DNA from: an uncultured Flavobacteriaceae bacterium
GTDB lineage: Bacteria > Bacteroidota > Bacteroidia > Flavobacteriales > Flavobacteriaceae
Length of the DNA stretch: 64,000 nucleotides
Assembly: GCA_947497145.1 (NCBI GenBank)
Contig: CANMFQ010000004.1
Span: forward strand, 132,560-196,559
Reading direction: 5' to 3'
This document shows positions 1 to 64,000 of this stretch, piece after piece. Numbering within the stretch: the first letter of the stretch is position 1; each line of letters begins with the position of its first letter. Position numbers and translations under genes: made by a program. The notes beneath the pieces are model-generated. The model made no database searches. It saw nothing but the letters and a program-made list of their open reading frames with translations, and was not told the DNA's origin.

Positions 1-1105
1 AAACAATAAAAGGCACTCTATGACCACCTTCCCAAATATCAGATTTTAAACCTTTTAAACCTCCACTAGGGTCATGATTATAAGCTTTTACAGACGCTAC
101 TGCGCCGCCCATATCAGTACCATCGCGCTGCGGCGAACCGTTATCAGATGTAAATACAATTAACGTATTTTCCAATTGTCCGGTCTGTTTTAAAGCATTT
201 ACAATTGCACCCACAGTTGCATCTACCTGATGCACATAATCTCCATACCTACCCGCCTTACTACTGCCTATAAACTCCTTGTGCGGAGCAATAGGCGTAT
301 GTGGTGCGGTAAGCGGGAAATATAAAAAGAAAGGAGCCTCTTTGTTTGCGCTTTTTTCAATATACGAAACAGCTTTTGATGTAATTGCTGGCATAACCTC
401 TGTTAAATCCCAACCTGGTACCATTGGACCATCGCCACCAAACATCTCCTTTGGTTTTTGCATGGTGGGTATTGAAAGTAGTTTGTCATTTTCAAAAAAA
501 GCATACGGAGCAAAATTAGGAACATCATCACCAAAATAGTAATCAAAACCTGCCCCTATAGGACCACCACCTAGCGGTTTTGAAAAATCTATCTTCTCGC
601 CCAAACCTATACGTTCTTTACTACCATAATCTCCAATTTCAATAGTACTATTTACATATTGTCCTTCAGTATTTGGCCAATTCCAACCCAAATGCCATTT
701 TCCAATACAAGCTGTTTCATACCCATATTGCTTAAGCATTTTAGGCATTGTAATTCTATTTTGATCAATTAAGGGGCGATCCCACATCCAAAGCACACTC
801 TTCTTTAAAGCAGTTCGCCATGCATATTGCCCCGTTAATAAACCGTAACGGGTAGGTGAACATACGCTACTTGGCGAATGAGCATCTGTAAATCGTAGTC
901 CATTTTTTGCTAAATTGTTAATATGAGGTGTTGGAATTTTAGATGCTGCATTGTACACCTCTGGATCGCCATACCCCATATCATCAGCTAAAATTATAAT
1001 GATATTTGGCCTTTTAGTTTCCTTTACCCCTTTAGACTCTGAACACCCAAACAGTGCTATAATTAAGCACATACTAATACTGATATTTCTCATTTCTGGT
1101 CTCAT
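1..1105 (-). CDS. S1 sulfatase lipoprotein, 3' end beyond window
   Basis: Partial gene running off the left edge; about 365 residues of the N-terminal catalytic part are present. The protein starts with a lipoprotein signal (lipobox ALFGC) and has the S1 sulfatase signature CSPTR, whose Cys would be converted to formylglycine, preceded by the metal-binding ADD motif. GKWHLGW and TSDNGS motifs are also present. Two in-frame ATGs are possible (1105 and 1093); the 1093 start puts the lipobox Cys at residue 17 and the FGly Cys at 78. It follows the sulfatase stop at 1124 by only 18 bases, so it belongs to the PUL 1 operon. It is expected to remove sulfate esters from a saccharide in the periplasm or at the cell surface. 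The substrate position cannot be read from this fragment. Confidence 0.93.
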   Translation of the reverse strand, partial: MRPEMRNISISMCLIIALFGCSESKGVKETKRPNIIIILADDMGYGDPEVYNAASKIPTPHINNLAKNGLRFTDAHSPSSVCSPTRYGLLTGQYAWRTALKKSVLWMWDRPLIDQNRITMPKMLKQYGYETACIGKWHLGWNWPNTEGQYVNSTIEIGDYGSKERIGLGEKIDFSKPLGGGPIGAGFDYYFGDDVPNFAPYAFFENDKLLSIPTMQKPKEMFGGDGPMVPGWDLTEVMPAITSKAVSYIEKSANKEAPFFLYFPLTAPHTPIAPHKEFIGSSKAGRYGDYVHQVDATVGAIVNALKQTGQLENTLIVFTSDNGSPQRDGTDMGGAVASVKAYNHDPSGGLKGLKSDIWEGGHRVPFIV

Positions 1106-1123
1106 TTAACTTACGCTTGTTTT

Positions 1124-2722
1124 TTAGCCCTTATCTCCTATTAAAGCTTTTAATTGTTTCCAATCTTTTGTACCATACCCCTCATCATCATTAGCTTGAG
1201 CCACACCAGGCGTACTCCTTCCATTTTCTATATAAGACAACATTAAGTTTTTTAATTTTTTTTCAATAGCTGGATGTTTACCAAATAAATTGATTTGCTC
1301 CCCAGGGTCTTCATGTAGGTTATACAACTGGTATTTAGGTAAGTTCTGAATTTCTTTGGAGTTGGGTAATGGTGCACTCCATCCCCCTGAACCGGGACAA
1401 AATATTAATTTCCAGCTATCTTGTCTTATAGCAAAACTTCCATTAATAGAATGATGTACTGTTGCTTTACGCTGATAGGTTGACGCATTTGAATTTTCAA
1501 ATAATGGCACCATAGAGAAACTATCCTCCCCTGCATCATCCGTCAACTCAAGCCCGACTATATCAGCACATGTTGCCATTAAATCTGTAGTACATATTGT
1601 TTTTTGAGATGTTGTATTTGCTGCAATTTTCTGCGGCCACTTGGCAATAAAAGGAACCCGATGCCCGCCTTCATAAATATCTGCTTTATGCCCTCTAAAT
1701 ACGGCACTTGGATTATGTCCTTTTTCAGCTAAAACTGCATAATCAGCTTCTGGAGAACACCCATTATCACTCGTAAAAATAACTAAGGTATTTTCTTCAA
1801 TCCCAGCCTCTTTAACAACCTTTAAAAGCCTACCCATATAATCATCTACCATCATTACAAAGTCACCATAGGGGTTTAAATTACTTTTCCCTTTCCATTC
1901 TTTAGTAGGTAATATGGGTGTATGTGGAGAAGGCAAAGCCAGATATAGAAAAAACGGTTTGTCTTTTTCACTTCGTTCTTTAATATACTTCATTGACCTC
2001 CTAAAAAAATTGGGAGTTACATCATCATGAACAAAATCTTTAGCTGTTGGTCCTTTTCGCCACCAACTATATTTATCGGTATTTACGGTGGTAGAATCTG
2101 GCACCTGGGTAGGCTTACCATTTTCTACATACACATAAGGAGCCATATCTAAGGAACCAGCATGTCCATAAGCATAATCAAAACCAAGGTCATTTGGAGA
2201 ATTATCAAGGGGTTTTGAAAAATCAATTGTTCCATAACTCTCATTATTCCATGCATCACTTCCTAAGCTATCTTTCGTTTTCAAATGCCAATCCCATCCC
2301 AAATGCCATTTACCAATAAACCCCGTATAATAACCTGCCTTTTTCAGTAAAGACGCCACAGTAGTTCTACTAGTGGGTATTAGTGCCTTAGATTTGCCTC
2401 CTAAAACGCTACTTTTCAAAGGACTTCTCCAATTATACCTTCCTGTAATTATACCATATCTGGTAGGGGTGCATACTGATGAGGAAGTATGGGCATCTGT
2501 AAATCGCATACCCTCACTTGCCAAACCATCAATATGCGGTGTATTAATTTTCCCGTTGGTATTAAAGGCATGGATATCTCCATATCCTAAATCGTCTGCT
2601 AAAACGTAAATGATATTAGGAAGTTTTTTGGCTGTTTCTGTTTTTGCTTGCTTTTTCTCCTCGGCGCATCCCACAAGTAAAAAGCATACAAAAACAGAAA
2701 TAATATTAAGTGTAGTTTTCAT
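1124..2722 (-). CDS. S1 family sulfatase lipoprotein
   Basis: A 532-residue formylglycine-dependent sulfatase. It has a lipoprotein signal with LLVGC (Cys19), metal ligands D43/D44, the activation motif C84-T-P-T-R88, K138/H140 in GKWHLGW, H267 in SPHTP and D319/N320 in TSDNG, so all expected catalytic elements are present. Length is normal for the family. It lies downstream of the SusC/SusD pair with a 111-base gap and just upstream of a second, clearly related sulfatase. Role: hydrolysis of a sulfate ester on glycan imported by the adjacent SusCD. Sulfatase class is certain; the exact sulfated sugar is not. It needs an anaerobic-type or FGE-type maturase encoded elsewhere, because none is seen here. 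Confidence 0.95.
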   Translation of the reverse strand: MKTTLNIISVFVCFLLVGCAEEKKQAKTETAKKLPNIIYVLADDLGYGDIHAFNTNGKINTPHIDGLASEGMRFTDAHTSSSVCTPTRYGIITGRYNWRSPLKSSVLGGKSKALIPTSRTTVASLLKKAGYYTGFIGKWHLGWDWHLKTKDSLGSDAWNNESYGTIDFSKPLDNSPNDLGFDYAYGHAGSLDMAPYVYVENGKPTQVPDSTTVNTDKYSWWRKGPTAKDFVHDDVTPNFFRRSMKYIKERSEKDKPFFLYLALPSPHTPILPTKEWKGKSNLNPYGDFVMMVDDYMGRLLKVVKEAGIEENTLVIFTSDNGCSPEADYAVLAEKGHNPSAVFRGHKADIYEGGHRVPFIAKWPQKIAANTTSQKTICTTDLMATCADIVGLELTDDAGEDSFSMVPLFENSNASTYQRKATVHHSINGSFAIRQDSWKLIFCPGSGGWSAPLPNSKEIQNLPKYQLYNLHEDPGEQINLFGKHPAIEKKLKNLMLSYIENGRSTPGVAQANDDEGYGTKDWKQLKALIGDKG

Positions 2723-2833
2723 TTTTTTAATTTTTAAGGTTTATAAAAACCAATACTATACCTCAGCCATTTTAAAAATCATGAGTTTAAAATGACTGAA
2801 ATATAAAAGCGTTAACAACGGTTAGCTCATTTA

Positions 2834-4333
2834 TTAATCATAACCAGGGTTCTGATTTCCAATATTTGGATTATTTAAAAACTCAACATCAGGCACTGGG
2901 TATAGATAATAGCTTTTTCCAGTGATAGGATGCGCTGTAGTTTTACTTGATGGAAAAGACAAGTCTAAAAAGGATAGTTGTGGTGTAATTACTGATTCTA
3001 ATACGCCCCATCTATTTAAATCAAAAAATCTTTTATATTCAAAAGCAAATTCAATTCTTCGTTCTTTTCTAACAGCTATTCTAAATGCCTCTTGATTTGG
3101 TAAATCTGAATTATCTAAGGCTACTAAACCAGCCTTTGTTCTGATTTGATTTAAATAATCAAAAGCAGGGCCGTTGGCTGTATACCCTATTTCATTCAAT
3201 GCTTCTGCTGCAATCATAAGTACATCAGCATACCGCAATAAAGGTACATTCCATGGACTTTCTCCAATAACAACAGATTCATTATAATATTTGTTTACAT
3301 AGTAAAGCGATCCGTCAGGTTTAGTGGGGTCAATAAAATTAGGAATTCCGTAAGTAGCTATGGTTACATCCTTTCTAAGGTCTCCTTCTTCATAAGCCTG
3401 TACAAAACCATTACCACTTGAAGGGCCTCCTCCTGTACCATTTAAACTATCATCAGTTGGTAAAACAGTAGCTCCTCCTTTAAATGCTGATGGTGCAAAC
3501 CAACTATTTTGACCAGCAGAAACTCCAGAACCCGGACTAGCATATTGCACTTCAAAAAAAGAACTCATTCCATTTTCATCACTACCATTAAAATTATTTT
3601 GATAATCAACCAAACTCCCTTTTCCTATAAGGCCAGACGCCATTGAAGCTGCAGCTTCCCATTCTTCAAGTTCTAAATGAACATAAGATAATAACAATTG
3701 TGCCGTCTGTTTGGTAGGTCTACCTACTTCTTGGCCTTTTCCGCCATCATATGACTCGGGTAATAGAGACGCCGCTTCTGTTAAATCTGTTTTTATTTGA
3801 TTGTATATCATAGGCAAATCAGTGCGAGGTAAAGAAGCATCTTCGGGTGCTTCAACAGCATTCACTATTAGTGGTACAGGGCCAAAAAAACGTACCAAAT
3901 TAAAGTAATAAAAAGCTCTCATAAACTTTGCCTGCCCCTCAATTAAATTGGGCATATCGGGGTTTTCCCATTCAGGCACCTCTTCAATACCTGCTAAAAC
4001 CACATTTGCACGGTTTATGCCTTTGTAGTGTGATGCCCATACGGTTCTTGAATGATTAAAACTTTGCTCAACAATATAAATATCAGTTTCTAGTTCATTA
4101 CGCCAGGTCCATCCGTCATCACTAGCCAAATCTGTTAGTCTAGACATTGGATCGTTATATAAAGCTGGTAGTAAATTGTACACCCCATTTATTGCCGTAA
4201 TGGCATTTTCTTGGTTTGTAAAAAGTGCGTCTAAACTTATTTGTCCTTGTGGTTCGGGCTCTAAAATGGACTCACACCCCATAAATGAGAGGAAGCATGT
4301 GAACACTACTAAGCTATATTTTATATTTTTCAT
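2834..4333 (-). CDS. SusD/RagB-like glycan-binding lipoprotein (PUL 1)
   Basis: A 499-residue SusD-family protein. It has a lipoprotein signal ending in SFMGC (Cys20), the N-terminal TPR-like region typical of SusD (FTNQENAITAINGVYN), and the conserved C-terminal block with RKERRIEFAFEYKRFFDLNRW. It sits 28 bases after the SusC gene, the standard tandem. It should form the surface lid of the SusC channel and bind the incoming oligosaccharide. Regulation is probably through the upstream sigma/FecR pair. Ligand cannot be predicted from sequence alone; the two downstream sulfatases suggest a sulfated glycan. Confidence 0.95.
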   Translation of the reverse strand: MKNIKYSLVVFTCFLSFMGCESILEPEPQGQISLDALFTNQENAITAINGVYNLLPALYNDPMSRLTDLASDDGWTWRNELETDIYIVEQSFNHSRTVWASHYKGINRANVVLAGIEEVPEWENPDMPNLIEGQAKFMRAFYYFNLVRFFGPVPLIVNAVEAPEDASLPRTDLPMIYNQIKTDLTEAASLLPESYDGGKGQEVGRPTKQTAQLLLSYVHLELEEWEAAASMASGLIGKGSLVDYQNNFNGSDENGMSSFFEVQYASPGSGVSAGQNSWFAPSAFKGGATVLPTDDSLNGTGGGPSSGNGFVQAYEEGDLRKDVTIATYGIPNFIDPTKPDGSLYYVNKYYNESVVIGESPWNVPLLRYADVLMIAAEALNEIGYTANGPAFDYLNQIRTKAGLVALDNSDLPNQEAFRIAVRKERRIEFAFEYKRFFDLNRWGVLESVITPQLSFLDLSFPSSKTTAHPITGKSYYLYPVPDVEFLNNPNIGNQNPGYD

Positions 4334-4361
4334 AATTTCTTAGTTTAAATTGTACGACGAA

Positions 4362-7300
4362 TTAAAATGAAAACTCCAAAGCCAACGAATAGAGTTTTGT
4401 AGAAGGGTATGGCGTATGGTCTTGCCCTACCGACAGTAAACTCCCAATACTTGAAGCCTCTGGATCTAGTCCCGTATACTTGGTAAAGGTTACCAAATTG
4501 GTTCCAGTTAAGGTCAATTTTGCTGCTTGTATACCAATTTTATCTATAACCTTATCTGGCAAATTATACCCTAAACTGATATTCTTGATTTTTAAAAAGC
4601 TTGCATCTTCTAAAAATCGTGTTGATGGTCTTGTAGAAAGGAAAGTAGTATTCCCACCTTGCGAAGGTCTAGGCACCGTATTGGAAGGGTTATCTGGAGT
4701 CCAAAAATCAGCAACCTCTGCAAAATTCTGTACAAAAGGAACACTCCTTGAAAATAAATTTCGTGCCGAATTATACAATTGATATCCTGTTGCAAAATTC
4801 ATAAATACAGAAACTGAAAAATTCTTATAAACGACATTATTATTTAAACCTCCAAAAAAAGCGGGGTGCGGACTTGTTCCCGTAAAATCTCGATCACCTT
4901 GATCAAAAGTGCCATTTCCGTTTTTATCAACATACTTAGCATCACCTGGCACCGCATTGGACCACGCTGCCGCTTCTGCTTCTTCGCCAATTTGCCATAT
5001 ACCGTCAAATTCATACATATAAAATGCACCTACCTCATGACCCGTTTTGGTTAAATTAACCAGTTCATTACCTAATGGAATCTGCGCACCTGGTAGTTCT
5101 AAGGGTTCTCCTTTAGAATTTAAACCAATATCTAGTACTTCATTTTTATTGTATGAAATATTAAAATCAGTTGACCATTTTACTGCGCCTGTTAAATTCT
5201 TTGAGTTCACTGCAAATTCAAAACCAGCATTTTTTACCGATCCTACATTCACAATGGGTCGCTCATCAACACCCGTAGTTAATGGGATAGGTGGTGCTAT
5301 AAGTAAATCTTCTGATCGCTTATCATAATAATCCATTTCAACACTTAACCTGCCGTTAAAAAAGGAAGCGTTTAAACCAACATCAAGCTGTTTTGAAGAC
5401 TCCCATTTTAAATCTTTATTACCTATGTTTAAGGGAGCACTACCATTAACGGCAGTATCACCAAAAGTATATCCTGCTCCTCCTACCTTAGTTATAAAAG
5501 CAAAATCTCCTATATTTTGATTTCCGGTAAGACCATAACTCGCTCTTAATTTTAAGCTACTAAGTGTTTCATTATCTTTTAAAAAGTCTTCTTCTGATAG
5601 TTTCCATGCTACGGAGCCCGATGGAAAAATACCAAATCTATTTCCTGGACCAAACCGTGAAGATCCATCTCTACGCACTGTACCCGTTAAAAAATACTTA
5701 TTATCATAATTATAATTTGATCTAAAAAATGTAGAAGACAAGCCCGAACTAACTTTAGCACCGCTAGAGGTAAATGTAGTTTGGTTAGAAAGTTGATTTA
5801 AGGCATTATTTATGGTACCACTACCCCTAGTTTGAAAAAAGCTTGTGGTAAACTGTTGGGCAGAAACCCCAACCAAAGCTTTTAGATTATGAGCTCCAAA
5901 TGCTTTATTGTACTCCATGGTAAGTTCGGTCACCCAATTAATCCCTTCGCTAGAAGATTGATTAACATTTCCTTCTGGTCTAGAAAACCGACCTATTTCA
6001 TAAACTGGGTTAAAAATATACGATCCAGTTGTTAAAATATCACCTCCAGAATTCAATGCTACAGCTAAGCCATCAGCTAATTCATAATTTAATTTCACAC
6101 TACCTAAAAGGCGGCTAACCTTTCTTTCGCGGTTTGGAAGTAGAATATCAATTAATGGATTATTATTACCACCAAAATAAGGAGCTACCGTAGTGTTCAC
6201 GGCATCTAAATCGCCATTTTCATCATAGGCAGGTGTATATGAATGATTAAAAACAAGGGTTCTATAACCTCTACCAAAAAAGCTATCATTTTCAATAAAA
6301 TTCTCCGTTTGATAACTGCCTGCCAAACTACCAGACACACTAAACCTATCATTGATTTGTGAATCAATATTTGCCCGAAGATTCCAAGATTTAATATCAG
6401 TATTAACCATAACACCTTCTCTATCCAAAATGGAAGCAGACACGGCATACTTACTTTTTTCTGAACCGCCAGTTACACCAAAATTATATGATTTTCTTAC
6501 GGCTGTTTGTGTACCTAAATCTTGCCAGTCATTATCTACTTGCCATGCTGGGTGGCTAGGATCATCATAAACAGCTGTATTTCTATTCGAATTTTTAAAT
6601 GCTTCAAATAACAATAGGCGTTGTTGTTCTGTGGTTAAGAGATCATACTTTTTGGCTATTTTTTCAAAACCAGTTTCGGCTGAAAAAGTAAAACGGGCTT
6701 TTCCGTTATTACCTCTTTTAGTTGAAATGATAACTACCCCATTTGATGCCCTTGCCCCGTATATTGCTGAAGCCGAAGCATCTTTTAAAATATTAATTGA
6801 TGCAATATCTTTGGGGTTAATGGTTGAAAAATCTGCGCTAAAAAGTGGAATTCCGTCCACCACAATTAAGGGTGCATTACTACCCGTTACAGAGCCTATT
6901 CCCCTGATAGAAATATCAAATTTCCCTGAAAGATCACCTCCACTTTGCCGCACATTCACCCCAGTTGCCCTACCTTGAATAGCATCTTGAAAAGAAGGTA
7001 CAGGCCTACTTTGTATAGCCTTTTCTGAAACAGAAACCACTGAACCAGTAAGATCCGATTTCTTTTGTGTACCATACCCTACAACCACAACTTCTTCTAA
7101 ACCAGCAGCGCTTTCCTTTAACGTTATAGCAAGGGTAGACGCTCCATCCCACTGTATTTCTTGTGATGCATAGCCTATATAAGAAACCTGTAAAATTGCA
7201 TTAGATTCACTAACCTTAATTGTAAAATTACCATCAAAATCTGTTTGGGTACCATTTGTTGTTCCCTTTTCTACGATACTTGCACCAGATAACGGAACAC

Positions 7301-7739
7301 CATCAACATCTACAACCGCTCCTTTAATAGCAAATTCTTGTATTGCCACCACTTCCTTAGAAATAGTAGGTTTAACAGTATCTACACTTAAAACAATAAG
7401 CTTTCTTTTTATTGCATATGATATTCTTGCATCTGCAAATATCTTGTCCAATACTTCTGATATGGGTTGTTTTTCAACCAACAAGGATACTTTACGATTA
7501 ACATCAATTTTTTTATGGTTATAAAGAAATCGAAAATCAGATTGTGATTCAATTTCATCAAATACCTGTATTAAACTAGCATTATTCATATTAAGCGAAA
7601 CTTTTGTATGCTGTGAATACGTGTTTGCGTTAATCTTAAATAATGAAATAATTAATAAAATAGTGGTCAATTTCATTTTTAAATTATCTGGGGGAAGCCA
7701 TTTCCAAATGACCTGCTCCTTTAAGTCTGATTTTTTCAT
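4362..7739 (-). CDS. SusC/RagA TonB-dependent transporter with STN signalling domain (PUL 1)
   Basis: A 1125-residue outer-membrane TonB-dependent transporter. Order: long basic N-region and signal peptide (hydrophobic stretch about 24-40), STN domain about 45-118, carboxypeptidase-regulatory-like domain about 137-212, TonB box region EEVVVVGYGTQ about 217-227, plug with the SusC hallmark (NILKDASASAIYGARASNGV), then the beta-barrel ending in an aromatic residue. The STN domain contacts a FecR anti-sigma factor, and such a gene lies directly upstream, so this is an inducible sensor-transporter. A second Met at residue 22 could be the start, but the longer form is common in the family. Pairs with the SusD at 2834. 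Confidence 0.95.
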   Translation of the reverse strand: MKKSDLKEQVIWKWLPPDNLKMKLTTILLIISLFKINANTYSQHTKVSLNMNNASLIQVFDEIESQSDFRFLYNHKKIDVNRKVSLLVEKQPISEVLDKIFADARISYAIKRKLIVLSVDTVKPTISKEVVAIQEFAIKGAVVDVDGVPLSGASIVEKGTTNGTQTDFDGNFTIKVSESNAILQVSYIGYASQEIQWDGASTLAITLKESAAGLEEVVVVGYGTQKKSDLTGSVVSVSEKAIQSRPVPSFQDAIQGRATGVNVRQSGGDLSGKFDISIRGIGSVTGSNAPLIVVDGIPLFSADFSTINPKDIASINILKDASASAIYGARASNGVVIISTKRGNNGKARFTFSAETGFEKIAKKYDLLTTEQQRLLLFEAFKNSNRNTAVYDDPSHPAWQVDNDWQDLGTQTAVRKSYNFGVTGGSEKSKYAVSASILDREGVMVNTDIKSWNLRANIDSQINDRFSVSGSLAGSYQTENFIENDSFFGRGYRTLVFNHSYTPAYDENGDLDAVNTTVAPYFGGNNNPLIDILLPNRERKVSRLLGSVKLNYELADGLAVALNSGGDILTTGSYIFNPVYEIGRFSRPEGNVNQSSSEGINWVTELTMEYNKAFGAHNLKALVGVSAQQFTTSFFQTRGSGTINNALNQLSNQTTFTSSGAKVSSGLSSTFFRSNYNYDNKYFLTGTVRRDGSSRFGPGNRFGIFPSGSVAWKLSEEDFLKDNETLSSLKLRASYGLTGNQNIGDFAFITKVGGAGYTFGDTAVNGSAPLNIGNKDLKWESSKQLDVGLNASFFNGRLSVEMDYYDKRSEDLLIAPPIPLTTGVDERPIVNVGSVKNAGFEFAVNSKNLTGAVKWSTDFNISYNKNEVLDIGLNSKGEPLELPGAQIPLGNELVNLTKTGHEVGAFYMYEFDGIWQIGEEAEAAAWSNAVPGDAKYVDKNGNGTFDQGDRDFTGTSPHPAFFGGLNNNVVYKNFSVSVFMNFATGYQLYNSARNLFSRSVPFVQNFAEVADFWTPDNPSNTVPRPSQGGNTTFLSTRPSTRFLEDASFLKIKNISLGYNLPDKVIDKIGIQAAKLTLTGTNLVTFTKYTGLDPEASSIGSLLSVGQDHTPYPSTKLYSLALEFSF

Positions 7740-7790
7740 ATTTTTACAATAGTTATGTGATTAGACATTTTTTTACATAGCACTTGTACC

Positions 7791-7825
7791 AACCAGAAAA
7801 TGCGGCAACATTTTCTGGTTTTTTT
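7791..7825. terminator. Strong hairpin between fecR and susC
   Basis: A perfect 12-bp stem (AACCAGAAAATG, loop CGGCAA, complementary arm) is followed by five further T residues on the plus strand. On the plus strand it looks like a rho-independent terminator. However, the flanking genes are read on the minus strand, where the hairpin is preceded by A residues and has no T tail. It may therefore stop antisense transcription, or act in the fecR-susC mRNA as a processing, stabilising or attenuating structure. Confidence 0.6.
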
Positions 7826-7875
7826 ACAAAGTGATTCAATTTTTTGGTTTTTTTATGGTTTTGGCATAGGCTATT

Positions 7876-9054
7876 TTATTTTTTAGGTTCGGTTATGATT
7901 ATTTTATTGTCATCTATAGTATACTCAAAAGGAATATCTAGTTTAAAAGCTTCCATTATTTCGGTGATATTTTCATTGCGAAAGGTTACCGTATAAATTT
8001 GATTTTCCATAAGCTGGTATTGATTGTCAATTACGACATTAAAATGACGTTCTAATTTTTTTTGTATGCTATGAAAAGGCATGCCTTTAAACAATAAAAC
8101 GCCATCTTTCCAGGCTATATATTGATGCACGTCAACCTCACTAATTTCAATATTGTGCTCATTGGCGTTCCAAGCTGCTTTTTGCCCAGGTTGTATTTTT
8201 GTAGACGCAGTCACTGATAGGTCTGTTCCCGCTTTGTATAAACCAACAGCACCTTCAACCAAAACCGTATTTGCAATAGTATCTTCTGGGTAATGCGAAA
8301 CATTAAACTGCGTTCCCAGTACTTGTACATTTAGCTCCCCTACTTTAACAACAAAGGGATGCTTGGTATCTTTTACCACTTCAAAAAACGCTTCGCCACT
8401 TAAAGAGATAACCCTACTTTTATGAGGTATAAATTGTACGGGAAACTTAATACTACTTCCTGCGTTAAGCGTCACTTTACTGCCATCAGATAGGACCAAA
8501 TTAAAGCGCTTTCCAAAGGGAACCTTGAGCTCATTATAAACCAGTTCTTTTTGAGCTGGTTGACCAATATATTCTAATCTATTTCCTTTTTTTGCCCCAA
8601 CAATACGTCCATTGGCACTCTTTATTTTCTGACTTCCTTCTTCCAACAGCGTGTCAACCCGTCCATCTTCATAGGTTAAGGTTATACCGTTAGGGATAAT
8701 AGTACCTTTTTTGTCTATCTCATCAATTTCACTGTTAGAAAATCTATTTAAAAGAAATGTGCCAATTATCACCAAAATAACCGCAGCTATTTGAAACCTC
8801 CTTCTTGAGTGAAAAGATTTTAGGTGTTTAATTTTTGATATGGCATCTCTTTGTTCTATCTCCTTAAAAAGCAGTTGAAAAGACCTTTCACTGTCCGTAT
8901 TTTTTTCATCATACTGCTTTACATTTTTCCAATGCTTTGCCAACATTTCTTTAACCGCTACCGCAGTATCTGGCTTATTTATATAAGCCATAAGTTGCTC
9001 ATATTCTGTTTTAGAAATGGTGTTATTTATTAATTTTTCAAAAAGTTCGTTCAT
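7876..9054 (-). CDS. FecR-family anti-sigma factor (PUL 1)
   Basis: A 392-residue membrane anti-sigma regulator. A cytoplasmic N-terminal segment is followed by one transmembrane helix (about 86-105, IAAVILVIIGTFLLN), a periplasmic FecR domain about 175-275 (PFGKRFNLVLSDGSKVTLNAG), and a C-terminal DUF4974-type domain about 325-390 that contacts the STN domain of the transporter. It lies between its sigma factor and SusC, the usual order for trans-envelope signalling in Bacteroidota. Role: hold the ECF sigma factor until the STN domain of the SusC signals ligand. Confidence 0.93.
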   Translation of the reverse strand: MNELFEKLINNTISKTEYEQLMAYINKPDTAVAVKEMLAKHWKNVKQYDEKNTDSERSFQLLFKEIEQRDAISKIKHLKSFHSRRRFQIAAVILVIIGTFLLNRFSNSEIDEIDKKGTIIPNGITLTYEDGRVDTLLEEGSQKIKSANGRIVGAKKGNRLEYIGQPAQKELVYNELKVPFGKRFNLVLSDGSKVTLNAGSSIKFPVQFIPHKSRVISLSGEAFFEVVKDTKHPFVVKVGELNVQVLGTQFNVSHYPEDTIANTVLVEGAVGLYKAGTDLSVTASTKIQPGQKAAWNANEHNIEISEVDVHQYIAWKDGVLLFKGMPFHSIQKKLERHFNVVIDNQYQLMENQIYTVTFRNENITEIMEAFKLDIPFEYTIDDNKIIITEPKK

Positions 9055-9171
9055 AACCGCCTTGATAGCTCTAGTTTCATTAAAACATACACAAGGTATA
9101 CACTTGCAGAATACGAAAGTCCCAAGTTTTTAACTTTTTTATTTTAAAAAAACGAATACAGCCACTATTTA

Positions 9172-9756
9172 CTACAGAAGAAACAAGATAAAACTGTGAA
9201 TTTTTTGCAAATGTGGTTTTGCCTGTTCCCTAATGATTTGAAGTGTTTTCCACAGGTGATTTTTTACCGTTTTGGGAGAGATACCCAAAAGGTCTGCTAT
9301 TTCTTGATTACTCTTACCCTGCTGTTTAGATAAGATAAAGACATTCCTTTTTTGGGGAGGAATATCTTTAAGGATGGTGCTTACTATCTTTTCATAATTC
9401 TCTAAAAGCACCTTATCATCTTCTTGTTCTTTATTATGCACGATATTTTTCCATAATTCTCGTTTCAATGCTTCTTGACTGGCTACCCCCCTTAAATAGT
9501 TATACGTCATATTTCGTGCAATTTTAAAGATAAAAGCATCTAACGACTTGGCGGAATCTAGTGTTTCACGTTTCATCCATAATTTAATAAAGACTTCTTG
9601 TAAAATCTCTTCAGCTACGTAATCTGATTTTGCAATAGAAAAAATAAATGCATACAGTTTTTTCTCATACATAGTAAAAAGCCATTTAAACGCAGCTTTA
9701 TCACCTCTTTTCAACGCAAGTAGCTGTTCCTTTTTACGACTTGTATGCAATTTCAA
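9172..9756 (-). CDS. ECF sigma-70 factor (PUL 1)
   Basis: A 194-residue ECF sigma factor of the Bacteroidota FecI-like group. Region 2 covers about 20-90 (AEEILQEVFIKLWMKRE), and region 4 covers about 125-180 with a helix-turn-helix (NQEIADLLGISPKTVKNHLWK). There are no extra domains. It is separated by 117 bases from the FecR gene. It should direct RNA polymerase to the PUL 1 promoter, and possibly its own, once released. The ATG at 9756 gives a standard-length protein. Confidence 0.94.
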   Translation of the reverse strand: MKLHTSRKKEQLLALKRGDKAAFKWLFTMYEKKLYAFIFSIAKSDYVAEEILQEVFIKLWMKRETLDSAKSLDAFIFKIARNMTYNYLRGVASQEALKRELWKNIVHNKEQEDDKVLLENYEKIVSTILKDIPPQKRNVFILSKQQGKSNQEIADLLGISPKTVKNHLWKTLQIIREQAKPHLQKIHSFILFLL

Positions 9757-10236
9757 AATGAAAGTTTTTGGGTTTGGTCTCCCAAAAGTTAAGAATTTAT
9801 TTTATAATCTGCGTTCAATTTGCATTTATTGAACAAAAGGAGGTTTTAATGAACTCATCTTGACTTTTTTTATTCTAAAAAATCTAAGTTTATGCTGAAA
9901 AATTTAAGAGGCTTTTCACCTGCTACTTTCTATTCTAAATTACATACATCTTAAAATAGAAATAAAATCAATTTTCACCACTACTGTAAATCAATCACAA
10001 TTTTTAGTCTGCGTTAAAATCTCATCACAATAGTTAATGCATGATTTTCAAGCACTTAATCACAAAAGACATACCTCTGCTCTCCATTTTTTAACTGCCA
10101 TTTCTTTTTCATCTAAAAGCGCAGATTCTCAATGTTAGGCGTATGCTTCGTTGAACACCCTCATTATTTTTTTAAGTGAAACTGTTAACCTTTTTAACCG
10201 AAGAAACATCAAAGAATAAACAACAAAAATAATTTT
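9757..10236. other. Divergent intergenic region, no gene seen
   Basis: 480 bases between the divergent PUL 1 sigma gene and the NHL lipoprotein gene. AT-rich, with no credible ORF. Promoters for both directions must lie here, but I cannot fix a convincing flavobacterial -33/-7 pair. The TATCCTGTACT motif found elsewhere is absent, which suggests that PUL 1 is outside that regulon. Confidence 0.6.
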
Positions 10237-11727
10237 ATGATGAGAACAAAAACGATACGTTATCCAAACCACGAAAAAAATAAACTAACCTATAATTTTT
10301 TAAAACTGAACACGCACTTCTCAAAAAATATGGTACTGAAAAGAATTATTAAAATATTTACCATTCTTTTTGTTTTGATCACCTTTATCATCACGCCCAT
10401 AGGATGTAAAAAAGATGACGCTCCAACAGCACCTGAAGAAACCACAATAGACGCTACCGAAGAAGAAGAACAAGAAGAAGAACAAGAAGAAGAACAAGAA
10501 GAACAAGAAGAAGTAGTAACGCCTACCTTAAGTGGTGTAACTCCAACTAGGGGTCCAAAAACCAGTATTATAACCATAAACGGAACGGACTTTGGTACAG
10601 ACAGTAGCCTAGTTAAAGTCTTTTTTAACGGTAAAGAAGCTGTGGTTCAATCAGTAACTGACACAAAAATTACAACTGAAGTACCACCAAGAGCATTTTC
10701 TGGTGTAGTAACCGTAGAAATAGGCGATACAACCCTAACAGGACCAGAATTTGATTATGTGATTACAGATGTGCAAGTAACTACAATTGCTGGAAGCACA
10801 CGAGGTTTTGCCAACGGTAGTGGGGCTAACGCTCAATTTGATGGACCTTTCGATTTAGCCATAGATAGTATTGGAAATATCTACGTAACTGAAACAGCAA
10901 ATCATAAAATACGAAAAATCACACCCCAAGGAGTTGTTAGCACCTTTGCAGGCAGCACAGCTGGTTTTGCCGACGGCAGTGGTGACGTGGCTCAGTTTAA
11001 TTCCCCAGCAGGTGTAACTTTGGATGCTCAAGGTAATGTATATGTAGGAGATGCATTCAATCATAAAATACGAAAAATCACCCCAAGCGGTGTAGTAACA
11101 ACCTTAGCTGGAGGTGCTGTAGGATTTTCTGACGGTTCTGGTATAAATGCGCAATTTAATACACCAGTAGAAGTTGGCGCTGACCATGACGGAAACATTT
11201 ATGTCGCTGATTCTGAAAATCATAAGATACGAAAAATATCCCCTAGTGGCGTTGTTAGCACCCTAGCAGGAAGCATACGGGGTTTTGCTGATGGCACCAA
11301 TTCAAATGCCCAATTTAATCAACCAGCAGGTTTAGCGATTGATGCTGTTGGGAATTTATATATCGGTGATTATAATAATCACAGCATACGAAAAATAACT
11401 CCAAACGGAACAGTAAGCACCTTAGCTGGTAGTATTGATGGCTTCGCCGATGGCACTATTGCAAATGCTCAATTTTCCAATCCTGTGGGAACTGCTGTTG
11501 ATTCACAAGGCAATATATATGTGGCAGATAGGAATAATCATCGCATACGAAAAATATCACCAAAGGGGGAAGTAAGCACACTAGCGGGAAGTACTGTAGG
11601 CCTTGATGATGGCACGGGAGCGAACGCAACATTCAGCAATCCAATGGGCGTCATAGTCGACTCCGATTTTAATGTCTATGTTGCTGACCAGTTTAATCAT
11701 AGAATACGAAAAATTACACAGGAATAA
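10237..11727 (+). CDS. IPT/TIG plus six-bladed NHL beta-propeller lipoprotein
   Basis: A 496-residue exported protein. The first Met gives a 31-residue leader before a typical lipoprotein signal; the ATG at 10330 (Met32) gives a normal signal ending in TPIGC, so the true start may be 10330. After the lipidated Cys57 comes a very acidic Glu/Gln linker (about 70-93), an IPT/TIG immunoglobulin-like domain (about 95-178), then six NHL repeats of 53 residues, each with the pattern AG..GF.DG...NAQF and NHKIRKI. Six blades close a propeller, a fold used for binding protein or glycan ligands. No catalytic residues are recognised. It is monocistronic, followed by a terminator, and divergent from PUL 1. 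Function unknown; a surface-binding role is a guess. Confidence 0.88.
   Translation: MMRTKTIRYPNHEKNKLTYNFLKLNTHFSKNMVLKRIIKIFTILFVLITFIITPIGCKKDDAPTAPEETTIDATEEEEQEEEQEEEQEEQEEVVTPTLSGVTPTRGPKTSIITINGTDFGTDSSLVKVFFNGKEAVVQSVTDTKITTEVPPRAFSGVVTVEIGDTTLTGPEFDYVITDVQVTTIAGSTRGFANGSGANAQFDGPFDLAIDSIGNIYVTETANHKIRKITPQGVVSTFAGSTAGFADGSGDVAQFNSPAGVTLDAQGNVYVGDAFNHKIRKITPSGVVTTLAGGAVGFSDGSGINAQFNTPVEVGADHDGNIYVADSENHKIRKISPSGVVSTLAGSIRGFADGTNSNAQFNQPAGLAIDAVGNLYIGDYNNHSIRKITPNGTVSTLAGSIDGFADGTIANAQFSNPVGTAVDSQGNIYVADRNNHRIRKISPKGEVSTLAGSTVGLDDGTGANATFSNPMGVIVDSDFNVYVADQFNHRIRKITQE
10459..10513 (+). repeat. Glu/Gln-rich codon repeat
   Basis: Purine-only stretch of GAA and CAA codons in an irregular GAAGAAGAACAA pattern, encoding the acidic linker of the NHL lipoprotein. 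Such a tract can change length by slippage; every change of 3 or 12 bases would keep the frame. It probably acts as a flexible spacer between the membrane anchor and the TIG domain. Confidence 0.85.
10784..11724 (+). repeat. Six tandem 159-bp NHL blade repeats
   Basis: The gene body consists of six direct repeats of about 159 bases (53 codons), each containing a near-identical ATACGAAAAAT block encoding IRKI. The regular length and high similarity between blades indicate expansion by duplication of a single blade unit. Confidence 0.85.
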
Positions 11728-11734
11728 TTTTTTT

Positions 11735-11775
11735 GAAAGCCTTTCAGTATATCTGAAAGGCTTTCTCCTTTTTAT
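11735..11775 (+). terminator. Rho-independent terminator of the NHL lipoprotein gene
   Basis: A perfect 13-bp stem, GAAAGCCTTTCAG (11735-11747) with its complement (11753-11765) around the loop TATAT, followed by CTCCTTTTT. It starts 8 bases after the stop codon. Confidence 0.92.
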
Positions 11776-11877
11776 GTGCAATCGTTAAGAATTATAAGCA
11801 TCGGTTATTTGGTTTGATGCAGTCAACCTTCAATTTGGTTTATGCAACATTATTATCATCCCATGCAAACCAATTTC

Positions 11878-11922
11878 AAAAAAATAAGAGGTGAAAAGCC
11901 TTTTACAACCATTCACCTCTTA
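11878..11922 (-). terminator. Terminator at the end of the PUL 2 operon
   Basis: On the minus strand an 11-bp stem (TAAGAGGTGAA with TTCACCTCTTA, positions 11885-11895 and 11912-11922) is followed by a run of T residues. It lies 34 bases beyond the stop of the last PUL 2 gene. Together with the plus-strand terminator at 11735 it separates the two convergent units. Confidence 0.9.
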
Positions 11923-11955
11923 CTTTATAACTAGTTGGACAGTCTTTTACCGCTA

Positions 11956-13098
11956 TTACTCCATTTTTAATACCGCAAACTTGCCTTTATTCCACCCATG
12001 CACCAACAGATATAGTTGTTGTGATCCGTTCTTATTTACAATATGAGGCCAAACCTGATGAATGTTTGTTAAAACAGGAATATTCAAATCTCCTGGTATC
12101 ACCGTAGAAACCAATTTTTCGCCTGTATGCACATACAAGGGCGCCGACTTTTGATCGCCAATTGCCTCTAGTGCATTTAAAAAGTAATGCTCATCTTTAT
12201 AAGACACATTACACACTAAACTGCCCGTGGGAATATCATTAAAGGTTTCAATAAATTTACCTTTTTTTGTAAATCTCACTACTTGCCCAGCTGCTCTATT
12301 GGCTACAAGTATCTTATTTTCATGTGCATAAATTCCATGCGCAGTCTGAAATTGACCGGGCTTATCACCCTTACCGCCCCATGCAAGTTTACCCCAACTC
12401 CAAACGCCATTCTTTTCTTTAATTGTCATTACAAAATCACCTTTAGAATAACCGTGGGCCACATACAAGGTACCTTTAAGGTAGGTAACATCGGTAACGC
12501 CAAAATTGCTGTCTTTAGAGGCGAAAAATTCATTAGCCTGTGCAAATTTAAATTCCGTACCAGTGGGCTTTAAAATTTCACTTACAATCTTTCCGTCTAA
12601 AGTCAATACTAACACGCGCTTACCTTCTTGTGCTACCGCAAGGTATTTTTTGCCTTTGTGAATAAAGAAAACAATACCGTGAATATTATCTTTTAATCGT
12701 GCATCGTTTCCAATGAGGGACCACTTGGTAAGATCGGCACTAATAGCGCATAATCCGTAACCTGGTATTCCGGTATATACAATTCCTGTTTCAGGATCTT
12801 CATTAAAACCGCCATGCATACCCGGTTCAAATTCATGTGCAGCCTCCGGAAATGCCGCAGTTAATTCTTGATCCCACGAAAAAACATAATCCCCTTGACC
12901 GGTTTTTAATTTTGCCTGGGTAGGTATTTCATCGGTAGTATTGATATCATCTTCATGATGATGGTGTGCAATAGCTGTATTTTCATGGCTATGGTGAGAA
13001 AAGTCATGTGAGTCTTGGTTATCTTGCGCCTTTAGCACATTAAAACATCCGAGATAAACCAGCATTGAACATAATGAAAGTGTCGTTTTTGTTAACAT
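11956..13098 (-). CDS. Exported beta-propeller protein with His-rich N-terminus
   Basis: A 380-residue protein of no named family that I can place securely. It has a signal peptide (cleavage likely after KAQ, about residue 25), then a histidine-rich stretch at residues 31-49 with nine His, then repeated strand patterns (GKKYLAVAQEGKRVLVLT, VTDVTYLKGTLYVAHG, AHENKILVANRAAGQVVRF) typical of an NHL/six-bladed propeller. It is the last gene of the PUL 2 series, 85 bases after a DUF1501 gene and before the terminator. The His tract could bind Cu, Zn, Ni or heme iron, which would suit neighbours carrying CxxCH motifs. Function unknown. Confidence 0.8.
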   Translation of the reverse strand: MLTKTTLSLCSMLVYLGCFNVLKAQDNQDSHDFSHHSHENTAIAHHHHEDDINTTDEIPTQAKLKTGQGDYVFSWDQELTAAFPEAAHEFEPGMHGGFNEDPETGIVYTGIPGYGLCAISADLTKWSLIGNDARLKDNIHGIVFFIHKGKKYLAVAQEGKRVLVLTLDGKIVSEILKPTGTEFKFAQANEFFASKDSNFGVTDVTYLKGTLYVAHGYSKGDFVMTIKEKNGVWSWGKLAWGGKGDKPGQFQTAHGIYAHENKILVANRAAGQVVRFTKKGKFIETFNDIPTGSLVCNVSYKDEHYFLNALEAIGDQKSAPLYVHTGEKLVSTVIPGDLNIPVLTNIHQVWPHIVNKNGSQQLYLLVHGWNKGKFAVLKME

Positions 13099-13183
13099 AG
13101 ATTGTGAGTTATAATTTTTGAATAGGCATAAAATTCTTTATATGGAGTAAGCTAATAATTCTTTATTAAATTTTTAATTTTTT

Positions 13184-14641
13184 TTAGGTTAAAATATCTT
13201 TTATAACATTTCCGTGAACATCTGTTAATCTGAAATCTCTTCCTTGAAAACGATATGTTAAGCGTTCGTGATCTAATCCCAATTGATTTAAAATGGTTGC
13301 TTGTATGTCATGCACATGCACTTTTCCGTTAATTGCCGAGTATCCTATTTCATCGGTTTCTCCATAGGTAAACCCTGGTTTCACTCCACCACCAGCCATC
13401 CACATGGTGAAGGCTTCATTATGGTGATCACGTCCCAAGAAATTTTCTCCAGTTCTAGCTTCCATCATGGGAGTACGTCCAAATTCACCTCCCCAGATTA
13501 CCAAGGTATCTTCTAGCATTCCTCTTTGCTTAAGGTCTAGAAGAAGTGCTGACATGGGTTGATCTATCTGCTTACATTTGTTCTTCAACCCGTCTCCTAC
13601 CCCATTGCCAGGCCCTGTACCATGCATATCCCAGCCTTTATCATACAATTGTACAAAACGCACTCCATTTTCCACCAGTCGCCGTGCCAAAAGACAGTTG
13701 TTTGCAAATGAGTTTTTACCGGGGGTTACGCCATACATTTCCTTTATATAATCGGGTTCTTTTTCAATATTCATCACCTCGGGTACCGAAGTTTGCATTT
13801 TAAACGCTAATTCATACTGCGAAATACGGGTTAAAATTTCAGGGTCTTTCACTTCTTGATACTCCTGCTCATTAATTTTATTGATAATTTCTACGGATTT
13901 TTTCCGCATTTCACTATCAATTCCTTTAGGGTTTGTGAGGTTTTGAACGGGTGTACCCGTCGCTTGGCATTGCACCCCTTGGTGTACTGTGGGCAAAAAG
14001 CCACTACCCCAAAGTCGTTTCCCTCCTGTTGGTCCTCCTGATGATAATAGCACCACAAAACCGGGTAAATCTTTATTGGGTGAACCAAGGCCATAGGTTA
14101 CCCAACCGCCTAAACTAGGGCGTCCCGTTCTGGCAGACCCCGTTTGCATTAAAAATTGCGCTGGGGCATGGTTGAACTCATCGGTTTGTACGGCTTTTAA
14201 AAAGGCAACCTCATCCACAACTTTAGTAAAATGTGGTAAATTATCAGACACCCAAGAGCGCGATTCTCCGTACTGCTTAAAATTAACCTGAGGTCCCAGC
14301 ATTTGTGGCACTCCACGAATAAAAGCAAACCGCTTTCCTTCTAGCAACGAAGGCGGGCATGCTTGCCCATCCATTTTTTGAAGCTCGGGCTTATAATCAA
14401 AAAGTTCTAATTGCGAGGGCGCTCCTGCCATATGCAAATAAATAACATGTTTTGCACGTGGAGCAAAATGGGGAATTTTACTATAACTCCTTTTAGGCTG
14501 CATGGTATTGGCAAGAAGGTTTCCGCCTCCCAATACTGAACCTAGGGTTAGGGCACCCATACCTGAGATACACTTTTTTAAAAAATGCCTTCTGGTATTG
14601 TATTCTGCCTGCCTAAAATGTGCTTCGTTTAAAATATCCAT
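13184..14641 (-). CDS. DUF1501 family protein, Tat-exported (pair B)
   Basis: A 485-residue DUF1501 protein. This family sits in the alkaline phosphatase/sulfatase superfamily but lacks the formylglycine Cys. The N-terminus has a twin-arginine signal (TRRHFLKK at 16-23, then a hydrophobic segment), implying folded export, possibly with a cofactor or metal. Family motifs are HMAGAPSQLELFDYKP, VIWGGEFGRTPMME and GRDHHNEAFTMWMAGGG, rich in Asp/His suited to metal binding. It starts 3 bases after the stop of the DUF1553 partner at 14645, so the two are translated together. The biochemical role of the family is not established; a hydrolase or redox partner acting on glycans or sulfate/phosphate esters is inferred. 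Confidence 0.9.
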   Translation of the reverse strand: MDILNEAHFRQAEYNTRRHFLKKCISGMGALTLGSVLGGGNLLANTMQPKRSYSKIPHFAPRAKHVIYLHMAGAPSQLELFDYKPELQKMDGQACPPSLLEGKRFAFIRGVPQMLGPQVNFKQYGESRSWVSDNLPHFTKVVDEVAFLKAVQTDEFNHAPAQFLMQTGSARTGRPSLGGWVTYGLGSPNKDLPGFVVLLSSGGPTGGKRLWGSGFLPTVHQGVQCQATGTPVQNLTNPKGIDSEMRKKSVEIINKINEQEYQEVKDPEILTRISQYELAFKMQTSVPEVMNIEKEPDYIKEMYGVTPGKNSFANNCLLARRLVENGVRFVQLYDKGWDMHGTGPGNGVGDGLKNKCKQIDQPMSALLLDLKQRGMLEDTLVIWGGEFGRTPMMEARTGENFLGRDHHNEAFTMWMAGGGVKPGFTYGETDEIGYSAINGKVHVHDIQATILNQLGLDHERLTYRFQGRDFRLTDVHGNVIKDILT

Positions 14642-14644
14642 AGC

Positions 14645-17419
14645 TTAGCCTTTAACAATAAATTCATCTAAATTTAATAATGCATTTGCAACAACAGTTA
14701 GCGCTGCCAAGTGCCTTTTTTCAGTTCCCTTTTTGGCAATAGCAATTTCAGGGAATTCTAGTTCTCTATTTCCAACATCATAGTGTTCATACGCATCATG
14801 GTAGAGTTCTTTTAATAAAAGGAGTTTCTCATCAGTAATAGTTTTTCCCATAGTCTTAAAATACCCATAAGACAATTGCTTATCAATAGTAGCCTCTTTT
14901 TGTGCCATTTGAGTAGCAAGGGCATTTGATGCCTCAAAAAAAGTAGCATCATTCAACAAATTCAATGCTTGGAGGGGTGTATTGGTACGTATACGCCTTG
15001 AGGTGCAAACCGATTTATCTGGGCTATCAAAAATCAACATTTCTTTGGGTGGCGTCACGCGTTTCCAAAGTGTATAAAGTGATCGCCTGTATTTGGCTGA
15101 ATCTCCTTTAACAGCCCACTCTGGCACGCCTGTCCATCCACCATCTACAGCACTATTTACTACACTAGGCCCACCAACAATAGGGTTTAACAAATCACTT
15201 ACGGTGAGTACTTGATCTCTAATTTGTTCGGCTGACAAACGGGTACGATGACTACGCGCCAACCATTGGTTTCTAGCATCTTTTTCCAATTTATCTGGGG
15301 TAACAACTGATGACTGCATATAGGTAGCCGAAGTTACCATTTCACGTAACAATGGTTTTATACGCCACTGGTGCTCATTCATAAAACGCAATGCCAGCCA
15401 GTCTAATAATTCAGGATGCGTAGGCTTGTCGCCTTGTGAACCAAACTCTTCCATAGAAGCAACCAAACCAAAACCAAATATTTGCTCCCAAAAACGATTG
15501 ACGGCTACCCGAGCGGCAAGGGGATTTTCATCACTTAGCATCCATTGAGCAAAAGCCAAACGATCTTTAGGCTCTTTATTTTCAGGAATACCAAAAATAT
15601 CAGGAATACTTTTTGATACCTCATCACCCAAATTCAACCAACTACCACGCTCAAACAAATGCGTCTTTCTTGCCTTATTTTTGGGTAATTCTTGTATTAT
15701 AGGGGTAGATGTTGCGGGAATTTCGGCAAGTTTTTTTAACTTTTGTTTCAATGCCGCATCATAAGCATTCATACGGGGTTCTTTTTCATAAAACCGCATC
15801 TTATCGACAAAAAATAAGTTACCTGCGTAGGTTTCTCCTTTATAAAAGCGGAGGTACATATCATGTGTTCCTTTCACTTGACTTATGGCAGTTTTAAATT
15901 CACGGGTATTATTACGGGTATCTATACCGCGTTTCGCTACCGCAGTTTTTGTAATTTTTACTTCGCCAATTTTTTCACCCTCTAAGGAATCTAAATGTAT
16001 GACTATATGACCCGCATAGGGTATAGTAGCCGAAGCAAAAAAGCCTATTTCCTGAACCGCATCTAAGTCAATAGCATCATACTTCACCCATGAACTGTCT
16101 TGTACTTGCCATAAATGCTTTAAACTTTCATCTAGCTCTATAAAAGGACTAGATTCATAGTAAGACTCTGCCTCATGTATACGGTACCCTAAGTGTTTTA
16201 AAATAGTCTGTATTTCTCCGTAGCGATACTTGGTTTGTGGTGGTATATCAGTAGGTTTCAATTCTGATTTTACACTAGCTAAAAGTGCTTCTACTTCCTT
16301 TTTATTTTCTTCAGAATAGGTATAAACCTTGGGCTCTTCAAAATAAGAATCATTGTCTTTAGCCGTATTAAAAAAGGCCATCGATTGATAAAATTCTTTA
16401 TGCTTAAAAGGATCATAGGGATGACTATGACACTGTACGCATGCCATTGTTGTACCTTGCCACACCTCATAGGTGGTCGCTACTCTTTCTAACACAGCCG
16501 CCACCCTAAACTCTTCATTATCTGTACCTCCTTCATCATTTGCTAAGGTATTTCTATGGAAGGCCGTTGCTATCAACTGCTCTTCGGTTGGTTGCGGTAA
16601 TAGATCACCAGCCAATTGTGTTATAGAAAACTCATCAAAAGGCATATCATTGTTAAAAGCATCTATCACCCAATCTCTAAACTTCCAAATTTCTCTATTT
16701 GAGTCTTTTTCATATCCTTTAGAATCGGCGTAGCGCGCCAAATCCATCCATACCGTTGCCCAGCGTTCTCCAAAATGTTTTGATGCTAGTAAAGCGTTTA
16801 CTTCCTTTTCATAAGCATTTTCAGCAGTATCCTTCATAAAACGCGCTACCTGTTCTACGGTTGGTGGCAAACCAATAAGATCAAGATACAACCGCCTTAG
16901 TAGAACTTCCTTTGCTGCTTCAGGAGAAGGAGACAAGCCTTTTTGGGTCATCTTTGCATAAACAAATTGATCAATTTCATTTCTAGACCACAACAAGCTG
17001 TCTTTTTTAGGAGGCGTAATATTATTTTTTGGTGGAATATACGCCCAATGCTTTTCCCATTTGGCTCCCTGATCTATCCATTGTTTTAGAACATCAATTT
17101 CTTGCTGTGTTAATGGAGGTGCGTCTAGCGGCATTCTCAGTTCAACATCTTCATGTACCAACCGTTTATACAACTCGCTTTTAGAATGATTGCCCCTAAC
17201 AATAGCCGGTTTACCTGACTGGGTTTCTGAAAATGCATCTTCTTCAAAAAGTAAACTGAATTCCCCGTTGGCTTTTACCCCGCCATGACATCGTAAACAT
17301 TTATTATTTAAAATGGGTCTTACGTCTCGATTAAAACTAATAACCGTATCAGAAGTGTTGGTACAAGACCCAAAAAAAATAACCAACAATACTATTCCTA
17401 AATATTTATTCATGTACAC
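14645..17419 (-). CDS. PSCyt1/DUF1549/DUF1553 lipoprotein with two CxxCH motifs (pair B)
   Basis: A 924-residue periplasmic lipoprotein (lipobox FFGSC, Cys19). Order: planctomycete-type cytochrome c domain about 25-120 with C41-L-R-C44-H45, DUF1549 about 146-350 ending in a second C327-V-Q-C330-H331, a central region with jelly-roll-like strands, and DUF1553 about 640-880. The first CxxCH is a classical heme c attachment motif; the second is in a position usual for DUF1549. This architecture is abundant in Planctomycetes and Verrucomicrobia and always tends to pair with DUF1501, as here. Its reaction is unknown. I infer electron transfer coupled to modification of a carbohydrate. A 256-base gap separates it from the preceding DUF1501 gene. 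Confidence 0.9.
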   Translation of the reverse strand: MYMNKYLGIVLLVIFFGSCTNTSDTVISFNRDVRPILNNKCLRCHGGVKANGEFSLLFEEDAFSETQSGKPAIVRGNHSKSELYKRLVHEDVELRMPLDAPPLTQQEIDVLKQWIDQGAKWEKHWAYIPPKNNITPPKKDSLLWSRNEIDQFVYAKMTQKGLSPSPEAAKEVLLRRLYLDLIGLPPTVEQVARFMKDTAENAYEKEVNALLASKHFGERWATVWMDLARYADSKGYEKDSNREIWKFRDWVIDAFNNDMPFDEFSITQLAGDLLPQPTEEQLIATAFHRNTLANDEGGTDNEEFRVAAVLERVATTYEVWQGTTMACVQCHSHPYDPFKHKEFYQSMAFFNTAKDNDSYFEEPKVYTYSEENKKEVEALLASVKSELKPTDIPPQTKYRYGEIQTILKHLGYRIHEAESYYESSPFIELDESLKHLWQVQDSSWVKYDAIDLDAVQEIGFFASATIPYAGHIVIHLDSLEGEKIGEVKITKTAVAKRGIDTRNNTREFKTAISQVKGTHDMYLRFYKGETYAGNLFFVDKMRFYEKEPRMNAYDAALKQKLKKLAEIPATSTPIIQELPKNKARKTHLFERGSWLNLGDEVSKSIPDIFGIPENKEPKDRLAFAQWMLSDENPLAARVAVNRFWEQIFGFGLVASMEEFGSQGDKPTHPELLDWLALRFMNEHQWRIKPLLREMVTSATYMQSSVVTPDKLEKDARNQWLARSHRTRLSAEQIRDQVLTVSDLLNPIVGGPSVVNSAVDGGWTGVPEWAVKGDSAKYRRSLYTLWKRVTPPKEMLIFDSPDKSVCTSRRIRTNTPLQALNLLNDATFFEASNALATQMAQKEATIDKQLSYGYFKTMGKTITDEKLLLLKELYHDAYEHYDVGNRELEFPEIAIAKKGTEKRHLAALTVVANALLNLDEFIVKG

Positions 17420-17675
17420 TACAATTATTTACGCAGCGTTCTTTAACCCGCTTTTACTAATCAACAACTCTTACCCAATGGCACCACTACGGTGTCAAAA
17501 AAAACCTTCTCATTTCAAGGCAAGCATGGAAGAATTATCTCTTAACTATCTCTCCTTCTGATTAAAAAATCTATTTCGTCTTAAAATTACTTCAAAAAAA
17601 ATTGCTACGCTTCGTTTCTTAATTTTATTCCACCTACAAACCTGATTACAAAGCCGATATATCATCTGAGTATAG

Positions 17676-19136
17676 CTATGCTTTTTCTACATCTTTCTTT
17701 AAAGGCTTTCCAAACAAATCTAAAAGTGGTTTTCCTAATCCATCTGGAGTGGTATAAAAAGGTCTTCCTTCAATGGTGTAATGCGTTTCAGGAGGTATAC
17801 CCAAAGCGTGATAGATAGATTGGTGCACCTGATCAATCACAACTGGGTTTTCTATAGATGAGCAAGGTCGTTCATCAGCAGTTTTACCATATACCAAACC
17901 TTTTTCTACCCCACCACCCCACATAAGGATGGAACTACCATCTGTAAAATGACGGTGCATACCATAGAACTTTTCATCTTCAATAATATCTGGTTGCTCT
18001 ACCTGATTTTTCACCTGCTCGCCCGGTCTCCCCTCCATAATAGCATCACGACTAAATTCACTAGCCAAAATAATCAACGTACGGTCAAGATGGCCACTCT
18101 CATCTAAATCTTTCACTAATTGCGCAATGGGTCTATCTATAAGCTCTTTCATTTTCACCAAGCGAGTATGTCCATTTTCATGGGTATCCCAACCTAAAAA
18201 GGGTTCATACTCTGTAGAAACGCTGATAAACCTCCCGCCGTTCATAGCTAGTCTTTTTGCTAACAGACATCCTAAACCAAACCTTCCTGTATTGTAGGTA
18301 TCATATACTTCTTTGGGCTCTTCTGATAGGTCAAAAACCTTAGCCTCGGGAGAATTTAATAGGCGGTATGATTGCTCCATAGAGCGCATTAACGATTCTC
18401 GTTGATAATCACTACCATTCTCCATAACGCTGCTTTTATTGGCCAGTTCTTTATAGAGTTTATATCGAGCTTCAAATCGTTTGATAGACATGCCTTGCGG
18501 CGGACGCACACTTTCAAGACCTCCAGAAGGATCAGGTATTAAAAAAGGGCCGTATTCTGTACCTAAAAAGCCTGCCGAATGAAATGCTTTTAGCTCTTCA
18601 GCTTCACCTACGGTAAATCGCTGCCCCATGGCAATAAATGGTGGTATAACAGGATTCACTGGGCCTAACTCTTTAGCAATCCATGCGCCTATATGTGGTG
18701 CCTGTACCGATTGTGGCGGCTCATAACAGGTATGCCAATGGTATTGATGCCTGGTATGCAATATATGCCCCAAATCAGCCGATTTATAAGAGCGAATAAT
18801 AGCGCCTTTATCCATAACACTGCCAATAGATTCCAATCCTTTAGAAAATTCTAACCCGTCTACAGCTGTAGGTATTTTAGGAAAAGTACTAAGTATACGC
18901 TTACTCTCTACCCCTTTTTCATAAGGCACATAAGCCTTTGGGTCAAAAGTTTCTGTATGCGCCATACCACCTGCCATCCAAAGTAAAATGACGGTATCAG
19001 CTGTTGATGCTATTTTGGATATTGAGGGAGAACAAGAACTCAAAAAACTAGCAAGGGGAATGGTAGTCGCCGATGCAGAAAGACTTGCCGCTGTCATTTT
19101 TTTTATAAAATCTCTACGTGCGTTTTGTGTTTTCAT
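17676..19136 (-). CDS. DUF1501 family protein, Tat-exported (pair A)
   Basis: A 486-residue DUF1501 protein with a twin-arginine signal (ARRDFIKK at 6-13) followed by a hydrophobic stretch ending in FLSSC, which could also be a lipobox (Tat lipoprotein). Compared with its paralog at 13184 the motifs have changed: LLWMAGGMAHTETFDP, ILASEFSRDAIMEGRPG and FYGMHRHFTDGSSILMW replace the EFGRTPMME and GRDHHN forms. The core fold therefore seems kept, but substrate or metal coordination may differ. It starts 8 bases after its DUF1553 partner at 19145, so the pair is cotranscribed behind SusCD. Function unproven. Confidence 0.9.
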   Translation of the reverse strand: MKTQNARRDFIKKMTAASLSASATTIPLASFLSSCSPSISKIASTADTVILLWMAGGMAHTETFDPKAYVPYEKGVESKRILSTFPKIPTAVDGLEFSKGLESIGSVMDKGAIIRSYKSADLGHILHTRHQYHWHTCYEPPQSVQAPHIGAWIAKELGPVNPVIPPFIAMGQRFTVGEAEELKAFHSAGFLGTEYGPFLIPDPSGGLESVRPPQGMSIKRFEARYKLYKELANKSSVMENGSDYQRESLMRSMEQSYRLLNSPEAKVFDLSEEPKEVYDTYNTGRFGLGCLLAKRLAMNGGRFISVSTEYEPFLGWDTHENGHTRLVKMKELIDRPIAQLVKDLDESGHLDRTLIILASEFSRDAIMEGRPGEQVKNQVEQPDIIEDEKFYGMHRHFTDGSSILMWGGGVEKGLVYGKTADERPCSSIENPVVIDQVHQSIYHALGIPPETHYTIEGRPFYTTPDGLGKPLLDLFGKPLKKDVEKA

Positions 19137-19144
19137 GGCGTCTG

Positions 19145-21982
19145 TTAATTTATAAATTGAAATTCAGGCAAAATCAAAGTAGACCAAAATATATCTTGTA
19201 CAGCTTCTTTTTTAGGATTATCACCCAAAACGGATAGCATAATATTCTTTTCCTCAGCACTGGGTTTTCTACCCAATGATTTTTGATAAAGTTCCGTTAT
19301 TATGGCTTCACTATCATTATTATATCGATTAAGCCACAACGCAGCACCTTCTTCTAAAACACTATTAAAAAATTGGCCATTGGTTAACTCCAATGCCTGT
19401 AATAATGTAGCTTGTTCATCTCTGGAAGTTGTTACATTCTCCCTACTTGGCCTCCCCAAAGCCTTCATAAATGGGTGTTGCTTTACAAGGCTTGCACGGG
19501 CAAAATCACTTTCTTGTTCTTCAAAAGTAAAATCGAGCAACTTACCCCAATTTGCAGTACCATAATTACGAACTTCTGCCCATTCACTATCATCAAATAT
19601 TGTAGCAACCCATTCTTTTGACGGTTGGTCAGCTGTACTTTTCCAGCTGTTATCTGCATTCATTGTTATAATGTCTCCATTTTCATAGCTGATTTTCAAA
19701 GCGAATAATATTCCCGCAGGATTTGCAATGTTTCCTTCATTCACCCCTTCTATGGCAATAGTATTTTTTCCTGGAATTAAAAAATCACCCACATCTAGCT
19801 TATCAACCTTTCGCCAATCTTCACCTTCTGATACTTTCTTACCATTGATATACAGGGTATATGAATGATCAACCGAAATTAAAGCACGAGCGCTAAGCAT
19901 GGGTTTATTTGGTAGCGTGAAAGTCTTTCTAAAATAGCGCTTACCGGGTTCTGGCAAGACATCTCTATCAAACTTCACCTCTCTATGCCAAATTCTAGCC
20001 TCGGGCAATTCTTCTCCCTTAGGATTATAAGCAACCGCAGCATAAACGGGAGTAATAACTTGGCTTACCGCATCTGAGAATTGCTCGGCACTCAAACGCC
20101 TAAGTAAGGGACCTTCAAAAACATAATTCGTTTTTATCGCTTCTTGACTCTTATATTTTGCCGTAGGAAGTTGATAGGCTTTTGAGGTCATAATACGCCT
20201 CATCAACTGTTTTAAGTCATAGCCTGCATCTATAAAATCTGCCGCTAGCCAGTCGAGCAAATCAGCGTTCCATGGGGTATTATCCATTTCATCAACAGGT
20301 TCTACCAAACCACGCCCCATCAAGCGTTTCCAAAAACGATTGGTAATGGTACGGTACAGTCGACCATTTTCAGGTTTAACCATTACCTCAGCTAATTTTA
20401 ATAAGCGCTCTTGTATGGTTGCAGCTTCTACATCACCCAATTCTGGATATAAAAAATTGACTGTTGCCATTTTGCCTAGCGGTTTATCACAGCGATTAAG
20501 TTCCAGTACCGAATCTGCAAAAACCGAAGCAAAACCATAAGACTGCTCTAAGGTTAAGTTACTTACAAAACTATTGTGACAAGAGGCACATTTTACGTTC
20601 ACTCCCAAGAGTGACTGCCCAATATTTTGTGCTGCCTGCATTTCGGTGCGCTGGCTTGCATTGACAACCCCACGCCATTTTATACCCTTGATAAACCCTT
20701 CAGAAACAGCCGTTGGATTGACCAATTCTTTTACCATTTGGTCATAGGGTTTATTTGTTTCTAAAGATTTATACAGCCAGTCAGTAATTTGCTTTCTTCC
20801 GCCTGTAATAAAACCCGTTCCGCTATAGTCATTACGCAAGAGGTCATTCCAAAAACTCAACCAATTTTGGGTGTAATTATGGGTATCACCCAAGAGCTCA
20901 TTAATAAGAACGTTTCTTTTGTTAGCATCCGTATTGTTTACAAATGCAGTAATACTTTCTGGTGCTGGGAGCAGGCCAACAATATCCATATAAGCACGTC
21001 TAATAAAGGTTCTATCATCAACCACTTTAGGCCAAGCTAACCCTTGCTCCTTAAAATAAACATCAATTATTTTATCTACAGGATGATCTTGATTAGAAAC
21101 TTTAGGTAAATTTGGCTTCACCAATGCCAAAGGGGCTTCAGGAAATACTTTAAGGGCTTGATCAGACCAATGGGCGCCATTCTGAATCCATAATTTAATC
21201 AAATCAATCTCATTCTTCTTGAGTACCTTTCCTTTTTTAGGCATTACCTCATCGTCATTTGGAGATAGTGTAATTCGCCGATACAGTTCACTTTCCAATG
21301 GTTTTCCTGCCACAATAATGGGACCCGATTTTCCTCCTTTAAACACGCCTTTTTTGTTCTCTAAAACCAATTCTCCTTTTTGCTTATTCTCACTATGACA
21401 TTGATAGCAATTATGGGCAAAAATGGCCCTTACTTCAAGATTTAATCGGTCTTGCTGCGCTGCTGAAAGCGTATCTGATGCTTTTATCTCGGCAAGTAAT
21501 GCCAAACCTTTACTATCATCATAAGATTCTTGATTACCGGGCAATACACTGGTTAAAAAATCTTCACCATGCGTAAGATTAGCCCCCAGATGCCCAGCAA
21601 CAGTAAGGATCACCACCGTTACCACAAGAGACGCTTGATATATGCGGCGGTTCAATAATTTCCCACTTACGGTATTTCTAAGCAAGAGTGCTGTAATACC
21701 AGCACATACTGCGGTGGCAATACCTGTATTTCGGTGATTGATTACAAGATCGCCACTATACGCATCATAGGTGTAAAAAAGCCATCCTAAAAATGCTGCA
21801 ATGATGGCAAAAATAGCTCCCAAGTACACCATAAAATGAATGCCCTCACGTAACCCCTGCCTTTTACCACCCATAGTAAGCAATTCAAAAAACAAGGCAA
21901 CCACCAAAAGACCTATGGGAAAATGTACCAATAAGGGATGTAAGCGTCCTAAAAACTGAAATATCCAATTGAAAGTTTCCAT
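19145..21982 (-). CDS. DUF2231-like membrane/cytochrome c/DUF1549/DUF1553 fusion (pair A)
   Basis: A 945-residue multidomain protein. Residues 13-135 hold four transmembrane helices with the DUF2231-like motif RLHPLLVHFPIG and further His residues (H83, H131) that might ligate heme b. A PSCyt1 cytochrome c domain follows with C192-Y-Q-C195-H196 and the GEVMPKKGK-like segment. DUF1549 spans about 300-490 with a second C465-A-S-C468-H469, then the DUF1553 region (RTITNRFWKRLMGRGLVEP). About 672-812 is a beta jelly-roll resembling the sugar-binding modules of GH2/GH78 enzymes (SYTLYINGKKV, FLIPGKNTIAIEG), and the DUF1553 tail closes the protein. It follows SusD by 116 bases. Suggested role: membrane-anchored redox protein acting on glycan; unproven. 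Confidence 0.88.
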   Translation of the reverse strand: METFNWIFQFLGRLHPLLVHFPIGLLVVALFFELLTMGGKRQGLREGIHFMVYLGAIFAIIAAFLGWLFYTYDAYSGDLVINHRNTGIATAVCAGITALLLRNTVSGKLLNRRIYQASLVVTVVILTVAGHLGANLTHGEDFLTSVLPGNQESYDDSKGLALLAEIKASDTLSAAQQDRLNLEVRAIFAHNCYQCHSENKQKGELVLENKKGVFKGGKSGPIIVAGKPLESELYRRITLSPNDDEVMPKKGKVLKKNEIDLIKLWIQNGAHWSDQALKVFPEAPLALVKPNLPKVSNQDHPVDKIIDVYFKEQGLAWPKVVDDRTFIRRAYMDIVGLLPAPESITAFVNNTDANKRNVLINELLGDTHNYTQNWLSFWNDLLRNDYSGTGFITGGRKQITDWLYKSLETNKPYDQMVKELVNPTAVSEGFIKGIKWRGVVNASQRTEMQAAQNIGQSLLGVNVKCASCHNSFVSNLTLEQSYGFASVFADSVLELNRCDKPLGKMATVNFLYPELGDVEAATIQERLLKLAEVMVKPENGRLYRTITNRFWKRLMGRGLVEPVDEMDNTPWNADLLDWLAADFIDAGYDLKQLMRRIMTSKAYQLPTAKYKSQEAIKTNYVFEGPLLRRLSAEQFSDAVSQVITPVYAAVAYNPKGEELPEARIWHREVKFDRDVLPEPGKRYFRKTFTLPNKPMLSARALISVDHSYTLYINGKKVSEGEDWRKVDKLDVGDFLIPGKNTIAIEGVNEGNIANPAGILFALKISYENGDIITMNADNSWKSTADQPSKEWVATIFDDSEWAEVRNYGTANWGKLLDFTFEEQESDFARASLVKQHPFMKALGRPSRENVTTSRDEQATLLQALELTNGQFFNSVLEEGAALWLNRYNNDSEAIITELYQKSLGRKPSAEEKNIMLSVLGDNPKKEAVQDIFWSTLILPEFQFIN

Positions 21983-22098
21983 TTATCTATAACTATTTTT
22001 CTATCATCATTAATCTTTCCTACTTCAAAATTGACAGGTCACACACAGTAAAAAGGTTTAAAAAAATCATCTTCTTTAGTAAAATACTAATTTATGGA

Positions 22099-23610
22099 TT
22101 AATAGCCCTCATTTTGACTCAATTTCGGATTTACCACACGTTCTCTATTTGGTATAGGGAATAAAATTTCATGTGCATCAAATATATAATCACCGGTTGA
22201 AAACACTACAGCTCCCCTTGGGGTTGTTTGTTCAGCCTTTTCTGATTCGCCGTGGGCGTTTAAATGGGCGACAAGTTCTGTAGGGGTTAAGGTTCTTCTT
22301 AGGTCAAACCAACGATGGTTTTCAAATGCCAACTCAATTCTTCTTTCATGAAGAAGTACGTTTCTAAACTCTTCCTGAGAAAGTCCGGAAACAGGCAGTA
22401 GCCCTGCCCTTTCCCTAATCCGGTTTATATAACCATACGCCTCCGCATTTGGTCCTGATTGCTCATTAATAGCCTCTGCAAGCATCAATAATACATCAGC
22501 ATACCTGTATATTGGCCAATTATTATCAGGACGGCCTTGAATGGCATGTTCATAATGGTACTTTTCAATAAAAGGAATTGCAACAAACTCTCCTGTGTTC
22601 ATATCAGTATAGCCTTCACTAATAGAAATAGCTTTACGTACATCGCCATCTTCATAGTCTGCCATAATATCTAGGGTAGGGATATTCCATCCACCACCAC
22701 TTATACCAGGAAAACCGGTAACTTCACCATTGGTAAACTTAGGATAAAAGTTATAAATAAAACCACTTTGTTCGCCAAGGTCATTACCTCCTTGAAACTG
22801 TACCTCAAAAATAGATTCCATATGGTTTTTGTTAGCAGGATCAAAAACATCAGCATAATTACCTAATAAATCATATAGACCCAAATCTACTACTTGATCA
22901 AGAAATGTTTTAGCCTTGGCGTAATCCTTTCTTGTCAACCAAAATTTACCTGCTAAGGTTAAAGCAGCACCTTTAGTCAATTTTCCTACTTCGGATGCAG
23001 GAACAGTTGATGGTAAAGAAGCTACAGCAATATCTAGGTCATTTTCAATCTGAACATACACTTCGGCCACTGGAGAACGTTGTAGCTGAAATGCCTCACT
23101 AGGATCTATTAGGGGCTCGGTTACTAAGATCACATCACCATAATACTGTGTTAATAGAAAATAGTAATAGGCTCTAAAAAATCGTAGTTCTCCTTCAAAT
23201 CCAGATCTTGCATCAGAAGTCAATTCTGCCTCTTCCAATTTAGACAACGCTAAATTAATATTCCCCAAAGTATTGTATATATCTCTGTATAGGTCATACA
23301 TTCTTCCGGTACCTGAGTTGTATTGCCAATATTCAAAAGACTCAATATTGGGTGCATTACCCCTATTCCCTTCATCAAAATGAACGGTAGTATTGTCGGT
23401 AATCATTTCACTATACAGCCACTGACTCCCTATAATATTCTGTAACTGTCCATAAATACCTATTATGGCTTGATTAATCTGTGTTTCATCCTTATAAAAA
23501 GTGCCTTCCCCTAGTTGATTGGGATTGTCTTTGTCAAGAAAATCATCGCTACAGGAGGACACGGTCAAAATCACTAAGAGGCTTATGAATAATTGAATTA
23601 TATTTTTCAT
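22099..23610 (-). CDS. SusD/RagB-like glycan-binding lipoprotein (PUL 2)
   Basis: A 503-residue SusD-family lipoprotein, signal ending in TVSSC (Cys20). It has the N-terminal SusD region (FYKDETQINQAIIGIYGQL), TPR-like helices (GELRFFRAYYYFLL) and the C-terminal block (LLHERRIELAFENHRWFDLRR). It follows the SusC stop by 17 bases and is followed by the DUF1553/DUF1501 genes. Expected to sit on the outer surface, bind oligosaccharide and close the SusC pore. Confidence 0.95.
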   Translation of the reverse strand: MKNIIQLFISLLVILTVSSCSDDFLDKDNPNQLGEGTFYKDETQINQAIIGIYGQLQNIIGSQWLYSEMITDNTTVHFDEGNRGNAPNIESFEYWQYNSGTGRMYDLYRDIYNTLGNINLALSKLEEAELTSDARSGFEGELRFFRAYYYFLLTQYYGDVILVTEPLIDPSEAFQLQRSPVAEVYVQIENDLDIAVASLPSTVPASEVGKLTKGAALTLAGKFWLTRKDYAKAKTFLDQVVDLGLYDLLGNYADVFDPANKNHMESIFEVQFQGGNDLGEQSGFIYNFYPKFTNGEVTGFPGISGGGWNIPTLDIMADYEDGDVRKAISISEGYTDMNTGEFVAIPFIEKYHYEHAIQGRPDNNWPIYRYADVLLMLAEAINEQSGPNAEAYGYINRIRERAGLLPVSGLSQEEFRNVLLHERRIELAFENHRWFDLRRTLTPTELVAHLNAHGESEKAEQTTPRGAVVFSTGDYIFDAHEILFPIPNRERVVNPKLSQNEGY

Positions 23611-23627
23611 TATATCTTTTTTTTTGA

Positions 23628-26600
23628 TTAAAACTTAAATGTTGCTCCCACAGAAAAAGTTCTCGGTAAGGGATAAGGAGTTTCATCTACTCCAGGTCTT
23701 ATTCCGCTACGGTCATCAGGTTGGGGATTACCATATTCATAACCCGAAAACAAGAGAAGGTTATCTCCATTGGCATATATTCTCACAGTATCAAGAAATG
23801 CGTTTTCATTAAGAGGAAGGTTATACCCCAATGACAAGCTTCGTAGCCAGGTATGGCTTGCATCAGAAATATACCAACTGTTACCCTCGCGTTCCCATTT
23901 CCAAAAATTAGATGTAGGAGCTGCATCACCAGACATCGTAGTATATCTATATCGTTGTGCTGCCCTTGTCTCTACATTAAATACACCATCCATGTTCATG
24001 GTGGTATGCTCTATTTGCGTAAAAACATCATAGTTTTGCGCTCCGGTGAACACAACGTTGAAATCAAAAGCCTTGTAATCTAATCCCAAATTAAGCGCAT
24101 AGACATATTCTGGATGCGGATTACCTATTTCAACAAAATCTTGAAAATCATAGGTAACCTCTCCATCACCGTTGGCATCCCAATAAATGAAAGAACCTGG
24201 TACGGCACCGTCTTGAGTAGGAGCAGCATCTATCTCAGCCTGTGATTGGAATACTCCAAGATTCCTAAACCCATGTAGCATGGCAATAGGCCTACCTACT
24301 TGTGAAACGTGATGAGCACCATAAATACCACCCGTTCTAATTTCGTCATTATCACCGTTTATTTCGAGCACTTTATTTTTATTGAACGAAATGTTGAAAC
24401 TGCTACGAAACCTTAAATCATCGGTAATGTTAGTCTTATAATTCAGAGCTAGCTCTACCCCTGTATTTTCCACTTTTCCAATATTGGTAAAAGTGGTCTG
24501 AAAGCCGGTTACTACAGGAATATTAACAGGTAAAAGCATATCAGTAGTTGTTTTTCTATAATATTCAGCCACAAAACTTAATCGATTATTGAACATGGTT
24601 AGGTCGATACCATAATCGAATTGTTCTGATTTTTCCCAACCGAGATTTGGATTTGAAAGTGAACTCAAGATCTTACCTGGTTGAAAAGTTCCTCCCAAAA
24701 TATAATTGGTGGTTGAAAGCGTTGACAAACTCGGATAATTACCAATATCATTGTTTCCTGTAGCTCCAAAACTTGCCCTTAGTTTTAAATCATTTAACCA
24801 CGAAACATCTTTTAAGGGAGCTTCTTCTGAAATTCTCCAGCCTACCGAAACAGCCGGGAAATCACCCCACTTATTATTTGCCCCAAATCGTGAACTTCCT
24901 TCTCTACGATAGGTGGCAGACACTAAATATTTGTTTTTGTAATCATAGTTGAATCGAGAAAAATAAGCTAATAAACTCCAACTAGATTCACTCGAAAACG
25001 CGCTCAAGGATTCAGCTTGCTGCAAAAATCGCACCTCGTCATCAGGAAATTTTGATCCATTACCGGAAATTGCTCGTACTGTTTCTTCTTGTGAACTAAA
25101 ACCTAATATCACATTTACATTATGATTTTCATTAAACACCTTATTATAGGATAGTAATTGATCTGTAGACCAATTGAAAATTTCTTTATTACGCTCAATT
25201 AGGACAGCATTATTAGGTGGAGGTCTATTCCATGTAAAACCAGCCAAAGTAGAAGGTGTGAATTGATTATACCTTTCATTTTCTAAGATGGCGTTTAAGG
25301 TAGATTTGAAGCTAAAGTCTTTGAAAAACTTTAGTTCAGCATAACCATTAGCTAATAATCTGTTGGTATTAAGGGTGGTTTTTTGTTCATGAAGTATTTG
25401 TACTGGGTTTGCGCTATTAAAAATTAAATCGCCTGGGGTATCCTTATCACCCAAATAAGCATTAAAACTTCCATCCTCATTATAGACCGGCTCACGGGGG
25501 TCTACCCACAATGCAAGCCCAAGAGGCGTATGTCTATTTCCTTCATCTATGACACGTTCATTAGTTCGAGATCCTGATACATTAAGTCCTACGGTAAAAT
25601 TATCTGTAATTTTATTATCGACTTTTACCCTGACATTGAAGCGTTCAAAATTTGTTTTGATAACAACCCCTTCCTGATTAATATAACCTAGTGTAATGAG
25701 TGACTTTGTTTTTTCACTACCCGAAGCTATGGAGAGATCATATTTTTTAAATAATGGACTTTTGGCTAATATCTCATCCATCCAATCTGTTGAAATGGTA
25801 TTGTTTTCAGGATTACGAATACCAATAGGCACTTCACTTTCCATAGGTTCTCTACCATTGGCTGCAATATATTTGTCAATCCAACTCGATTTTTGAAACT
25901 CACCAAATTCTACTGCATTCATCATATCAACCCTCCTATTTATTGGCACATTTTGAACACCAGTAGTGACATCTAGGGTAACTGAAGTTTTACCCGCTAC
26001 ACCTTTTTTTGTAGTAACTAAAATCACACCATTTGAGCCCCTTGCCCCATATATAGCTGTTGAAGCGGCATCCTTTAATATAGATATAGACTCTATTTCG
26101 CTAGGGTTTAAACCTACAGAAGACTCTAGCGGAAAGCCGTCAACCACCCATAAAGGATCATTGCCCGCTCCTAGCGACCCCAAACCCCTTATAGAGATAT
26201 TTAGGTTTTGTCCTGGGCGACCTGAATTTGATGCTACATTTACCCCAGGAGCCTGACCCAATAACATTCTTGATGCAGTTGAAGCTGGCACATCTTTAAG
26301 CTCTTCTAAATCTACCACTGACACCGCAGAAATAATGTCCTTTTTTCGCTTTGTACCATATCCAACAACGACAACTTCTTCTAAGGCTGCTGTATTTTCA
26401 GAAAGTGTTATATTGATGTTCTGCTGGCCGGCCACCGCTACTTCCTTTGTTAGAAAACCAATATAAGAAACTACCAAAACGGCATTAGCATCAACATCTA
26501 GTACAAAATTGCCATCAAAATCTGATTGCGTACCATTGGTTGTTCCTTTTTCTACTATACTTGCACCAGGTAATGGAGCTCCATTACCGTCAAAAACAAC

Positions 26601-27011
26601 CCCTTTGATCGATTGCTGGACACTAGTGTTATTTTCAATTTTCAATTTAGTTTTAATAAAAATCGCCCCATTATCAGTGATACTAAATTTGGTATTTGTA
26701 TGATTTTCACAACGTTTTAATAACACTTCTAAAGGAAAAGTTCCCTTTTTTATAGCAATAGGCAAACTTTCTTTAAAAAGATCAGATCTATAAATAAAAT
26801 TGTAATCTGTTTGTTTTTTTACAACTTCCAATACTTCTTCTATTGATAGCTTTTCATCAGCAATGAAAGTGATTTTTTCGTTTTGAGAAAATCCCTTTTC
26901 AACAGTGAATCCAAAAGAAAGTACTGAAAAGAAAAAAATGAAGATTTTCATGGTCATAAGAAGGTACGTTTTGGCTGAGCCAAGGGAACTCCCGTTTGGT
27001 TTAGTTTTCAT
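23628..27011 (-). CDS. SusC/RagA TonB-dependent transporter with STN domain (PUL 2)
   Basis: An 1127-residue outer-membrane transporter. Signal segment about 20-42, STN domain about 48-120, carboxypeptidase-regulatory-like domain about 136-205, TonB box region EEVVVVGYGT at 211-220, plug with SILKDAASTAIYGARGSNGV, then the barrel ending in the aromatic TFKF. Its regulatory-like domain shares the block SIVEKGTTNGTQ with the SusC of PUL 1, but the two barrels differ widely, indicating different ligands. The STN domain and the upstream FecR gene indicate ligand-induced sigma release. It is the outer-membrane entry for whatever the downstream CxxCH proteins process. Confidence 0.95.
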   Translation of the reverse strand: MKTKPNGSSLGSAKTYLLMTMKIFIFFFSVLSFGFTVEKGFSQNEKITFIADEKLSIEEVLEVVKKQTDYNFIYRSDLFKESLPIAIKKGTFPLEVLLKRCENHTNTKFSITDNGAIFIKTKLKIENNTSVQQSIKGVVFDGNGAPLPGASIVEKGTTNGTQSDFDGNFVLDVDANAVLVVSYIGFLTKEVAVAGQQNINITLSENTAALEEVVVVGYGTKRKKDIISAVSVVDLEELKDVPASTASRMLLGQAPGVNVASNSGRPGQNLNISIRGLGSLGAGNDPLWVVDGFPLESSVGLNPSEIESISILKDAASTAIYGARGSNGVILVTTKKGVAGKTSVTLDVTTGVQNVPINRRVDMMNAVEFGEFQKSSWIDKYIAANGREPMESEVPIGIRNPENNTISTDWMDEILAKSPLFKKYDLSIASGSEKTKSLITLGYINQEGVVIKTNFERFNVRVKVDNKITDNFTVGLNVSGSRTNERVIDEGNRHTPLGLALWVDPREPVYNEDGSFNAYLGDKDTPGDLIFNSANPVQILHEQKTTLNTNRLLANGYAELKFFKDFSFKSTLNAILENERYNQFTPSTLAGFTWNRPPPNNAVLIERNKEIFNWSTDQLLSYNKVFNENHNVNVILGFSSQEETVRAISGNGSKFPDDEVRFLQQAESLSAFSSESSWSLLAYFSRFNYDYKNKYLVSATYRREGSSRFGANNKWGDFPAVSVGWRISEEAPLKDVSWLNDLKLRASFGATGNNDIGNYPSLSTLSTTNYILGGTFQPGKILSSLSNPNLGWEKSEQFDYGIDLTMFNNRLSFVAEYYRKTTTDMLLPVNIPVVTGFQTTFTNIGKVENTGVELALNYKTNITDDLRFRSSFNISFNKNKVLEINGDNDEIRTGGIYGAHHVSQVGRPIAMLHGFRNLGVFQSQAEIDAAPTQDGAVPGSFIYWDANGDGEVTYDFQDFVEIGNPHPEYVYALNLGLDYKAFDFNVVFTGAQNYDVFTQIEHTTMNMDGVFNVETRAAQRYRYTTMSGDAAPTSNFWKWEREGNSWYISDASHTWLRSLSLGYNLPLNENAFLDTVRIYANGDNLLLFSGYEYGNPQPDDRSGIRPGVDETPYPLPRTFSVGATFKF

Positions 27012-27104
27012 AAATTTGAATGTTTATTAATTTTTAAATTAATGATCTGGGGGGTGGAGATTTAAATTTTGCCGATTCTAGACTCCATTCCCTTCTTTTT
27101 TGCT

Positions 27105-28244
27105 TTAATACATGATAATTGTGTTGTTTTTTATTTCATAATTCACTTCGTTAGTATTTTTAATAATATGTAATATTTGATGTAGGCTTAGTGTTTTTCG
27201 TAAAACACCATTAAATGTCAACTTCTTTATATTTTCATTAGTAAAAACTACATCAATGTCATACCACCTTGAAAGTACTTTCATAATAGTTGCTAGTGAT
27301 TGATTTTTAAAACTAAAAAGTCCGTTTTTCCACGATACTATATCGTAAACATTCACTTTTGATAGCTTTAATGAGTTAGTTTTACGGCTCCATTTAGCTT
27401 GATGACCTGGGGTTAGATTTTGAGTATCACTTTCATTTTTAACCAACACCTTACCCTCTACTAAAGTTGTAGCAATAATATCATCCTCTTTATAGGCCTT
27501 AATATTAAACTCGGTACCTAAAACATCTATCTGCTGCTGCTCTGATTGTACAATAAAATGTGTTTCATCATGAGCAGTACTTGGAGAGACTTCAAAATAA
27601 GCTTCTCCATATATGAGTGTCACTTTTCGTGGCTCATTCTTTAAAAAGGAAACTGGGTATTTTAGCTGTGTCTCAGAATTGAGCCATACTTTTGTTCCAT
27701 CAGCAAGCACAAGAAAAAATTGCCCTCCTCGGGGAATCGTAAGTACATTTTCAGCGGGTATATTTGTTTTACTTTTTTCTCCTGAGTTATATACCAATCG
27801 CTCTCCATTACTTGAAACTTTTTCTGTCTGATAAGTAGCTCCTTTTTCTAAAACAACTTGTGATCCATCAGCCAAGGTTAGTGTTGCTTTATCTGTACCT
27901 ATTTTAATTGAATTGGGCTCAACTTCTTTAACTTGTTTCACCACCGTTTTTACTTGATTAGTTTCTGTATTTAAAAACCATAGGAAACCTAAAGTCACAA
28001 AAAAGACAAATGCAGCAGCATATTTTAAATAAAAATTGGTATTATTTTTTGCCGTAACTTTTAACGACACCTCATTCCATGCCTTCTTTATATGAAGAAT
28101 ATCAAGCCCTTTTAAATAATGTTCCTTTGCCTTATTATAATAAAGACGATGTGCTACGGATTCATTATACCACGCATCAAACACCTCCTGCTCTTCTTTG
28201 GTAAGTGTATTGTTAATTTTCTTTATTATGAGTTTGAACTCCAC
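27105..28244 (-). CDS. FecR-family anti-sigma factor (PUL 2)
   Basis: A 379-residue anti-sigma regulator with a cytoplasmic N-terminus, one transmembrane helix about 73-91 (YAAAFVFFVTLGFLWFL), a FecR domain about 165-270 (IPRGGQFFLVLADGTKVWLNS) and a C-terminal DUF4974-type STN-binding domain about 310-378. The gene lies between the ECF sigma gene and the STN-type SusC, as in PUL 1, and starts 121 bases after the sigma stop. It keeps the sigma factor inactive until signalled by SusC. Confidence 0.93.
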   Translation of the reverse strand: MEFKLIIKKINNTLTKEEQEVFDAWYNESVAHRLYYNKAKEHYLKGLDILHIKKAWNEVSLKVTAKNNTNFYLKYAAAFVFFVTLGFLWFLNTETNQVKTVVKQVKEVEPNSIKIGTDKATLTLADGSQVVLEKGATYQTEKVSSNGERLVYNSGEKSKTNIPAENVLTIPRGGQFFLVLADGTKVWLNSETQLKYPVSFLKNEPRKVTLIYGEAYFEVSPSTAHDETHFIVQSEQQQIDVLGTEFNIKAYKEDDIIATTLVEGKVLVKNESDTQNLTPGHQAKWSRKTNSLKLSKVNVYDIVSWKNGLFSFKNQSLATIMKVLSRWYDIDVVFTNENIKKLTFNGVLRKTLSLHQILHIIKNTNEVNYEIKNNTIIMY

Positions 28245-28365
28245 AACAGCTTTTGTTTATCTCTTTATAGTAAGACAAACAAATCATTAAAAAGGGTGAC
28301 AAAAAAAGTAAAATAATTCAACATTTAACAAAAAATATCACTCATTTGATATAAAAAGAGGATTT

Positions 28366-28929
28366 TTAATAAGTATTCAAAAAGAAAAATACAACAACAG
28401 CTATCAATTCGTCAAATTTTAATCTAGCACGTTTTAATTGGGTCTTGACTGTATTGGTAGATACCCCTAGTTCCTCAGCTATCTCCTTATAGCGATAGTT
28501 ATTGATGAAGCGTAACATGACTATCTTTTTCATTTTAGCGGGTAAATGAGCTAATACATACTGTACTTTTTTGTAGCGTGCATTTTTATCTTCTTCAAGA
28601 TGCCATTCTGGTGTATATTTTAAATTAGCGCTAACCTCTTGTTCTAGCATTTTTGACCTATCAGTAATCTTTACAACCTTCAACATATTTAAACATCTAT
28701 TCCTTACCATAGCGTATAAATATGCTTTCAAATTCGTTTTAAGGTGAATAGAATTGGATTTTTCCCACAGCTGTACAAAAACTTCTTGCACCACATCTTC
28801 ACTCAAACCGCTGTCAAAAAGATACTCATTAGCATGACCCACTAATTCTTGGTACACATCTTCAAAAAGTCTTTTGAAGACAACATGATTCTTACGCTGA
28901 ATTTCGGTTAAAATTTCTTTTGAAAACAT
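28366..28929 (-). CDS. ECF sigma-70 factor (PUL 2)
   Basis: A 187-residue ECF sigma factor. Region 2 is at about 25-90 (LSEDVVQEVFVQLWEKS) and region 4 at about 125-175 with the helix-turn-helix YKEIAEELGVSTNTVKTQLK. The C-terminus is hydrophobic (VVVFFFLNTY), a feature seen in several Bacteroidota PUL sigma factors. It is first in the PUL 2 series. Its upstream region holds an 8-bp hairpin, a 24-bp dyad and a TATCCTGTACT site, so it may be under transcription-factor control in addition to autoregulation. Confidence 0.93.
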   Translation of the reverse strand: MFSKEILTEIQRKNHVVFKRLFEDVYQELVGHANEYLFDSGLSEDVVQEVFVQLWEKSNSIHLKTNLKAYLYAMVRNRCLNMLKVVKITDRSKMLEQEVSANLKYTPEWHLEEDKNARYKKVQYVLAHLPAKMKKIVMLRFINNYRYKEIAEELGVSTNTVKTQLKRARLKFDELIAVVVFFFLNTY

Positions 28930-29050
28930 AACTACATCGTTAAAATAAAACCTAGTTTTTAAATAAATTGCCCCTCTTCTTTCATATGGAAAGAAGTAAT
29001 TTTCAACTACTGGTATATTTATAAAACATACTCTTTAAACCACCTATATA

Positions 29051-29074
29051 TTTGGCACTTTAAAAAGTGCCAAA
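29051..29074. promoter_or_regulatory. Perfect 11-bp dyad upstream of PUL 2 sigma gene
   Basis: TTTGGCACTTT and its exact complement are separated by two A residues. No T tail follows on either strand, so it is not a standard terminator. It lies 122 bases upstream of the sigma ATG, a place suited to an operator for a dimeric repressor or activator. The regulator is unknown. Confidence 0.55.
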
Positions 29075-29177
29075 CGATACGTTGGCTTATAAAAATTTCT
29101 GTAAATGGTTAATGTATAGCTATATGTAGCTGTGATTTTTTGCCCTAAACAATGCTACATCTTATTATTTAAAAAAG

Positions 29178-29195
29178 TATCCTGTACTGTGCTGG
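29178..29195 (+). promoter_or_regulatory. Candidate GntR operator, site 1 (PUL 2 sigma)
   Basis: TATCCTGTACTGTGCTGG. The 15-base part CCTGTACTGTGCTGG is an imperfect inverted repeat (10 of 15 positions symmetric) and matches site 2 at 30021 base for base. It lies 248 bases upstream of the PUL 2 sigma gene. Linking it to the regulator at 46499 is inference from the shared motif. Confidence 0.6.
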
Positions 29196-29298
29196 TTGTT
29201 TTATTTAAAATAGGGTAGTTATTGGTTTTTCACACTAAAAAAATCCAACTACTAATCTTACGTAAAACATATCACTCTTTAGTTCCTAGTTCATAACC

Positions 29299-29724
29299 TC
29301 ACATTCCCGAAAGTCGCACTTTTAAAACTGTACTTTTCTCTTCAAATAAATATGCTGGGATGCGTAGTTCTAGCCTTTTTAAGTTTTTAATTTGCCTATC
29401 AAGTGCTAAAGGCGCAGGGTGGAGCGAAATTACTGAAACCGAAATATTTGGATGCGACAGATTGTCTAATTTTAATGTTTTACCCTCTTGCCTCAGTATG
29501 GCGCCACCTTTCACTATTTCTACATCAGCTACCGTCATAAGCTGCCACACTACCATTTGCGTAGTATCATTCGCAACCAGTTTATCTTCTATTATCAACG
29601 AAGTTGGACTGTCTTTCACAAACCGCCTTTGCGCGCTTTTGAGTTGATTTTTAAACGTGGCATTCATATCTAAGGTAGCTTCTGGCTGCTTTCCATTTTT
29701 AAAATCTTTTCTTTTACCTACAAA
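29299..29724 (-). pseudogene. C-terminal remnant of a heparinase II/III-like lyase
   Basis: An open frame on the minus strand ending at 29299 encodes about 141 residues if read from the in-frame stop near 29725 (122 from the ATG at 29667). It resembles the C-terminal beta-sandwich of heparinase II/III-family polysaccharide lyases: EATLDMNATFKNQLKSAQRR, then SLIIEDKLVAN, VVWQLMTVADVEI and AILRQEGKTLKLDNLSHP. The N-terminal (alpha/alpha) toroid with the catalytic residues, normally several hundred residues, is missing, and the reading frame breaks just where a hairpin repeat begins. I read it as the tail of a decayed lyase gene left from an older PUL. An independent small beta protein is less likely. 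Confidence 0.7.
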
Positions 29725-29798
29725 TTATTCATTCTGTATCCAAAATTTGTCATTTTTGAGTTCTGTAGCTATGGCTATGGAACAAAAAAATGACTTCA
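29706..29798 (+). repeat. Intergenic hairpin repeat, copy A
   Basis: Matches copy B at 62034-62120 in the same orientation at roughly three-quarters identity over about 84 bases (aligned by eye); the block AGCTATGGCTATG is identical. The 3' half folds back on itself: GTCATTTTT with AAAAATGAC, then GTTC/GAAC, then TAGC/GCTA around TATG (29749-29794). It begins at the break in the lyase remnant. Probably a short mobile or REP-like extragenic element. Confidence 0.65.
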
Positions 29799-30146
29799 TT
29801 ACAGCACAAAAGCCCTAATTATCCCTCCCATACAAAAAGTCAAGACGAGATTCCAGACAAATTTTCAATCTTAACTAACATATTAAAATCCATTCTATCC
29901 TAAAAGTGAAGCTAATTCAACTCTAAAACCTACAAAGAAAACTCCAAAAATTTCAACCGTTTTTCTACCCGTACCCTTCAAGTTGATTCCTCTTGACAAA
30001 GCATCAACCTAACTGAATTACCAGCACAGTACAGGATAGATAAAAATACGGTAAACTATATATTTAACAAGAATTTGAATTTCCACTCTTCCACTTCAAA
30101 ATGTGAGGGTTTTGAAGTGGCAGGAGTGTAAAAAACAAAAAAAAAC
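29799..30146. other. Upstream region of the rhaM operon
   Basis: 348 bases with no credible gene. It contains the candidate operator at 30021-30038 and the promoter for rhaM. No sequence related to the missing N-terminal part of the lyase remnant can be recognised. Confidence 0.55.
30021..30038 (-). promoter_or_regulatory. Candidate GntR operator, site 2 (rhaM operon)
   Basis: On the minus strand TATCCTGTACTGTGCTGG, identical over 18 bases to site 1 and in opposite orientation to it. It lies 108 bases upstream of the rhaM ATG, so rhaM, the sulfatase and the rhamnosidase are the likely targets. Confidence 0.68.
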
Positions 30147-30461
30147 ATGATAAAAAAAGGATTCAAAATGAAGGTTTACGAAGACCAAATTGAGGAATAT
30201 ATAAAAAGACACAATCCTATATGGACATCCTTAAAAAAAGTATTGAAAACACATGGCGTTCATAATTACAGTATATTTATTGATAAAGCAAAAAACACCT
30301 TGTTTGGCTATGTAGAAATAGAATCTGAAGAAAAATGGCAGGCTATAGCCGAAACTGAAATTTGCAAAAAATGGTGGGCTTATATGGCTAATCTTATGGA
30401 AACCAATGCTGACAATAGTCCTGTTTCAGTAGATTTAGAACCAATTTTTTATTTGAAATAA
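30147..30461 (+). CDS. rhaM: L-rhamnose mutarotase
   Basis: A 104-residue protein closely matching L-rhamnose mutarotase, which interconverts alpha and beta anomers of L-rhamnose before isomerisation. It has the family pattern K-V-Y-x-D-Q then [11 protein letters not shown] with Tyr18 and His22 at the catalytic positions of the E. coli enzyme, followed by [26 protein letters not shown] and [17 protein letters not shown]. Length is exactly that of the family. It is the first gene of a plus-strand unit with a sulfatase and a GH78 rhamnosidase, so released rhamnose is expected to feed the catabolic operon at 47865-54154. Confidence 0.95.
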
Positions 30462-30507
30462 AAGCGAATTTTTAGAAAAAACTAGGTGTAGCATTTTTTA
30501 GCTATTT

Positions 30508-32100
30508 ATGACAATACGCAATAAACAAGACCAGATTATGATACTGATCAACCACCCCTCATCTAAGATACGTGCCATACTTACAAAAAAACAATTTCTC
30601 TTTCGAGCTAGGTATCAGGGAATTCGGCACTTGATTACCACGCTAAGATTACCCCTTTTTTTTCTTAGCCTTTTACTACTAAATCTTCTGGTAGCTTGCC
30701 AACCGAAAAACAAACAAAAAACCGAAGAACCGCAAAAAACACCTCAACCCAACGTATTGATACTCCTAACCGATCAATGGCGGGCACAGGCAACAAGTTA
30801 TGCTGGAGACCCCAATGTAAGCACCCCAAATCTGGATTATTTGGCCTCAGAAAGTGTGAATTTTGAAAACGCCATCTCTGGCATGCCTGTTTGTTCTCCT
30901 TTTAGAGCATCATTATTAACAGGACAGCGCCCCTTAACCCATCGTGTATTTATGAATGATGTACAGCTAGACACTAATGCAGTGACCATTGCTAAAGTGC
31001 TAAAAAAGCAAGGATACGATACGGGCTACATTGGTAAATGGCATTTAGACGGTCACGGGAGACTACAAAATGTTGCTCCAGGTAATAGAAGACAGGGTTT
31101 CGATTTTTGGAAAGCCAATGAATGTACGCACAATTACAACCATTCGGTCTATTATGACAATGACAACCCCACCAAAAAAATATGGGATGGTTATGACACT
31201 TTTAAACAAACGGATACTGCTATTGATTATCTTACTGATAGAAAACCCGCTGACAATCCGTTTATGATGATTGTTTCTTATGGCACACCTCATGCTCCTT
31301 ATCACACAGCCCCTGAAACGTATCGCCAACGGTTTGACCCAGCTAAGATTCAACTTCGCGCAAATGTACCAGAGGCTATGAAAGCACAAGTAAAAAAGGA
31401 TCTTGCGGGCTACTATGCCCACATTGCCGCATTAGACGATATGATAGGCAAGCTTATTGCTAATTTAAAGCAAACGGGGCAATGGGATAATACCATTATT
31501 GTCTTCACTGCGGACCATGGCGACCTCCTAGGCTCTCATGGTGCCTATAAAAAGCAGCAACCTTATGAAGAATCCATTCGAGTACCTATGCTATTTCGTA
31601 TACCAGAAGGTTTGGGGCTGAATATTAGGGCAGCAAAAAAGAAAGCCATCATAAATTCTGAAGACATCATGCCCACGCTTCTAGGGCTTTGTAATGCTAC
31701 TATCCCTACAACCGTAGAAGGCATTAATTATCGCCCGTATATGGAAGGAAAGGAAAAAGAGCACCTAGGTAATGCCGCCTTAATTACTTGTGTACAACCT
31801 TTTGGTCAATGGAACAGGGTACAACACGGGGGAAAAGAATACAGAGGTCTCCGCACCCAACGTTATACTTATACTAGAGATTTAAACGGCCCTTGGCTAT
31901 TATTCGATAATAAAAAAGACCCCTTTCAGCTGAATAATCTAATTGGAAATGCAGATTACGCCACCGTACAAGCCGACTTAGACCAGCAGTTATCAAAACG
32001 ATTAAAGGCGCATGGAGATGAATTTCTTCCCGGTATGGAGTACATTAAAAAATGGGGGTATCCTGTAGACGAAACGGGCACTGTACCATATACGCAATAA
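30508..32100 (+). CDS. S1 family sulfatase lipoprotein
   Basis: A 530-residue sulfatase with activation motif C129-S-P-F-R133, in which the usual Ser/Thr/Ala before Arg is Phe. Metal ligands lie in LLTDQW (D89/Q90), GKWHLDG follows, and FTADHGD supplies the second metal/sulfate-binding site. TDQW and ADHGD place it in the DQ-type branch, unlike the ADD-type sulfatases of PUL 1. The N-terminus is odd: about 42 residues precede a hydrophobic segment and the lipobox LLVAC (Cys64), with no closer ATG; a non-ATG start nearer the signal is possible. Located between rhaM and the GH78 gene, so it probably desulfates a rhamnose-containing oligosaccharide. Confidence 0.92.
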   Translation: MTIRNKQDQIMILINHPSSKIRAILTKKQFLFRARYQGIRHLITTLRLPLFFLSLLLLNLLVACQPKNKQKTEEPQKTPQPNVLILLTDQWRAQATSYAGDPNVSTPNLDYLASESVNFENAISGMPVCSPFRASLLTGQRPLTHRVFMNDVQLDTNAVTIAKVLKKQGYDTGYIGKWHLDGHGRLQNVAPGNRRQGFDFWKANECTHNYNHSVYYDNDNPTKKIWDGYDTFKQTDTAIDYLTDRKPADNPFMMIVSYGTPHAPYHTAPETYRQRFDPAKIQLRANVPEAMKAQVKKDLAGYYAHIAALDDMIGKLIANLKQTGQWDNTIIVFTADHGDLLGSHGAYKKQQPYEESIRVPMLFRIPEGLGLNIRAAKKKAIINSEDIMPTLLGLCNATIPTTVEGINYRPYMEGKEKEHLGNAALITCVQPFGQWNRVQHGGKEYRGLRTQRYTYTRDLNGPWLLFDNKKDPFQLNNLIGNADYATVQADLDQQLSKRLKAHGDEFLPGMEYIKKWGYPVDETGTVPYTQ

Positions 32101-32155
32101 CACGATCAAGATATTAGCAAACAGTATTATGCTATAAACCCATTTAAAGAAACCA

Positions 32156-34921
32156 ATGAAAACGAAAGCTTTTCTCCTTTTAATCGTCCTATTTTCTTTT
32201 GGCAGTTCTTATGCTCAAAATAAAAAGGCAACACCACTTTCACTCACTGAGCTCCGCATAGAATATCACAAAAACCCTCAGGGGATTGATGTCCCAAAGC
32301 CAAGGTTTAGTTGGATTATAAAGGCTAATGGAAGAAATAGGTCTCAAACAGCCTATCAAATTCTAGTGGCTTCTTCCAAAGAAAAACTCGCTAAAAATAA
32401 TGGTGATATCTGGGATAGCGGAAAAGTAATTTCCAACAATACCAATCAAATAGCATACGATGGAATTTCACTAGCATCAAATACCACCTATTACTGGAAA
32501 GCAAAGATTTGGGACGAAACAAACCAAGCATCGGCCTGGAGCACAACGGCATATTGGTCTATGGGATTGTTAAAATTCTCAAACTGGAAAGGGCTTTTCA
32601 TAAGTCATAATGTAGGCTATGATAAAACAGATAAATACGATAGCCTATACCTGCCACCTGCCCGGTATTTGCGAAAATCGTTTACTGCAAAGAAAAAAGT
32701 AAAAAAAGCCACCGCCTACACCACCGCATTAGGCCTTTATGAACTCCGTTTAAACGGGAGCAAAGTAGGTGATGATTATTTTTTACCAGGGTGGACGGAC
32801 TATAACAAGCGACTGTACTACCAAACCTTTGATATTACCAATCATATTCAAGAAGGTGAAAATGTTATTGGAGCCGTTATTGCCGATGGTTGGTATGCGG
32901 GATATATTGGGTATGCACTTTTGGTTCGTTTAGATAAAGTGAGGGAGTTTTATGGAGTAAACCCTGCTTTTATGGGGCAAGTACTTTTGGAATATGAAGA
33001 TGGTAGTTCTGAAATTATAGCTACTGATACCAGTTGGAAAGCAAATGAAGGCCCTACAAGAGAGGCTGATATTATCATGGGAGAAACCTATGACGCCCGT
33101 TTAGAAAATTCTGGCTGGGACACAGCTGGTTATGATGATAGCACTTGGAAAACACCTAAGGTGTACACCTACCCCAATGGCAAGCTTATGGCACACCCTG
33201 GGACTAGGGTAAAAAACGTTGAAAAGCTAAAACCAATTGCAATGACCCAACCAAGCCTAGGCACCTATGTTTTTAATCTGGGTAAAAATATTGCTGGTAT
33301 TGCAGCGCTTAAAGTAAAAGGACCTAAAGGCACCAAAATACGACTTCGCTTTGGTGAAATTTTAAAAAGTGATGGTAATATACAGACAGAAAACCTTAGA
33401 TTGGCAAGGGCTACAGACACCTATATTTTAAAGGGTGATGGGGTAGAAACTTGGCAACCAAAATTCACCTATCACGGTTTTCAATATGTAGAAGTCACAG
33501 GCTTTCCTGGCACACCTACTTTAGATGCTATTACAGGCATTGTATTGAGTTCTATTAAAACGGATGCTAGTAATTTTCAGGCCTCTAATGCCATGAACAA
33601 TACTCTTTTTCAAAACATAAAAACCACCCAAAGCGCCAATTTTTTTGAAGTACCTACAGATTGCCCCCAAAGGGATGAGCGACTGGGTTGGACGGGAGAT
33701 GCCCAAATTTACATACGTTCTGCCACCTACAACGCTGATGTTGCCGCTTTTATGACCAAGTTTTTAATTGATTTGGATGATGCGCAACGTTGGTATGGGG
33801 CATACCCAAACTTTGCCCCTTTTCCCTTTTCTAGACCCAATCAATATTCTCCCGCATGGATGGATGCCGGAATAATCATTCCTTACACTATGTACAAAGT
33901 CTATAATGACCGTCGTATTTTAGAATATATGTACGAAGGAATGACCAAATTCATGCAATTTCAAGAAGATGCCAGTACCAACTACCTGAGACCTGGCGGT
34001 GGTAACAATTGGGGCGATTGGCTTGCAGTAAACGAAACTACAAGTCATGATTTTGTGGGAGCTTCATTCTATGGTTATGATGCCAAATTAATGGCAGAAA
34101 TGGCAGCAGCTTTAAACAAGACTGACGATGCTAAAAAGTATCACACCCTTTATAACAATATCAAAAAGGCCTTTGCAGAAAAATATATTTCACCCAACGG
34201 TTATACTACCGAAGACACACAAACCACCTATGCCCTAGCACTCTATTTTGATTTATACCCCAAAGAATTGGCACAAAAAGGAGCCGCGCGCTTGGCAGAG
34301 AAAATTGAAAAAAATGGATTCAAATTTGCCACTGGTTTCTTAGGCACTAAACATGTTATGTTGGCCTTATCAAAATACGGCTTGCATGATATTTCATATA
34401 AAATATTTCAACAGACCGAATATCCAAGTTGGGGCTATTCGGTTCAAAACGGAAGCACCTCCATCTGGGAACGATGGAATAGCTATACCAAAGATGATGC
34501 AGAAAATGCTGATATCAATGCCAAAATGAATTCTTTTAGTCACTATGCTTTTGGCTCTGTTGCTGAATGGATGTTTCAACATGCCATAGGAATTGACACT
34601 GAAGATTCGGGATACAGAAACATCATTATTAAACCAGCAATAAGCAAAGAGATGAATTTTATCAAAGGTAGCTACAAAAGCATCAACGGTACCATAGCCG
34701 CTGCTTGGAACTGGAAAGGAAATAAAATAATCATGAATATTGAAATTCCGGCAAACACAAGAGCAAAAGTATATATACCAACGGCAAATACATCACGCAT
34801 TAAAGAGGGAAAAACGTCGCTTTCAAAAACCACTGAAATCAAAATAATAGCATCAAACGCTACAGAAACCATTTTAGCAGTTGGCTCAGGAACGTATTCT
34901 TTTACATTCCAGCCATTTTAA
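32156..34921 (+). CDS. GH78 alpha-L-rhamnosidase, exported
   Basis: A 921-residue GH78 enzyme releasing terminal alpha-L-rhamnose. Signal peptide 1-20 (cleaved after YAQ), fibronectin-type domain about 28-135, N-terminal sugar-binding jelly roll about 170-335, second beta domain about 345-470, the (alpha/alpha)6 catalytic domain about 475-820 and a C-terminal beta domain to 920. Catalytic motifs are intact: DCPQRDERLGWTGD with general acid E508, and GSTSIWERWNS with base E772. Periplasmic location is expected. It shares a transcription unit with rhaM and a sulfatase, so desulfation may be needed before rhamnose release. The stop is 2 bases from the convergent sulfatase stop at 34924, with no terminator between them. 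Confidence 0.96.
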   Translation: MKTKAFLLLIVLFSFGSSYAQNKKATPLSLTELRIEYHKNPQGIDVPKPRFSWIIKANGRNRSQTAYQILVASSKEKLAKNNGDIWDSGKVISNNTNQIAYDGISLASNTTYYWKAKIWDETNQASAWSTTAYWSMGLLKFSNWKGLFISHNVGYDKTDKYDSLYLPPARYLRKSFTAKKKVKKATAYTTALGLYELRLNGSKVGDDYFLPGWTDYNKRLYYQTFDITNHIQEGENVIGAVIADGWYAGYIGYALLVRLDKVREFYGVNPAFMGQVLLEYEDGSSEIIATDTSWKANEGPTREADIIMGETYDARLENSGWDTAGYDDSTWKTPKVYTYPNGKLMAHPGTRVKNVEKLKPIAMTQPSLGTYVFNLGKNIAGIAALKVKGPKGTKIRLRFGEILKSDGNIQTENLRLARATDTYILKGDGVETWQPKFTYHGFQYVEVTGFPGTPTLDAITGIVLSSIKTDASNFQASNAMNNTLFQNIKTTQSANFFEVPTDCPQRDERLGWTGDAQIYIRSATYNADVAAFMTKFLIDLDDAQRWYGAYPNFAPFPFSRPNQYSPAWMDAGIIIPYTMYKVYNDRRILEYMYEGMTKFMQFQEDASTNYLRPGGGNNWGDWLAVNETTSHDFVGASFYGYDAKLMAEMAAALNKTDDAKKYHTLYNNIKKAFAEKYISPNGYTTEDTQTTYALALYFDLYPKELAQKGAARLAEKIEKNGFKFATGFLGTKHVMLALSKYGLHDISYKIFQQTEYPSWGYSVQNGSTSIWERWNSYTKDDAENADINAKMNSFSHYAFGSVAEWMFQHAIGIDTEDSGYRNIIIKPAISKEMNFIKGSYKSINGTIAAAWNWKGNKIIMNIEIPANTRAKVYIPTANTSRIKEGKTSLSKTTEIKIIASNATETILAVGSGTYSFTFQPF

Positions 34922-34923
34922 AA

Positions 34924-36378
34924 CTACAACTTCTCTTTTTTAGATGCTTCAAATGACAAGTGCCCTGTAGATCCTTTCCCTAATATCTCATGTTGTTCTT
35001 TGGGTATTTGCGCCCTATGTTGTGCAATAATTGCAGTGTATTTTGGACTAGCTATCACATTGTTCCATTCTTGCGGATCACTTTTATGATCATAAAACTC
35101 TTCAGATCCGTCATGGTACTGAATAAAACGATAACGCTCTGACACTATAGCATAATTACCCGGCCCAAAGCTTGTTCGTGCATAATGAGGCCATTCTTGC
35201 ATTGTATTTTTTAGTAAAGGTACTAAGGAGTTTCCTTCATGTTTAGCATCGGGTTTAAGCTGTGTAAGTTCTAATAAAGTGGGATAAATATCTAGTAATT
35301 GTACCGGTTTGTGAATCACTTTCCCTTTAGGAATACCCGGTCCCACAATGATTAAAGGCACCCGAGCGCCGTCTTCCCACAAACTACGCTTAGCATAACG
35401 TTCCTTTTCACCTAAATGAAAGCCATGATCGCTAAACAATACCACATAGGTATTATCACCATAAGCGCCATTATCTAATGCCGTAAGAACTCTACCAAGT
35501 TGTGCATCAACAAAACTAACACAGGCCAAATACGATTGTACAAGTGGCTTCCATTCGTCATTTTGTGTAACCCATTCATGTGTTGGTGACACATGTTTTA
35601 ATCTGGTAATATTTATGCCATACGAAGAGATGTCTTCCAAATCATCTGTAATGGTTTTTGGGAGTTGAATATCCGCTAAAGGAAACATGTCAAACCATTT
35701 TTGCGGTGCAAATTGTGGTACATGTGGGCGGTAGAAACCAACACCCATCCAAAAGGGTTGCTTTTGTTTTTTTGCCAACTGCGTTACTGCCCAACTCGCA
35801 ATTTTATAATCGGGCATTTGTTCATCATGTTCTGGATAAACACCCCAATCCCATAATGGATGACCGGGGTAAGTACTTATTTTTTTACTAGGCATAGGAC
35901 CAAATCCTCCAAATTGCCCCGCATAATTAGGAATATGGGTTTCATTTATTCCCTTTCCATTATGAAAAAGTTTTCCTGCAGCAAAAACATTATATCCTTC
36001 TTGCTGAAATCGTTTTGGCATTACAATATTCTTATTTGCCACAGGGGATGCTGTAATATCTGGATTTAGAAAATAAATACCTGTAGTACTTGGGTATAAG
36101 GAAGTCATAATACTAGCACGTGACGGATTACACACTGGCGCCTGACAATGGGCATTTGTAAAAAGAACACCACGGCGTGCTAATTTATCCATATTCGGTG
36201 TTTTGGCTTGAGGATGCCCCCCTAAAACACCAATCCAATCGTTAAGGTCATCTACTGCTATAAGCAACACATTGGGCCGTTTTGCTTTTGCTGATTTTTC
36301 CTTTTTGCTATTGGGACTACAGGCTGCTAAAAACAAAACCGTAATAATTACACTTAGAGATTGTATTTTTTTCATCAT
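34924..36378 (-). CDS. S1 family sulfatase lipoprotein, iduronate-2-sulfatase-like
   Basis: A 484-residue sulfatase with lipobox LAAC (Cys20), metal motif VDDLNDW, activation motif C83-N-P-S-R87, and the block GFYRPHVPQFAPQKWFDMFP plus LFSDHGFHLGEKERYAKRSLWE. These last two are typical of the iduronate-2-sulfatase-like S1 group, which in marine bacteria also acts on other 2-sulfated uronic acids or on rhamnose/fucose sulfates. Single gene on the minus strand, converging with GH78, with a candidate GntR operator 202 bases upstream. The fourth sulfatase of the window and from a third subgroup, so different linkages are likely cleaved. Confidence 0.94.
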   Translation of the reverse strand: MMKKIQSLSVIITVLFLAACSPNSKKEKSAKAKRPNVLLIAVDDLNDWIGVLGGHPQAKTPNMDKLARRGVLFTNAHCQAPVCNPSRASIMTSLYPSTTGIYFLNPDITASPVANKNIVMPKRFQQEGYNVFAAGKLFHNGKGINETHIPNYAGQFGGFGPMPSKKISTYPGHPLWDWGVYPEHDEQMPDYKIASWAVTQLAKKQKQPFWMGVGFYRPHVPQFAPQKWFDMFPLADIQLPKTITDDLEDISSYGINITRLKHVSPTHEWVTQNDEWKPLVQSYLACVSFVDAQLGRVLTALDNGAYGDNTYVVLFSDHGFHLGEKERYAKRSLWEDGARVPLIIVGPGIPKGKVIHKPVQLLDIYPTLLELTQLKPDAKHEGNSLVPLLKNTMQEWPHYARTSFGPGNYAIVSERYRFIQYHDGSEEFYDHKSDPQEWNNVIASPKYTAIIAQHRAQIPKEQHEILGKGSTGHLSFEASKKEKL

Positions 36379-36580
36379 TGAAACCCTACTAATTTAATCA
36401 GACACTTGTAAAATTTGGTTTTATCAAAAAAAACTGCTGCATCACGTTTCCCTTTTATACTCCTGTCATTTTAAAAATGAGGAAAATTCATTATTACCTA
36501 GGTATAAAATTTCTAACCATTTCAAATCACTTTTAATGAATAACGAGAGTAGTATATAATTTTGGTGTTTTTTTAAAAAA

Positions 36581-36598
36581 GCATGATAGTACAGGATA
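36581..36598 (-). promoter_or_regulatory. Candidate GntR operator, site 5 (sulfatase)
   Basis: Minus strand TATCCTGTACTATCATGC. The first eleven bases match all other sites, the distal part has diverged, so it is the weakest of the five. It is 202 bases upstream of the sulfatase ATG at 36378. Confidence 0.5.
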
Positions 36599-36654
36599 CT
36601 CTTTTGGAATATTTTTTTTAAATTTAATCAAAGAAGTTTAATAGCTTCTTTTTG

Positions 36655-36688
36655 AGTTAGTTTAAAGTTAGTTTAAAGTTAGTTTTAA
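36655..36688 (+). repeat. Three tandem 11-bp repeats
   Basis: AGTTAGTTTAA occurs twice and then a third time with one extra T, immediately before the terminator palindrome. Probably a slippage product; no function is evident. Confidence 0.75.
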
Positions 36689-36689
36689 A

Positions 36690-36714
36690 GGGATAAAAAT
36701 TGAATTTTTATCCC
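36690..36714 (-). terminator. Terminator-like palindrome after PUL 3
   Basis: GGGATAAAAATT and its exact complement flank one central base, with T runs on the plus strand (TTTTTT) and a short TTTAAAA on the minus strand. It lies 58 bases beyond the stop of the DUF1080 gene, so it most likely ends the minus-strand PUL 3 transcript. It is likely to work in both directions. Confidence 0.72.
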
Positions 36715-36771
36715 TTTTTTGTAGCGTAAAAACTACTATTTTGAAGCTGGAGGAATACTAATAATTACAAC

Positions 36772-37581
36772 TTAAAGTTGCTTCATTTCAATATTTTTAT
36801 AGGCAACCTTCATAGGTGGCCCTACATGCACCTGAAGTCCTAAATACCCTCCTAATTTTCTATTTATGGTATCCATGTCCGTTACTTCGCTCATTAAAAT
36901 ACCATTTACATAATGCTTGAGACTATTTCCTTTAATAATCAAATGAAGGCTATTCCAATCTTCGCTTTTTATTTTTGCTTTAAGTGCGTCTGATTCACCC
37001 AAAGAACTAACTACTTCTCTACTTTGCCAACAGTTCTTTGCTACATTAGCTCGTAAAGAACCCGGTTTATCTGCATTGTCTTGCGTATTGATAATTACCT
37101 TTTCACCACGATAAGCTAGGGTTGCCCTTTTTCGTTCTTCATAGTTCTGCCCTGTATAGCTATTTTTACCATCTATATCTGCTTGATATCCACGTAACGC
37201 AAAAGGAATAGTATCTAAAAGCTCGCTACGGTAGTTAACACCACTATTACCCGATACCGCAATTTTAAAGTCTAATTTTAATTCAAAATCCTCAGGTTTT
37301 CCCCCTTCCCAAATAAGAAAGGTATTGGTTTTTAGCAAGGTTTCGGGGGTAACTTCACCTACTATAGCACCATTTTCAACGCGCCAGTAGGTAGTATCTC
37401 CTTTCCAATTAGTTAAGGTTTTACCATCAAATATTTTTTCAAATCCATCATTTTCTGGTATGCTAACTGCTGCTTTTTTGGTAGTTTCGGTTTCTTTTTT
37501 TTGTTTGCAAGAATATCCACTTATGAGTACAAGAAAAATCACTGACAGTACTCCTAAAAATCGTTTTAAATTCATTTTCAT
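36772..37581 (-). CDS. DUF1080 lipoprotein (3-keto-disaccharide hydrolase-like)
   Basis: A 269-residue lipoprotein (lipobox SGYSC, Cys25) with one DUF1080 domain, a concanavalin-like fold: GFEKIFDGKTLTNWKGD, DFELKLDFKIAVSGNSGVNYRS, WNSLHLIIKGNSLKHYVNGI and GYLGLQVHVGPPMKVAYKNI. Members of this family are annotated as 3-keto-disaccharide hydrolases, acting on glycosides already oxidised at C3. That would fit the upstream dehydrogenase/cytochrome c gene in the same operon, but the link is inference. It follows the FG-GAP gene by 8 bases and is last before the palindrome at 36690. Confidence 0.88.
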   Translation of the reverse strand: MKMNLKRFLGVLSVIFLVLISGYSCKQKKETETTKKAAVSIPENDGFEKIFDGKTLTNWKGDTTYWRVENGAIVGEVTPETLLKTNTFLIWEGGKPEDFELKLDFKIAVSGNSGVNYRSELLDTIPFALRGYQADIDGKNSYTGQNYEERKRATLAYRGEKVIINTQDNADKPGSLRANVAKNCWQSREVVSSLGESDALKAKIKSEDWNSLHLIIKGNSLKHYVNGILMSEVTDMDTINRKLGGYLGLQVHVGPPMKVAYKNIEMKQL

Positions 37582-37589
37582 CCTTTAAA

Positions 37590-38834
37590 TCATTTATTAT
37601 AATAAATACATAGGCCGTCTTTGCCAGCCACAATAATATCCTTTTTTCCTGATTGGTTAATATCAATTACTTGAAAAAAGACACCGGTACCTTTTCCCTT
37701 ATCATAATCACCATAATCAATCACTTGCTTACTAAAGCCTTCACCTGTCCATCTAAAATAATACATCCCTAAGGGGTCATTACCTCCCGGATCTTTACCA
37801 TTATGCGCACGATACCGTTTTCCTGTAATCAATTCATACGTTCCATCACCATCTAAATCTTCCCATGCCATAGTATGGTATTGCGAATTAAAAGGGTCTA
37901 TACCGTGTTTTTTCCATTTTCCTGGCTTACCCTTTTCTTGCTCATACCTGTCTAAACCATAACTATGACCTTGCCCCACAATCATATCAGCATGACCATC
38001 TTTATTTACATCAGCAATAATCATGGGAACACTTGCTGTACCTAACTCAAAATCTTGATGAAATTCCCAAGGCTCTTCAAAAGGTTTTGCTGGTGCTTCT
38101 GCCCAACCATTATGCACTACCAAATCACCTCTACCGTCACCATTAACATCGCCAAAACCTAGACCATGACCATGTTTTCCTGTAATGATATGTTTTTGGA
38201 ACTTACTGGTTCCTTTACCATTAGCATCTACTACTAAACGATAAATTACCAAAGGGTCATTTGGGGTATTGGGAACAATTTCAATAACTCCATCCCCATC
38301 AATATCCCAAGCTCTTGTAGACTCAATATTGCCAACTTGGGCAATTATATGTTCTTTCCATTCACTGGTATCTCCAGGATTTTCTTTCCAAATTAACTGC
38401 TTTCCAAACCAACCACCAGTAACAAAATCCACAAATCCATCTCCGTTAACATCCAAGGGAATAGTAGAAAAATCATCATAATACTCACCGTAGCGTTTGG
38501 CAGAGCCTATATAATGTCTTTTTACATATTGCGGTCCTTCGTACCAATACGCACCCGAAACAATATCAAGAACAGCATCATTGTTAACATCAAAGACACC
38601 TACAGTTTCATAACTTTCTGAAGCGATTTTCTTTTTCTCAAAACGTAATGGTGTTGTAGATTTAAATGCTTTGGACTGCCCAAATAAAGGCAATGCCATT
38701 ACCAATATAAAACTCACTAAAAAGCACTTTTGTATACATTGGTTTAGGTTTAAATTTAAACCAGCATACGTAGCACTGGCAGCAAAAAAGTTTTTACCAT
38801 TAAAAATCAAAATACTACATCCTTTTAATCTCAT
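37590..38834 (-). CDS. Secreted FG-GAP/VCBS seven-repeat propeller protein
   Basis: A 414-residue exported protein built of repeats with a calcium-loop pattern: DVNNDAVLD, DVNGDGFVD, DIDGDGVIE, DVNGDGRGD, DVNKDGHAD, DLDGDGTYE and DINQSGKKD, seven in all, so a seven-bladed FG-GAP propeller is likely. The hydrophobic signal is at about 36-53 (CFLVSFILVMALPLFGQ), leaving an unusually long leader from the ATG at 38834; no internal ATG would keep the whole signal. Such proteins accompany the sorbosone-dehydrogenase-like and DUF1080 genes in Planctomycetes-type clusters. Role unknown; ligand binding or scaffolding of the neighbouring enzymes is possible. Confidence 0.85.
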   Translation of the reverse strand: MRLKGCSILIFNGKNFFAASATYAGLNLNLNQCIQKCFLVSFILVMALPLFGQSKAFKSTTPLRFEKKKIASESYETVGVFDVNNDAVLDIVSGAYWYEGPQYVKRHYIGSAKRYGEYYDDFSTIPLDVNGDGFVDFVTGGWFGKQLIWKENPGDTSEWKEHIIAQVGNIESTRAWDIDGDGVIEIVPNTPNDPLVIYRLVVDANGKGTSKFQKHIITGKHGHGLGFGDVNGDGRGDLVVHNGWAEAPAKPFEEPWEFHQDFELGTASVPMIIADVNKDGHADMIVGQGHSYGLDRYEQEKGKPGKWKKHGIDPFNSQYHTMAWEDLDGDGTYELITGKRYRAHNGKDPGGNDPLGMYYFRWTGEGFSKQVIDYGDYDKGKGTGVFFQVIDINQSGKKDIIVAGKDGLCIYYNK

Positions 38835-38894
38835 TTTTAAAAATACACATTTACAATTGCATACTAACGTTTTTATTAGCCCGTAATATCGCTT

Positions 38895-41576
38895 TTACTT
38901 AAATACCTCATGATTAGAATCACCGCCAGCTATTAAATACGCTAGTAAATCTCTAAGTTCCTCTTCATTTAATCGATTTATCGTACCCGGAGGCATCAAA
39001 GAAACAGTAGAAAACTGTGTATCTACTACCTCTGATTTTTTAATTTTTCGGGTAATTTCAGGGGCATATGGGTTTTGTGAAACTACATAATTTTCAGCAT
39101 CTTCATCGGCCAAACGCCCGACAATAGATTCTCCATTTTTAAGTGAAAATATGGTCGAATTATATTGATCAGATATCACCTCATTAGGATTAATAATGGC
39201 TTTCAAAATATCTTCAGGCGAGAAACGCGTACCTAACTGTGTTAAGTCTGGACCAATATTTTGCCCTCCACTACCCATGGCATGACAGGTAATACAGCTA
39301 GTAGCGGCAAACATATTTTTACCTTGTTCAAAATTTCTTTTTTTAAGTCCATCCGCCAGTACTACGGGGATATCTTCTTCTTTCCAATTTTTCCCAGGTC
39401 CTTTTGGTCGAGGAATACGGTTAACCAAATCATTACCTGATTTACTTAATAAGGAATCGCCAGATATTTCATTGTAAAATTCCATTTTAGCCTTTGGTAC
39501 ATTTGCTAGTGCTTTTTTTCGTGCCTTATCAATAAAACCAATATAGCTTCTACCTGCCTTAAACGAGAAGGCTTTATAAAACCATTTAAAATAACGTTCA
39601 CGAAGCGCTGGCGTCCATCCTTTAGTTACATCACTCAAAACCAAACCGTAATAAGTATGCTGAGCGGGAGGCATGTTTTTTAAGGTTTCAGCGATATCCA
39701 TACCATACTGGGGGTTTCTCAAAATTAAATCAGAAGAATTTGTTGCTGTATTTGCCATTACATTTGTTTGGGCACTTTCCTTTGATTCTAACAAGGCTAA
39801 GGTTTTTTCAACAACCGTAGGATCATTTAGGTATGCCAATGTTTTACTTAGCACTTGATTTAATATATCGTTATTAGCAGGATATTTTGGCGATAGATAG
39901 GCTACTATTTTAGCATTTAAAGCACTGTTTGGTTTTCCTATTCTTGCTAAAGCTAATTCAATTGCTCTCACCAAATCAACTTGTACTGTAGGTGAAAGTT
40001 TCTTGTAATCTGTTTGAATAAGTCGTTGCACTATTTTATTACGTTGCTGGTTATTTCCTTGACGTATCAACGCCAATGATGCCTGAATAAATGCTATGGG
40101 ATTCTTTTCTTCAAAAACCTTTTGCTGCCATTGCACTATAGGCTGATGCTCTAATGCAATACGAGCCGCATAACGTACAAAACGATCTTCATGATTTAAA
40201 TAAGGCCATGCGGTGGCTACAGCACCTTCTTTTGCGCCTTGATGAAAAGCTTCTAGTTGTCTTCGTATTTTATTTTCATCAGTTTCAACCAAGGCTGTTT
40301 TTACAGCACCTGCCTCTTGTGCAATAGCGTCACTATTTTCATAGTATACCCTGTACAAATCTGAATTCAATCTACGCCCACCAGTCATGAAATACATGGC
40401 ACCATCAGGACCAATAACCCCATCGGTTAAAGGCAAAGGCAAGCCAGAGAGAAATTCTTCTTTTTGACCAGAATAAGAAGCCCCTTTGTTTTGAAGCTCT
40501 ATAGCATAAATAATTCCAAAACTCCAATCAAAAGCAAATAAGCTATGCTTGTATTTTTCAGGGAAATTAGCACCCTTTCCGTAAGAGACATTTGTGGGCG
40601 AACCCTGACCAATATTTAGTACAGGCGGAAGATTATCTGGATATGCTGGCGACCATTTTCCGTTACCCGTACGCCAACCAAATTCGCTACCGCTGGTTAC
40701 ATGACAAATGCGCGTTGGGCGATACCATGGCATTCCCAAATCCCATTCCATATCAGAATCATAGGTAAAAAGATCGCCCAGTTCATTAAAAGCAATATCG
40801 AAAGGATTTCGAAAGCCTGCACCAACCAATTCCCAGTGTTTTCCTTCGGGGTCAATTTTTGCAATCCATCCGCCAGGTGCTCCTCTACTATTGGCATGCC
40901 CTCTAGGGTCTTTAATTTGCGGAAACAGATTGTCATCTTCCCATACCTTAGGCAAACGATAGGCATCCATTTCAGGTATGTCTGTATGGTTTCCTGCTAT
41001 GAGGTGCAATGATTTACCATCAGGACTTTTAATAATACTATGCGGACCGTGCTCACCAGCACCATTTAGAGCTTTTAAAAGTGTGATTTTATCATATTGG
41101 TCATCACCGTTGGTATCTTGCAATCGATATAAACCGCTCGTTTTTTCAAACTCAGCGTTTCCGCGGTGATTAACCATTACATAAAGGCTATTAAATGCAT
41201 ACAATAAACCTTGAGCATATCCCATTTGAATAACAGAATCTGCTATTTGCTCAGTAGTTTGAATTTTAAGTTTCTCAAGCTTTGATATTCCCTTTTCCGA
41301 ACCAATAGGCGCAATTTCCATACGATACAAAGCACCATATTGATCAGATGTTATCAGCCTGCCCTTATCATCAAAAGTCATCGCAACCCACGACCCTTGA
41401 TCGTTTTCAGAAGGGCTATAAAGATGCTCTGCTTGAAAACCCGGTTGCAACTTGAGTTTTGCCAACTTTGGGTTTAAATTAAGGTTTTCATTGGTTACAT
41501 TGGCTTGTTCTTCTTGGCAAGAAACAACCACAAACAAACCCATTAAAATTACCAAAACTCTTTTTAGAAATACCAT
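38895..41576 (-). CDS. PVC-type membrane dehydrogenase/HEAT-like/cytochrome c lipoprotein
   Basis: An 893-residue lipoprotein (lipobox VVVSC, Cys20). Residues about 25-410 form a propeller of the soluble sugar-dehydrogenase (PQQ, sorbosone) type with LKLQPGFQAEHLY, GEHGPHSIIKSPDGKSLHL, GAGFRNPFDIAFNELGDLF and PLTDGVIGPDGAMYFMTGGR. Residues about 430-620 are helical HEAT-like repeats. The C-terminal cytochrome c domain has C761-I-T-C764-H765, with M861 in SLMPPG as likely distal ligand. The pattern is that of a sugar oxidoreductase passing electrons to its own heme. It follows SusD by 22 bases and precedes the FG-GAP and DUF1080 genes. Substrate unproven; a glycoside imported by the adjacent SusCD is the natural candidate. 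Confidence 0.9.
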   Translation of the reverse strand: MVFLKRVLVILMGLFVVVSCQEEQANVTNENLNLNPKLAKLKLQPGFQAEHLYSPSENDQGSWVAMTFDDKGRLITSDQYGALYRMEIAPIGSEKGISKLEKLKIQTTEQIADSVIQMGYAQGLLYAFNSLYVMVNHRGNAEFEKTSGLYRLQDTNGDDQYDKITLLKALNGAGEHGPHSIIKSPDGKSLHLIAGNHTDIPEMDAYRLPKVWEDDNLFPQIKDPRGHANSRGAPGGWIAKIDPEGKHWELVGAGFRNPFDIAFNELGDLFTYDSDMEWDLGMPWYRPTRICHVTSGSEFGWRTGNGKWSPAYPDNLPPVLNIGQGSPTNVSYGKGANFPEKYKHSLFAFDWSFGIIYAIELQNKGASYSGQKEEFLSGLPLPLTDGVIGPDGAMYFMTGGRRLNSDLYRVYYENSDAIAQEAGAVKTALVETDENKIRRQLEAFHQGAKEGAVATAWPYLNHEDRFVRYAARIALEHQPIVQWQQKVFEEKNPIAFIQASLALIRQGNNQQRNKIVQRLIQTDYKKLSPTVQVDLVRAIELALARIGKPNSALNAKIVAYLSPKYPANNDILNQVLSKTLAYLNDPTVVEKTLALLESKESAQTNVMANTATNSSDLILRNPQYGMDIAETLKNMPPAQHTYYGLVLSDVTKGWTPALRERYFKWFYKAFSFKAGRSYIGFIDKARKKALANVPKAKMEFYNEISGDSLLSKSGNDLVNRIPRPKGPGKNWKEEDIPVVLADGLKKRNFEQGKNMFAATSCITCHAMGSGGQNIGPDLTQLGTRFSPEDILKAIINPNEVISDQYNSTIFSLKNGESIVGRLADEDAENYVVSQNPYAPEITRKIKKSEVVDTQFSTVSLMPPGTINRLNEEELRDLLAYLIAGGDSNHEVFK

Positions 41577-41598
41577 TTTGACTATTATTTAAATAATG

Positions 41599-43146
41599 TT
41601 AAAAATTAGGATTCAAAGAAGATTCTGAAGCAGGCAAGCCATAGTACAGACTTATATTTGAAAACGCATTACTACGTGGCTCTGCTCCCTCTGGATAATA
41701 GTATGCAAAAGGGTTCGCTTTTATTCGTTCGCCATAGGCGGTAATTGTTTCTATTGCCCTGCCAGTACGCACCAAATCAAACCAACGCTTATTTTCAAAA
41801 GCCAATTCTACTCTTCGTTCTTTAAAAATAGCTTCTTTTAAATCACCTACAGGATCACCCAATCCAGCTCTAGTACGCACTAAATTTAAATACGTTAACG
41901 CATCGGCATCTCCTTGTTCATTTAGTGCTTCTGCCAAGAGTAATAAAACTTCAGAATACCTATATATGGGAAAATTCATCCCGTGGTTACCATGTAACGA
42001 ATGTGGTTCTACATATTTTTTTATTATGGGATACACCCCATCAGACCAAAAGCTTTCACTTACCGTAATATATTGAATGGAAGCGTCCTTTCTTAGGTCT
42101 CCATCTTCATAAGCGGCTATAATATCAGGCGTTGGAATATTATTTCCTTCACCATTTAAAGGCTGTGGATTTGATGTACCCGTAATAGCGCCTACTTCAG
42201 CTGCTGTAATAGGACGTGGTAAAAAGCTATACAAAAAACTACCGTTTAACCCTTCTGGTCCCTCTTTATACTGTACTTCAAATACCGATTCCATATTGTT
42301 TTTGTTATCAGAATTTCCTGAAAATGCATCAGCATAATTAGGCATTAATTGGTATTCATTACTATTAACAACCGCTTTCAAAAGAGTTTCGGCCTCAGCC
42401 CATTGTTCTTGTAACATAAATACATTTGCTAGTAAGGTCTGTGCCGCTCCAGAAGTAACTCTGCCGGCTTCTTGCTGAGATTTTGGTGGTAACAATGGAA
42501 TTGCCGTTTGAAGATCAGTTATTATTTGTGCTAAAATTTCTGATTGAGGAGATAATGGCAAAGCAGCATCATCACGACCTAAAACAGGTTCTAAATGCAA
42601 CGGAACACTTTCAAAAAACTGAGCCAATTCAAAATAAGCATAACCCCTTAAAAAAAGTGCCTGCCCCTTAACATTACCTTTTACCCCTTCATCAATTTCG
42701 GCCTCGTCAATAGTTGCCAATATTTGATTAGTTCTTGCAATTATTTGATAATCTAAAATGTACTGCTCCTGAACCCATCTATTAGCAGTAATACCATTAT
42801 TAGTAGGCACTGCAAAATCAGCAATATCTTCTTGCTGTTCGGTAGCTCCGAAAGCTGTGTTTCTTGCGAAATAGGTGTTATCAGAATGCATTTCTGCCAA
42901 AAAGGGCTTTGCCCGATTGTTTATTTGTCGTAAGGGCACATAAGCACCGTTTATTGCCTGGGTAAAATCTTCTTCGGTTTTGAAAAAGGTAGGCGTACTT
43001 AACGAGTCTTCAGGAAAAATTGTAAGTTCATCTTCACAGCTAGTGGCTATAAAACCAAAAAGCCCTAAGAATAGCATAACTTTTTTCATTTTTTTCATTT
43101 TATAATGGATTGAAAGTGATATATATTTTAACATAACAGCGTACAA
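41599..43146 (-). CDS. SusD/RagB-like glycan-binding lipoprotein (PUL 3)
   Basis: SusD-family lipoprotein, up to 515 residues. The real start is probably the ATG at 43098 (MKKMKK), which puts the lipobox FIATSC in a normal place and leaves a 49-base gap after SusC; the longer frame from 43146 adds 16 residues unlike a signal peptide. Conserved parts: FFKTEEDFTQAINGAYVPLR near the N-terminus, GQALFLRGYAYFELAQFF in the TPR region and FKERRVELAFENKRWFDLVR at the C-terminus. Works with the SusC at 43148. Confidence 0.94.
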   Translation of the reverse strand: MYAVMLKYISLSIHYKMKKMKKVMLFLGLFGFIATSCEDELTIFPEDSLSTPTFFKTEEDFTQAINGAYVPLRQINNRAKPFLAEMHSDNTYFARNTAFGATEQQEDIADFAVPTNNGITANRWVQEQYILDYQIIARTNQILATIDEAEIDEGVKGNVKGQALFLRGYAYFELAQFFESVPLHLEPVLGRDDAALPLSPQSEILAQIITDLQTAIPLLPPKSQQEAGRVTSGAAQTLLANVFMLQEQWAEAETLLKAVVNSNEYQLMPNYADAFSGNSDNKNNMESVFEVQYKEGPEGLNGSFLYSFLPRPITAAEVGAITGTSNPQPLNGEGNNIPTPDIIAAYEDGDLRKDASIQYITVSESFWSDGVYPIIKKYVEPHSLHGNHGMNFPIYRYSEVLLLLAEALNEQGDADALTYLNLVRTRAGLGDPVGDLKEAIFKERRVELAFENKRWFDLVRTGRAIETITAYGERIKANPFAYYYPEGAEPRSNAFSNISLYYGLPASESSLNPNF

Positions 43147-43147
43147 T

Positions 43148-46100
43148 TTAGAAGTTGAAATTTAAACCAATATTGAAGATACGAGGAACAGGATATCCTG
43201 AAAGATCAACCCCTGTTTCAAGGTTACCTCCGTCTCCCTGACCATTATTCTGCACACTTATTTCTGGGTTTGGCCCACCCCAGTATTTCGTAAAAATGTA
43301 TACATTTTGAATGGATCCATAAATACGAGCTGACTTGAAGTATTTTTCTATTTTTGGTATTGTATACCCTATGGTAATATTGCGAATGTTAAAATAGGAA
43401 GCATCAGCCACAAAACGGTCGTTAATCCAGTCACGTTCAATGCCTGTTACATTACCCCCACCAACGGTAGTTCCATAAAAGCCATCACCCGGATTTTCAA
43501 CAGATCGAAAACGATTTTTTACATCTTTCAACAAATTAAATACCCCATCTAAGTTTGTAGTACTAAAAAGGTGCTTAACTAGCAACTGATTACCGTGAGA
43601 ACCTGATCCAATGACCGAAAAATCAAAGTTTTTATACTTGAGGGTATTGGTAATACCATAGGTAAAATCTGGAAAAGGGTTTCCCATAATAGTACGATCG
43701 TCATTATCACCACCTCGGGTAATAACACCATCACCATTTACATCAATTAATTTAATACTACCCACAGTCGAACGTCCTGGTACTTGCGGCGAGCTATCCA
43801 AATCTTGTTGATTTAAATATACCCCATCTGACAGGTGTCCATAAAATTGCCCAAAAGGTTTTCCAACTTGCGTAATATGAGCCCCACTAGGACCATAAAC
43901 ACGATCAATACCATCTGCCAAAGATTTAACCACATTACGATTAAAAGAGATATTAGCATTTGTTGTCCATTTCAATTCTCCAGTCGTATTTACTGTGTTG
44001 ACCCCAAATTCATGTCCCCAAAAGTGTATTTCTCCAATATTATCACTAAAATTAGAAAAACCAGACTCTCTTGGCACCTGAACATTATACAATAAGTTGG
44101 TGGTGTTCTTTGTATAATAGTCATACACCAGAGCAACTCTATCATTGAATAAGCTCAAATCAAATCCTACATCAAATTGCTTTGTGGTTTCCCATCCTAA
44201 ATTTGGATTTGAAAGTGACCTCACAGCAGAACCTGGTGCTAAATCATTACCAAAAACAGCATTTACTGTATTATTAATTAAAGCATATTGTGTATAATTA
44301 CCAATATTATTATTACCTGTTACCCCAAAACTAGCTCTAAGCTTCATTAGGGAAATATCTTCATACTGCTCCATAAAGTCTTCATCAGAGACAATCCATC
44401 CTGCTGATAGCGATGGAAAAGTACCCCATCGATTATTCGCCCCAAACCTGGAAGAACCATCACTACGAACGGCAGCTGTCAACAAATATTTACCTTTATA
44501 GTTATAGGTAAGCCTTGAAAGAAACGAAACCAGACTCCATTCTTGAACCCGATCATAAGTTCCTCCTCTATTAATATTAGCAGCACCCTGAATGGTTGGC
44601 AAACGATCATCAGCAAAATTATCTGCCGCTACCCTACTAAAGTCTCTACGAAACCGCTGGTAAGTAAACCCACCCAAGAGTGAAAAACTATGATCTCCAA
44701 AAGCTTTAGAATAATTGGCTGTATTTTCATTCAACCATGAAAAATCACTTCTGTCTTCCCATATGGCCTCAGAATTAGTCGGTATGGGTCTGTTTATACG
44801 ATATGTAGCTGTTGACGGACTAAAAAATTCATACTTGCGATTATACAATTCAGCATTAAGGCTAGACTTAATAACCAAACCTTCAATAGGCTTATATTCT
44901 ACAAAAGCATTCGTTAATAAATTAATGTCTTTAGTTTCATTTTTAATTTGCTCTGCTGAAGTAAGCCAGTTAGCATAAGAGAATATATTTCCTGTATTTG
45001 CAGGAAATCTGTTAAATTCTGTACGCGTCCCATCAGGATTATAAATTGGCATTATAGGCCATGTATGTAAGGCATTGAACAAAATACCCTGTCCTCTGGT
45101 ACCATCCGTCCTAGGTACATTATCTATAATATAGTTTGGTGCAATATTGAAGCCAACACGTACTTTATCAGATATATCATAATCTAGGTTTGCTCGTAAA
45201 GAAAACCGTTGATAATCTGAACCTAATACTACTCCTTCTTGGTTAAAGAAACCAGCAATTACTGAAGTACGTGATTTTTCTTTATTTGAGGTAACGGTAA
45301 GACTATAATTTTGCATCGGTGCCGTTCTTAAAAGAGCATCATACCAATCATTTGTTTTTCCCTCATACTGTGAAGGGTTTTGAAAAATTTCAGGAACAGG
45401 ATCCCCTTGGTCTTCATAGTATTCTTTTTTAAACTGAGCGAACTCAACAGCATCCATCATCTGTATTCTCCCTCTTTGCGGTACATTTTGTATACCTGTT
45501 GATACATTCAAACTGACACTGGTTTCTCCTGCTCTTCCGCTTTTAGTTGTAATCATTACAACACCATTAGCAGCTCTAGAACCATATAGTGATGTAGAAG
45601 CGGCATCTTTTAAAATGGTTATATCTTGAATTTCATCGGGGTTTATAGCATTGATACCTCCAGAGATAGGAAAACCATCAATAACATATAAAGGGTCGCT
45701 ACCACCAGACACCGATAGTTGCCCACGTATTCTTACCGACATACCCTGACCCGGTTTCCCCGTTGTTTGATTTATTTGTACCCCAGTTACCTGTCCCTGT
45801 AATTTTTGAGTTACCTGAGATACGGGTAAATCAGCTAAGTCATCTGCATCAATAGTCTGCACTGACCCAGTTACCTGCCGTTTTATTTGTGTACCATAAC
45901 CTACAACGACAACCTCATCAAGGGCAGCAGCGTCTTCCTTCATAGTAACATCAATTACACTACTTCCATTTAATGGAATTTCTTGCGTAGTAAAACCAAT
46001 GTACGAAAACACCAATGTACTGTTCCCATTAGGTGCTTTAATACTATAGTTGCCATCAAAATCTGTAACTGTACCTGTAGTGGTTCCTTTCACCAATACG

Positions 46101-46243
46101 TTGACACCAGGCAAGCCCTGTAAATCATCTGCTGAAATAACCTTACCCGTAATTGTAACATCTTGTGCCTGCATAGCAGTACACAGAAAAAGTGCCAACA
46201 AAAGCGGAAACACTTTAAAATAAAACTTCATTTTTATCCCCAT
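43148..46243 (-). CDS. SusC/RagA TonB-dependent transporter without STN domain (PUL 3)
   Basis: A 1031-residue outer-membrane transporter; ATG at 46231 (MKFYFKVF) is a better start than 46243. Signal peptide to about residue 26 (AMQAQ), carboxypeptidase-regulatory-like domain about 28-105, TonB box region DEVVVVGYGTQ, plug with TILKDAASTSLYGSRAANGV, then the barrel. Unlike the other two SusC proteins it lacks the STN domain, and no sigma/FecR pair is nearby, so it is not controlled by that route. A candidate operator lies about 100 bases upstream and the GntR gene is the next one, pointing to repression control. First gene of the five-gene PUL 3 operon. Confidence 0.95.
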   Translation of the reverse strand: MGIKMKFYFKVFPLLLALFLCTAMQAQDVTITGKVISADDLQGLPGVNVLVKGTTTGTVTDFDGNYSIKAPNGNSTLVFSYIGFTTQEIPLNGSSVIDVTMKEDAAALDEVVVVGYGTQIKRQVTGSVQTIDADDLADLPVSQVTQKLQGQVTGVQINQTTGKPGQGMSVRIRGQLSVSGGSDPLYVIDGFPISGGINAINPDEIQDITILKDAASTSLYGSRAANGVVMITTKSGRAGETSVSLNVSTGIQNVPQRGRIQMMDAVEFAQFKKEYYEDQGDPVPEIFQNPSQYEGKTNDWYDALLRTAPMQNYSLTVTSNKEKSRTSVIAGFFNQEGVVLGSDYQRFSLRANLDYDISDKVRVGFNIAPNYIIDNVPRTDGTRGQGILFNALHTWPIMPIYNPDGTRTEFNRFPANTGNIFSYANWLTSAEQIKNETKDINLLTNAFVEYKPIEGLVIKSSLNAELYNRKYEFFSPSTATYRINRPIPTNSEAIWEDRSDFSWLNENTANYSKAFGDHSFSLLGGFTYQRFRRDFSRVAADNFADDRLPTIQGAANINRGGTYDRVQEWSLVSFLSRLTYNYKGKYLLTAAVRSDGSSRFGANNRWGTFPSLSAGWIVSDEDFMEQYEDISLMKLRASFGVTGNNNIGNYTQYALINNTVNAVFGNDLAPGSAVRSLSNPNLGWETTKQFDVGFDLSLFNDRVALVYDYYTKNTTNLLYNVQVPRESGFSNFSDNIGEIHFWGHEFGVNTVNTTGELKWTTNANISFNRNVVKSLADGIDRVYGPSGAHITQVGKPFGQFYGHLSDGVYLNQQDLDSSPQVPGRSTVGSIKLIDVNGDGVITRGGDNDDRTIMGNPFPDFTYGITNTLKYKNFDFSVIGSGSHGNQLLVKHLFSTTNLDGVFNLLKDVKNRFRSVENPGDGFYGTTVGGGNVTGIERDWINDRFVADASYFNIRNITIGYTIPKIEKYFKSARIYGSIQNVYIFTKYWGGPNPEISVQNNGQGDGGNLETGVDLSGYPVPRIFNIGLNFNF

Positions 46244-46339
46244 GATTTAGATTGATTATTTTGGTTATACTTTTAGTTAATAGCACAACAAGTAGTGCCA
46301 TTTAATCACTATAAATATAATTGCTCCAAATCATTACAG

Positions 46340-46357
46340 TATCCTGTACTGTCCTGT
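46340..46357 (+). promoter_or_regulatory. Candidate GntR operator, site 3 (PUL 3 SusC)
   Basis: TATCCTGTACTGTCCTGT, followed by ACA so that CCTGTAC occurs twice with 10-base spacing. It is about 96-108 bases upstream of the SusC start and downstream of the GntR gene stop. Well placed to control the PUL 3 operon. Confidence 0.7.
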
Positions 46358-46498
46358 ACAATTCTTACATTAGGTAGCGTAATCGTAAATACTAGGTGAA
46401 AATATTACGGATTTTGAGTATACTATTTTACCCCTATAAAAGAAAGAATTGTCGTAATATTATTCTTTTGTAATAAGCAGCAGTAGTTTAACTAAGTT

Positions 46499-47545
46499 TT
46501 ACAAGGAGTCTCTATCAATAAAATTAAAAGGATTTTTCACTTTCCCTTTCTTTTTATCCAATATCATACGAGCAGCAGTCTCTCCCATGAGTTTAAAATC
46601 TGTTGAAATACAGGTGATTCCTAATAGTTCTTTCAAAGGGGTATCATTATAAGATATTACACCAATATCGGTACCTTTTTTAAATTTTTTATCTCTAATT
46701 TGCTTTACCAAATTGACCAAATCTGCTTCTTCAATAGTAATAAAAAGATCACCTCGCTTTAAAATAATATCATCGTACACTTCTTCAATAACCTCAAAAT
46801 CAAGAACATGTTCAATACAAAACTTTCTGAAACCAAATAAAATCCTTTTCGGATATGGATATACAGATTGCTCTGGATAAACTAATATCAACCTGTTGTA
46901 TTTAACAATTTTAGACAAACCCTCTTTTAAGGCATTGTAAATATCATTCTCAAAATCTTGATAAATTTCAACAACATCGTTCCCAACATGTAACGTATTA
47001 TTATCCATCACGATGAGTTTTTCTTTTGCTATTCTATTGATTGCTTTCACTGCCTCATCTGTGTGGCTAATATGCTTTAAGGTGTCTGTTTTAAAATGAG
47101 GCATTACAATATAGTAGTCGTACGCTTTAATATTTTTATCTATCAAATCACAAAAAAGTGAACTATCGCAATGGTAAATATGTAAATCGGTATGTGAGTT
47201 TCCGCCAATGGTATTGATGAACGAATTGTAAATCCGCATCTTATACGTGCTCAATTTATTGATAAGAAAAAGCACATTGACTTTAGATAATAGTTTGGTT
47301 CGTGTTACATAATACCCTTTCCCTCTTATGGCTGATATTATTTTACGCTCTTTTAAAATATGATATGCTTTTTCAACAGTATCACGAGATAAAATGTACT
47401 CTTCACTAAACCTATTGATAGATGGAATTTTTTCATCAATTTTAATATTTCCATTCGAAATATGCTCGATAATAGCATTAACGATTTGCTGGTACTTCGG
47501 AATTCTTGAATTCTCATCTATTTTAAAATACTTAAACATCTCCAT
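46499..47545 (-). CDS. GntR-type regulator with LacI-like sensor domain, probable rhamnose regulator
   Basis: A 348-residue transcription factor. Residues about 14-80 form a GntR winged helix-turn-helix (IPKYQQIVNAIIEHISNG, FSEEYILSRDTVEKAYHILK, SAIRGKGYYV). Residues about 88-348 resemble the periplasmic-binding-protein fold of LacI sensors (NVLFLINKLSTYKMRIYNSF, DYYIVMPHFK, GTDIGVISYNDTPLKELL, TAARMILDKK). It is divergent from the rhamnose operon and lies between it and PUL 3. Candidate operators are found on both sides (46340 and 47790) and in three more intergenic regions. It probably senses rhamnose or a rhamnose metabolite; the direction of control (repressor or activator) is not shown by sequence. 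Confidence 0.9.
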   Translation of the reverse strand: MEMFKYFKIDENSRIPKYQQIVNAIIEHISNGNIKIDEKIPSINRFSEEYILSRDTVEKAYHILKERKIISAIRGKGYYVTRTKLLSKVNVLFLINKLSTYKMRIYNSFINTIGGNSHTDLHIYHCDSSLFCDLIDKNIKAYDYYIVMPHFKTDTLKHISHTDEAVKAINRIAKEKLIVMDNNTLHVGNDVVEIYQDFENDIYNALKEGLSKIVKYNRLILVYPEQSVYPYPKRILFGFRKFCIEHVLDFEVIEEVYDDIILKRGDLFITIEEADLVNLVKQIRDKKFKKGTDIGVISYNDTPLKELLGITCISTDFKLMGETAARMILDKKKGKVKNPFNFIDRDSL

Positions 47546-47864
47546 ATTACACCGCGTTAAAATATTATGTATTGATACTACTATTTATGAATTAGGGTAA
47601 CATTAAGATACTTACATTATCTTAGTAAACATATTTTTTTAGCACAAGAAGTAATAAAATATCCGCTCAAAAGGCCAAAATCACATTTTTTTTGAATAAA
47701 ACTAAATATACAACACCCTTTACCAACATAATAAAAAACAACTAACGGATGCTTCTCCTTAGATTTTCAAAAACTAATAAATTGATGTTGCAGTACAGTA
47801 CAGGATAGAATTATTAGTTTACTATTTTACTTTAGCTCCAATTAAAACCTTCAAGATAACAATT
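47546..47864. other. Divergent promoter region gntR / rhamnose operon
   Basis: 319 bases without a gene between divergent starts. It contains the candidate operator at 47790-47807. A possible weak promoter for the rhamnose operon is TTG at 47788 with TAGTTTAC at 47815, so the operator would overlap it. The remainder is AT-rich with no recognised element. Confidence 0.55.
47790..47807 (-). promoter_or_regulatory. Candidate GntR operator, site 4 (rhamnose operon)
   Basis: Minus strand TATCCTGTACTGTACTGC, centred on an odd palindrome GTACTGTAC. It is 57 bases upstream of the aldolase ATG and lies between the divergent regulator and the operon, the classical place for a local operator. The strongest argument that the GntR protein binds this motif. 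Confidence 0.75.
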
Positions 47865-49970
47865 ATGACTAAAATAGTTCAGAATTTTAAATATGTAGAC
47901 TATCTCTGGGATGACAAAAAATCGGAAAAACTAGGTGATGACCAAGTCGCCTTATTTTTATATCGATCAAATATTTTAGGAGCAGATCTGAGAATAACTA
48001 ACTATGGCGGAGGTAATACCAGTTGCAAAACAATTGAAAGAGACCCGCTTACCAACCAAGAAGTTGAAGTGATGTGGATTAAGGGATCTGGTGGAGATAT
48101 TGGCACTCTTACCAAAGCTGGCATAGCTGGTTTGTATACTAAAAGACTACGAAATCTTAAAAATGTTTACGGAGGTTTAAACGATGAAGATCGTATGGTT
48201 GGTCTTTTCAACCATTGCATTTATGATTTGAACAGTAAAGCCCCTTCTATTGACACCCCTTTACATGGTTTACTCCCCTTTAAACACATTGATCATTTAC
48301 ACCCCGATGCTCTAATTGCAGTCGCTGCCGCAAAAGATAGCGAACAGGTTACCAAAGAAATTTGGGGTGATACTATGGGGTGGGTGCCTTGGCAACGACC
48401 CGGTTTTGATTTGGGACTGCAATTAGAAAAATGTTTAAAAGAAAACTCTGGTATTCGTGGTATTGTATTGGGTAGCCATGGGCTGTTTACTTGGGGAGAT
48501 ACCTCATATGACTGTTATATGAATAGTTTGGAAGTTATAGAAATGGCTTCTGCCTTTATAGCGAAAAAAATTGAGGAGAATGGCAGTGTTTTTGGTGGGC
48601 AAAAAATTGCTAGCCTTCCCAAGGAAGAACGAATAGAGAAAGCCGCTCAACTGATGCCCATGCTTCGAGGGCTTTGTTCATCAGAAAACAGAATGATTGG
48701 ACATTTTACAGATAGCGACGTGGTACTTGAGTTTATAAATAGTAATGATCTTGAACGTTTAGCTCCTATGGGAACTTCTTGTCCTGATCACTTTTTAAGA
48801 ACAAAAATTCAGCCATTAGTGCTACAACTAGATGCACAAGCAGATCTTACTGACGCTACAACTGTTCTAAACACCTTAAAGCCAGCTTTTGAACAATATC
48901 GAAAAGAATATCAAGCTTATTACGACCAGCATAAGCGAGACAACAGCCCTGCAGTTCGTGATGCTAATCCGGTGATTATTATTTATCCTGGTGTGGGTAT
49001 GTTTAGCTTTGCTAAAAACAAACAAACTGCCCGAGTTGCCAACGAATTTTATATAAATGCGATCAACGTAATGCGCGGTGCGGAAGCCATTACTTCATAT
49101 ACCTCTTTACCAAGGCAAGAAGCTTTTGATATTGAATATTGGCTATTAGAAGAAGCCAAACTACAGCGTATGCCTAAAGAAAAACCGCTATCCCGAAAAG
49201 TAGCCTTAATTACAGGTGCTGGTGGTGGTATTGGTAAAGCAATTGCAGATAAATTGGCTGCTGAAGGCGCTAATGTTGTTTTAACTGACATTGCCGAAGA
49301 CAGATTACAAGAAGCTGTAAAAACCTTTGGTGGTGATACCGCAAGCTATGCTGTTTGTGATGTTACTCAAAGTGATTCTATTGCTGCGGCCTATAAAAAA
49401 GCGTGCTTAGCATTTGGAGGTGTTGATATCGTTGTTCATAGTGCTGGTTTAGCCATTTCTAAGCCCTTGGAAGAAACCACTGAAAAAGATTGGGACATTC
49501 TTCAAAATGTACTAGTTAAAGGACAATTTGAACTAGCCAAACAAGCTGTTGCTATAATGCGAAAACAAGGCTTAGGTGGTGATTTTATAAGTATCGCAAG
49601 TAAAAACGGATTAGTTTCTGGCCCAAACAATATAGGTTATGGCACTTCAAAAGCAGCCCAGCAACATATGGCTCGCCTGCTAGCTGCAGAACTTGGAGGT
49701 GATCAAATACGTGTAAATACCGTAAACCCTGACGGGGTTATTGTTGGAAGTAAAATATGGGAAGGTGACTGGGCCGAAGGTCGTGCTAAAGCCTATGGAA
49801 TCACTGTTGACGAGCTTCCCGCTCATTATGCCAAACGCAATCTATTGAACCAAATCATCTACCCTGAAGATATTGCCAACGGCGTTTTTGCCTGTGTTGC
49901 CATTTTAAATAAAACCACTGGAAACATCATTAATGTTGATGGTGGTATGGCAAATGCCTTTGTAAGGTAA
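47865..49970 (+). CDS. rhaD: Bifunctional rhamnulose-1-phosphate aldolase/lactaldehyde dehydrogenase
   Basis: A 701-residue fusion. The N-terminal class II aldolase domain (about 20-420) has GGGNTSCK, IKGSGGDIG and Zn ligands in HIDHLHPDAL (H144, H146) and GSHGLFTWG. It cleaves L-rhamnulose 1-phosphate to dihydroxyacetone phosphate and L-lactaldehyde. The C-terminal short-chain dehydrogenase domain (about 443-701) has the NAD-binding GAGGGIG at 451-457 and catalytic Y592/K596 in YGTSKAA. It is expected to oxidise lactaldehyde to lactate. The fused form (RhaE-W type) is usual in Bacteroidota and some Alphaproteobacteria. First gene of the operon with the isomerase, kinase and permease genes. 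Confidence 0.95.
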   Translation: MTKIVQNFKYVDYLWDDKKSEKLGDDQVALFLYRSNILGADLRITNYGGGNTSCKTIERDPLTNQEVEVMWIKGSGGDIGTLTKAGIAGLYTKRLRNLKNVYGGLNDEDRMVGLFNHCIYDLNSKAPSIDTPLHGLLPFKHIDHLHPDALIAVAAAKDSEQVTKEIWGDTMGWVPWQRPGFDLGLQLEKCLKENSGIRGIVLGSHGLFTWGDTSYDCYMNSLEVIEMASAFIAKKIEENGSVFGGQKIASLPKEERIEKAAQLMPMLRGLCSSENRMIGHFTDSDVVLEFINSNDLERLAPMGTSCPDHFLRTKIQPLVLQLDAQADLTDATTVLNTLKPAFEQYRKEYQAYYDQHKRDNSPAVRDANPVIIIYPGVGMFSFAKNKQTARVANEFYINAINVMRGAEAITSYTSLPRQEAFDIEYWLLEEAKLQRMPKEKPLSRKVALITGAGGGIGKAIADKLAAEGANVVLTDIAEDRLQEAVKTFGGDTASYAVCDVTQSDSIAAAYKKACLAFGGVDIVVHSAGLAISKPLEETTEKDWDILQNVLVKGQFELAKQAVAIMRKQGLGGDFISIASKNGLVSGPNNIGYGTSKAAQQHMARLLAAELGGDQIRVNTVNPDGVIVGSKIWEGDWAEGRAKAYGITVDELPAHYAKRNLLNQIIYPEDIANGVFACVAILNKTTGNIINVDGGMANAFVR

Positions 49971-50058
49971 TCGTTTGATTTTGTTTTTTTATGGCAGGCT
50001 TCTGCAAATAATTTGGTTTGCAAAAGTTTATTTCTAAATAAATTTTAAGAGCATATTA

Positions 50059-51339
50059 ATGAGAATAAGTAAAGATCAGATTCAAGACTATAACAAAAAA
50101 AACAAGGCAGAACATGCGAGCCAATTTGATTTTTTATCGCAAGTAATTTCAGCCAAAGGTCATGATGTAAATGCGATACTCCAAAAGCTGCAAAATTTTC
50201 AAGTAGCCATACCCAGTTGGGCTTTAGGCGCCGGAGGTACCCGCTTTGGCCGTTTTGGTTTTCAAGGTGAGCCTGCGAGTTTAGAACAAAAGATAGATGA
50301 TGTAGGTATTCTTCATGCTCTTACCCAAACTGCTGGCGCCATATCATTACATATTCCTTGGGACATTCCTACGGACTATACTGCTATAAATCAATTAGCA
50401 GCATCGCATGATATTGTTTTTGATGCGGTGAATTCCAATACCTTTCAAGATCAAAAAAATGCCGCTGAAAGCTACAAATATGGTTCCTTATCAAGCACAA
50501 ACAAAGCTGCTCGTGAACAGGCAATAGCACATAATATAGAGGTCATAAAAATTGGCGATAAACTAGGTTCTAAAAGTCTTACAGTTTGGCTTGCCGATGG
50601 GGCAAATTTCCCAGGGCAAACTAATTTTCAAACAGCATTGCAACACACACAAGATAGCCTTATCGAAATCTACAAAACCCTCCCAAATGATTGGAAACTA
50701 TTTATTGAATACAAGCCCTACGAGCCTAATTTTTACAGTACGGTAATTCAAGATTGGGGTACCTCATTCATGTTGGCCAACAGCTGCGGAGACAAAGCCT
50801 ATACCTTAGTAGATCTTGGGCATCATTTACCCAATACAAATATTGAACAGATTGTTGCTACCCTAATGCTCAAGGGCAAACTAGGTGGTTTTCATTTTAA
50901 TGATAGTAAATATGGTGATGATGATGTCACTGTGGGTAGTATAAAACCTTATGCGCTTTTTCTTATTTTTAATGCATTGGTTTATGGAATGGAAAATAAT
51001 CCACAGAACCCTTACCCTGCTTGGATGATTGATGCTAGCCATAATATAAAAGACCCTTTAGAAGACCTTATTCAATCATTAGAAGCCATTCAAGAGGCGT
51101 ATGCTAAAGCCTTGTTAGTAGACCAAAAATCACTTACCGAAGCGCAATTAAATAATGATGTTGTACAATGTCAAGAAATTCTTCAAGATGCGTATAGAAC
51201 TGATGTGAGGCCACTAATTGCACAAGCACGCTTAACTAGTGGCGGTGTTCTACATCCCATTAGTGCTTATCGTTCTATGCATATCAGAAAAAACCTTATT
51301 AACGAGCGCGGTGCCAATTCGGTAGCATCAGGATTATAA
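50059..51339 (+). CDS. rhaI: L-rhamnose isomerase (RhaI type)
   Basis: A 426-residue TIM-barrel sugar isomerase of the Pseudomonas stutzeri RhaI type rather than the E. coli RhaA type. Recognised parts: PSWALGAGGTRFGRF near the N-terminus, LTVWLADGANFPGQ, LFIEYKPYEPNFY, YTLVDLGHHLPNT and GGFHFNDSKYGDDD, which carry the Glu, Asp and His ligands of the two metal ions. It converts L-rhamnose to L-rhamnulose. It lies 88 bases after the aldolase gene and 10 bases before the kinase gene. Some members also act on L-lyxose or D-allose, but the operon context makes rhamnose the main substrate. Confidence 0.95.
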   Translation: MRISKDQIQDYNKKNKAEHASQFDFLSQVISAKGHDVNAILQKLQNFQVAIPSWALGAGGTRFGRFGFQGEPASLEQKIDDVGILHALTQTAGAISLHIPWDIPTDYTAINQLAASHDIVFDAVNSNTFQDQKNAAESYKYGSLSSTNKAAREQAIAHNIEVIKIGDKLGSKSLTVWLADGANFPGQTNFQTALQHTQDSLIEIYKTLPNDWKLFIEYKPYEPNFYSTVIQDWGTSFMLANSCGDKAYTLVDLGHHLPNTNIEQIVATLMLKGKLGGFHFNDSKYGDDDVTVGSIKPYALFLIFNALVYGMENNPQNPYPAWMIDASHNIKDPLEDLIQSLEAIQEAYAKALLVDQKSLTEAQLNNDVVQCQEILQDAYRTDVRPLIAQARLTSGGVLHPISAYRSMHIRKNLINERGANSVASGL

Positions 51340-51349
51340 GCATGTCAAA

Positions 51350-52723
51350 ATGAAAACCAAAGTAACCGCTATATTCGATATTGGCAGAACCAACAAGAAA
51401 TTTTTTCTTTTTGATTCTAATTGTCATGAGGTGTACCGTGAATATGCTCATTTTGATGAAATTGCTGATGAAGATGGGTACCCTAGTGAAAACCTTGTTG
51501 CGTTGGTTAATTGGGCAAGAGCAACATTTGACCGCATGCTGAATGCACCTGAATTTGATATTGTTGCGCTAAATTTTTCATCTTACGGTGCTAGTTTGGT
51601 TCATATTGACGAAAATGGAAACGTACTTACACCGCTTTATAACTATATGAAGCCTTTAAAAGATGAAGTTTACACTTCGTTTTATGCTAAATACGGTGAT
51701 GAATACGAGCTATCACGAGTAACTGGCTCTCCTAAATCAGGCATGCTAAATACAGGCATACATTTATACTGGCTAAAATATACCCAACCAAAAACCTTTG
51801 AAAAAATAAAGTATGCTTTACATTTACCCCAATACCTGAGTTATCTATTCTCGGGTATTGCAGTAAGTGAATATACCAGCATTGGATGTCATACCCTACT
51901 TTGGGATTTTGAAAAAAATGATTACCACCACTGGGTTTATCAAGAAAAGATAGCTAAAAAATTAGCCCCTATCGTCTCTTCAAGAAAAACCATTCATGTA
52001 GACTACAAAGGCAAACCTATTGCCGTTGGCCCCGGAATTCATGATAGCTCTGCTGCATTAATACCCTATGCTCGTAGTATTACCAAACCTTTTTTATTGG
52101 TTTCAACAGGTACATGGAGCATTGCCATAAATCCTTTTCACAAAGGGACATTAACCTTAACAGACATAAAAAACGACTGCCTTTTTAATATGCGTATTGA
52201 TGGAAGTCCTGTAAAAGTATCACGTTTATTTTTAGGTAATGAATATAAAATTCAGGTAAAAGTACTATCCCAACATTTTAAGGTTAATGCTGATTATCAT
52301 AAGAAGGTGAGATTTGATTCCGACATATTTTTTGCAATTAAAAAAGACTTCACTCCTGTATTTAAATGGCAGAGTATTACTGCTGAAAATATGCCAAAAG
52401 AAACCAAAATATCCTATGACCAGTTTGAGTATGCTTACCATCAACTCTTACTAGAATTGGTGCTATTACAGGTGAAAAGCATTCAATTAGCCGTAGGAGA
52501 CAGTGCTATTAAAAGACTGTATATTGACGGAGGCTTCAGTGATAATGATGTGTATATAACAATGCTATCCTTATATTTAAATGCCATGAAACTGAGAACC
52601 ACTGATGCTTCTTTAGGTTCGGCTTTAGGTGCTGCCCTAGTTATCTCAGATATCACTTTAGCACCAAATTTTTTAAAAAAGAATTACTCCTTAAAAAAAC
52701 ATAGACCATTTATTATTCGCTAA
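51350..52723 (+). CDS. FGGY-family carbohydrate kinase, probable rhamnulokinase
   Basis: A 457-residue sugar kinase of the FGGY/ASKHA fold. The phosphate-1 loop IFDIGRTNKKFFLFD is at the N-terminus, GIHDSSAA and VSTGTWSIAINPF form the middle ATP-site motifs, and LYIDGGFSDNDVY is the adenosine motif near the C-terminus. Given the operon it should phosphorylate L-rhamnulose at C1. It differs from the classical E. coli RhaB, belonging to a type common in Bacteroidota, so the gene symbol is withheld. Starts 10 bases after the isomerase stop. Confidence 0.9.
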   Translation: MKTKVTAIFDIGRTNKKFFLFDSNCHEVYREYAHFDEIADEDGYPSENLVALVNWARATFDRMLNAPEFDIVALNFSSYGASLVHIDENGNVLTPLYNYMKPLKDEVYTSFYAKYGDEYELSRVTGSPKSGMLNTGIHLYWLKYTQPKTFEKIKYALHLPQYLSYLFSGIAVSEYTSIGCHTLLWDFEKNDYHHWVYQEKIAKKLAPIVSSRKTIHVDYKGKPIAVGPGIHDSSAALIPYARSITKPFLLVSTGTWSIAINPFHKGTLTLTDIKNDCLFNMRIDGSPVKVSRLFLGNEYKIQVKVLSQHFKVNADYHKKVRFDSDIFFAIKKDFTPVFKWQSITAENMPKETKISYDQFEYAYHQLLLELVLLQVKSIQLAVGDSAIKRLYIDGGFSDNDVYITMLSLYLNAMKLRTTDASLGSALGAALVISDITLAPNFLKKNYSLKKHRPFIIR

Positions 52724-52735
52724 AAAACCAACCCT

Positions 52736-54154
52736 ATGAGCCAAAATAAAACCCATGAAGAAGTCGTACAAAATGCAGGCGGAGAATTTGAAAGAGAACG
52801 TGTTCCTCAATCAAAATTAAAAGGCTGGAAAAGCTTTTTAGGCATGTATGCCGGTGAACACGCCGCAGGAACTGAATTTATGATTGGCCCCTTATTTTTA
52901 ACAGCTGGGGTCAGTGCCTTTGATTTAATTGTTGGTCTTTTACTTGGTAATTTATTAGCAGTACTAAGTTGGCGTTTTCTAACTGCTGAAATAGCCGTTA
53001 AAAATCGATTAACCCTATATTATCAATTAGAAAAAATATGTGGTAAAAAATTAGTGATTGGTTATAACCTAGCAAACGGCATCTTATTCTGTTTTCTTGC
53101 AGGCTCCATGATAACGGTTTCAGCTACAGCAGTAGGTATTCCTTTTGATATGGAAATGCCCAAACTTACTGACACCATGCCTAACGGGGCTACTTGGGTG
53201 ATTATTGTTATCATTATTGGAGCTGTTATTTCTTTAATTGCTTCAAAAGGATACGACACCGTTTCTAAGGCCGCCAATTGGATGTCACCTGTAATAGTAC
53301 TAGCCTTTTTAGCTTGTGGTTTTGTAGCGTTAAATCAATTGGGTGTAAAAAGTTTTTCTGACTTTTGGAATATCTGGGGAGAAGGCAGTGAGCCCTTCCC
53401 TGGACAATTAAAATACACTTTTTGGCATGTTGTAATTTGGTCATGGTTTGCCAATGCTGCTATGCATGTAGGCATGTCTGACTTATCGGTTTTTAGATTT
53501 GCCAAAAATCCAAAATCAGGGTGGACAACTGCTGCTGGCATGTACGTTGGCCATTATATGGCATGGATTGCCGCAGCCTTACTGTACGCGGTTTATTTAA
53601 AATCACCCGAAGCACAGACCTTTTTATCTAATGGAGAAGCACCACCAGTTGCCCCAGGCCCCTTAGCCAATAACGCCATAGGAATATTTGGTATTATCGC
53701 CGTTGTTTTGGCAGGATGGACCACTGCTAACCCAACCATTTATAGAGCAGGGCTCGCATTTCAAGCCATCATGCCTAAAGTGTCTACCTTTTGGGTTACT
53801 ATTTTAGCGGGTACCGTAGCTACCATTGCTGGCTTGTTTCCTGCTTTTGCGATGAAACTATTAGGCTTTGTTGCTTTATACGGATTCATTCTTGCACCCT
53901 TTGGAGCTATCATTGTTTTTGAACATTTTTTCCATAAAAAAGCAGGTATCATAAAAAACTATGCCGAAGAGGCGCAGATAAAATTTAATAAGGCGGTATT
54001 CTTTGCATGGGCTATCAGTTTTGGATTATTCTATTTTATATCCCTACAATTTGATGTATTTCTATCTTTTGTAACCCTACCCGCATGGTTGCTTTGTGGA
54101 GTGTTATTTTTACTATTTAGTAGCATGTGGCAAAAGAAAAATCTAGCTTCATAA
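52736..54154 (+). CDS. NCS1-like (purine/cytosine permease family) transporter, probable rhamnose permease
   Basis: A 472-residue inner-membrane protein with about 12 transmembrane segments and a soluble N-terminal tail. The pattern KSFLGMYAGEHAAGTEFMIGPLF, WVIIVIIIGAVISLIASKGYDTV, KAANWMSPVIVLAFLACGF and VLAGWTTANPTIYRAGLAF resembles the purine-cytosine permease/NCS1 family, in which TTANP is typical. Members normally carry nucleobases or hydantoins, but the gene follows the kinase by 12 bases as the only transporter in the operon, so rhamnose or rhamnulose uptake is inferred. No RhaT- or RhaY-like gene is in the window. Confidence 0.82.
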   Translation: MSQNKTHEEVVQNAGGEFERERVPQSKLKGWKSFLGMYAGEHAAGTEFMIGPLFLTAGVSAFDLIVGLLLGNLLAVLSWRFLTAEIAVKNRLTLYYQLEKICGKKLVIGYNLANGILFCFLAGSMITVSATAVGIPFDMEMPKLTDTMPNGATWVIIVIIIGAVISLIASKGYDTVSKAANWMSPVIVLAFLACGFVALNQLGVKSFSDFWNIWGEGSEPFPGQLKYTFWHVVIWSWFANAAMHVGMSDLSVFRFAKNPKSGWTTAAGMYVGHYMAWIAAALLYAVYLKSPEAQTFLSNGEAPPVAPGPLANNAIGIFGIIAVVLAGWTTANPTIYRAGLAFQAIMPKVSTFWVTILAGTVATIAGLFPAFAMKLLGFVALYGFILAPFGAIIVFEHFFHKKAGIIKNYAEEAQIKFNKAVFFAWAISFGLFYFISLQFDVFLSFVTLPAWLLCGVLFLLFSSMWQKKNLAS

Positions 54155-54244
54155 GTGCTATAAACCCAAATGAAAATTTAGCCAAAGCGGAGTATCCCTG
54201 CTTCAAATAGCTATTTGTTTGCTCAAACTGGGTATTTAAAAAAA

Positions 54245-55567
54245 TCAGCCCACAAGTTGGGTAACACAAAACAAGATAATAATGGCAGAAACACCAAATA
54301 CCAACGTACCCATGGTATGCACCTGATTGCCTTGCTTAACGTCCATACCTGTTAGTTGTGTTAGCACCCAAAAGAAACTATCATTAGCATGCGATACAAC
54401 TGTAGCACCTGCACCAATGGCTAAAACCGTCATGGTTCGTAAAAAAGCATCATCTAAACCTAAGGCAGGCATCATAGGCGCTACTATTGAAGCGGTAGTA
54501 ATTAAAGCCACTGTTGATGAGCCTTGGGCAGTTTTTAAACAAGCAGCCAATAAAAAAGGAAGAAAAATTCCGATAGTCATTCCTGAAAAATAAGCTGCAA
54601 TAAAATCGGCTATACCTGAATTTTGCAGCATTGCACCAAAAATACCCCCTGCACCCGTAATTAAGATAATGGGAGCTGAAATTCGCACGGCATCACCAAA
54701 CCAGCCTGTAGCAGAAAATACCTTTTCATTCAATTGCTGAGGCAACAATAAGGATAGTAACACCCCAACCAGCAAAGCTATAACAGGGCTTCCTAAAAAA
54801 TGTACTACAGGATATATAGGTGATGTTTGTAAATCCAGTGAAGGATAATCAAAAACCGATTTTACAATTATCAATACAATCGGAATCAATATAGCTAGTA
54901 GAGATAATGAAAGCTTTGGTTTGTGGAGCGCATCACCAGAAGTTTCCATAACAATGGGTACATGCACTTTGGCGGCTATTTTTTTAGCGAAAAAGAAACA
55001 ACTAATTAAAGACAATGAACTAATTAGTAAGCCCCAAAGAATGACACTACCTAGCTCTGCCCCTAAAATGCCTGCCGCAGCAATGGGTCCCGGTGTTGGC
55101 GGTACCATGACATGAGTAGCCATAAGCCCCAAAGCTAAGGCAGCAGTAGTGCCTGCATAAGATACTTTTGCCTTTTCTGAAAGGGCCTTATTTAAAGCGT
55201 TCATTATAATAAACGCACTATCAGCAAATACAGGAATGGATAACAAATAGCCCGTGAGCATCATGGCCAAGTGAATAGATTTTTCACCTATTAATGTAAT
55301 GAGTCTTGTAGCAATAACCATTGCTCCTCCTGATTTCTCTAAAATAGTTCCGATAACGACGCCAAAGAAAATAATGAGCCCAATCTTACCCATGAGACTC
55401 CCAAAACCGCCATTGATGGCATCGATTATTTGTGAGACTTCCATTCCGGTAATAAACCCGTACATAATGGCTGCAGTTAGTAACACAAAAAAAGGGTGAA
55501 TTTTAAAACGTACTATACCCACAATAATTAAAGCGAGCGATAGTATTAATGCTAATACAAATATCAT
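54245..55567 (-). CDS. GntP-family gluconate:H+ symporter-like permease
   Basis: A 440-residue membrane protein with about 12 helices and the GntP pattern: MEVSQIIDAINGGFGSLMGK, GVVIGTILEKSGGAMVIATR, PVFADSAFIIMNALNKALSE, ATHVMVPPTPGPIAAAGILG, AACLKTAQGSSTVALITTA and VVSHANDSFFWVLTQLTGMD. It transports gluconate or other sugar acids with protons. No gluconate kinase or dehydratase gene is adjacent. The gene is convergent with the rhamnose operon (90-base gap, no clear terminator). It may carry lactate, an aldonate or another acid made by the oxidative enzymes nearby; that is speculation. Confidence 0.92.
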   Translation of the reverse strand: MIFVLALILSLALIIVGIVRFKIHPFFVLLTAAIMYGFITGMEVSQIIDAINGGFGSLMGKIGLIIFFGVVIGTILEKSGGAMVIATRLITLIGEKSIHLAMMLTGYLLSIPVFADSAFIIMNALNKALSEKAKVSYAGTTAALALGLMATHVMVPPTPGPIAAAGILGAELGSVILWGLLISSLSLISCFFFAKKIAAKVHVPIVMETSGDALHKPKLSLSLLAILIPIVLIIVKSVFDYPSLDLQTSPIYPVVHFLGSPVIALLVGVLLSLLLPQQLNEKVFSATGWFGDAVRISAPIILITGAGGIFGAMLQNSGIADFIAAYFSGMTIGIFLPFLLAACLKTAQGSSTVALITTASIVAPMMPALGLDDAFLRTMTVLAIGAGATVVSHANDSFFWVLTQLTGMDVKQGNQVHTMGTLVFGVSAIIILFCVTQLVG

Positions 55568-55745
55568 AGTGTTCTATTTTGGTTGGTAAGAACACTAAAA
55601 ATAAGAATTAATTTAAGTTAGCCAGTTTTTTCACCACGAATTGTGTGGTAAACCCACTTTTTATAGCTGTATTGAAAAACACTAAATCTCATCGACTTAC
55701 CAAAAAAGTGAATCAAAACTGAGCTTAAAGCAACGCCATAAACCA

Positions 55746-57071
55746 CTATACTACAGGAACACCATACAAATCAAAATCGGTTGCTTTGGTAATTTTTATG
55801 TTTACAAATTCACCTTGTTTCAAATAGTGCTCGGCAGCATTAACCAACACCTCGTTATCAACATCGGGCGAATCAAATTCTGTTCTTCCAATAAAATAAT
55901 CACCCTCTTTACGGTCGATAATACAGCGAAAGGTCTCCCCCATTTTTTGCTGATTTAATTCCCATGAAATTTGTGATTGAATCTCCATAATTTCATTGGC
56001 ACGCTCTTGCTTTACCTCTTCAGGTACATCATCTACTAAAGAATAGGCATGGGTATTTTCTTCATGACTATAGGTAAAACAGCCCAAACGCTCAAAACGC
56101 ATTTCTTCTACCCACGTTTTTAGTTTTTGAAAATCTTCTTCTGTTTCTCCTGGGTATCCAACAATTAAAGTTGTGCGAATAGTCATTTCGGGCACAATGG
56201 CTCTAAAGTCTTGTAGTAACTTTGTTGTTTTTGCTTGAGTAGTACCACGACGCATACTTTTTAAAATACTATCTGAAATATGCTGTAACGGAATATCTAA
56301 ATAATTACACACTTTTGGCTCTCTTTTCATCACCTCCAAAACATCCATTGGAAAACCTGTTGGAAAAGCATAATGCAAACGAATCCATTCTATACCTTCT
56401 ACTTTCACCAAAGCTTCAAGCAACTCTGCTAAATTTCGTTTTTTATATAAATCAAGCCCGTAATAAGTAAGGTCTTGCGCTATTAAAATAAGTTCTTTAA
56501 CGCCTTTGGCTGCTAATTTTTCAGCCTCAGTAACCAAGTCTTCAATTTTTTTACTTCGGTGCTTCCCGCGCATAATAGGAATAGCACAAAAAGAACAAGG
56601 ACGGTCGCAACCCTCAGCAATTTTTAAATAGGCATAGTTTTTAGGCGTTGTTGTCAAGCGCTCACCTATTAACTCATGTTTATAATCAGCACCTAGTGCT
56701 TTTAATAAATTGGGCAATTCACTAGTACCAAAGTAAGCATCAACATTGGGGATTTCTTTTTCCAAATCTGGCTTATAGCGCTCACTTAAACAACCCGTTA
56801 CAAAAACCTTATCCACGGTACCAGCTTCCTTCTTTTGAATGTATTCTAAAATGGTATTTACACTCTCTTCTTTAGCATTGGCTATAAACCCACAGGTATT
56901 AATAACTACCACATTGCCTTCCTCTTCATGCGCTACTTCTTTATCATTGGCTCGCAGTTGCCCCATGAGCACTTCAGAGTCATACACGTTCTTAGAGCAT
57001 CCTAAAGTAACTACGTTGATTTTATTCTTTTTGAGCGTTTTTGTTCGCATAACATATTTTTGGAAATGCAA
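55746..57071 (-). CDS. rimO: Ribosomal protein S12 methylthiotransferase
   Basis: A radical-SAM enzyme that adds a methylthio group to the conserved Asp of ribosomal protein S12. The frame from 57071 gives 441 residues; the ATG at 57047 (MRTKTLKKNK) is the likelier start. The N-terminal UPF0004 domain has cluster ligands C25, C60 and C94, the radical-SAM motif is C155-DRP-C159-SF-C162, and a C-terminal TRAM domain follows (ETFRCIIDRKEGDYFIGRTE). RimO rather than MiaB from LGCSKNVYDSE and the overall length. Core housekeeping gene bordering the accessory island. Confidence 0.95.
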   Translation of the reverse strand: MHFQKYVMRTKTLKKNKINVVTLGCSKNVYDSEVLMGQLRANDKEVAHEEEGNVVVINTCGFIANAKEESVNTILEYIQKKEAGTVDKVFVTGCLSERYKPDLEKEIPNVDAYFGTSELPNLLKALGADYKHELIGERLTTTPKNYAYLKIAEGCDRPCSFCAIPIMRGKHRSKKIEDLVTEAEKLAAKGVKELILIAQDLTYYGLDLYKKRNLAELLEALVKVEGIEWIRLHYAFPTGFPMDVLEVMKREPKVCNYLDIPLQHISDSILKSMRRGTTQAKTTKLLQDFRAIVPEMTIRTTLIVGYPGETEEDFQKLKTWVEEMRFERLGCFTYSHEENTHAYSLVDDVPEEVKQERANEIMEIQSQISWELNQQKMGETFRCIIDRKEGDYFIGRTEFDSPDVDNEVLVNAAEHYLKQGEFVNIKITKATDFDLYGVPVV

Positions 57072-57268
57072 AAATACAACATGCTTTATGAATGCCGCGA
57101 TTTCGAGGTTATTTATTGCTGTAAACTCAAATTACCTATTTGCATCTGCTTAGAAGCACTAGGTTAAAAAGGAAGAGAGCAGAGAGAAAATTCAAGAATC
57201 AAGAAACAGGACATTCAAGCGTCTCTGTTCTTTTTTCTTTCAGCGCAGCCGTCTTTTTTTCTTGATTA

Positions 57269-57469
57269 TTACAACGCAGGCTCCTCAAAATCAGCACTGA
57301 GAATAGGGTTTTCAATTATTTTTTGGTCGTTTATTGGCACACAATACGTACCACCCTGAGGTAAAGCTTGTTCATAAAAGCCATCATCACAACTTCCTTG
57401 CTTAAAATCCTCATCACAACCTAAAAACGAAATTACCAAGAGGGCAACAAATACATTTTTTTTACGCAT
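57269..57469 (-). CDS. Small lipoprotein, hypothetical
   Basis: A 66-residue protein with a convincing lipoprotein signal (basic start, hydrophobic core, lipobox SFLGC with Cys18) and a short mature part containing two further Cys (in QGSCDD and GTYCVP) that could pair. Separate from its neighbours: 129 bases from the amidase and 197 from rimO. Function unknown; no family recognised. Confidence 0.72.
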   Translation of the reverse strand: MRKKNVFVALLVISFLGCDEDFKQGSCDDGFYEQALPQGGTYCVPINDQKIIENPILSADFEEPAL

Positions 57470-57597
57470 AGTGATACATTTTTCAAGAACTCATAGGAAG
57501 TTCCTATTGCTTTAAAATTACAAAAAAAAGTAAACCTCAGATATACACCCGCAAACTTCTCTCTACTACTAGTGCAGCAAAAATTAGTACTAACCAT

Positions 57598-59256
57598 TTA
57601 ATGATAAAGGTCAGGCATCTTTCGCACACAAAATTCCGTTTCAAATGCTGCCCCTAATTGTAATAATAGCACTTCTTTGTACGGTTTTGCTATAAAAGTT
57701 AAACCCACAGGCTCCCCAGTTTCTCGATATCCCATTGGCAGCGTTAGTGCGGGATATTTCGCTACAGCAGCATAGCCCGCATGATAATTATTAATAGACA
57801 AAACAGCGTCTAAATTATATGTATCAAGCGCCTTATCAAAGTATAATCGTCCGTTTCTCTCTAGGGTTTTCTTTATATCCTTTAATTGTCTGCTAGAAGT
57901 TGTATCGGCCATAATACCCTCAAACCGTTTTTGTCCATAGGGAATTCTTACCAAAGAATCAGCAGCATTAAATGCGATAACATCGGCTACAGAAGTTATT
58001 GTAACCGCCTTCGTATCTTTTACATGCTCATTTAAATACGCAGGAAGGTCATTGCGCATGTCTATATTCAAAATGCTTAAAAAACCCTCAAGTTCTACTT
58101 TTGGAGGGGTAAACTCAATAATTTTTGCACCCAATTTTTTTAATCTCTCAACAGTGTTACCGTACAATGTATCGCTTTCAAGTAAAATAGTCATTACTCC
58201 TAAACGCATTTCCGCAAAAGCTTTAGGTTGCAAACCAGCAGCTGCAATTTCTGCATAATTTTGTTGCGAAGATTGTGTATCATTACCCATCATAGCCGAT
58301 AACAGAATGCTATTATCAATGGTATTTCGGGTCATTGGCCCTGGCGTATCAAGGGTGCTAGATATGGGTACGATACCCGCTCCACTTAATAAACCAATTG
58401 TAGGCTTTAGTCCCACTACCGAATTTTGACTACTTGGTGACAGAATAGAACCCGAAGTTTCGGTACCAACAGCTGCCACAGCATAATTAGCAGCCATCGC
58501 AGTACCACTACCTGAACTAGAGCCTCCGGTTTCAAAAACCCTTCGTCCATAAGGGTTTAATGTTTGACCACCAACAGCACTATAGCCAACGGGGCAGCCA
58601 TCACACAAAAAATAAGCCCACTCGCTTAAATTTACCTTTCCTAAAATTAACGCTCCATTTTCTTTCAAATGTTTGACAATAACAGCATCATCAACCTCAT
58701 TGTTCATTAAAGCGATGGCACCAGCAGTCGTGTTCATTCCAGCCGTGTTAATATTATCTTTTAGCAAAACAGGCATTCCATAAATGGGGTGTTTACCAGC
58801 CATACCCGCTCTTCTTTCCTTATCCTTTTTTCGAGCTTCTATAAGTACATTTTTATTTAAGGCAATGACAGTATTTAAGGTTGTAGCATTGTTTAGTTCA
58901 TAGGTATACATGCGATGTAAATAAAAAAGTACTAGCTTTTCATACGTTAATTTTCCTTCTTGAATATGCTTTTGAATGTTGGGAATATTCTGCTCTAAAA
59001 TGAGTGGTTTTAACTGTTGATATTCCGTTTCTGAAAATGTTGAAACCGCATCATATAAAGGTAAAAACACGGTATTCTTGTCCAACACCTTTGATTGAAT
59101 GAGCTTGTAACGCATTCTTGGTATTTCATGATTTTTATTAGCAGCAACCTCTGTAGCATCATCATAAGGTTTCCAAAGCACAACTTGTTCCTTGTTTTGT
59201 TCCCTTTTACAATAAAAAAAACAACTACAGCATACGATTAAAAGTAACTTTTTCAT
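57598..59256 (-). CDS. Amidase-signature family enzyme, exported
   Basis: A 552-residue amidase with an N-terminal lipoprotein-type signal (SCFFYC, Cys16). The Ser-cisSer-Lys triad can be located: K166 in PVLLKDNINTAG, cis-Ser within GGSSSGSG (246-248) and nucleophile S270 in TETSGSIL. The rest of the family fold is present (GPMTRNTIDNSILLSAM, NYHAGYAAVAKYPALTLPMG). It hydrolyses an amide or peptide-like bond in the periplasm. Substrate unknown; the export signal rules out the GatA role. It follows the DUF2911 gene by 9 bases. Confidence 0.93.
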   Translation of the reverse strand: MKKLLLIVCCSCFFYCKREQNKEQVVLWKPYDDATEVAANKNHEIPRMRYKLIQSKVLDKNTVFLPLYDAVSTFSETEYQQLKPLILEQNIPNIQKHIQEGKLTYEKLVLFYLHRMYTYELNNATTLNTVIALNKNVLIEARKKDKERRAGMAGKHPIYGMPVLLKDNINTAGMNTTAGAIALMNNEVDDAVIVKHLKENGALILGKVNLSEWAYFLCDGCPVGYSAVGGQTLNPYGRRVFETGGSSSGSGTAMAANYAVAAVGTETSGSILSPSSQNSVVGLKPTIGLLSGAGIVPISSTLDTPGPMTRNTIDNSILLSAMMGNDTQSSQQNYAEIAAAGLQPKAFAEMRLGVMTILLESDTLYGNTVERLKKLGAKIIEFTPPKVELEGFLSILNIDMRNDLPAYLNEHVKDTKAVTITSVADVIAFNAADSLVRIPYGQKRFEGIMADTTSSRQLKDIKKTLERNGRLYFDKALDTYNLDAVLSINNYHAGYAAVAKYPALTLPMGYRETGEPVGLTFIAKPYKEVLLLQLGAAFETEFCVRKMPDLYH

Positions 59257-59265
59257 AAAACAGAT

Positions 59266-60180
59266 TTAATTTGCTTTTCTACGTTTTTCACGCCAAAGCA
59301 CAATGCTTTTTTGATTCATACGAACAAACTCATCTTTTCCTTGTTCAGCGGCCAAATTGAGTGATTTTTTCGCTGATGATATGGCGGCAGTGTACCTCTT
59401 AAGAGCAGCTTCGGCTAACGATTTAACACGATAAAAATAATAGGTATCTCCTTTCATTGCAATAGCCTTATTGAGGTATGTTAACGCCTTTGCATATTCC
59501 ATTTCTTGCTCTACATAATAGCGTGCTACTTCATAATACGTTTGCGCTGTAGGTTTTTCATTTAATTTTGTAGCAATCTGTTTTTCCATAGTGGCTTTGG
59601 TGGCTACTTCAATAGGAATTTCTATGCGAGTATGTGCCCAATGCCATATCATTACCGCTTGATTATGGGTAATAGCGTCAAAACTGATTAAAAAATTCTC
59701 TTGGAAAGTCGGTGTATTCACCACCTTTACCTTAACCCTAAAAGCATCTTCTTCGGCCTTATAAGCTTTACGACCATCACCCCAGTGCGTTAAATTCTTA
59801 TGAAAAACAATCGTCCATTCATGCTCTTCAGGAAAAGCATACAAGGCATAGGTACCCGCTGGTAGATGGTTACCTAAAATATTAAAAGGCGTATCAAATG
59901 TGACTTTTGTACTGGCATTGGCGCCTACACGCCAAATTCTTCCGTAGGGCACCAAATCACCAAAAATTTTTCTACCCCTAACTGTGGGGCGCGAATACGT
60001 TATTGTAATAGTGGTAAGTCCTACCTCTTGTATTACCGTAGCTGCAGGACTAGCTTTAGGATGTGTTAGCTGAGAAAAAGTGCTATTAACAATTAGTAAC
60101 AATAGTGCAAAAACTGTCTTTTTTACATATGCACTATCTATTTTAAGATAAGAATATTGATATGCATTCCACCTACTCAA
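59266..60180 (-). CDS. DUF2911 protein with TPR-like C-terminus, TTG start
   Basis: A 304-residue exported protein. After a signal segment (about 20-36, TVFALLLLIVNSTFSQ) comes DUF2911 (about 40-180): ITYSRPTVRGRKIFGDLVPY, IWRVGANASTKVTFD, LPAGTYALYAFPEEHEWTIVF. Residues about 210-300 form TPR-like helical repeats (YYEVARYYVEQEMEYAKALT). The start is a TTG at 60180 overlapping the stop of the upstream DUF1080 gene (TTGAGTAG), which implies translational coupling; no in-frame ATG would keep the signal peptide. Function of the family is not known. Confidence 0.88.
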   Translation of the reverse strand: MSRWNAYQYSYLKIDSAYVKKTVFALLLLIVNSTFSQLTHPKASPAATVIQEVGLTTITITYSRPTVRGRKIFGDLVPYGRIWRVGANASTKVTFDTPFNILGNHLPAGTYALYAFPEEHEWTIVFHKNLTHWGDGRKAYKAEEDAFRVKVKVVNTPTFQENFLISFDAITHNQAVMIWHWAHTRIEIPIEVATKATMEKQIATKLNEKPTAQTYYEVARYYVEQEMEYAKALTYLNKAIAMKGDTYYFYRVKSLAEAALKRYTAAISSAKKSLNLAAEQGKDEFVRMNQKSIVLWREKRRKAN

Positions 60181-60955
60181 GTTCTTTGATTCTTATATTT
60201 CTGAAAGAAACGCTACCTGGGTGGTCTTGAAAACATATACGACCCTTTTTAAATTTTCCGTAATCATACCATCTAGCATCACCTAGATAAGGGCTTTCTT
60301 CTGATTTACTGAACTTGCTCTTTTTTAACATCGCATCCCATTCTGCTCCATAAAGCGGAAACGAATTTATTAAAACATCATTGAGAATGACCTCACCTCT
60401 ATTGGCCTTGTAATCAATTTTTATATGATAAGAGTTCCATGTTTCAGCAGGGTTGGCTACATCAATTCTTTTTGGTGCAGACATATCATATAACGCACCA
60501 ATGTAGTGTTTGTAGACGCCCAAATCAGCCATTACATTCTGATACTCTATTTCACCACCAAGAACGGTTTCTGGTTTTTCATATATAGCATGATCTAAAA
60601 TTTGAATTTCAGGCCCTGTTTGGTAGGGGTAATTGAATTTTTCATCTTCTTGCACGCCCCACATAAAACCACTATTGCCTCCTTTTATAATTTCCCAATC
60701 AAATTTTATTTCAAAATTACCATAAATTTTATCTGATAATAGACTGGCATCGCCTTCACCAGACTCCATATCAGAAACACCGTTAAAAACTAAAACATCA
60801 TTTTCAACTACCCAACCTTTCAACACACCATCATGTTTAAATGTATGCCATCCTTTTAAAGAATTATCAACAAGGAGTGATTTCCATGTAGTATTTGGTG
60901 TTTGACAACTAATGCATAAAAGAATAAGCACCCAAATAACGTTTTTTTGGTTCAT
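60173..60955 (-). CDS. DUF1080 lipoprotein (3-keto-disaccharide hydrolase-like), second copy
   Basis: A 260-residue lipoprotein (lipobox LCISC, Cys17) with a DUF1080 domain: WKSLLVDNSLKGWHTFKHDG, GNFEIKFDWEIIKGGNSGFMW, PYQTGPEIQILDH and WNSYHIKIDYKANRGEVILN, ending in GSVSFRNIRIKEL. It differs from the 36772 copy and belongs to the more common branch with PEIQILDH. It precedes DUF2911 with an 8-base overlap. It may be part of an unrelated small operon rather than of the PULs. Confidence 0.9.
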   Translation of the reverse strand: MNQKNVIWVLILLCISCQTPNTTWKSLLVDNSLKGWHTFKHDGVLKGWVVENDVLVFNGVSDMESGEGDASLLSDKIYGNFEIKFDWEIIKGGNSGFMWGVQEDEKFNYPYQTGPEIQILDHAIYEKPETVLGGEIEYQNVMADLGVYKHYIGALYDMSAPKRIDVANPAETWNSYHIKIDYKANRGEVILNDVLINSFPLYGAEWDAMLKKSKFSKSEESPYLGDARWYDYGKFKKGRICFQDHPGSVSFRNIRIKELE

Positions 60956-61004
60956 GGTAAGTATGTTTAAGGGATAGTACTACAAGTTAACTTCAACAAA
61001 AAAA

Positions 61005-61961
61005 TTACAAGCTGAAAAACGAATCTACAAACTCATGTTTATTAAAAACTTGTAAGTCCTCAATACCCTCTCCTACTCCAATATATTTTACCGGAATCTG
61101 AAATTGATCAGAAATACCAATCACAACACCACCTTTTGCTGTACCATCAAGTTTGGTAACAGCTAAAGCAGTTACCTCAGTAGCTTTGGTAAATTGTTTT
61201 GCTTGTTCAAAAGCATTTTGCCCTGTAGACCCATCTAAAACTAACAATACATCATGCGGCGTATCATCAACAACCTTTTGCATTACACGTTTAATTTTAG
61301 AAAGCTCGTTCATCAGATTAACCTTGTTATGAAGTCGTCCTGCGGTATCAATGATTACCACGTCGGCATTTTGATTCATAGCCGAACTAAGGGTATCAAA
61401 AGCTACAGATGCGGGGTCACTGCCCATACTTTGCTTAACAATAGGAATATCAACTCTATCAGCCCAAACCTGTAACTGATCAATTGCTGCTGCTCTAAAG
61501 GTATCAGCGGCACCTAATACCACTTTCAAGCCTTGCTTTTTAAATTGATAAGCCAGCTTACCGATGGTGGTTGTTTTACCAACCCCGTTAACACCAACAA
61601 CCATAATAACATACGGTTTTTTATCAGCAGGAATAGCAAACTCTACAGCCTCACCAATATTGGTTTCAGATAAAAGTCCTGCGATTTCCTCTCTTAAAAT
61701 CTGGTTCAACTCATCAGTACCCACATATTTGTCTCTTGAAACCCGTGCTTCAATGCGGTCAATAATTTTCAAGGTGGTATCTACACCTACATCAGAAGAA
61801 ACAAGTACCTCTTCCAAATTATCTAAAACAGCATCATCAACCTTTGATTTACCAGCAACGACCTTGGTCATTTTGGAAAAAAAACTGGTCTTAGTCTTTT
61901 CCAAACCTTTATCTAGAACTTCCTTTTTCTTAGAAGAAAAAATATTTTTGAATAAACTCAT
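61005..61961 (-). CDS. ftsY: Signal recognition particle receptor FtsY
   Basis: A 318-residue SRP receptor GTPase targeting ribosomes to the membrane. N domain about 25-100, then the G domain with GVNGVGKTT (123-131), DTFRAAA (153-159), DTAGR (205-209) and TKLDGTAKGG. It has the short N-terminal A region usual in Bacteroidota. Core gene adjoining the ribosomal-protein block. Confidence 0.97.
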   Translation of the reverse strand: MSLFKNIFSSKKKEVLDKGLEKTKTSFFSKMTKVVAGKSKVDDAVLDNLEEVLVSSDVGVDTTLKIIDRIEARVSRDKYVGTDELNQILREEIAGLLSETNIGEAVEFAIPADKKPYVIMVVGVNGVGKTTTIGKLAYQFKKQGLKVVLGAADTFRAAAIDQLQVWADRVDIPIVKQSMGSDPASVAFDTLSSAMNQNADVVIIDTAGRLHNKVNLMNELSKIKRVMQKVVDDTPHDVLLVLDGSTGQNAFEQAKQFTKATEVTALAVTKLDGTAKGGVVIGISDQFQIPVKYIGVGEGIEDLQVFNKHEFVDSFFSL

Positions 61962-62033
61962 AGTAACAATAATCTATTTGTTCAAAGATATAGAACTTGT
62001 AGGTATTTTTAATATTGAACTCCTCTTGACTTT

Positions 62034-62120
62034 TTCTTTTAGCTGCAAATTATGCATTTTGCACCCTAATTTTATCATTTTTGAGTACAGCAGCTATGGC
62101 TATGCAACACTAAAATTGGC
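62034..62120 (+). repeat. Intergenic hairpin repeat, copy B
   Basis: Related to copy A at 29706 over about 84 bases in the same orientation, with the identical blocks CATTTTTGAGT and AGCTATGGCTATG. The hairpin pairing is weaker than in copy A (the outer stem has mutated), so this copy appears older. It lies in a non-coding gap between a terminator and ftsY. Confidence 0.62.
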
Positions 62121-62243
62121 TTTTTTACTCGTTTTATGCATTGCCACTTCATAATGAGCATAAATCTGGTTTAAAGCAACACCCTTTATAACAACGAAAA
62201 GGACTTGCCTCCTACCGTTATTTATCAGTTTTCAGTATACTTC

Positions 62244-62275
62244 AAAAAAAAGCCCCTTTCTTGCGAAAGAGGCTT
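62244..62275 (-). terminator. Terminator of the rpmB-rpmG-DUF4295 operon
   Basis: Minus strand: AAGCCTCTTTC, loop GCAA, GAAAGGGGCTT followed by a run of T. Eleven paired positions with one G-T. It begins 22 bases past the stop of the DUF4295 gene. Confidence 0.93.
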
Positions 62276-62296
62276 AGACACAACAGTTACTTGTTG

Positions 62297-62449
62297 TTAT
62301 TTTTTAGCGATCCACTCGTTTACCATTTCTGGTGGCATAACAGACTCAACGAATGTATATGCACCACTTTTGGGAGACTTAACCATTTTAATAGCTTTTG
62401 TCAATCTTTTTGAACTTGTCTGTAAACTTGCTACGGTCTTCTTTGCCAT
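62297..62449 (-). CDS. DUF4295 small protein
   Basis: A 50-residue basic protein, starting MAKKTVASLQTSSKRL and ending EMVNEWIAKK, recognised as the DUF4295 family found only in Bacteroidota. In these genomes it regularly follows the genes for L28 and L33 and is probably a ribosome-associated protein, although its role is unproven. Start ATG 62449, stop 62297. Third gene of the ribosomal cluster, 36 bases after rpmG and followed by a terminator. Confidence 0.92.
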   Translation of the reverse strand: MAKKTVASLQTSSKRLTKAIKMVKSPKSGAYTFVESVMPPEMVNEWIAKK

Positions 62450-62485
62450 AATTAATATACTTTAGCTTTCTGCTAATTGCAGAAA

Positions 62486-62668
62486 TTATTTTATTTCTTT
62501 ATGAACAGTCATTCGCTTTAAGATTGGATTAAATTTCTTTATTTCCATTCTCTCGGGAGTGTTCTTTTTATTTTTAGTCGTAATGTACCGTGAAGTACCT
62601 GGCTGACCAGATGCTTTATGCTCAGTACATTCTAAAATAACTTGGATTCTATTTCCTTTCTTTGCCAT
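62486..62668 (-). CDS. rpmG: 50S ribosomal protein L33
   Basis: A 60-residue basic protein with the L33 pattern ([44 protein letters not shown]). It has one Cys only, so it is the zinc-free form. Between rpmB and the DUF4295 gene, in an order usual for Bacteroidota. Confidence 0.97.
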
Positions 62669-62688
62669 TGTAATCTAAATTTTCTGGA

Positions 62689-62925
62689 TTATTTCAACTT
62701 TCCTTGCGCTTTCGCCTCCTTCATCACAGCCGAAATACCTTTCTTGTTGATTATCTTTAATGCCTTGGCAGAAACTTTTAAAGTTACCCAACGATCTTCT
62801 TCAGGAATATAAAAACGCTTTTTAGAAAGATTTACATCAAATCTTCTTCTGGTTTTATTGATAGAGAAAGAAACATTGTTTCCAAACATTGCTCTTTTTC
62901 CCGTAATTTCACAAACTTTTGACAT
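62689..62925 (-). CDS. rpmB: 50S ribosomal protein L28
   Basis: A 78-residue protein with the L28 pattern (VCEITGKRAMFGNNVSFSIN, KTRRRFDVNL, LKVSAKALKIINKKGI). It starts 65 bases after the cinA stop and is followed 20 bases later by rpmG. Confidence 0.97.
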   Translation of the reverse strand: MSKVCEITGKRAMFGNNVSFSINKTRRRFDVNLSKKRFYIPEEDRWVTLKVSAKALKIINKKGISAVMKEAKAQGKLK

Positions 62926-62990
62926 TGCGATGATTTTTTTTAACAGGATGCAAATTTATATCTTTTTTATGGTTCAGACAAAATTCTAGT

Positions 62991-64000
62991 TCAGAATTTT
63001 AAAATTTCTTTTCGCAGCATTTCAAACGCCTTATTTACAGCCTTTTGCACTACTCGCTCCCTATGATTACCCATCATGAATTTCTCAGAAAAAACACCCT
63101 TTGGCGATGCTACAGCAATATAAACTGTTCCTAGGTCGGCATCAGAATCACCTTTTGAAGGACCTGCATTGCCTGTAGTAGCAACCGCAAAATCTGTTTT
63201 CAATAAAGACTTAACGTTTTCAGCCATGGCTTCAGCTACTTGAGCACTAACTACCGAATGATCAGCAATAACGACCTCAGACACGCCAAGCACCTCTATT
63301 TTAGTTTGCGTAGCATAACTAACAACACCGCCTTTATAATAATTAGAAGCACCTGCTAAAGCCGTAATTTTTTTTGCAATTTCACCTCCGGTACAACTTT
63401 CAGCAGTAGCTAAAGAAAATTGCTTTTCCGTCATTAATTTAGCCACTACTTTCTCTAAGGTTTCATCATCTTCTATACCATAAATAAGATCTCCTATTAA
63501 AGGATATAGTTTTTGTATCTCTTGGTCAACTGCCTTCGCTATCAACTCCTTATCACCACCCTTAGCTGTTAAACGCAAGCGCACCTTTCCTAAATTTGGT
63601 AAGTATGCCAGTTTTATAAAGGATGGTAAATTGGTTTCCCAATGCTGAATTTTTTCGGCTATCGCACTTTCTCCAAGACCATAGGTAACTATGGTTTTAT
63701 GCAAAATATGCGGTCTTTTAAATGCGGTCATTATTCTGGGAATAACTTGATCACGCATCAAATTTTTCATTTCAAAAGGCACTCCAGGAAGCGAAACATA
63801 CACTACCCCTTCTTTTTGAAGCCACATACCTGGGGCTGTGCCATATTGATTATGTAAGGCAGTTGCCTTTGACAACACCAAGGCTTGGTCTCGGTTAACG
63901 TCTGAAATTTTGGTGTTTGTAATATGTTTTGCAAAAAGATTTTCAACATGCGCTAAAACTTTCTCATCACGCACTAAAGTATCATTAAAATACTCACAAA
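62991..64000 (-). CDS. cinA: CinA-family nicotinamide-nucleotide amidase, 5' end beyond window
   Basis: Partial gene; the frame continues without stop past the right edge (CEYFNDTLVRDEKVLAHVENLF), so about 336 C-terminal residues are present and the ATG is outside. The first part is the end of the molybdopterin-binding-like (CinA-N/COG1058) domain with GTAPGMWLQKEGVVYVSLPG. The last 160 residues are the CinA-C/PncC amidase domain (SLATAESCTGGEIAKKIT, VSYATQTKIEVLGV, FAVATTGNAGPSKGDSD). It deamidates NMN in pyridine-nucleotide salvage and is named for competence/damage induction in some bacteria. Core gene preceding rpmB. Confidence 0.94.
   Translation of the reverse strand, partial: CEYFNDTLVRDEKVLAHVENLFAKHITNTKISDVNRDQALVLSKATALHNQYGTAPGMWLQKEGVVYVSLPGVPFEMKNLMRDQVIPRIMTAFKRPHILHKTIVTYGLGESAIAEKIQHWETNLPSFIKLAYLPNLGKVRLRLTAKGGDKELIAKAVDQEIQKLYPLIGDLIYGIEDDETLEKVVAKLMTEKQFSLATAESCTGGEIAKKITALAGASNYYKGGVVSYATQTKIEVLGVSEVVIADHSVVSAQVAEAMAENVKSLLKTDFAVATTGNAGPSKGDSDADLGTVYIAVASPKGVFSEKFMMGNHRERVVQKAVNKAFEMLRKEILKF

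Follow-up and report, generated by a model that had tools for sequence, protein, structure and literature searches.

Two DUF1553–DUF1501 gene pairs behind a SusCD importer in an uncultured Flavobacteriaceae bacterium, one of them with a probable link to L-rhamnose

Layout of the locus

The locus lies on the minus strand of the window, by which we mean the whole stretch of 64,000 nucleotides of marine bacterial DNA analysed here. At its head is an ECF sigma-70 factor (28366..28929; Pfam Sigma70_r2 and r4, with an NCBIfam Sig70_bacteroi1 match slightly below cut-off), followed by a FecR-type anti-sigma regulator (27105..28244; Pfam FecR and FecR_C), a SusC/RagA TonB-dependent importer (23628..27011; TIGR04056, E 1e-259) and a SusD-like surface glycan-binding lipoprotein (22099..23610; Pfam SusD_RagB and SusD-like_3). 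Behind these come two gene pairs, DUF1553b (19145..21982; Pfam PSCyt1, DUF1549, DUF1553 and DUF2231) with DUF1501b (17676..19136; Pfam E 6e-71, 240.2 bits against a cut-off of 27), then DUF1553a (listed as 14645..17419 from a GTG; Pfam PSCyt1, DUF1549 and DUF1553) with DUF1501a (13184..14641; Pfam E 2e-153, 511.8 bits, same cut-off). Translation of DUF1553a more likely begins at an ATG two codons downstream of that GTG (17413). Genes are 8 bases apart within pair b and 3 bases apart within pair a. Because 256 bases (17420..17675) separate the pairs, they may be separate transcripts, and a promoter of its own is conceivable for pair a. An earlier note on this DNA had given the same open reading frames, order and within-pair spacing, and all were confirmed on the ORF coordinates.

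That note had the locus end in a His-rich propeller and a terminator. The propeller is there (11956..13098, minus strand), NHL-like with a His-rich N-terminus (His makes up 5.2% of the whole protein) and distantly related to propellers 3′ of DUF1501 genes elsewhere. The terminator-like stem at 11735-11765 is a good one, but it was scored on the plus strand alone, and there it lies behind a convergent gene (10237-11727) rather than behind the propeller. Propellers of the broad family occur near the pairs in 22 of 40 classical stretches and 5 of 16 b stretches, and few genomes have the type found in the window (10 of 199 at E 1e-10, four of the 10 weakly); on these counts we rejected the propeller as an obligatory component and regard it as accessory.

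Pfam detected no carbohydrate-active catalytic domain and no sulfatase from 11956 to 28929, in keeping with the claim that the operon has no glycoside hydrolase, lyase or sulfatase of its own; the nearest are at 30508-36378. As to the defining features of a polysaccharide utilization locus (PUL), adjacent SusC and SusD genes are present and a CAZyme in the same operon is absent.

Heme-motif proteins and their DUF1501 partners

DUF1553b consists of a DUF2231 domain (residues 14-137; 39.7 bits, Pfam cut-off 26.4) with five invariant His, a PSCyt1 c-heme domain (192-251), a DUF1549 domain with a second CxxCH (301-490) and a DUF1553 domain that starts at residue 528 and is interrupted by a CBM67-like insert (about 658-822). 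DUF1553a has PSCyt1, DUF1549, a CBM6-like insert (433-543) and DUF1553, behind a lipobox FGSC. The DUF2231 domain and both inserts had been overlooked earlier. In both proteins PSCyt1, DUF1549 (PSCyt2) and DUF1553 (PSD1) score over their Pfam cut-offs. Each of the nine DUF1553 proteins of the genome has exactly two CxxCH motifs, and these two motifs and one Met are invariant in all 47 aligned DUF1553 sequences. A cytochrome c assembly gene was found in the genome, and judged by their motifs DUF1553a and DUF1553b are probably heme proteins. With the five His of DUF2231, this evidence bears out the redox role proposed before, and we hold a redox function of pair b to be reasonably likely. Neither pair has a flavin or NAD dehydrogenase domain recognised by Pfam. 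Weak Pfam matches to fatty-acid cis/trans isomerase (E 0.0013 and 1.5e-4, ~45 residues) fall near the cytochrome part; no isomerase for comparison came up in 148 genomes searched, and the controls of that search were likewise silent.

The fold-match list of the DUF1553b model is dominated by the insert rather than by the helical DUF1549/DUF1553 core, and the insert matches the CBM67 of the Streptomyces avermitilis alpha-L-rhamnosidase SaRha78A (PDB 3w5m, 3w5n). The positions that we take to be the calcium-dependent L-rhamnose ligands of CBM67 are mostly conserved in the aligned DUF1553b inserts, although they are gapped for the most part in 5 of 38 rows and the N180-equivalent is mostly His, not Asn. 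The predicted structure suggests that the insert may hold L-rhamnose.

A twin-arginine motif is present in all nine DUF1501 proteins of the genome, all 44 aligned rows have R7 and R8, and both DUF1501a and DUF1501b would be exported by the Tat system. The motifs the earlier note had reported, two CxxCH per large protein and a twin-arginine motif per DUF1501, were found again. Its proposal of a hydrolase with an alkaline-phosphatase-like fold held up for the fold, which a predicted model of DUF1501b and its fold match assign to the alkaline phosphatase superfamily, but not for the hydrolase. In every one of the 44 rows the probable nucleophile slot appears to hold a His, as read from an inferred N-terminal part; the N-terminal halves of DUF1501 and the superfamily enzymes gave no significant profile alignment. 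H127, which starts helix 127-136 in the DUF1501b model, is matched to the Cys of sulfatases by a profile alignment that lacks significance (E 0.12). The sulfatase signature CxPxR is absent, with H127-T-R-H-Q in DUF1501b and H158-A-P-A-Q in DUF1501a at equivalent spacing, and no aligned DUF1501 row has Cys in the Cys column of CxPxR. Where the superfamily has Asp-His/Asn, DUF1501 has E360-F361, the Phe being invariant at the second metal site. Further Ser, Thr and Cys residues are invariant in DUF1501, so that it might still hydrolyse. Two His and a carboxylate (D317, H319 and H396) are invariant or nearly so and, from residue order and secondary structure only, could form a mononuclear metal site. 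H319 falls on an invariant His of PhoA (profile alignment; probability 11.8%, E 0.0025), which we take to be a metal ligand. Both DUF1501 proteins are probably metal enzymes.

Pairing and the association with rhamnose

Pairing of DUF1553 with DUF1501 is the rule, in 9/9 cases in this genome and in 40/40 hand-picked loci elsewhere; DUF1553b was recognised in 77 of 80 DUF1501b loci, and the other three start no more than 662 bases from where a contig ends. DUF1501a belongs to the classical subfamily and DUF1501b to a deeply separate one. Since the two are 28% identical and stand in such separate clades, a recent tandem duplication was ruled out. In Kriegella and Arenibacter the classical partner adjoining b belongs to the window type. 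In relatives of Spirosoma/Runella it is clearly of another type, grouping with this genome's copy C2 (support 100/99). That of Cyclobacterium, upstream and divergent, forms its own clade of uncertain position, and that of Lewinella is a long branch of unsure placement. Because partner types differ between b loci in the tree, subfamily b must have recruited classical partners on two or more occasions, possibly as many as four.

Next to the locus lie a sulfatase, a GH78 alpha-L-rhamnosidase and another sulfatase (30508..36378). Maribacter antarcticus has homologues of all three near its pair b, and Arenibacter has homologues of the two sulfatases there. An L-rhamnose catabolic operon (47865..54154, plus strand) is ~26 kb from pair b; its rhamnulose-1-phosphate aldolase/dehydrogenase scores over the curated cut-off, its L-rhamnose isomerase under its own (best match TIGR02629, E 4e-149), and it includes an FGGY kinase with a weak rhamnulokinase match and an NCS1-like transporter. 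Across genomes, pair b co-occurs with L-rhamnose isomerase, in raw counts that ignore kinship and genome size. DUF1553 genomes lacking b likewise tend to have the isomerase (14/40 vs 29/142, p 0.047, kinship ignored); the association is stronger in b-bearing ones. The isomerase match is missing in 3/17 (G016, G029, G192) and 2/12 (G029, G441) b-bearing genomes.

Some b loci have RhaT upstream of the pair and GH106 or GH78 close by, the GH106 assignment being confirmed by Pfam (PF17132, E 2e-185); the DNA of 62/80 b loci, some of them short, contains none of the rhamnose genes sought. The alginate lyase family PF08787, our lifestyle control, occurs in 7/17 b genomes vs 44/182 others (p 0.11); algal lifestyle alone is therefore no obvious account of the rhamnose signal, though it could conceivably lie behind it. 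In 10 of 80 relatives SusCD immediately precedes pair b. Counted anywhere in the stretch, SusC accompanies b no more often (3/16) than it does classical loci (7/40), which were chosen by hand from a score-sorted list and are not a random sample. The CBM67-type insert, the isomerase co-occurrence and the upstream SusCD favour the glycan role suggested earlier, and we consider pair b quite likely to be rhamnose-linked.

Interpretation and known systems

We propose that pair b forms a redox module for L-rhamnosyl glycans, tethered to the membrane and facing the periplasm, a reading with an even chance of being right; that the pair is both rhamnose-linked and redox-active is just as evenly balanced. 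SusCD would bring oligosaccharides into the periplasm, where the CBM67-type insert would grip a terminal rhamnose. DUF1501b, its metal probably loaded in the cytoplasm before Tat export, would act on the held sugar with the second heme, that in DUF1549. Electrons could then pass from the His/Met c-heme of PSCyt1 through the His-rich DUF2231 membrane domain to the respiratory chain. Pair a, with its CBM6-type domain, would perform a corresponding step elsewhere on the same glycan; no separate DUF2231 gene lies next to it, and it may share the membrane domain of DUF1553b. The likeliest chemistry would be dehydrogenation of a sugar hydroxyl, which could prime the linkage for cleavage or else remove a block ahead of the nearby sulfatases and rhamnosidase; our choice of dehydrogenation in particular is tentative.

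DUF1501 might instead be an ordinary hydrolase of its superfamily, resembling sulfatases or diesterases, that relies on water activated by a metal, or on another residue. DUF1553 would then act chiefly as a carrier that binds carbohydrate, and its hemes would lend stability or play a side role. The lack of CxPxR, the apparent His in the nucleophile slot and E360-F361 argue against this, and a dispensable carrier would not be expected to accompany DUF1501b wherever contig ends leave room for it; we think it rather unlikely. Less probable still, the pairs could be envelope stress or respiratory proteins that sit in PULs for regulation, their binding domains merely anchoring them to polysaccharide: the present locus is under an ECF sigma factor, and a Rhodopirellula study (PMC2754498) discusses a protein with these domains as the target of an ECF factor whose up-regulation was seen in all three stresses. 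However, the DUF1553 paralogues of the present genome vary in binding domain (CBM67, CBM6, LamG or none), as expected of substrate-specific proteins, and other DUF1553 genomes show a weaker rhamnose association than those with b. Moreover, the ECF–FecR–SusCD arrangement is a usual form of PUL control. The RhaT and GH106 or GH78 genes near some b pairs point to free rhamnose as an end product, as would follow if O2-dependent removal of the O-methyl group from methyl-rhamnose, driven by electrons from the hemes to D317, H319 and H396, freed rhamnose for RhaT. The near-invariance of these residues suits such a demethylation, but the site is read from residue order and secondary structure, and we know of no O-demethylation in an alkaline-phosphatase fold; we regard it as improbable.

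The redox module that we prefer may be one member of something larger. It is a speculative idea that DUF1553–DUF1501 modules together make up an entire class of oxidative carbohydrate-active systems, with subfamily b as the L-rhamnose member. An alkaline-phosphatase fold without nucleophile and second metal site would then have turned to metal-centred sugar chemistry, a dedicated diheme cytochrome and the DUF2231 membrane heme protein would wire it to the respiratory chain, and swappable binding domains (CBM67, CBM6, LamG) would determine the glycan. Through the one conserved subfamily of pair b, rhamnose becomes a first testable substrate for a large unexplained family, and a substrate class, a probable membrane electron partner and an active-site oddity make function testable in cultured marine bacteria. 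Such work could reveal a respiratory, heme-based attack on algal glycans alongside hydrolases, lyases and sulfatases.

In the 3-keto-glycoside pathway, sugar oxidation in the periplasm is coupled to cytochrome c. This is our working analogy, although the pairs differ in having no flavin or NAD dehydrogenase domain; a 3-keto-disaccharide hydrolase-family gene (36772-37581) lies within the window. With Bacteroidota PULs the locus shares the ECF sigma factor, FecR, SusC and SusD, whereas two heme/DUF1501 pairs take the place of CAZymes or sulfatases. DUF1501b has the fold of ENPP6, PafA and the S1 sulfatases, with a Glu at the strand end where these have a metal-binding Asp, and differs from the superfamily in the His of the probable nucleophile slot, the second metal site and the missing CxPxR. 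The DUF1553b insert, of the same fold as the SaRha78A CBM67, sits inside a heme-motif protein and not a glycosidase.

Our literature search found no tested function reported for DUF1501, DUF1553 or DUF2231 in titles and abstract openings. The domains are numerous: in Rhodopirellula baltica, DUF1549 and DUF1553 are reported to occur 41 times each (PMC2754498). The earlier note saw an undescribed system here, but the arrangement is already known as conserved, without known function: a study of freshwater Verrucomicrobia describes Planctomycete-type cytochromes (PSCyt1-PSCyt2-PSD1) beside a conserved gene of unknown function; some carry fused binding modules, PF08531 and CBM6 among them, and they are often near sulfatases (PMC5615132). 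The domains are the same and, on that account, have no known function in Verrucomicrobia either. The present pairs differ in being from Bacteroidota, and subfamily b in fusing DUF2231, in the CBM67 insert inside DUF1553 and in its ties to rhamnose isomerase and, in an eighth of its loci, to SusCD.

Gene order and domain content

On the minus strand the genes run ECF sigma factor, FecR, SusC, SusD, DUF1553b, DUF1501b, DUF1553a, DUF1501a and propeller, with spacings of 8 and 3 bases inside the pairs and 256 bases from pair to pair. Pfam places PSCyt1, DUF1549 and DUF1553 in both large proteins, each with two CxxCH motifs; both small proteins belong to the DUF1501 family, and each has a twin-arginine motif. 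The gene positions of the earlier note match the ORFs exactly, and we reproduce its 3- and 8-base gaps and, in both pairs, its order of a CxxCH protein followed by a Tat-type DUF1501 protein. It had also claimed that the locus lacks its own glycoside hydrolase, lyase or sulfatase, and our domain search of 11956-28929 found no carbohydrate-active enzyme catalytic domain or sulfatase.

A plus-strand gene at 10237-11727 is convergent with the locus; it encodes a TIG/NHL repeat protein that contains an acidic stretch, EEQEE, and its 3′ end fits the terminator-like stem at 11735-11765.

Probable heme proteins and the DUF2231 cytochrome

All 47 aligned sequences keep both CxxCH motifs and M247 unchanged, and a cytochrome c assembly gene is present in the genome. 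Because the alignment yielded no further His or internal Met invariant in both subfamilies (b and classical), the second heme could, speculatively, be left open or be bound by an uncommon ligand, for example the invariant Y482. In the fold search with the DUF1553b structure model (pLDDT 82.7, pTM 0.70), the CBM67-like insert filled the match list, so the helical core received no fold assignment.

The module exceeds a pair. Among 40 classical loci, the same 20-kb stretch holds a membrane protein combining DUF2231 with a PSCyt1 heme domain in 33, and a propeller in 22. This DUF2231-cytochrome occurs at four of the seven other loci of the genome, counting L017, assigned by alignment where Pfam made no DUF2231 call. 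In subfamily b the DUF1553 protein itself starts with the DUF2231 membrane domain, as a fusion, and 0 of 16 b stretches had a DUF2231-cytochrome gene standing on its own; in some relatives (L036 from Arenibacter, several of L085-L102) such a gene follows the second, classical pair. Five His (H15, H20, H83, H131 and H138, DUF1553b numbering) are invariant across seven aligned DUF2231 domains, and all seven proteins have CxxCH and a later Met-Pro. From these residues we infer a putative b-type heme membrane conduit joined to the c-heme.

A third pair, with its own DUF2231 cytochrome (L019), is found a few kb beyond the left edge of the window. A region of about 30 kb that begins left of the window and extends into it (C4:124438-154542) thus holds three of the genome's nine pairs and two SusCD loci. 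Window 36772-46243, possibly another heme-linked sugar oxidation route, encodes a member of the 3-keto-disaccharide hydrolase family, an FG-GAP protein and a protein of 893 residues that ends in a cytochrome c domain; the next ORFs (515 and 1031 residues) resemble a further SusD/SusC pair in size and position alone. At L020:7750-18746, also in this genome, one pair and its propeller have as neighbours a cytochrome c protein with DUF7133 and a transporter-like membrane protein, which we take to be TRAP-type; this suggests that the paralogue may act on a different small molecule.

Pair b among relatives

Pair b is the distinctive part of the locus. We scanned one genome per species (84,980 species) for DUF1501b relatives; the best 80 of 583 confirmed are 71-94% identical to DUF1501b and, judged by record title, all from Bacteroidota or Balneolota. 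The earlier note had proposed comparing synteny, and among these 80 loci the heme-protein partner DUF1553b is recognised at 77 (at the other three, DUF1501b starts ≤662 bases from a contig end), and SusCD lies directly upstream at 10. A classical pair directly follows pair b at 12 of the 80, and five Cyclobacterium loci have a divergent one upstream.

In a tree of 37 DUF1501 sequences, DUF1501b branches deeply as a clade of its own. Kriegella and Arenibacter have a classical partner of the window type, whereas that of the Spirosoma/Runella group clearly belongs to another type; the Cyclobacterium partner forms a separate clade and the Lewinella partner a long, uncertain branch. A classical pair was thus recruited beside b at least twice. 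This repeated recruitment suggests that the two pairs perform linked steps on one substrate.

L029:7128-15874 (uncultured Flavobacteriaceae) has two tandem pair b copies; downstream of the second come a propeller and then GH78. L030, cut at its left end, has the same order. In three genomes (G041, G042 and G061) pair b is apparently the sole DUF1553 system, judged from weak DUF1553 scores (best E ~1e-27), which would make them clean genetic backgrounds for it; GH106 lies beside pair b in all three, with RhaT in one and GH78 in two.

Function and comparison with described pairs

The best-supported reading, to which we give an even chance, is that pair b is a putative redox module for rhamnosyl glycans. 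For DUF1501, to which the earlier note tentatively ascribed hydrolysis, the canonical hydrolytic route is disfavoured but may still operate.

That note also saw here the window's best candidate for an undescribed system; its observation is right, but the arrangement is more ordinary than it supposed. DUF1553-DUF1501 adjacency is the rule: all nine DUF1553 proteins of this genome (ten matches, two being stretches of one protein) and all nine DUF1501 proteins are in adjacent pairs, and DUF1501 directly follows DUF1553 in 40 of 40 further loci. These 40 were hand-picked, in the main among the highest-ranking entries for 199 Flavobacteriaceae genomes; the DUF1553 family occurs in 57 of those genomes. 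He et al. 2017 (PMC5615132) had already described PSCyt2 genes adjoining a conserved gene of unknown function; some of them carry fused binding modules and have sulfatases in the vicinity. Within this ordinary arrangement, pair b has specific, testable features.
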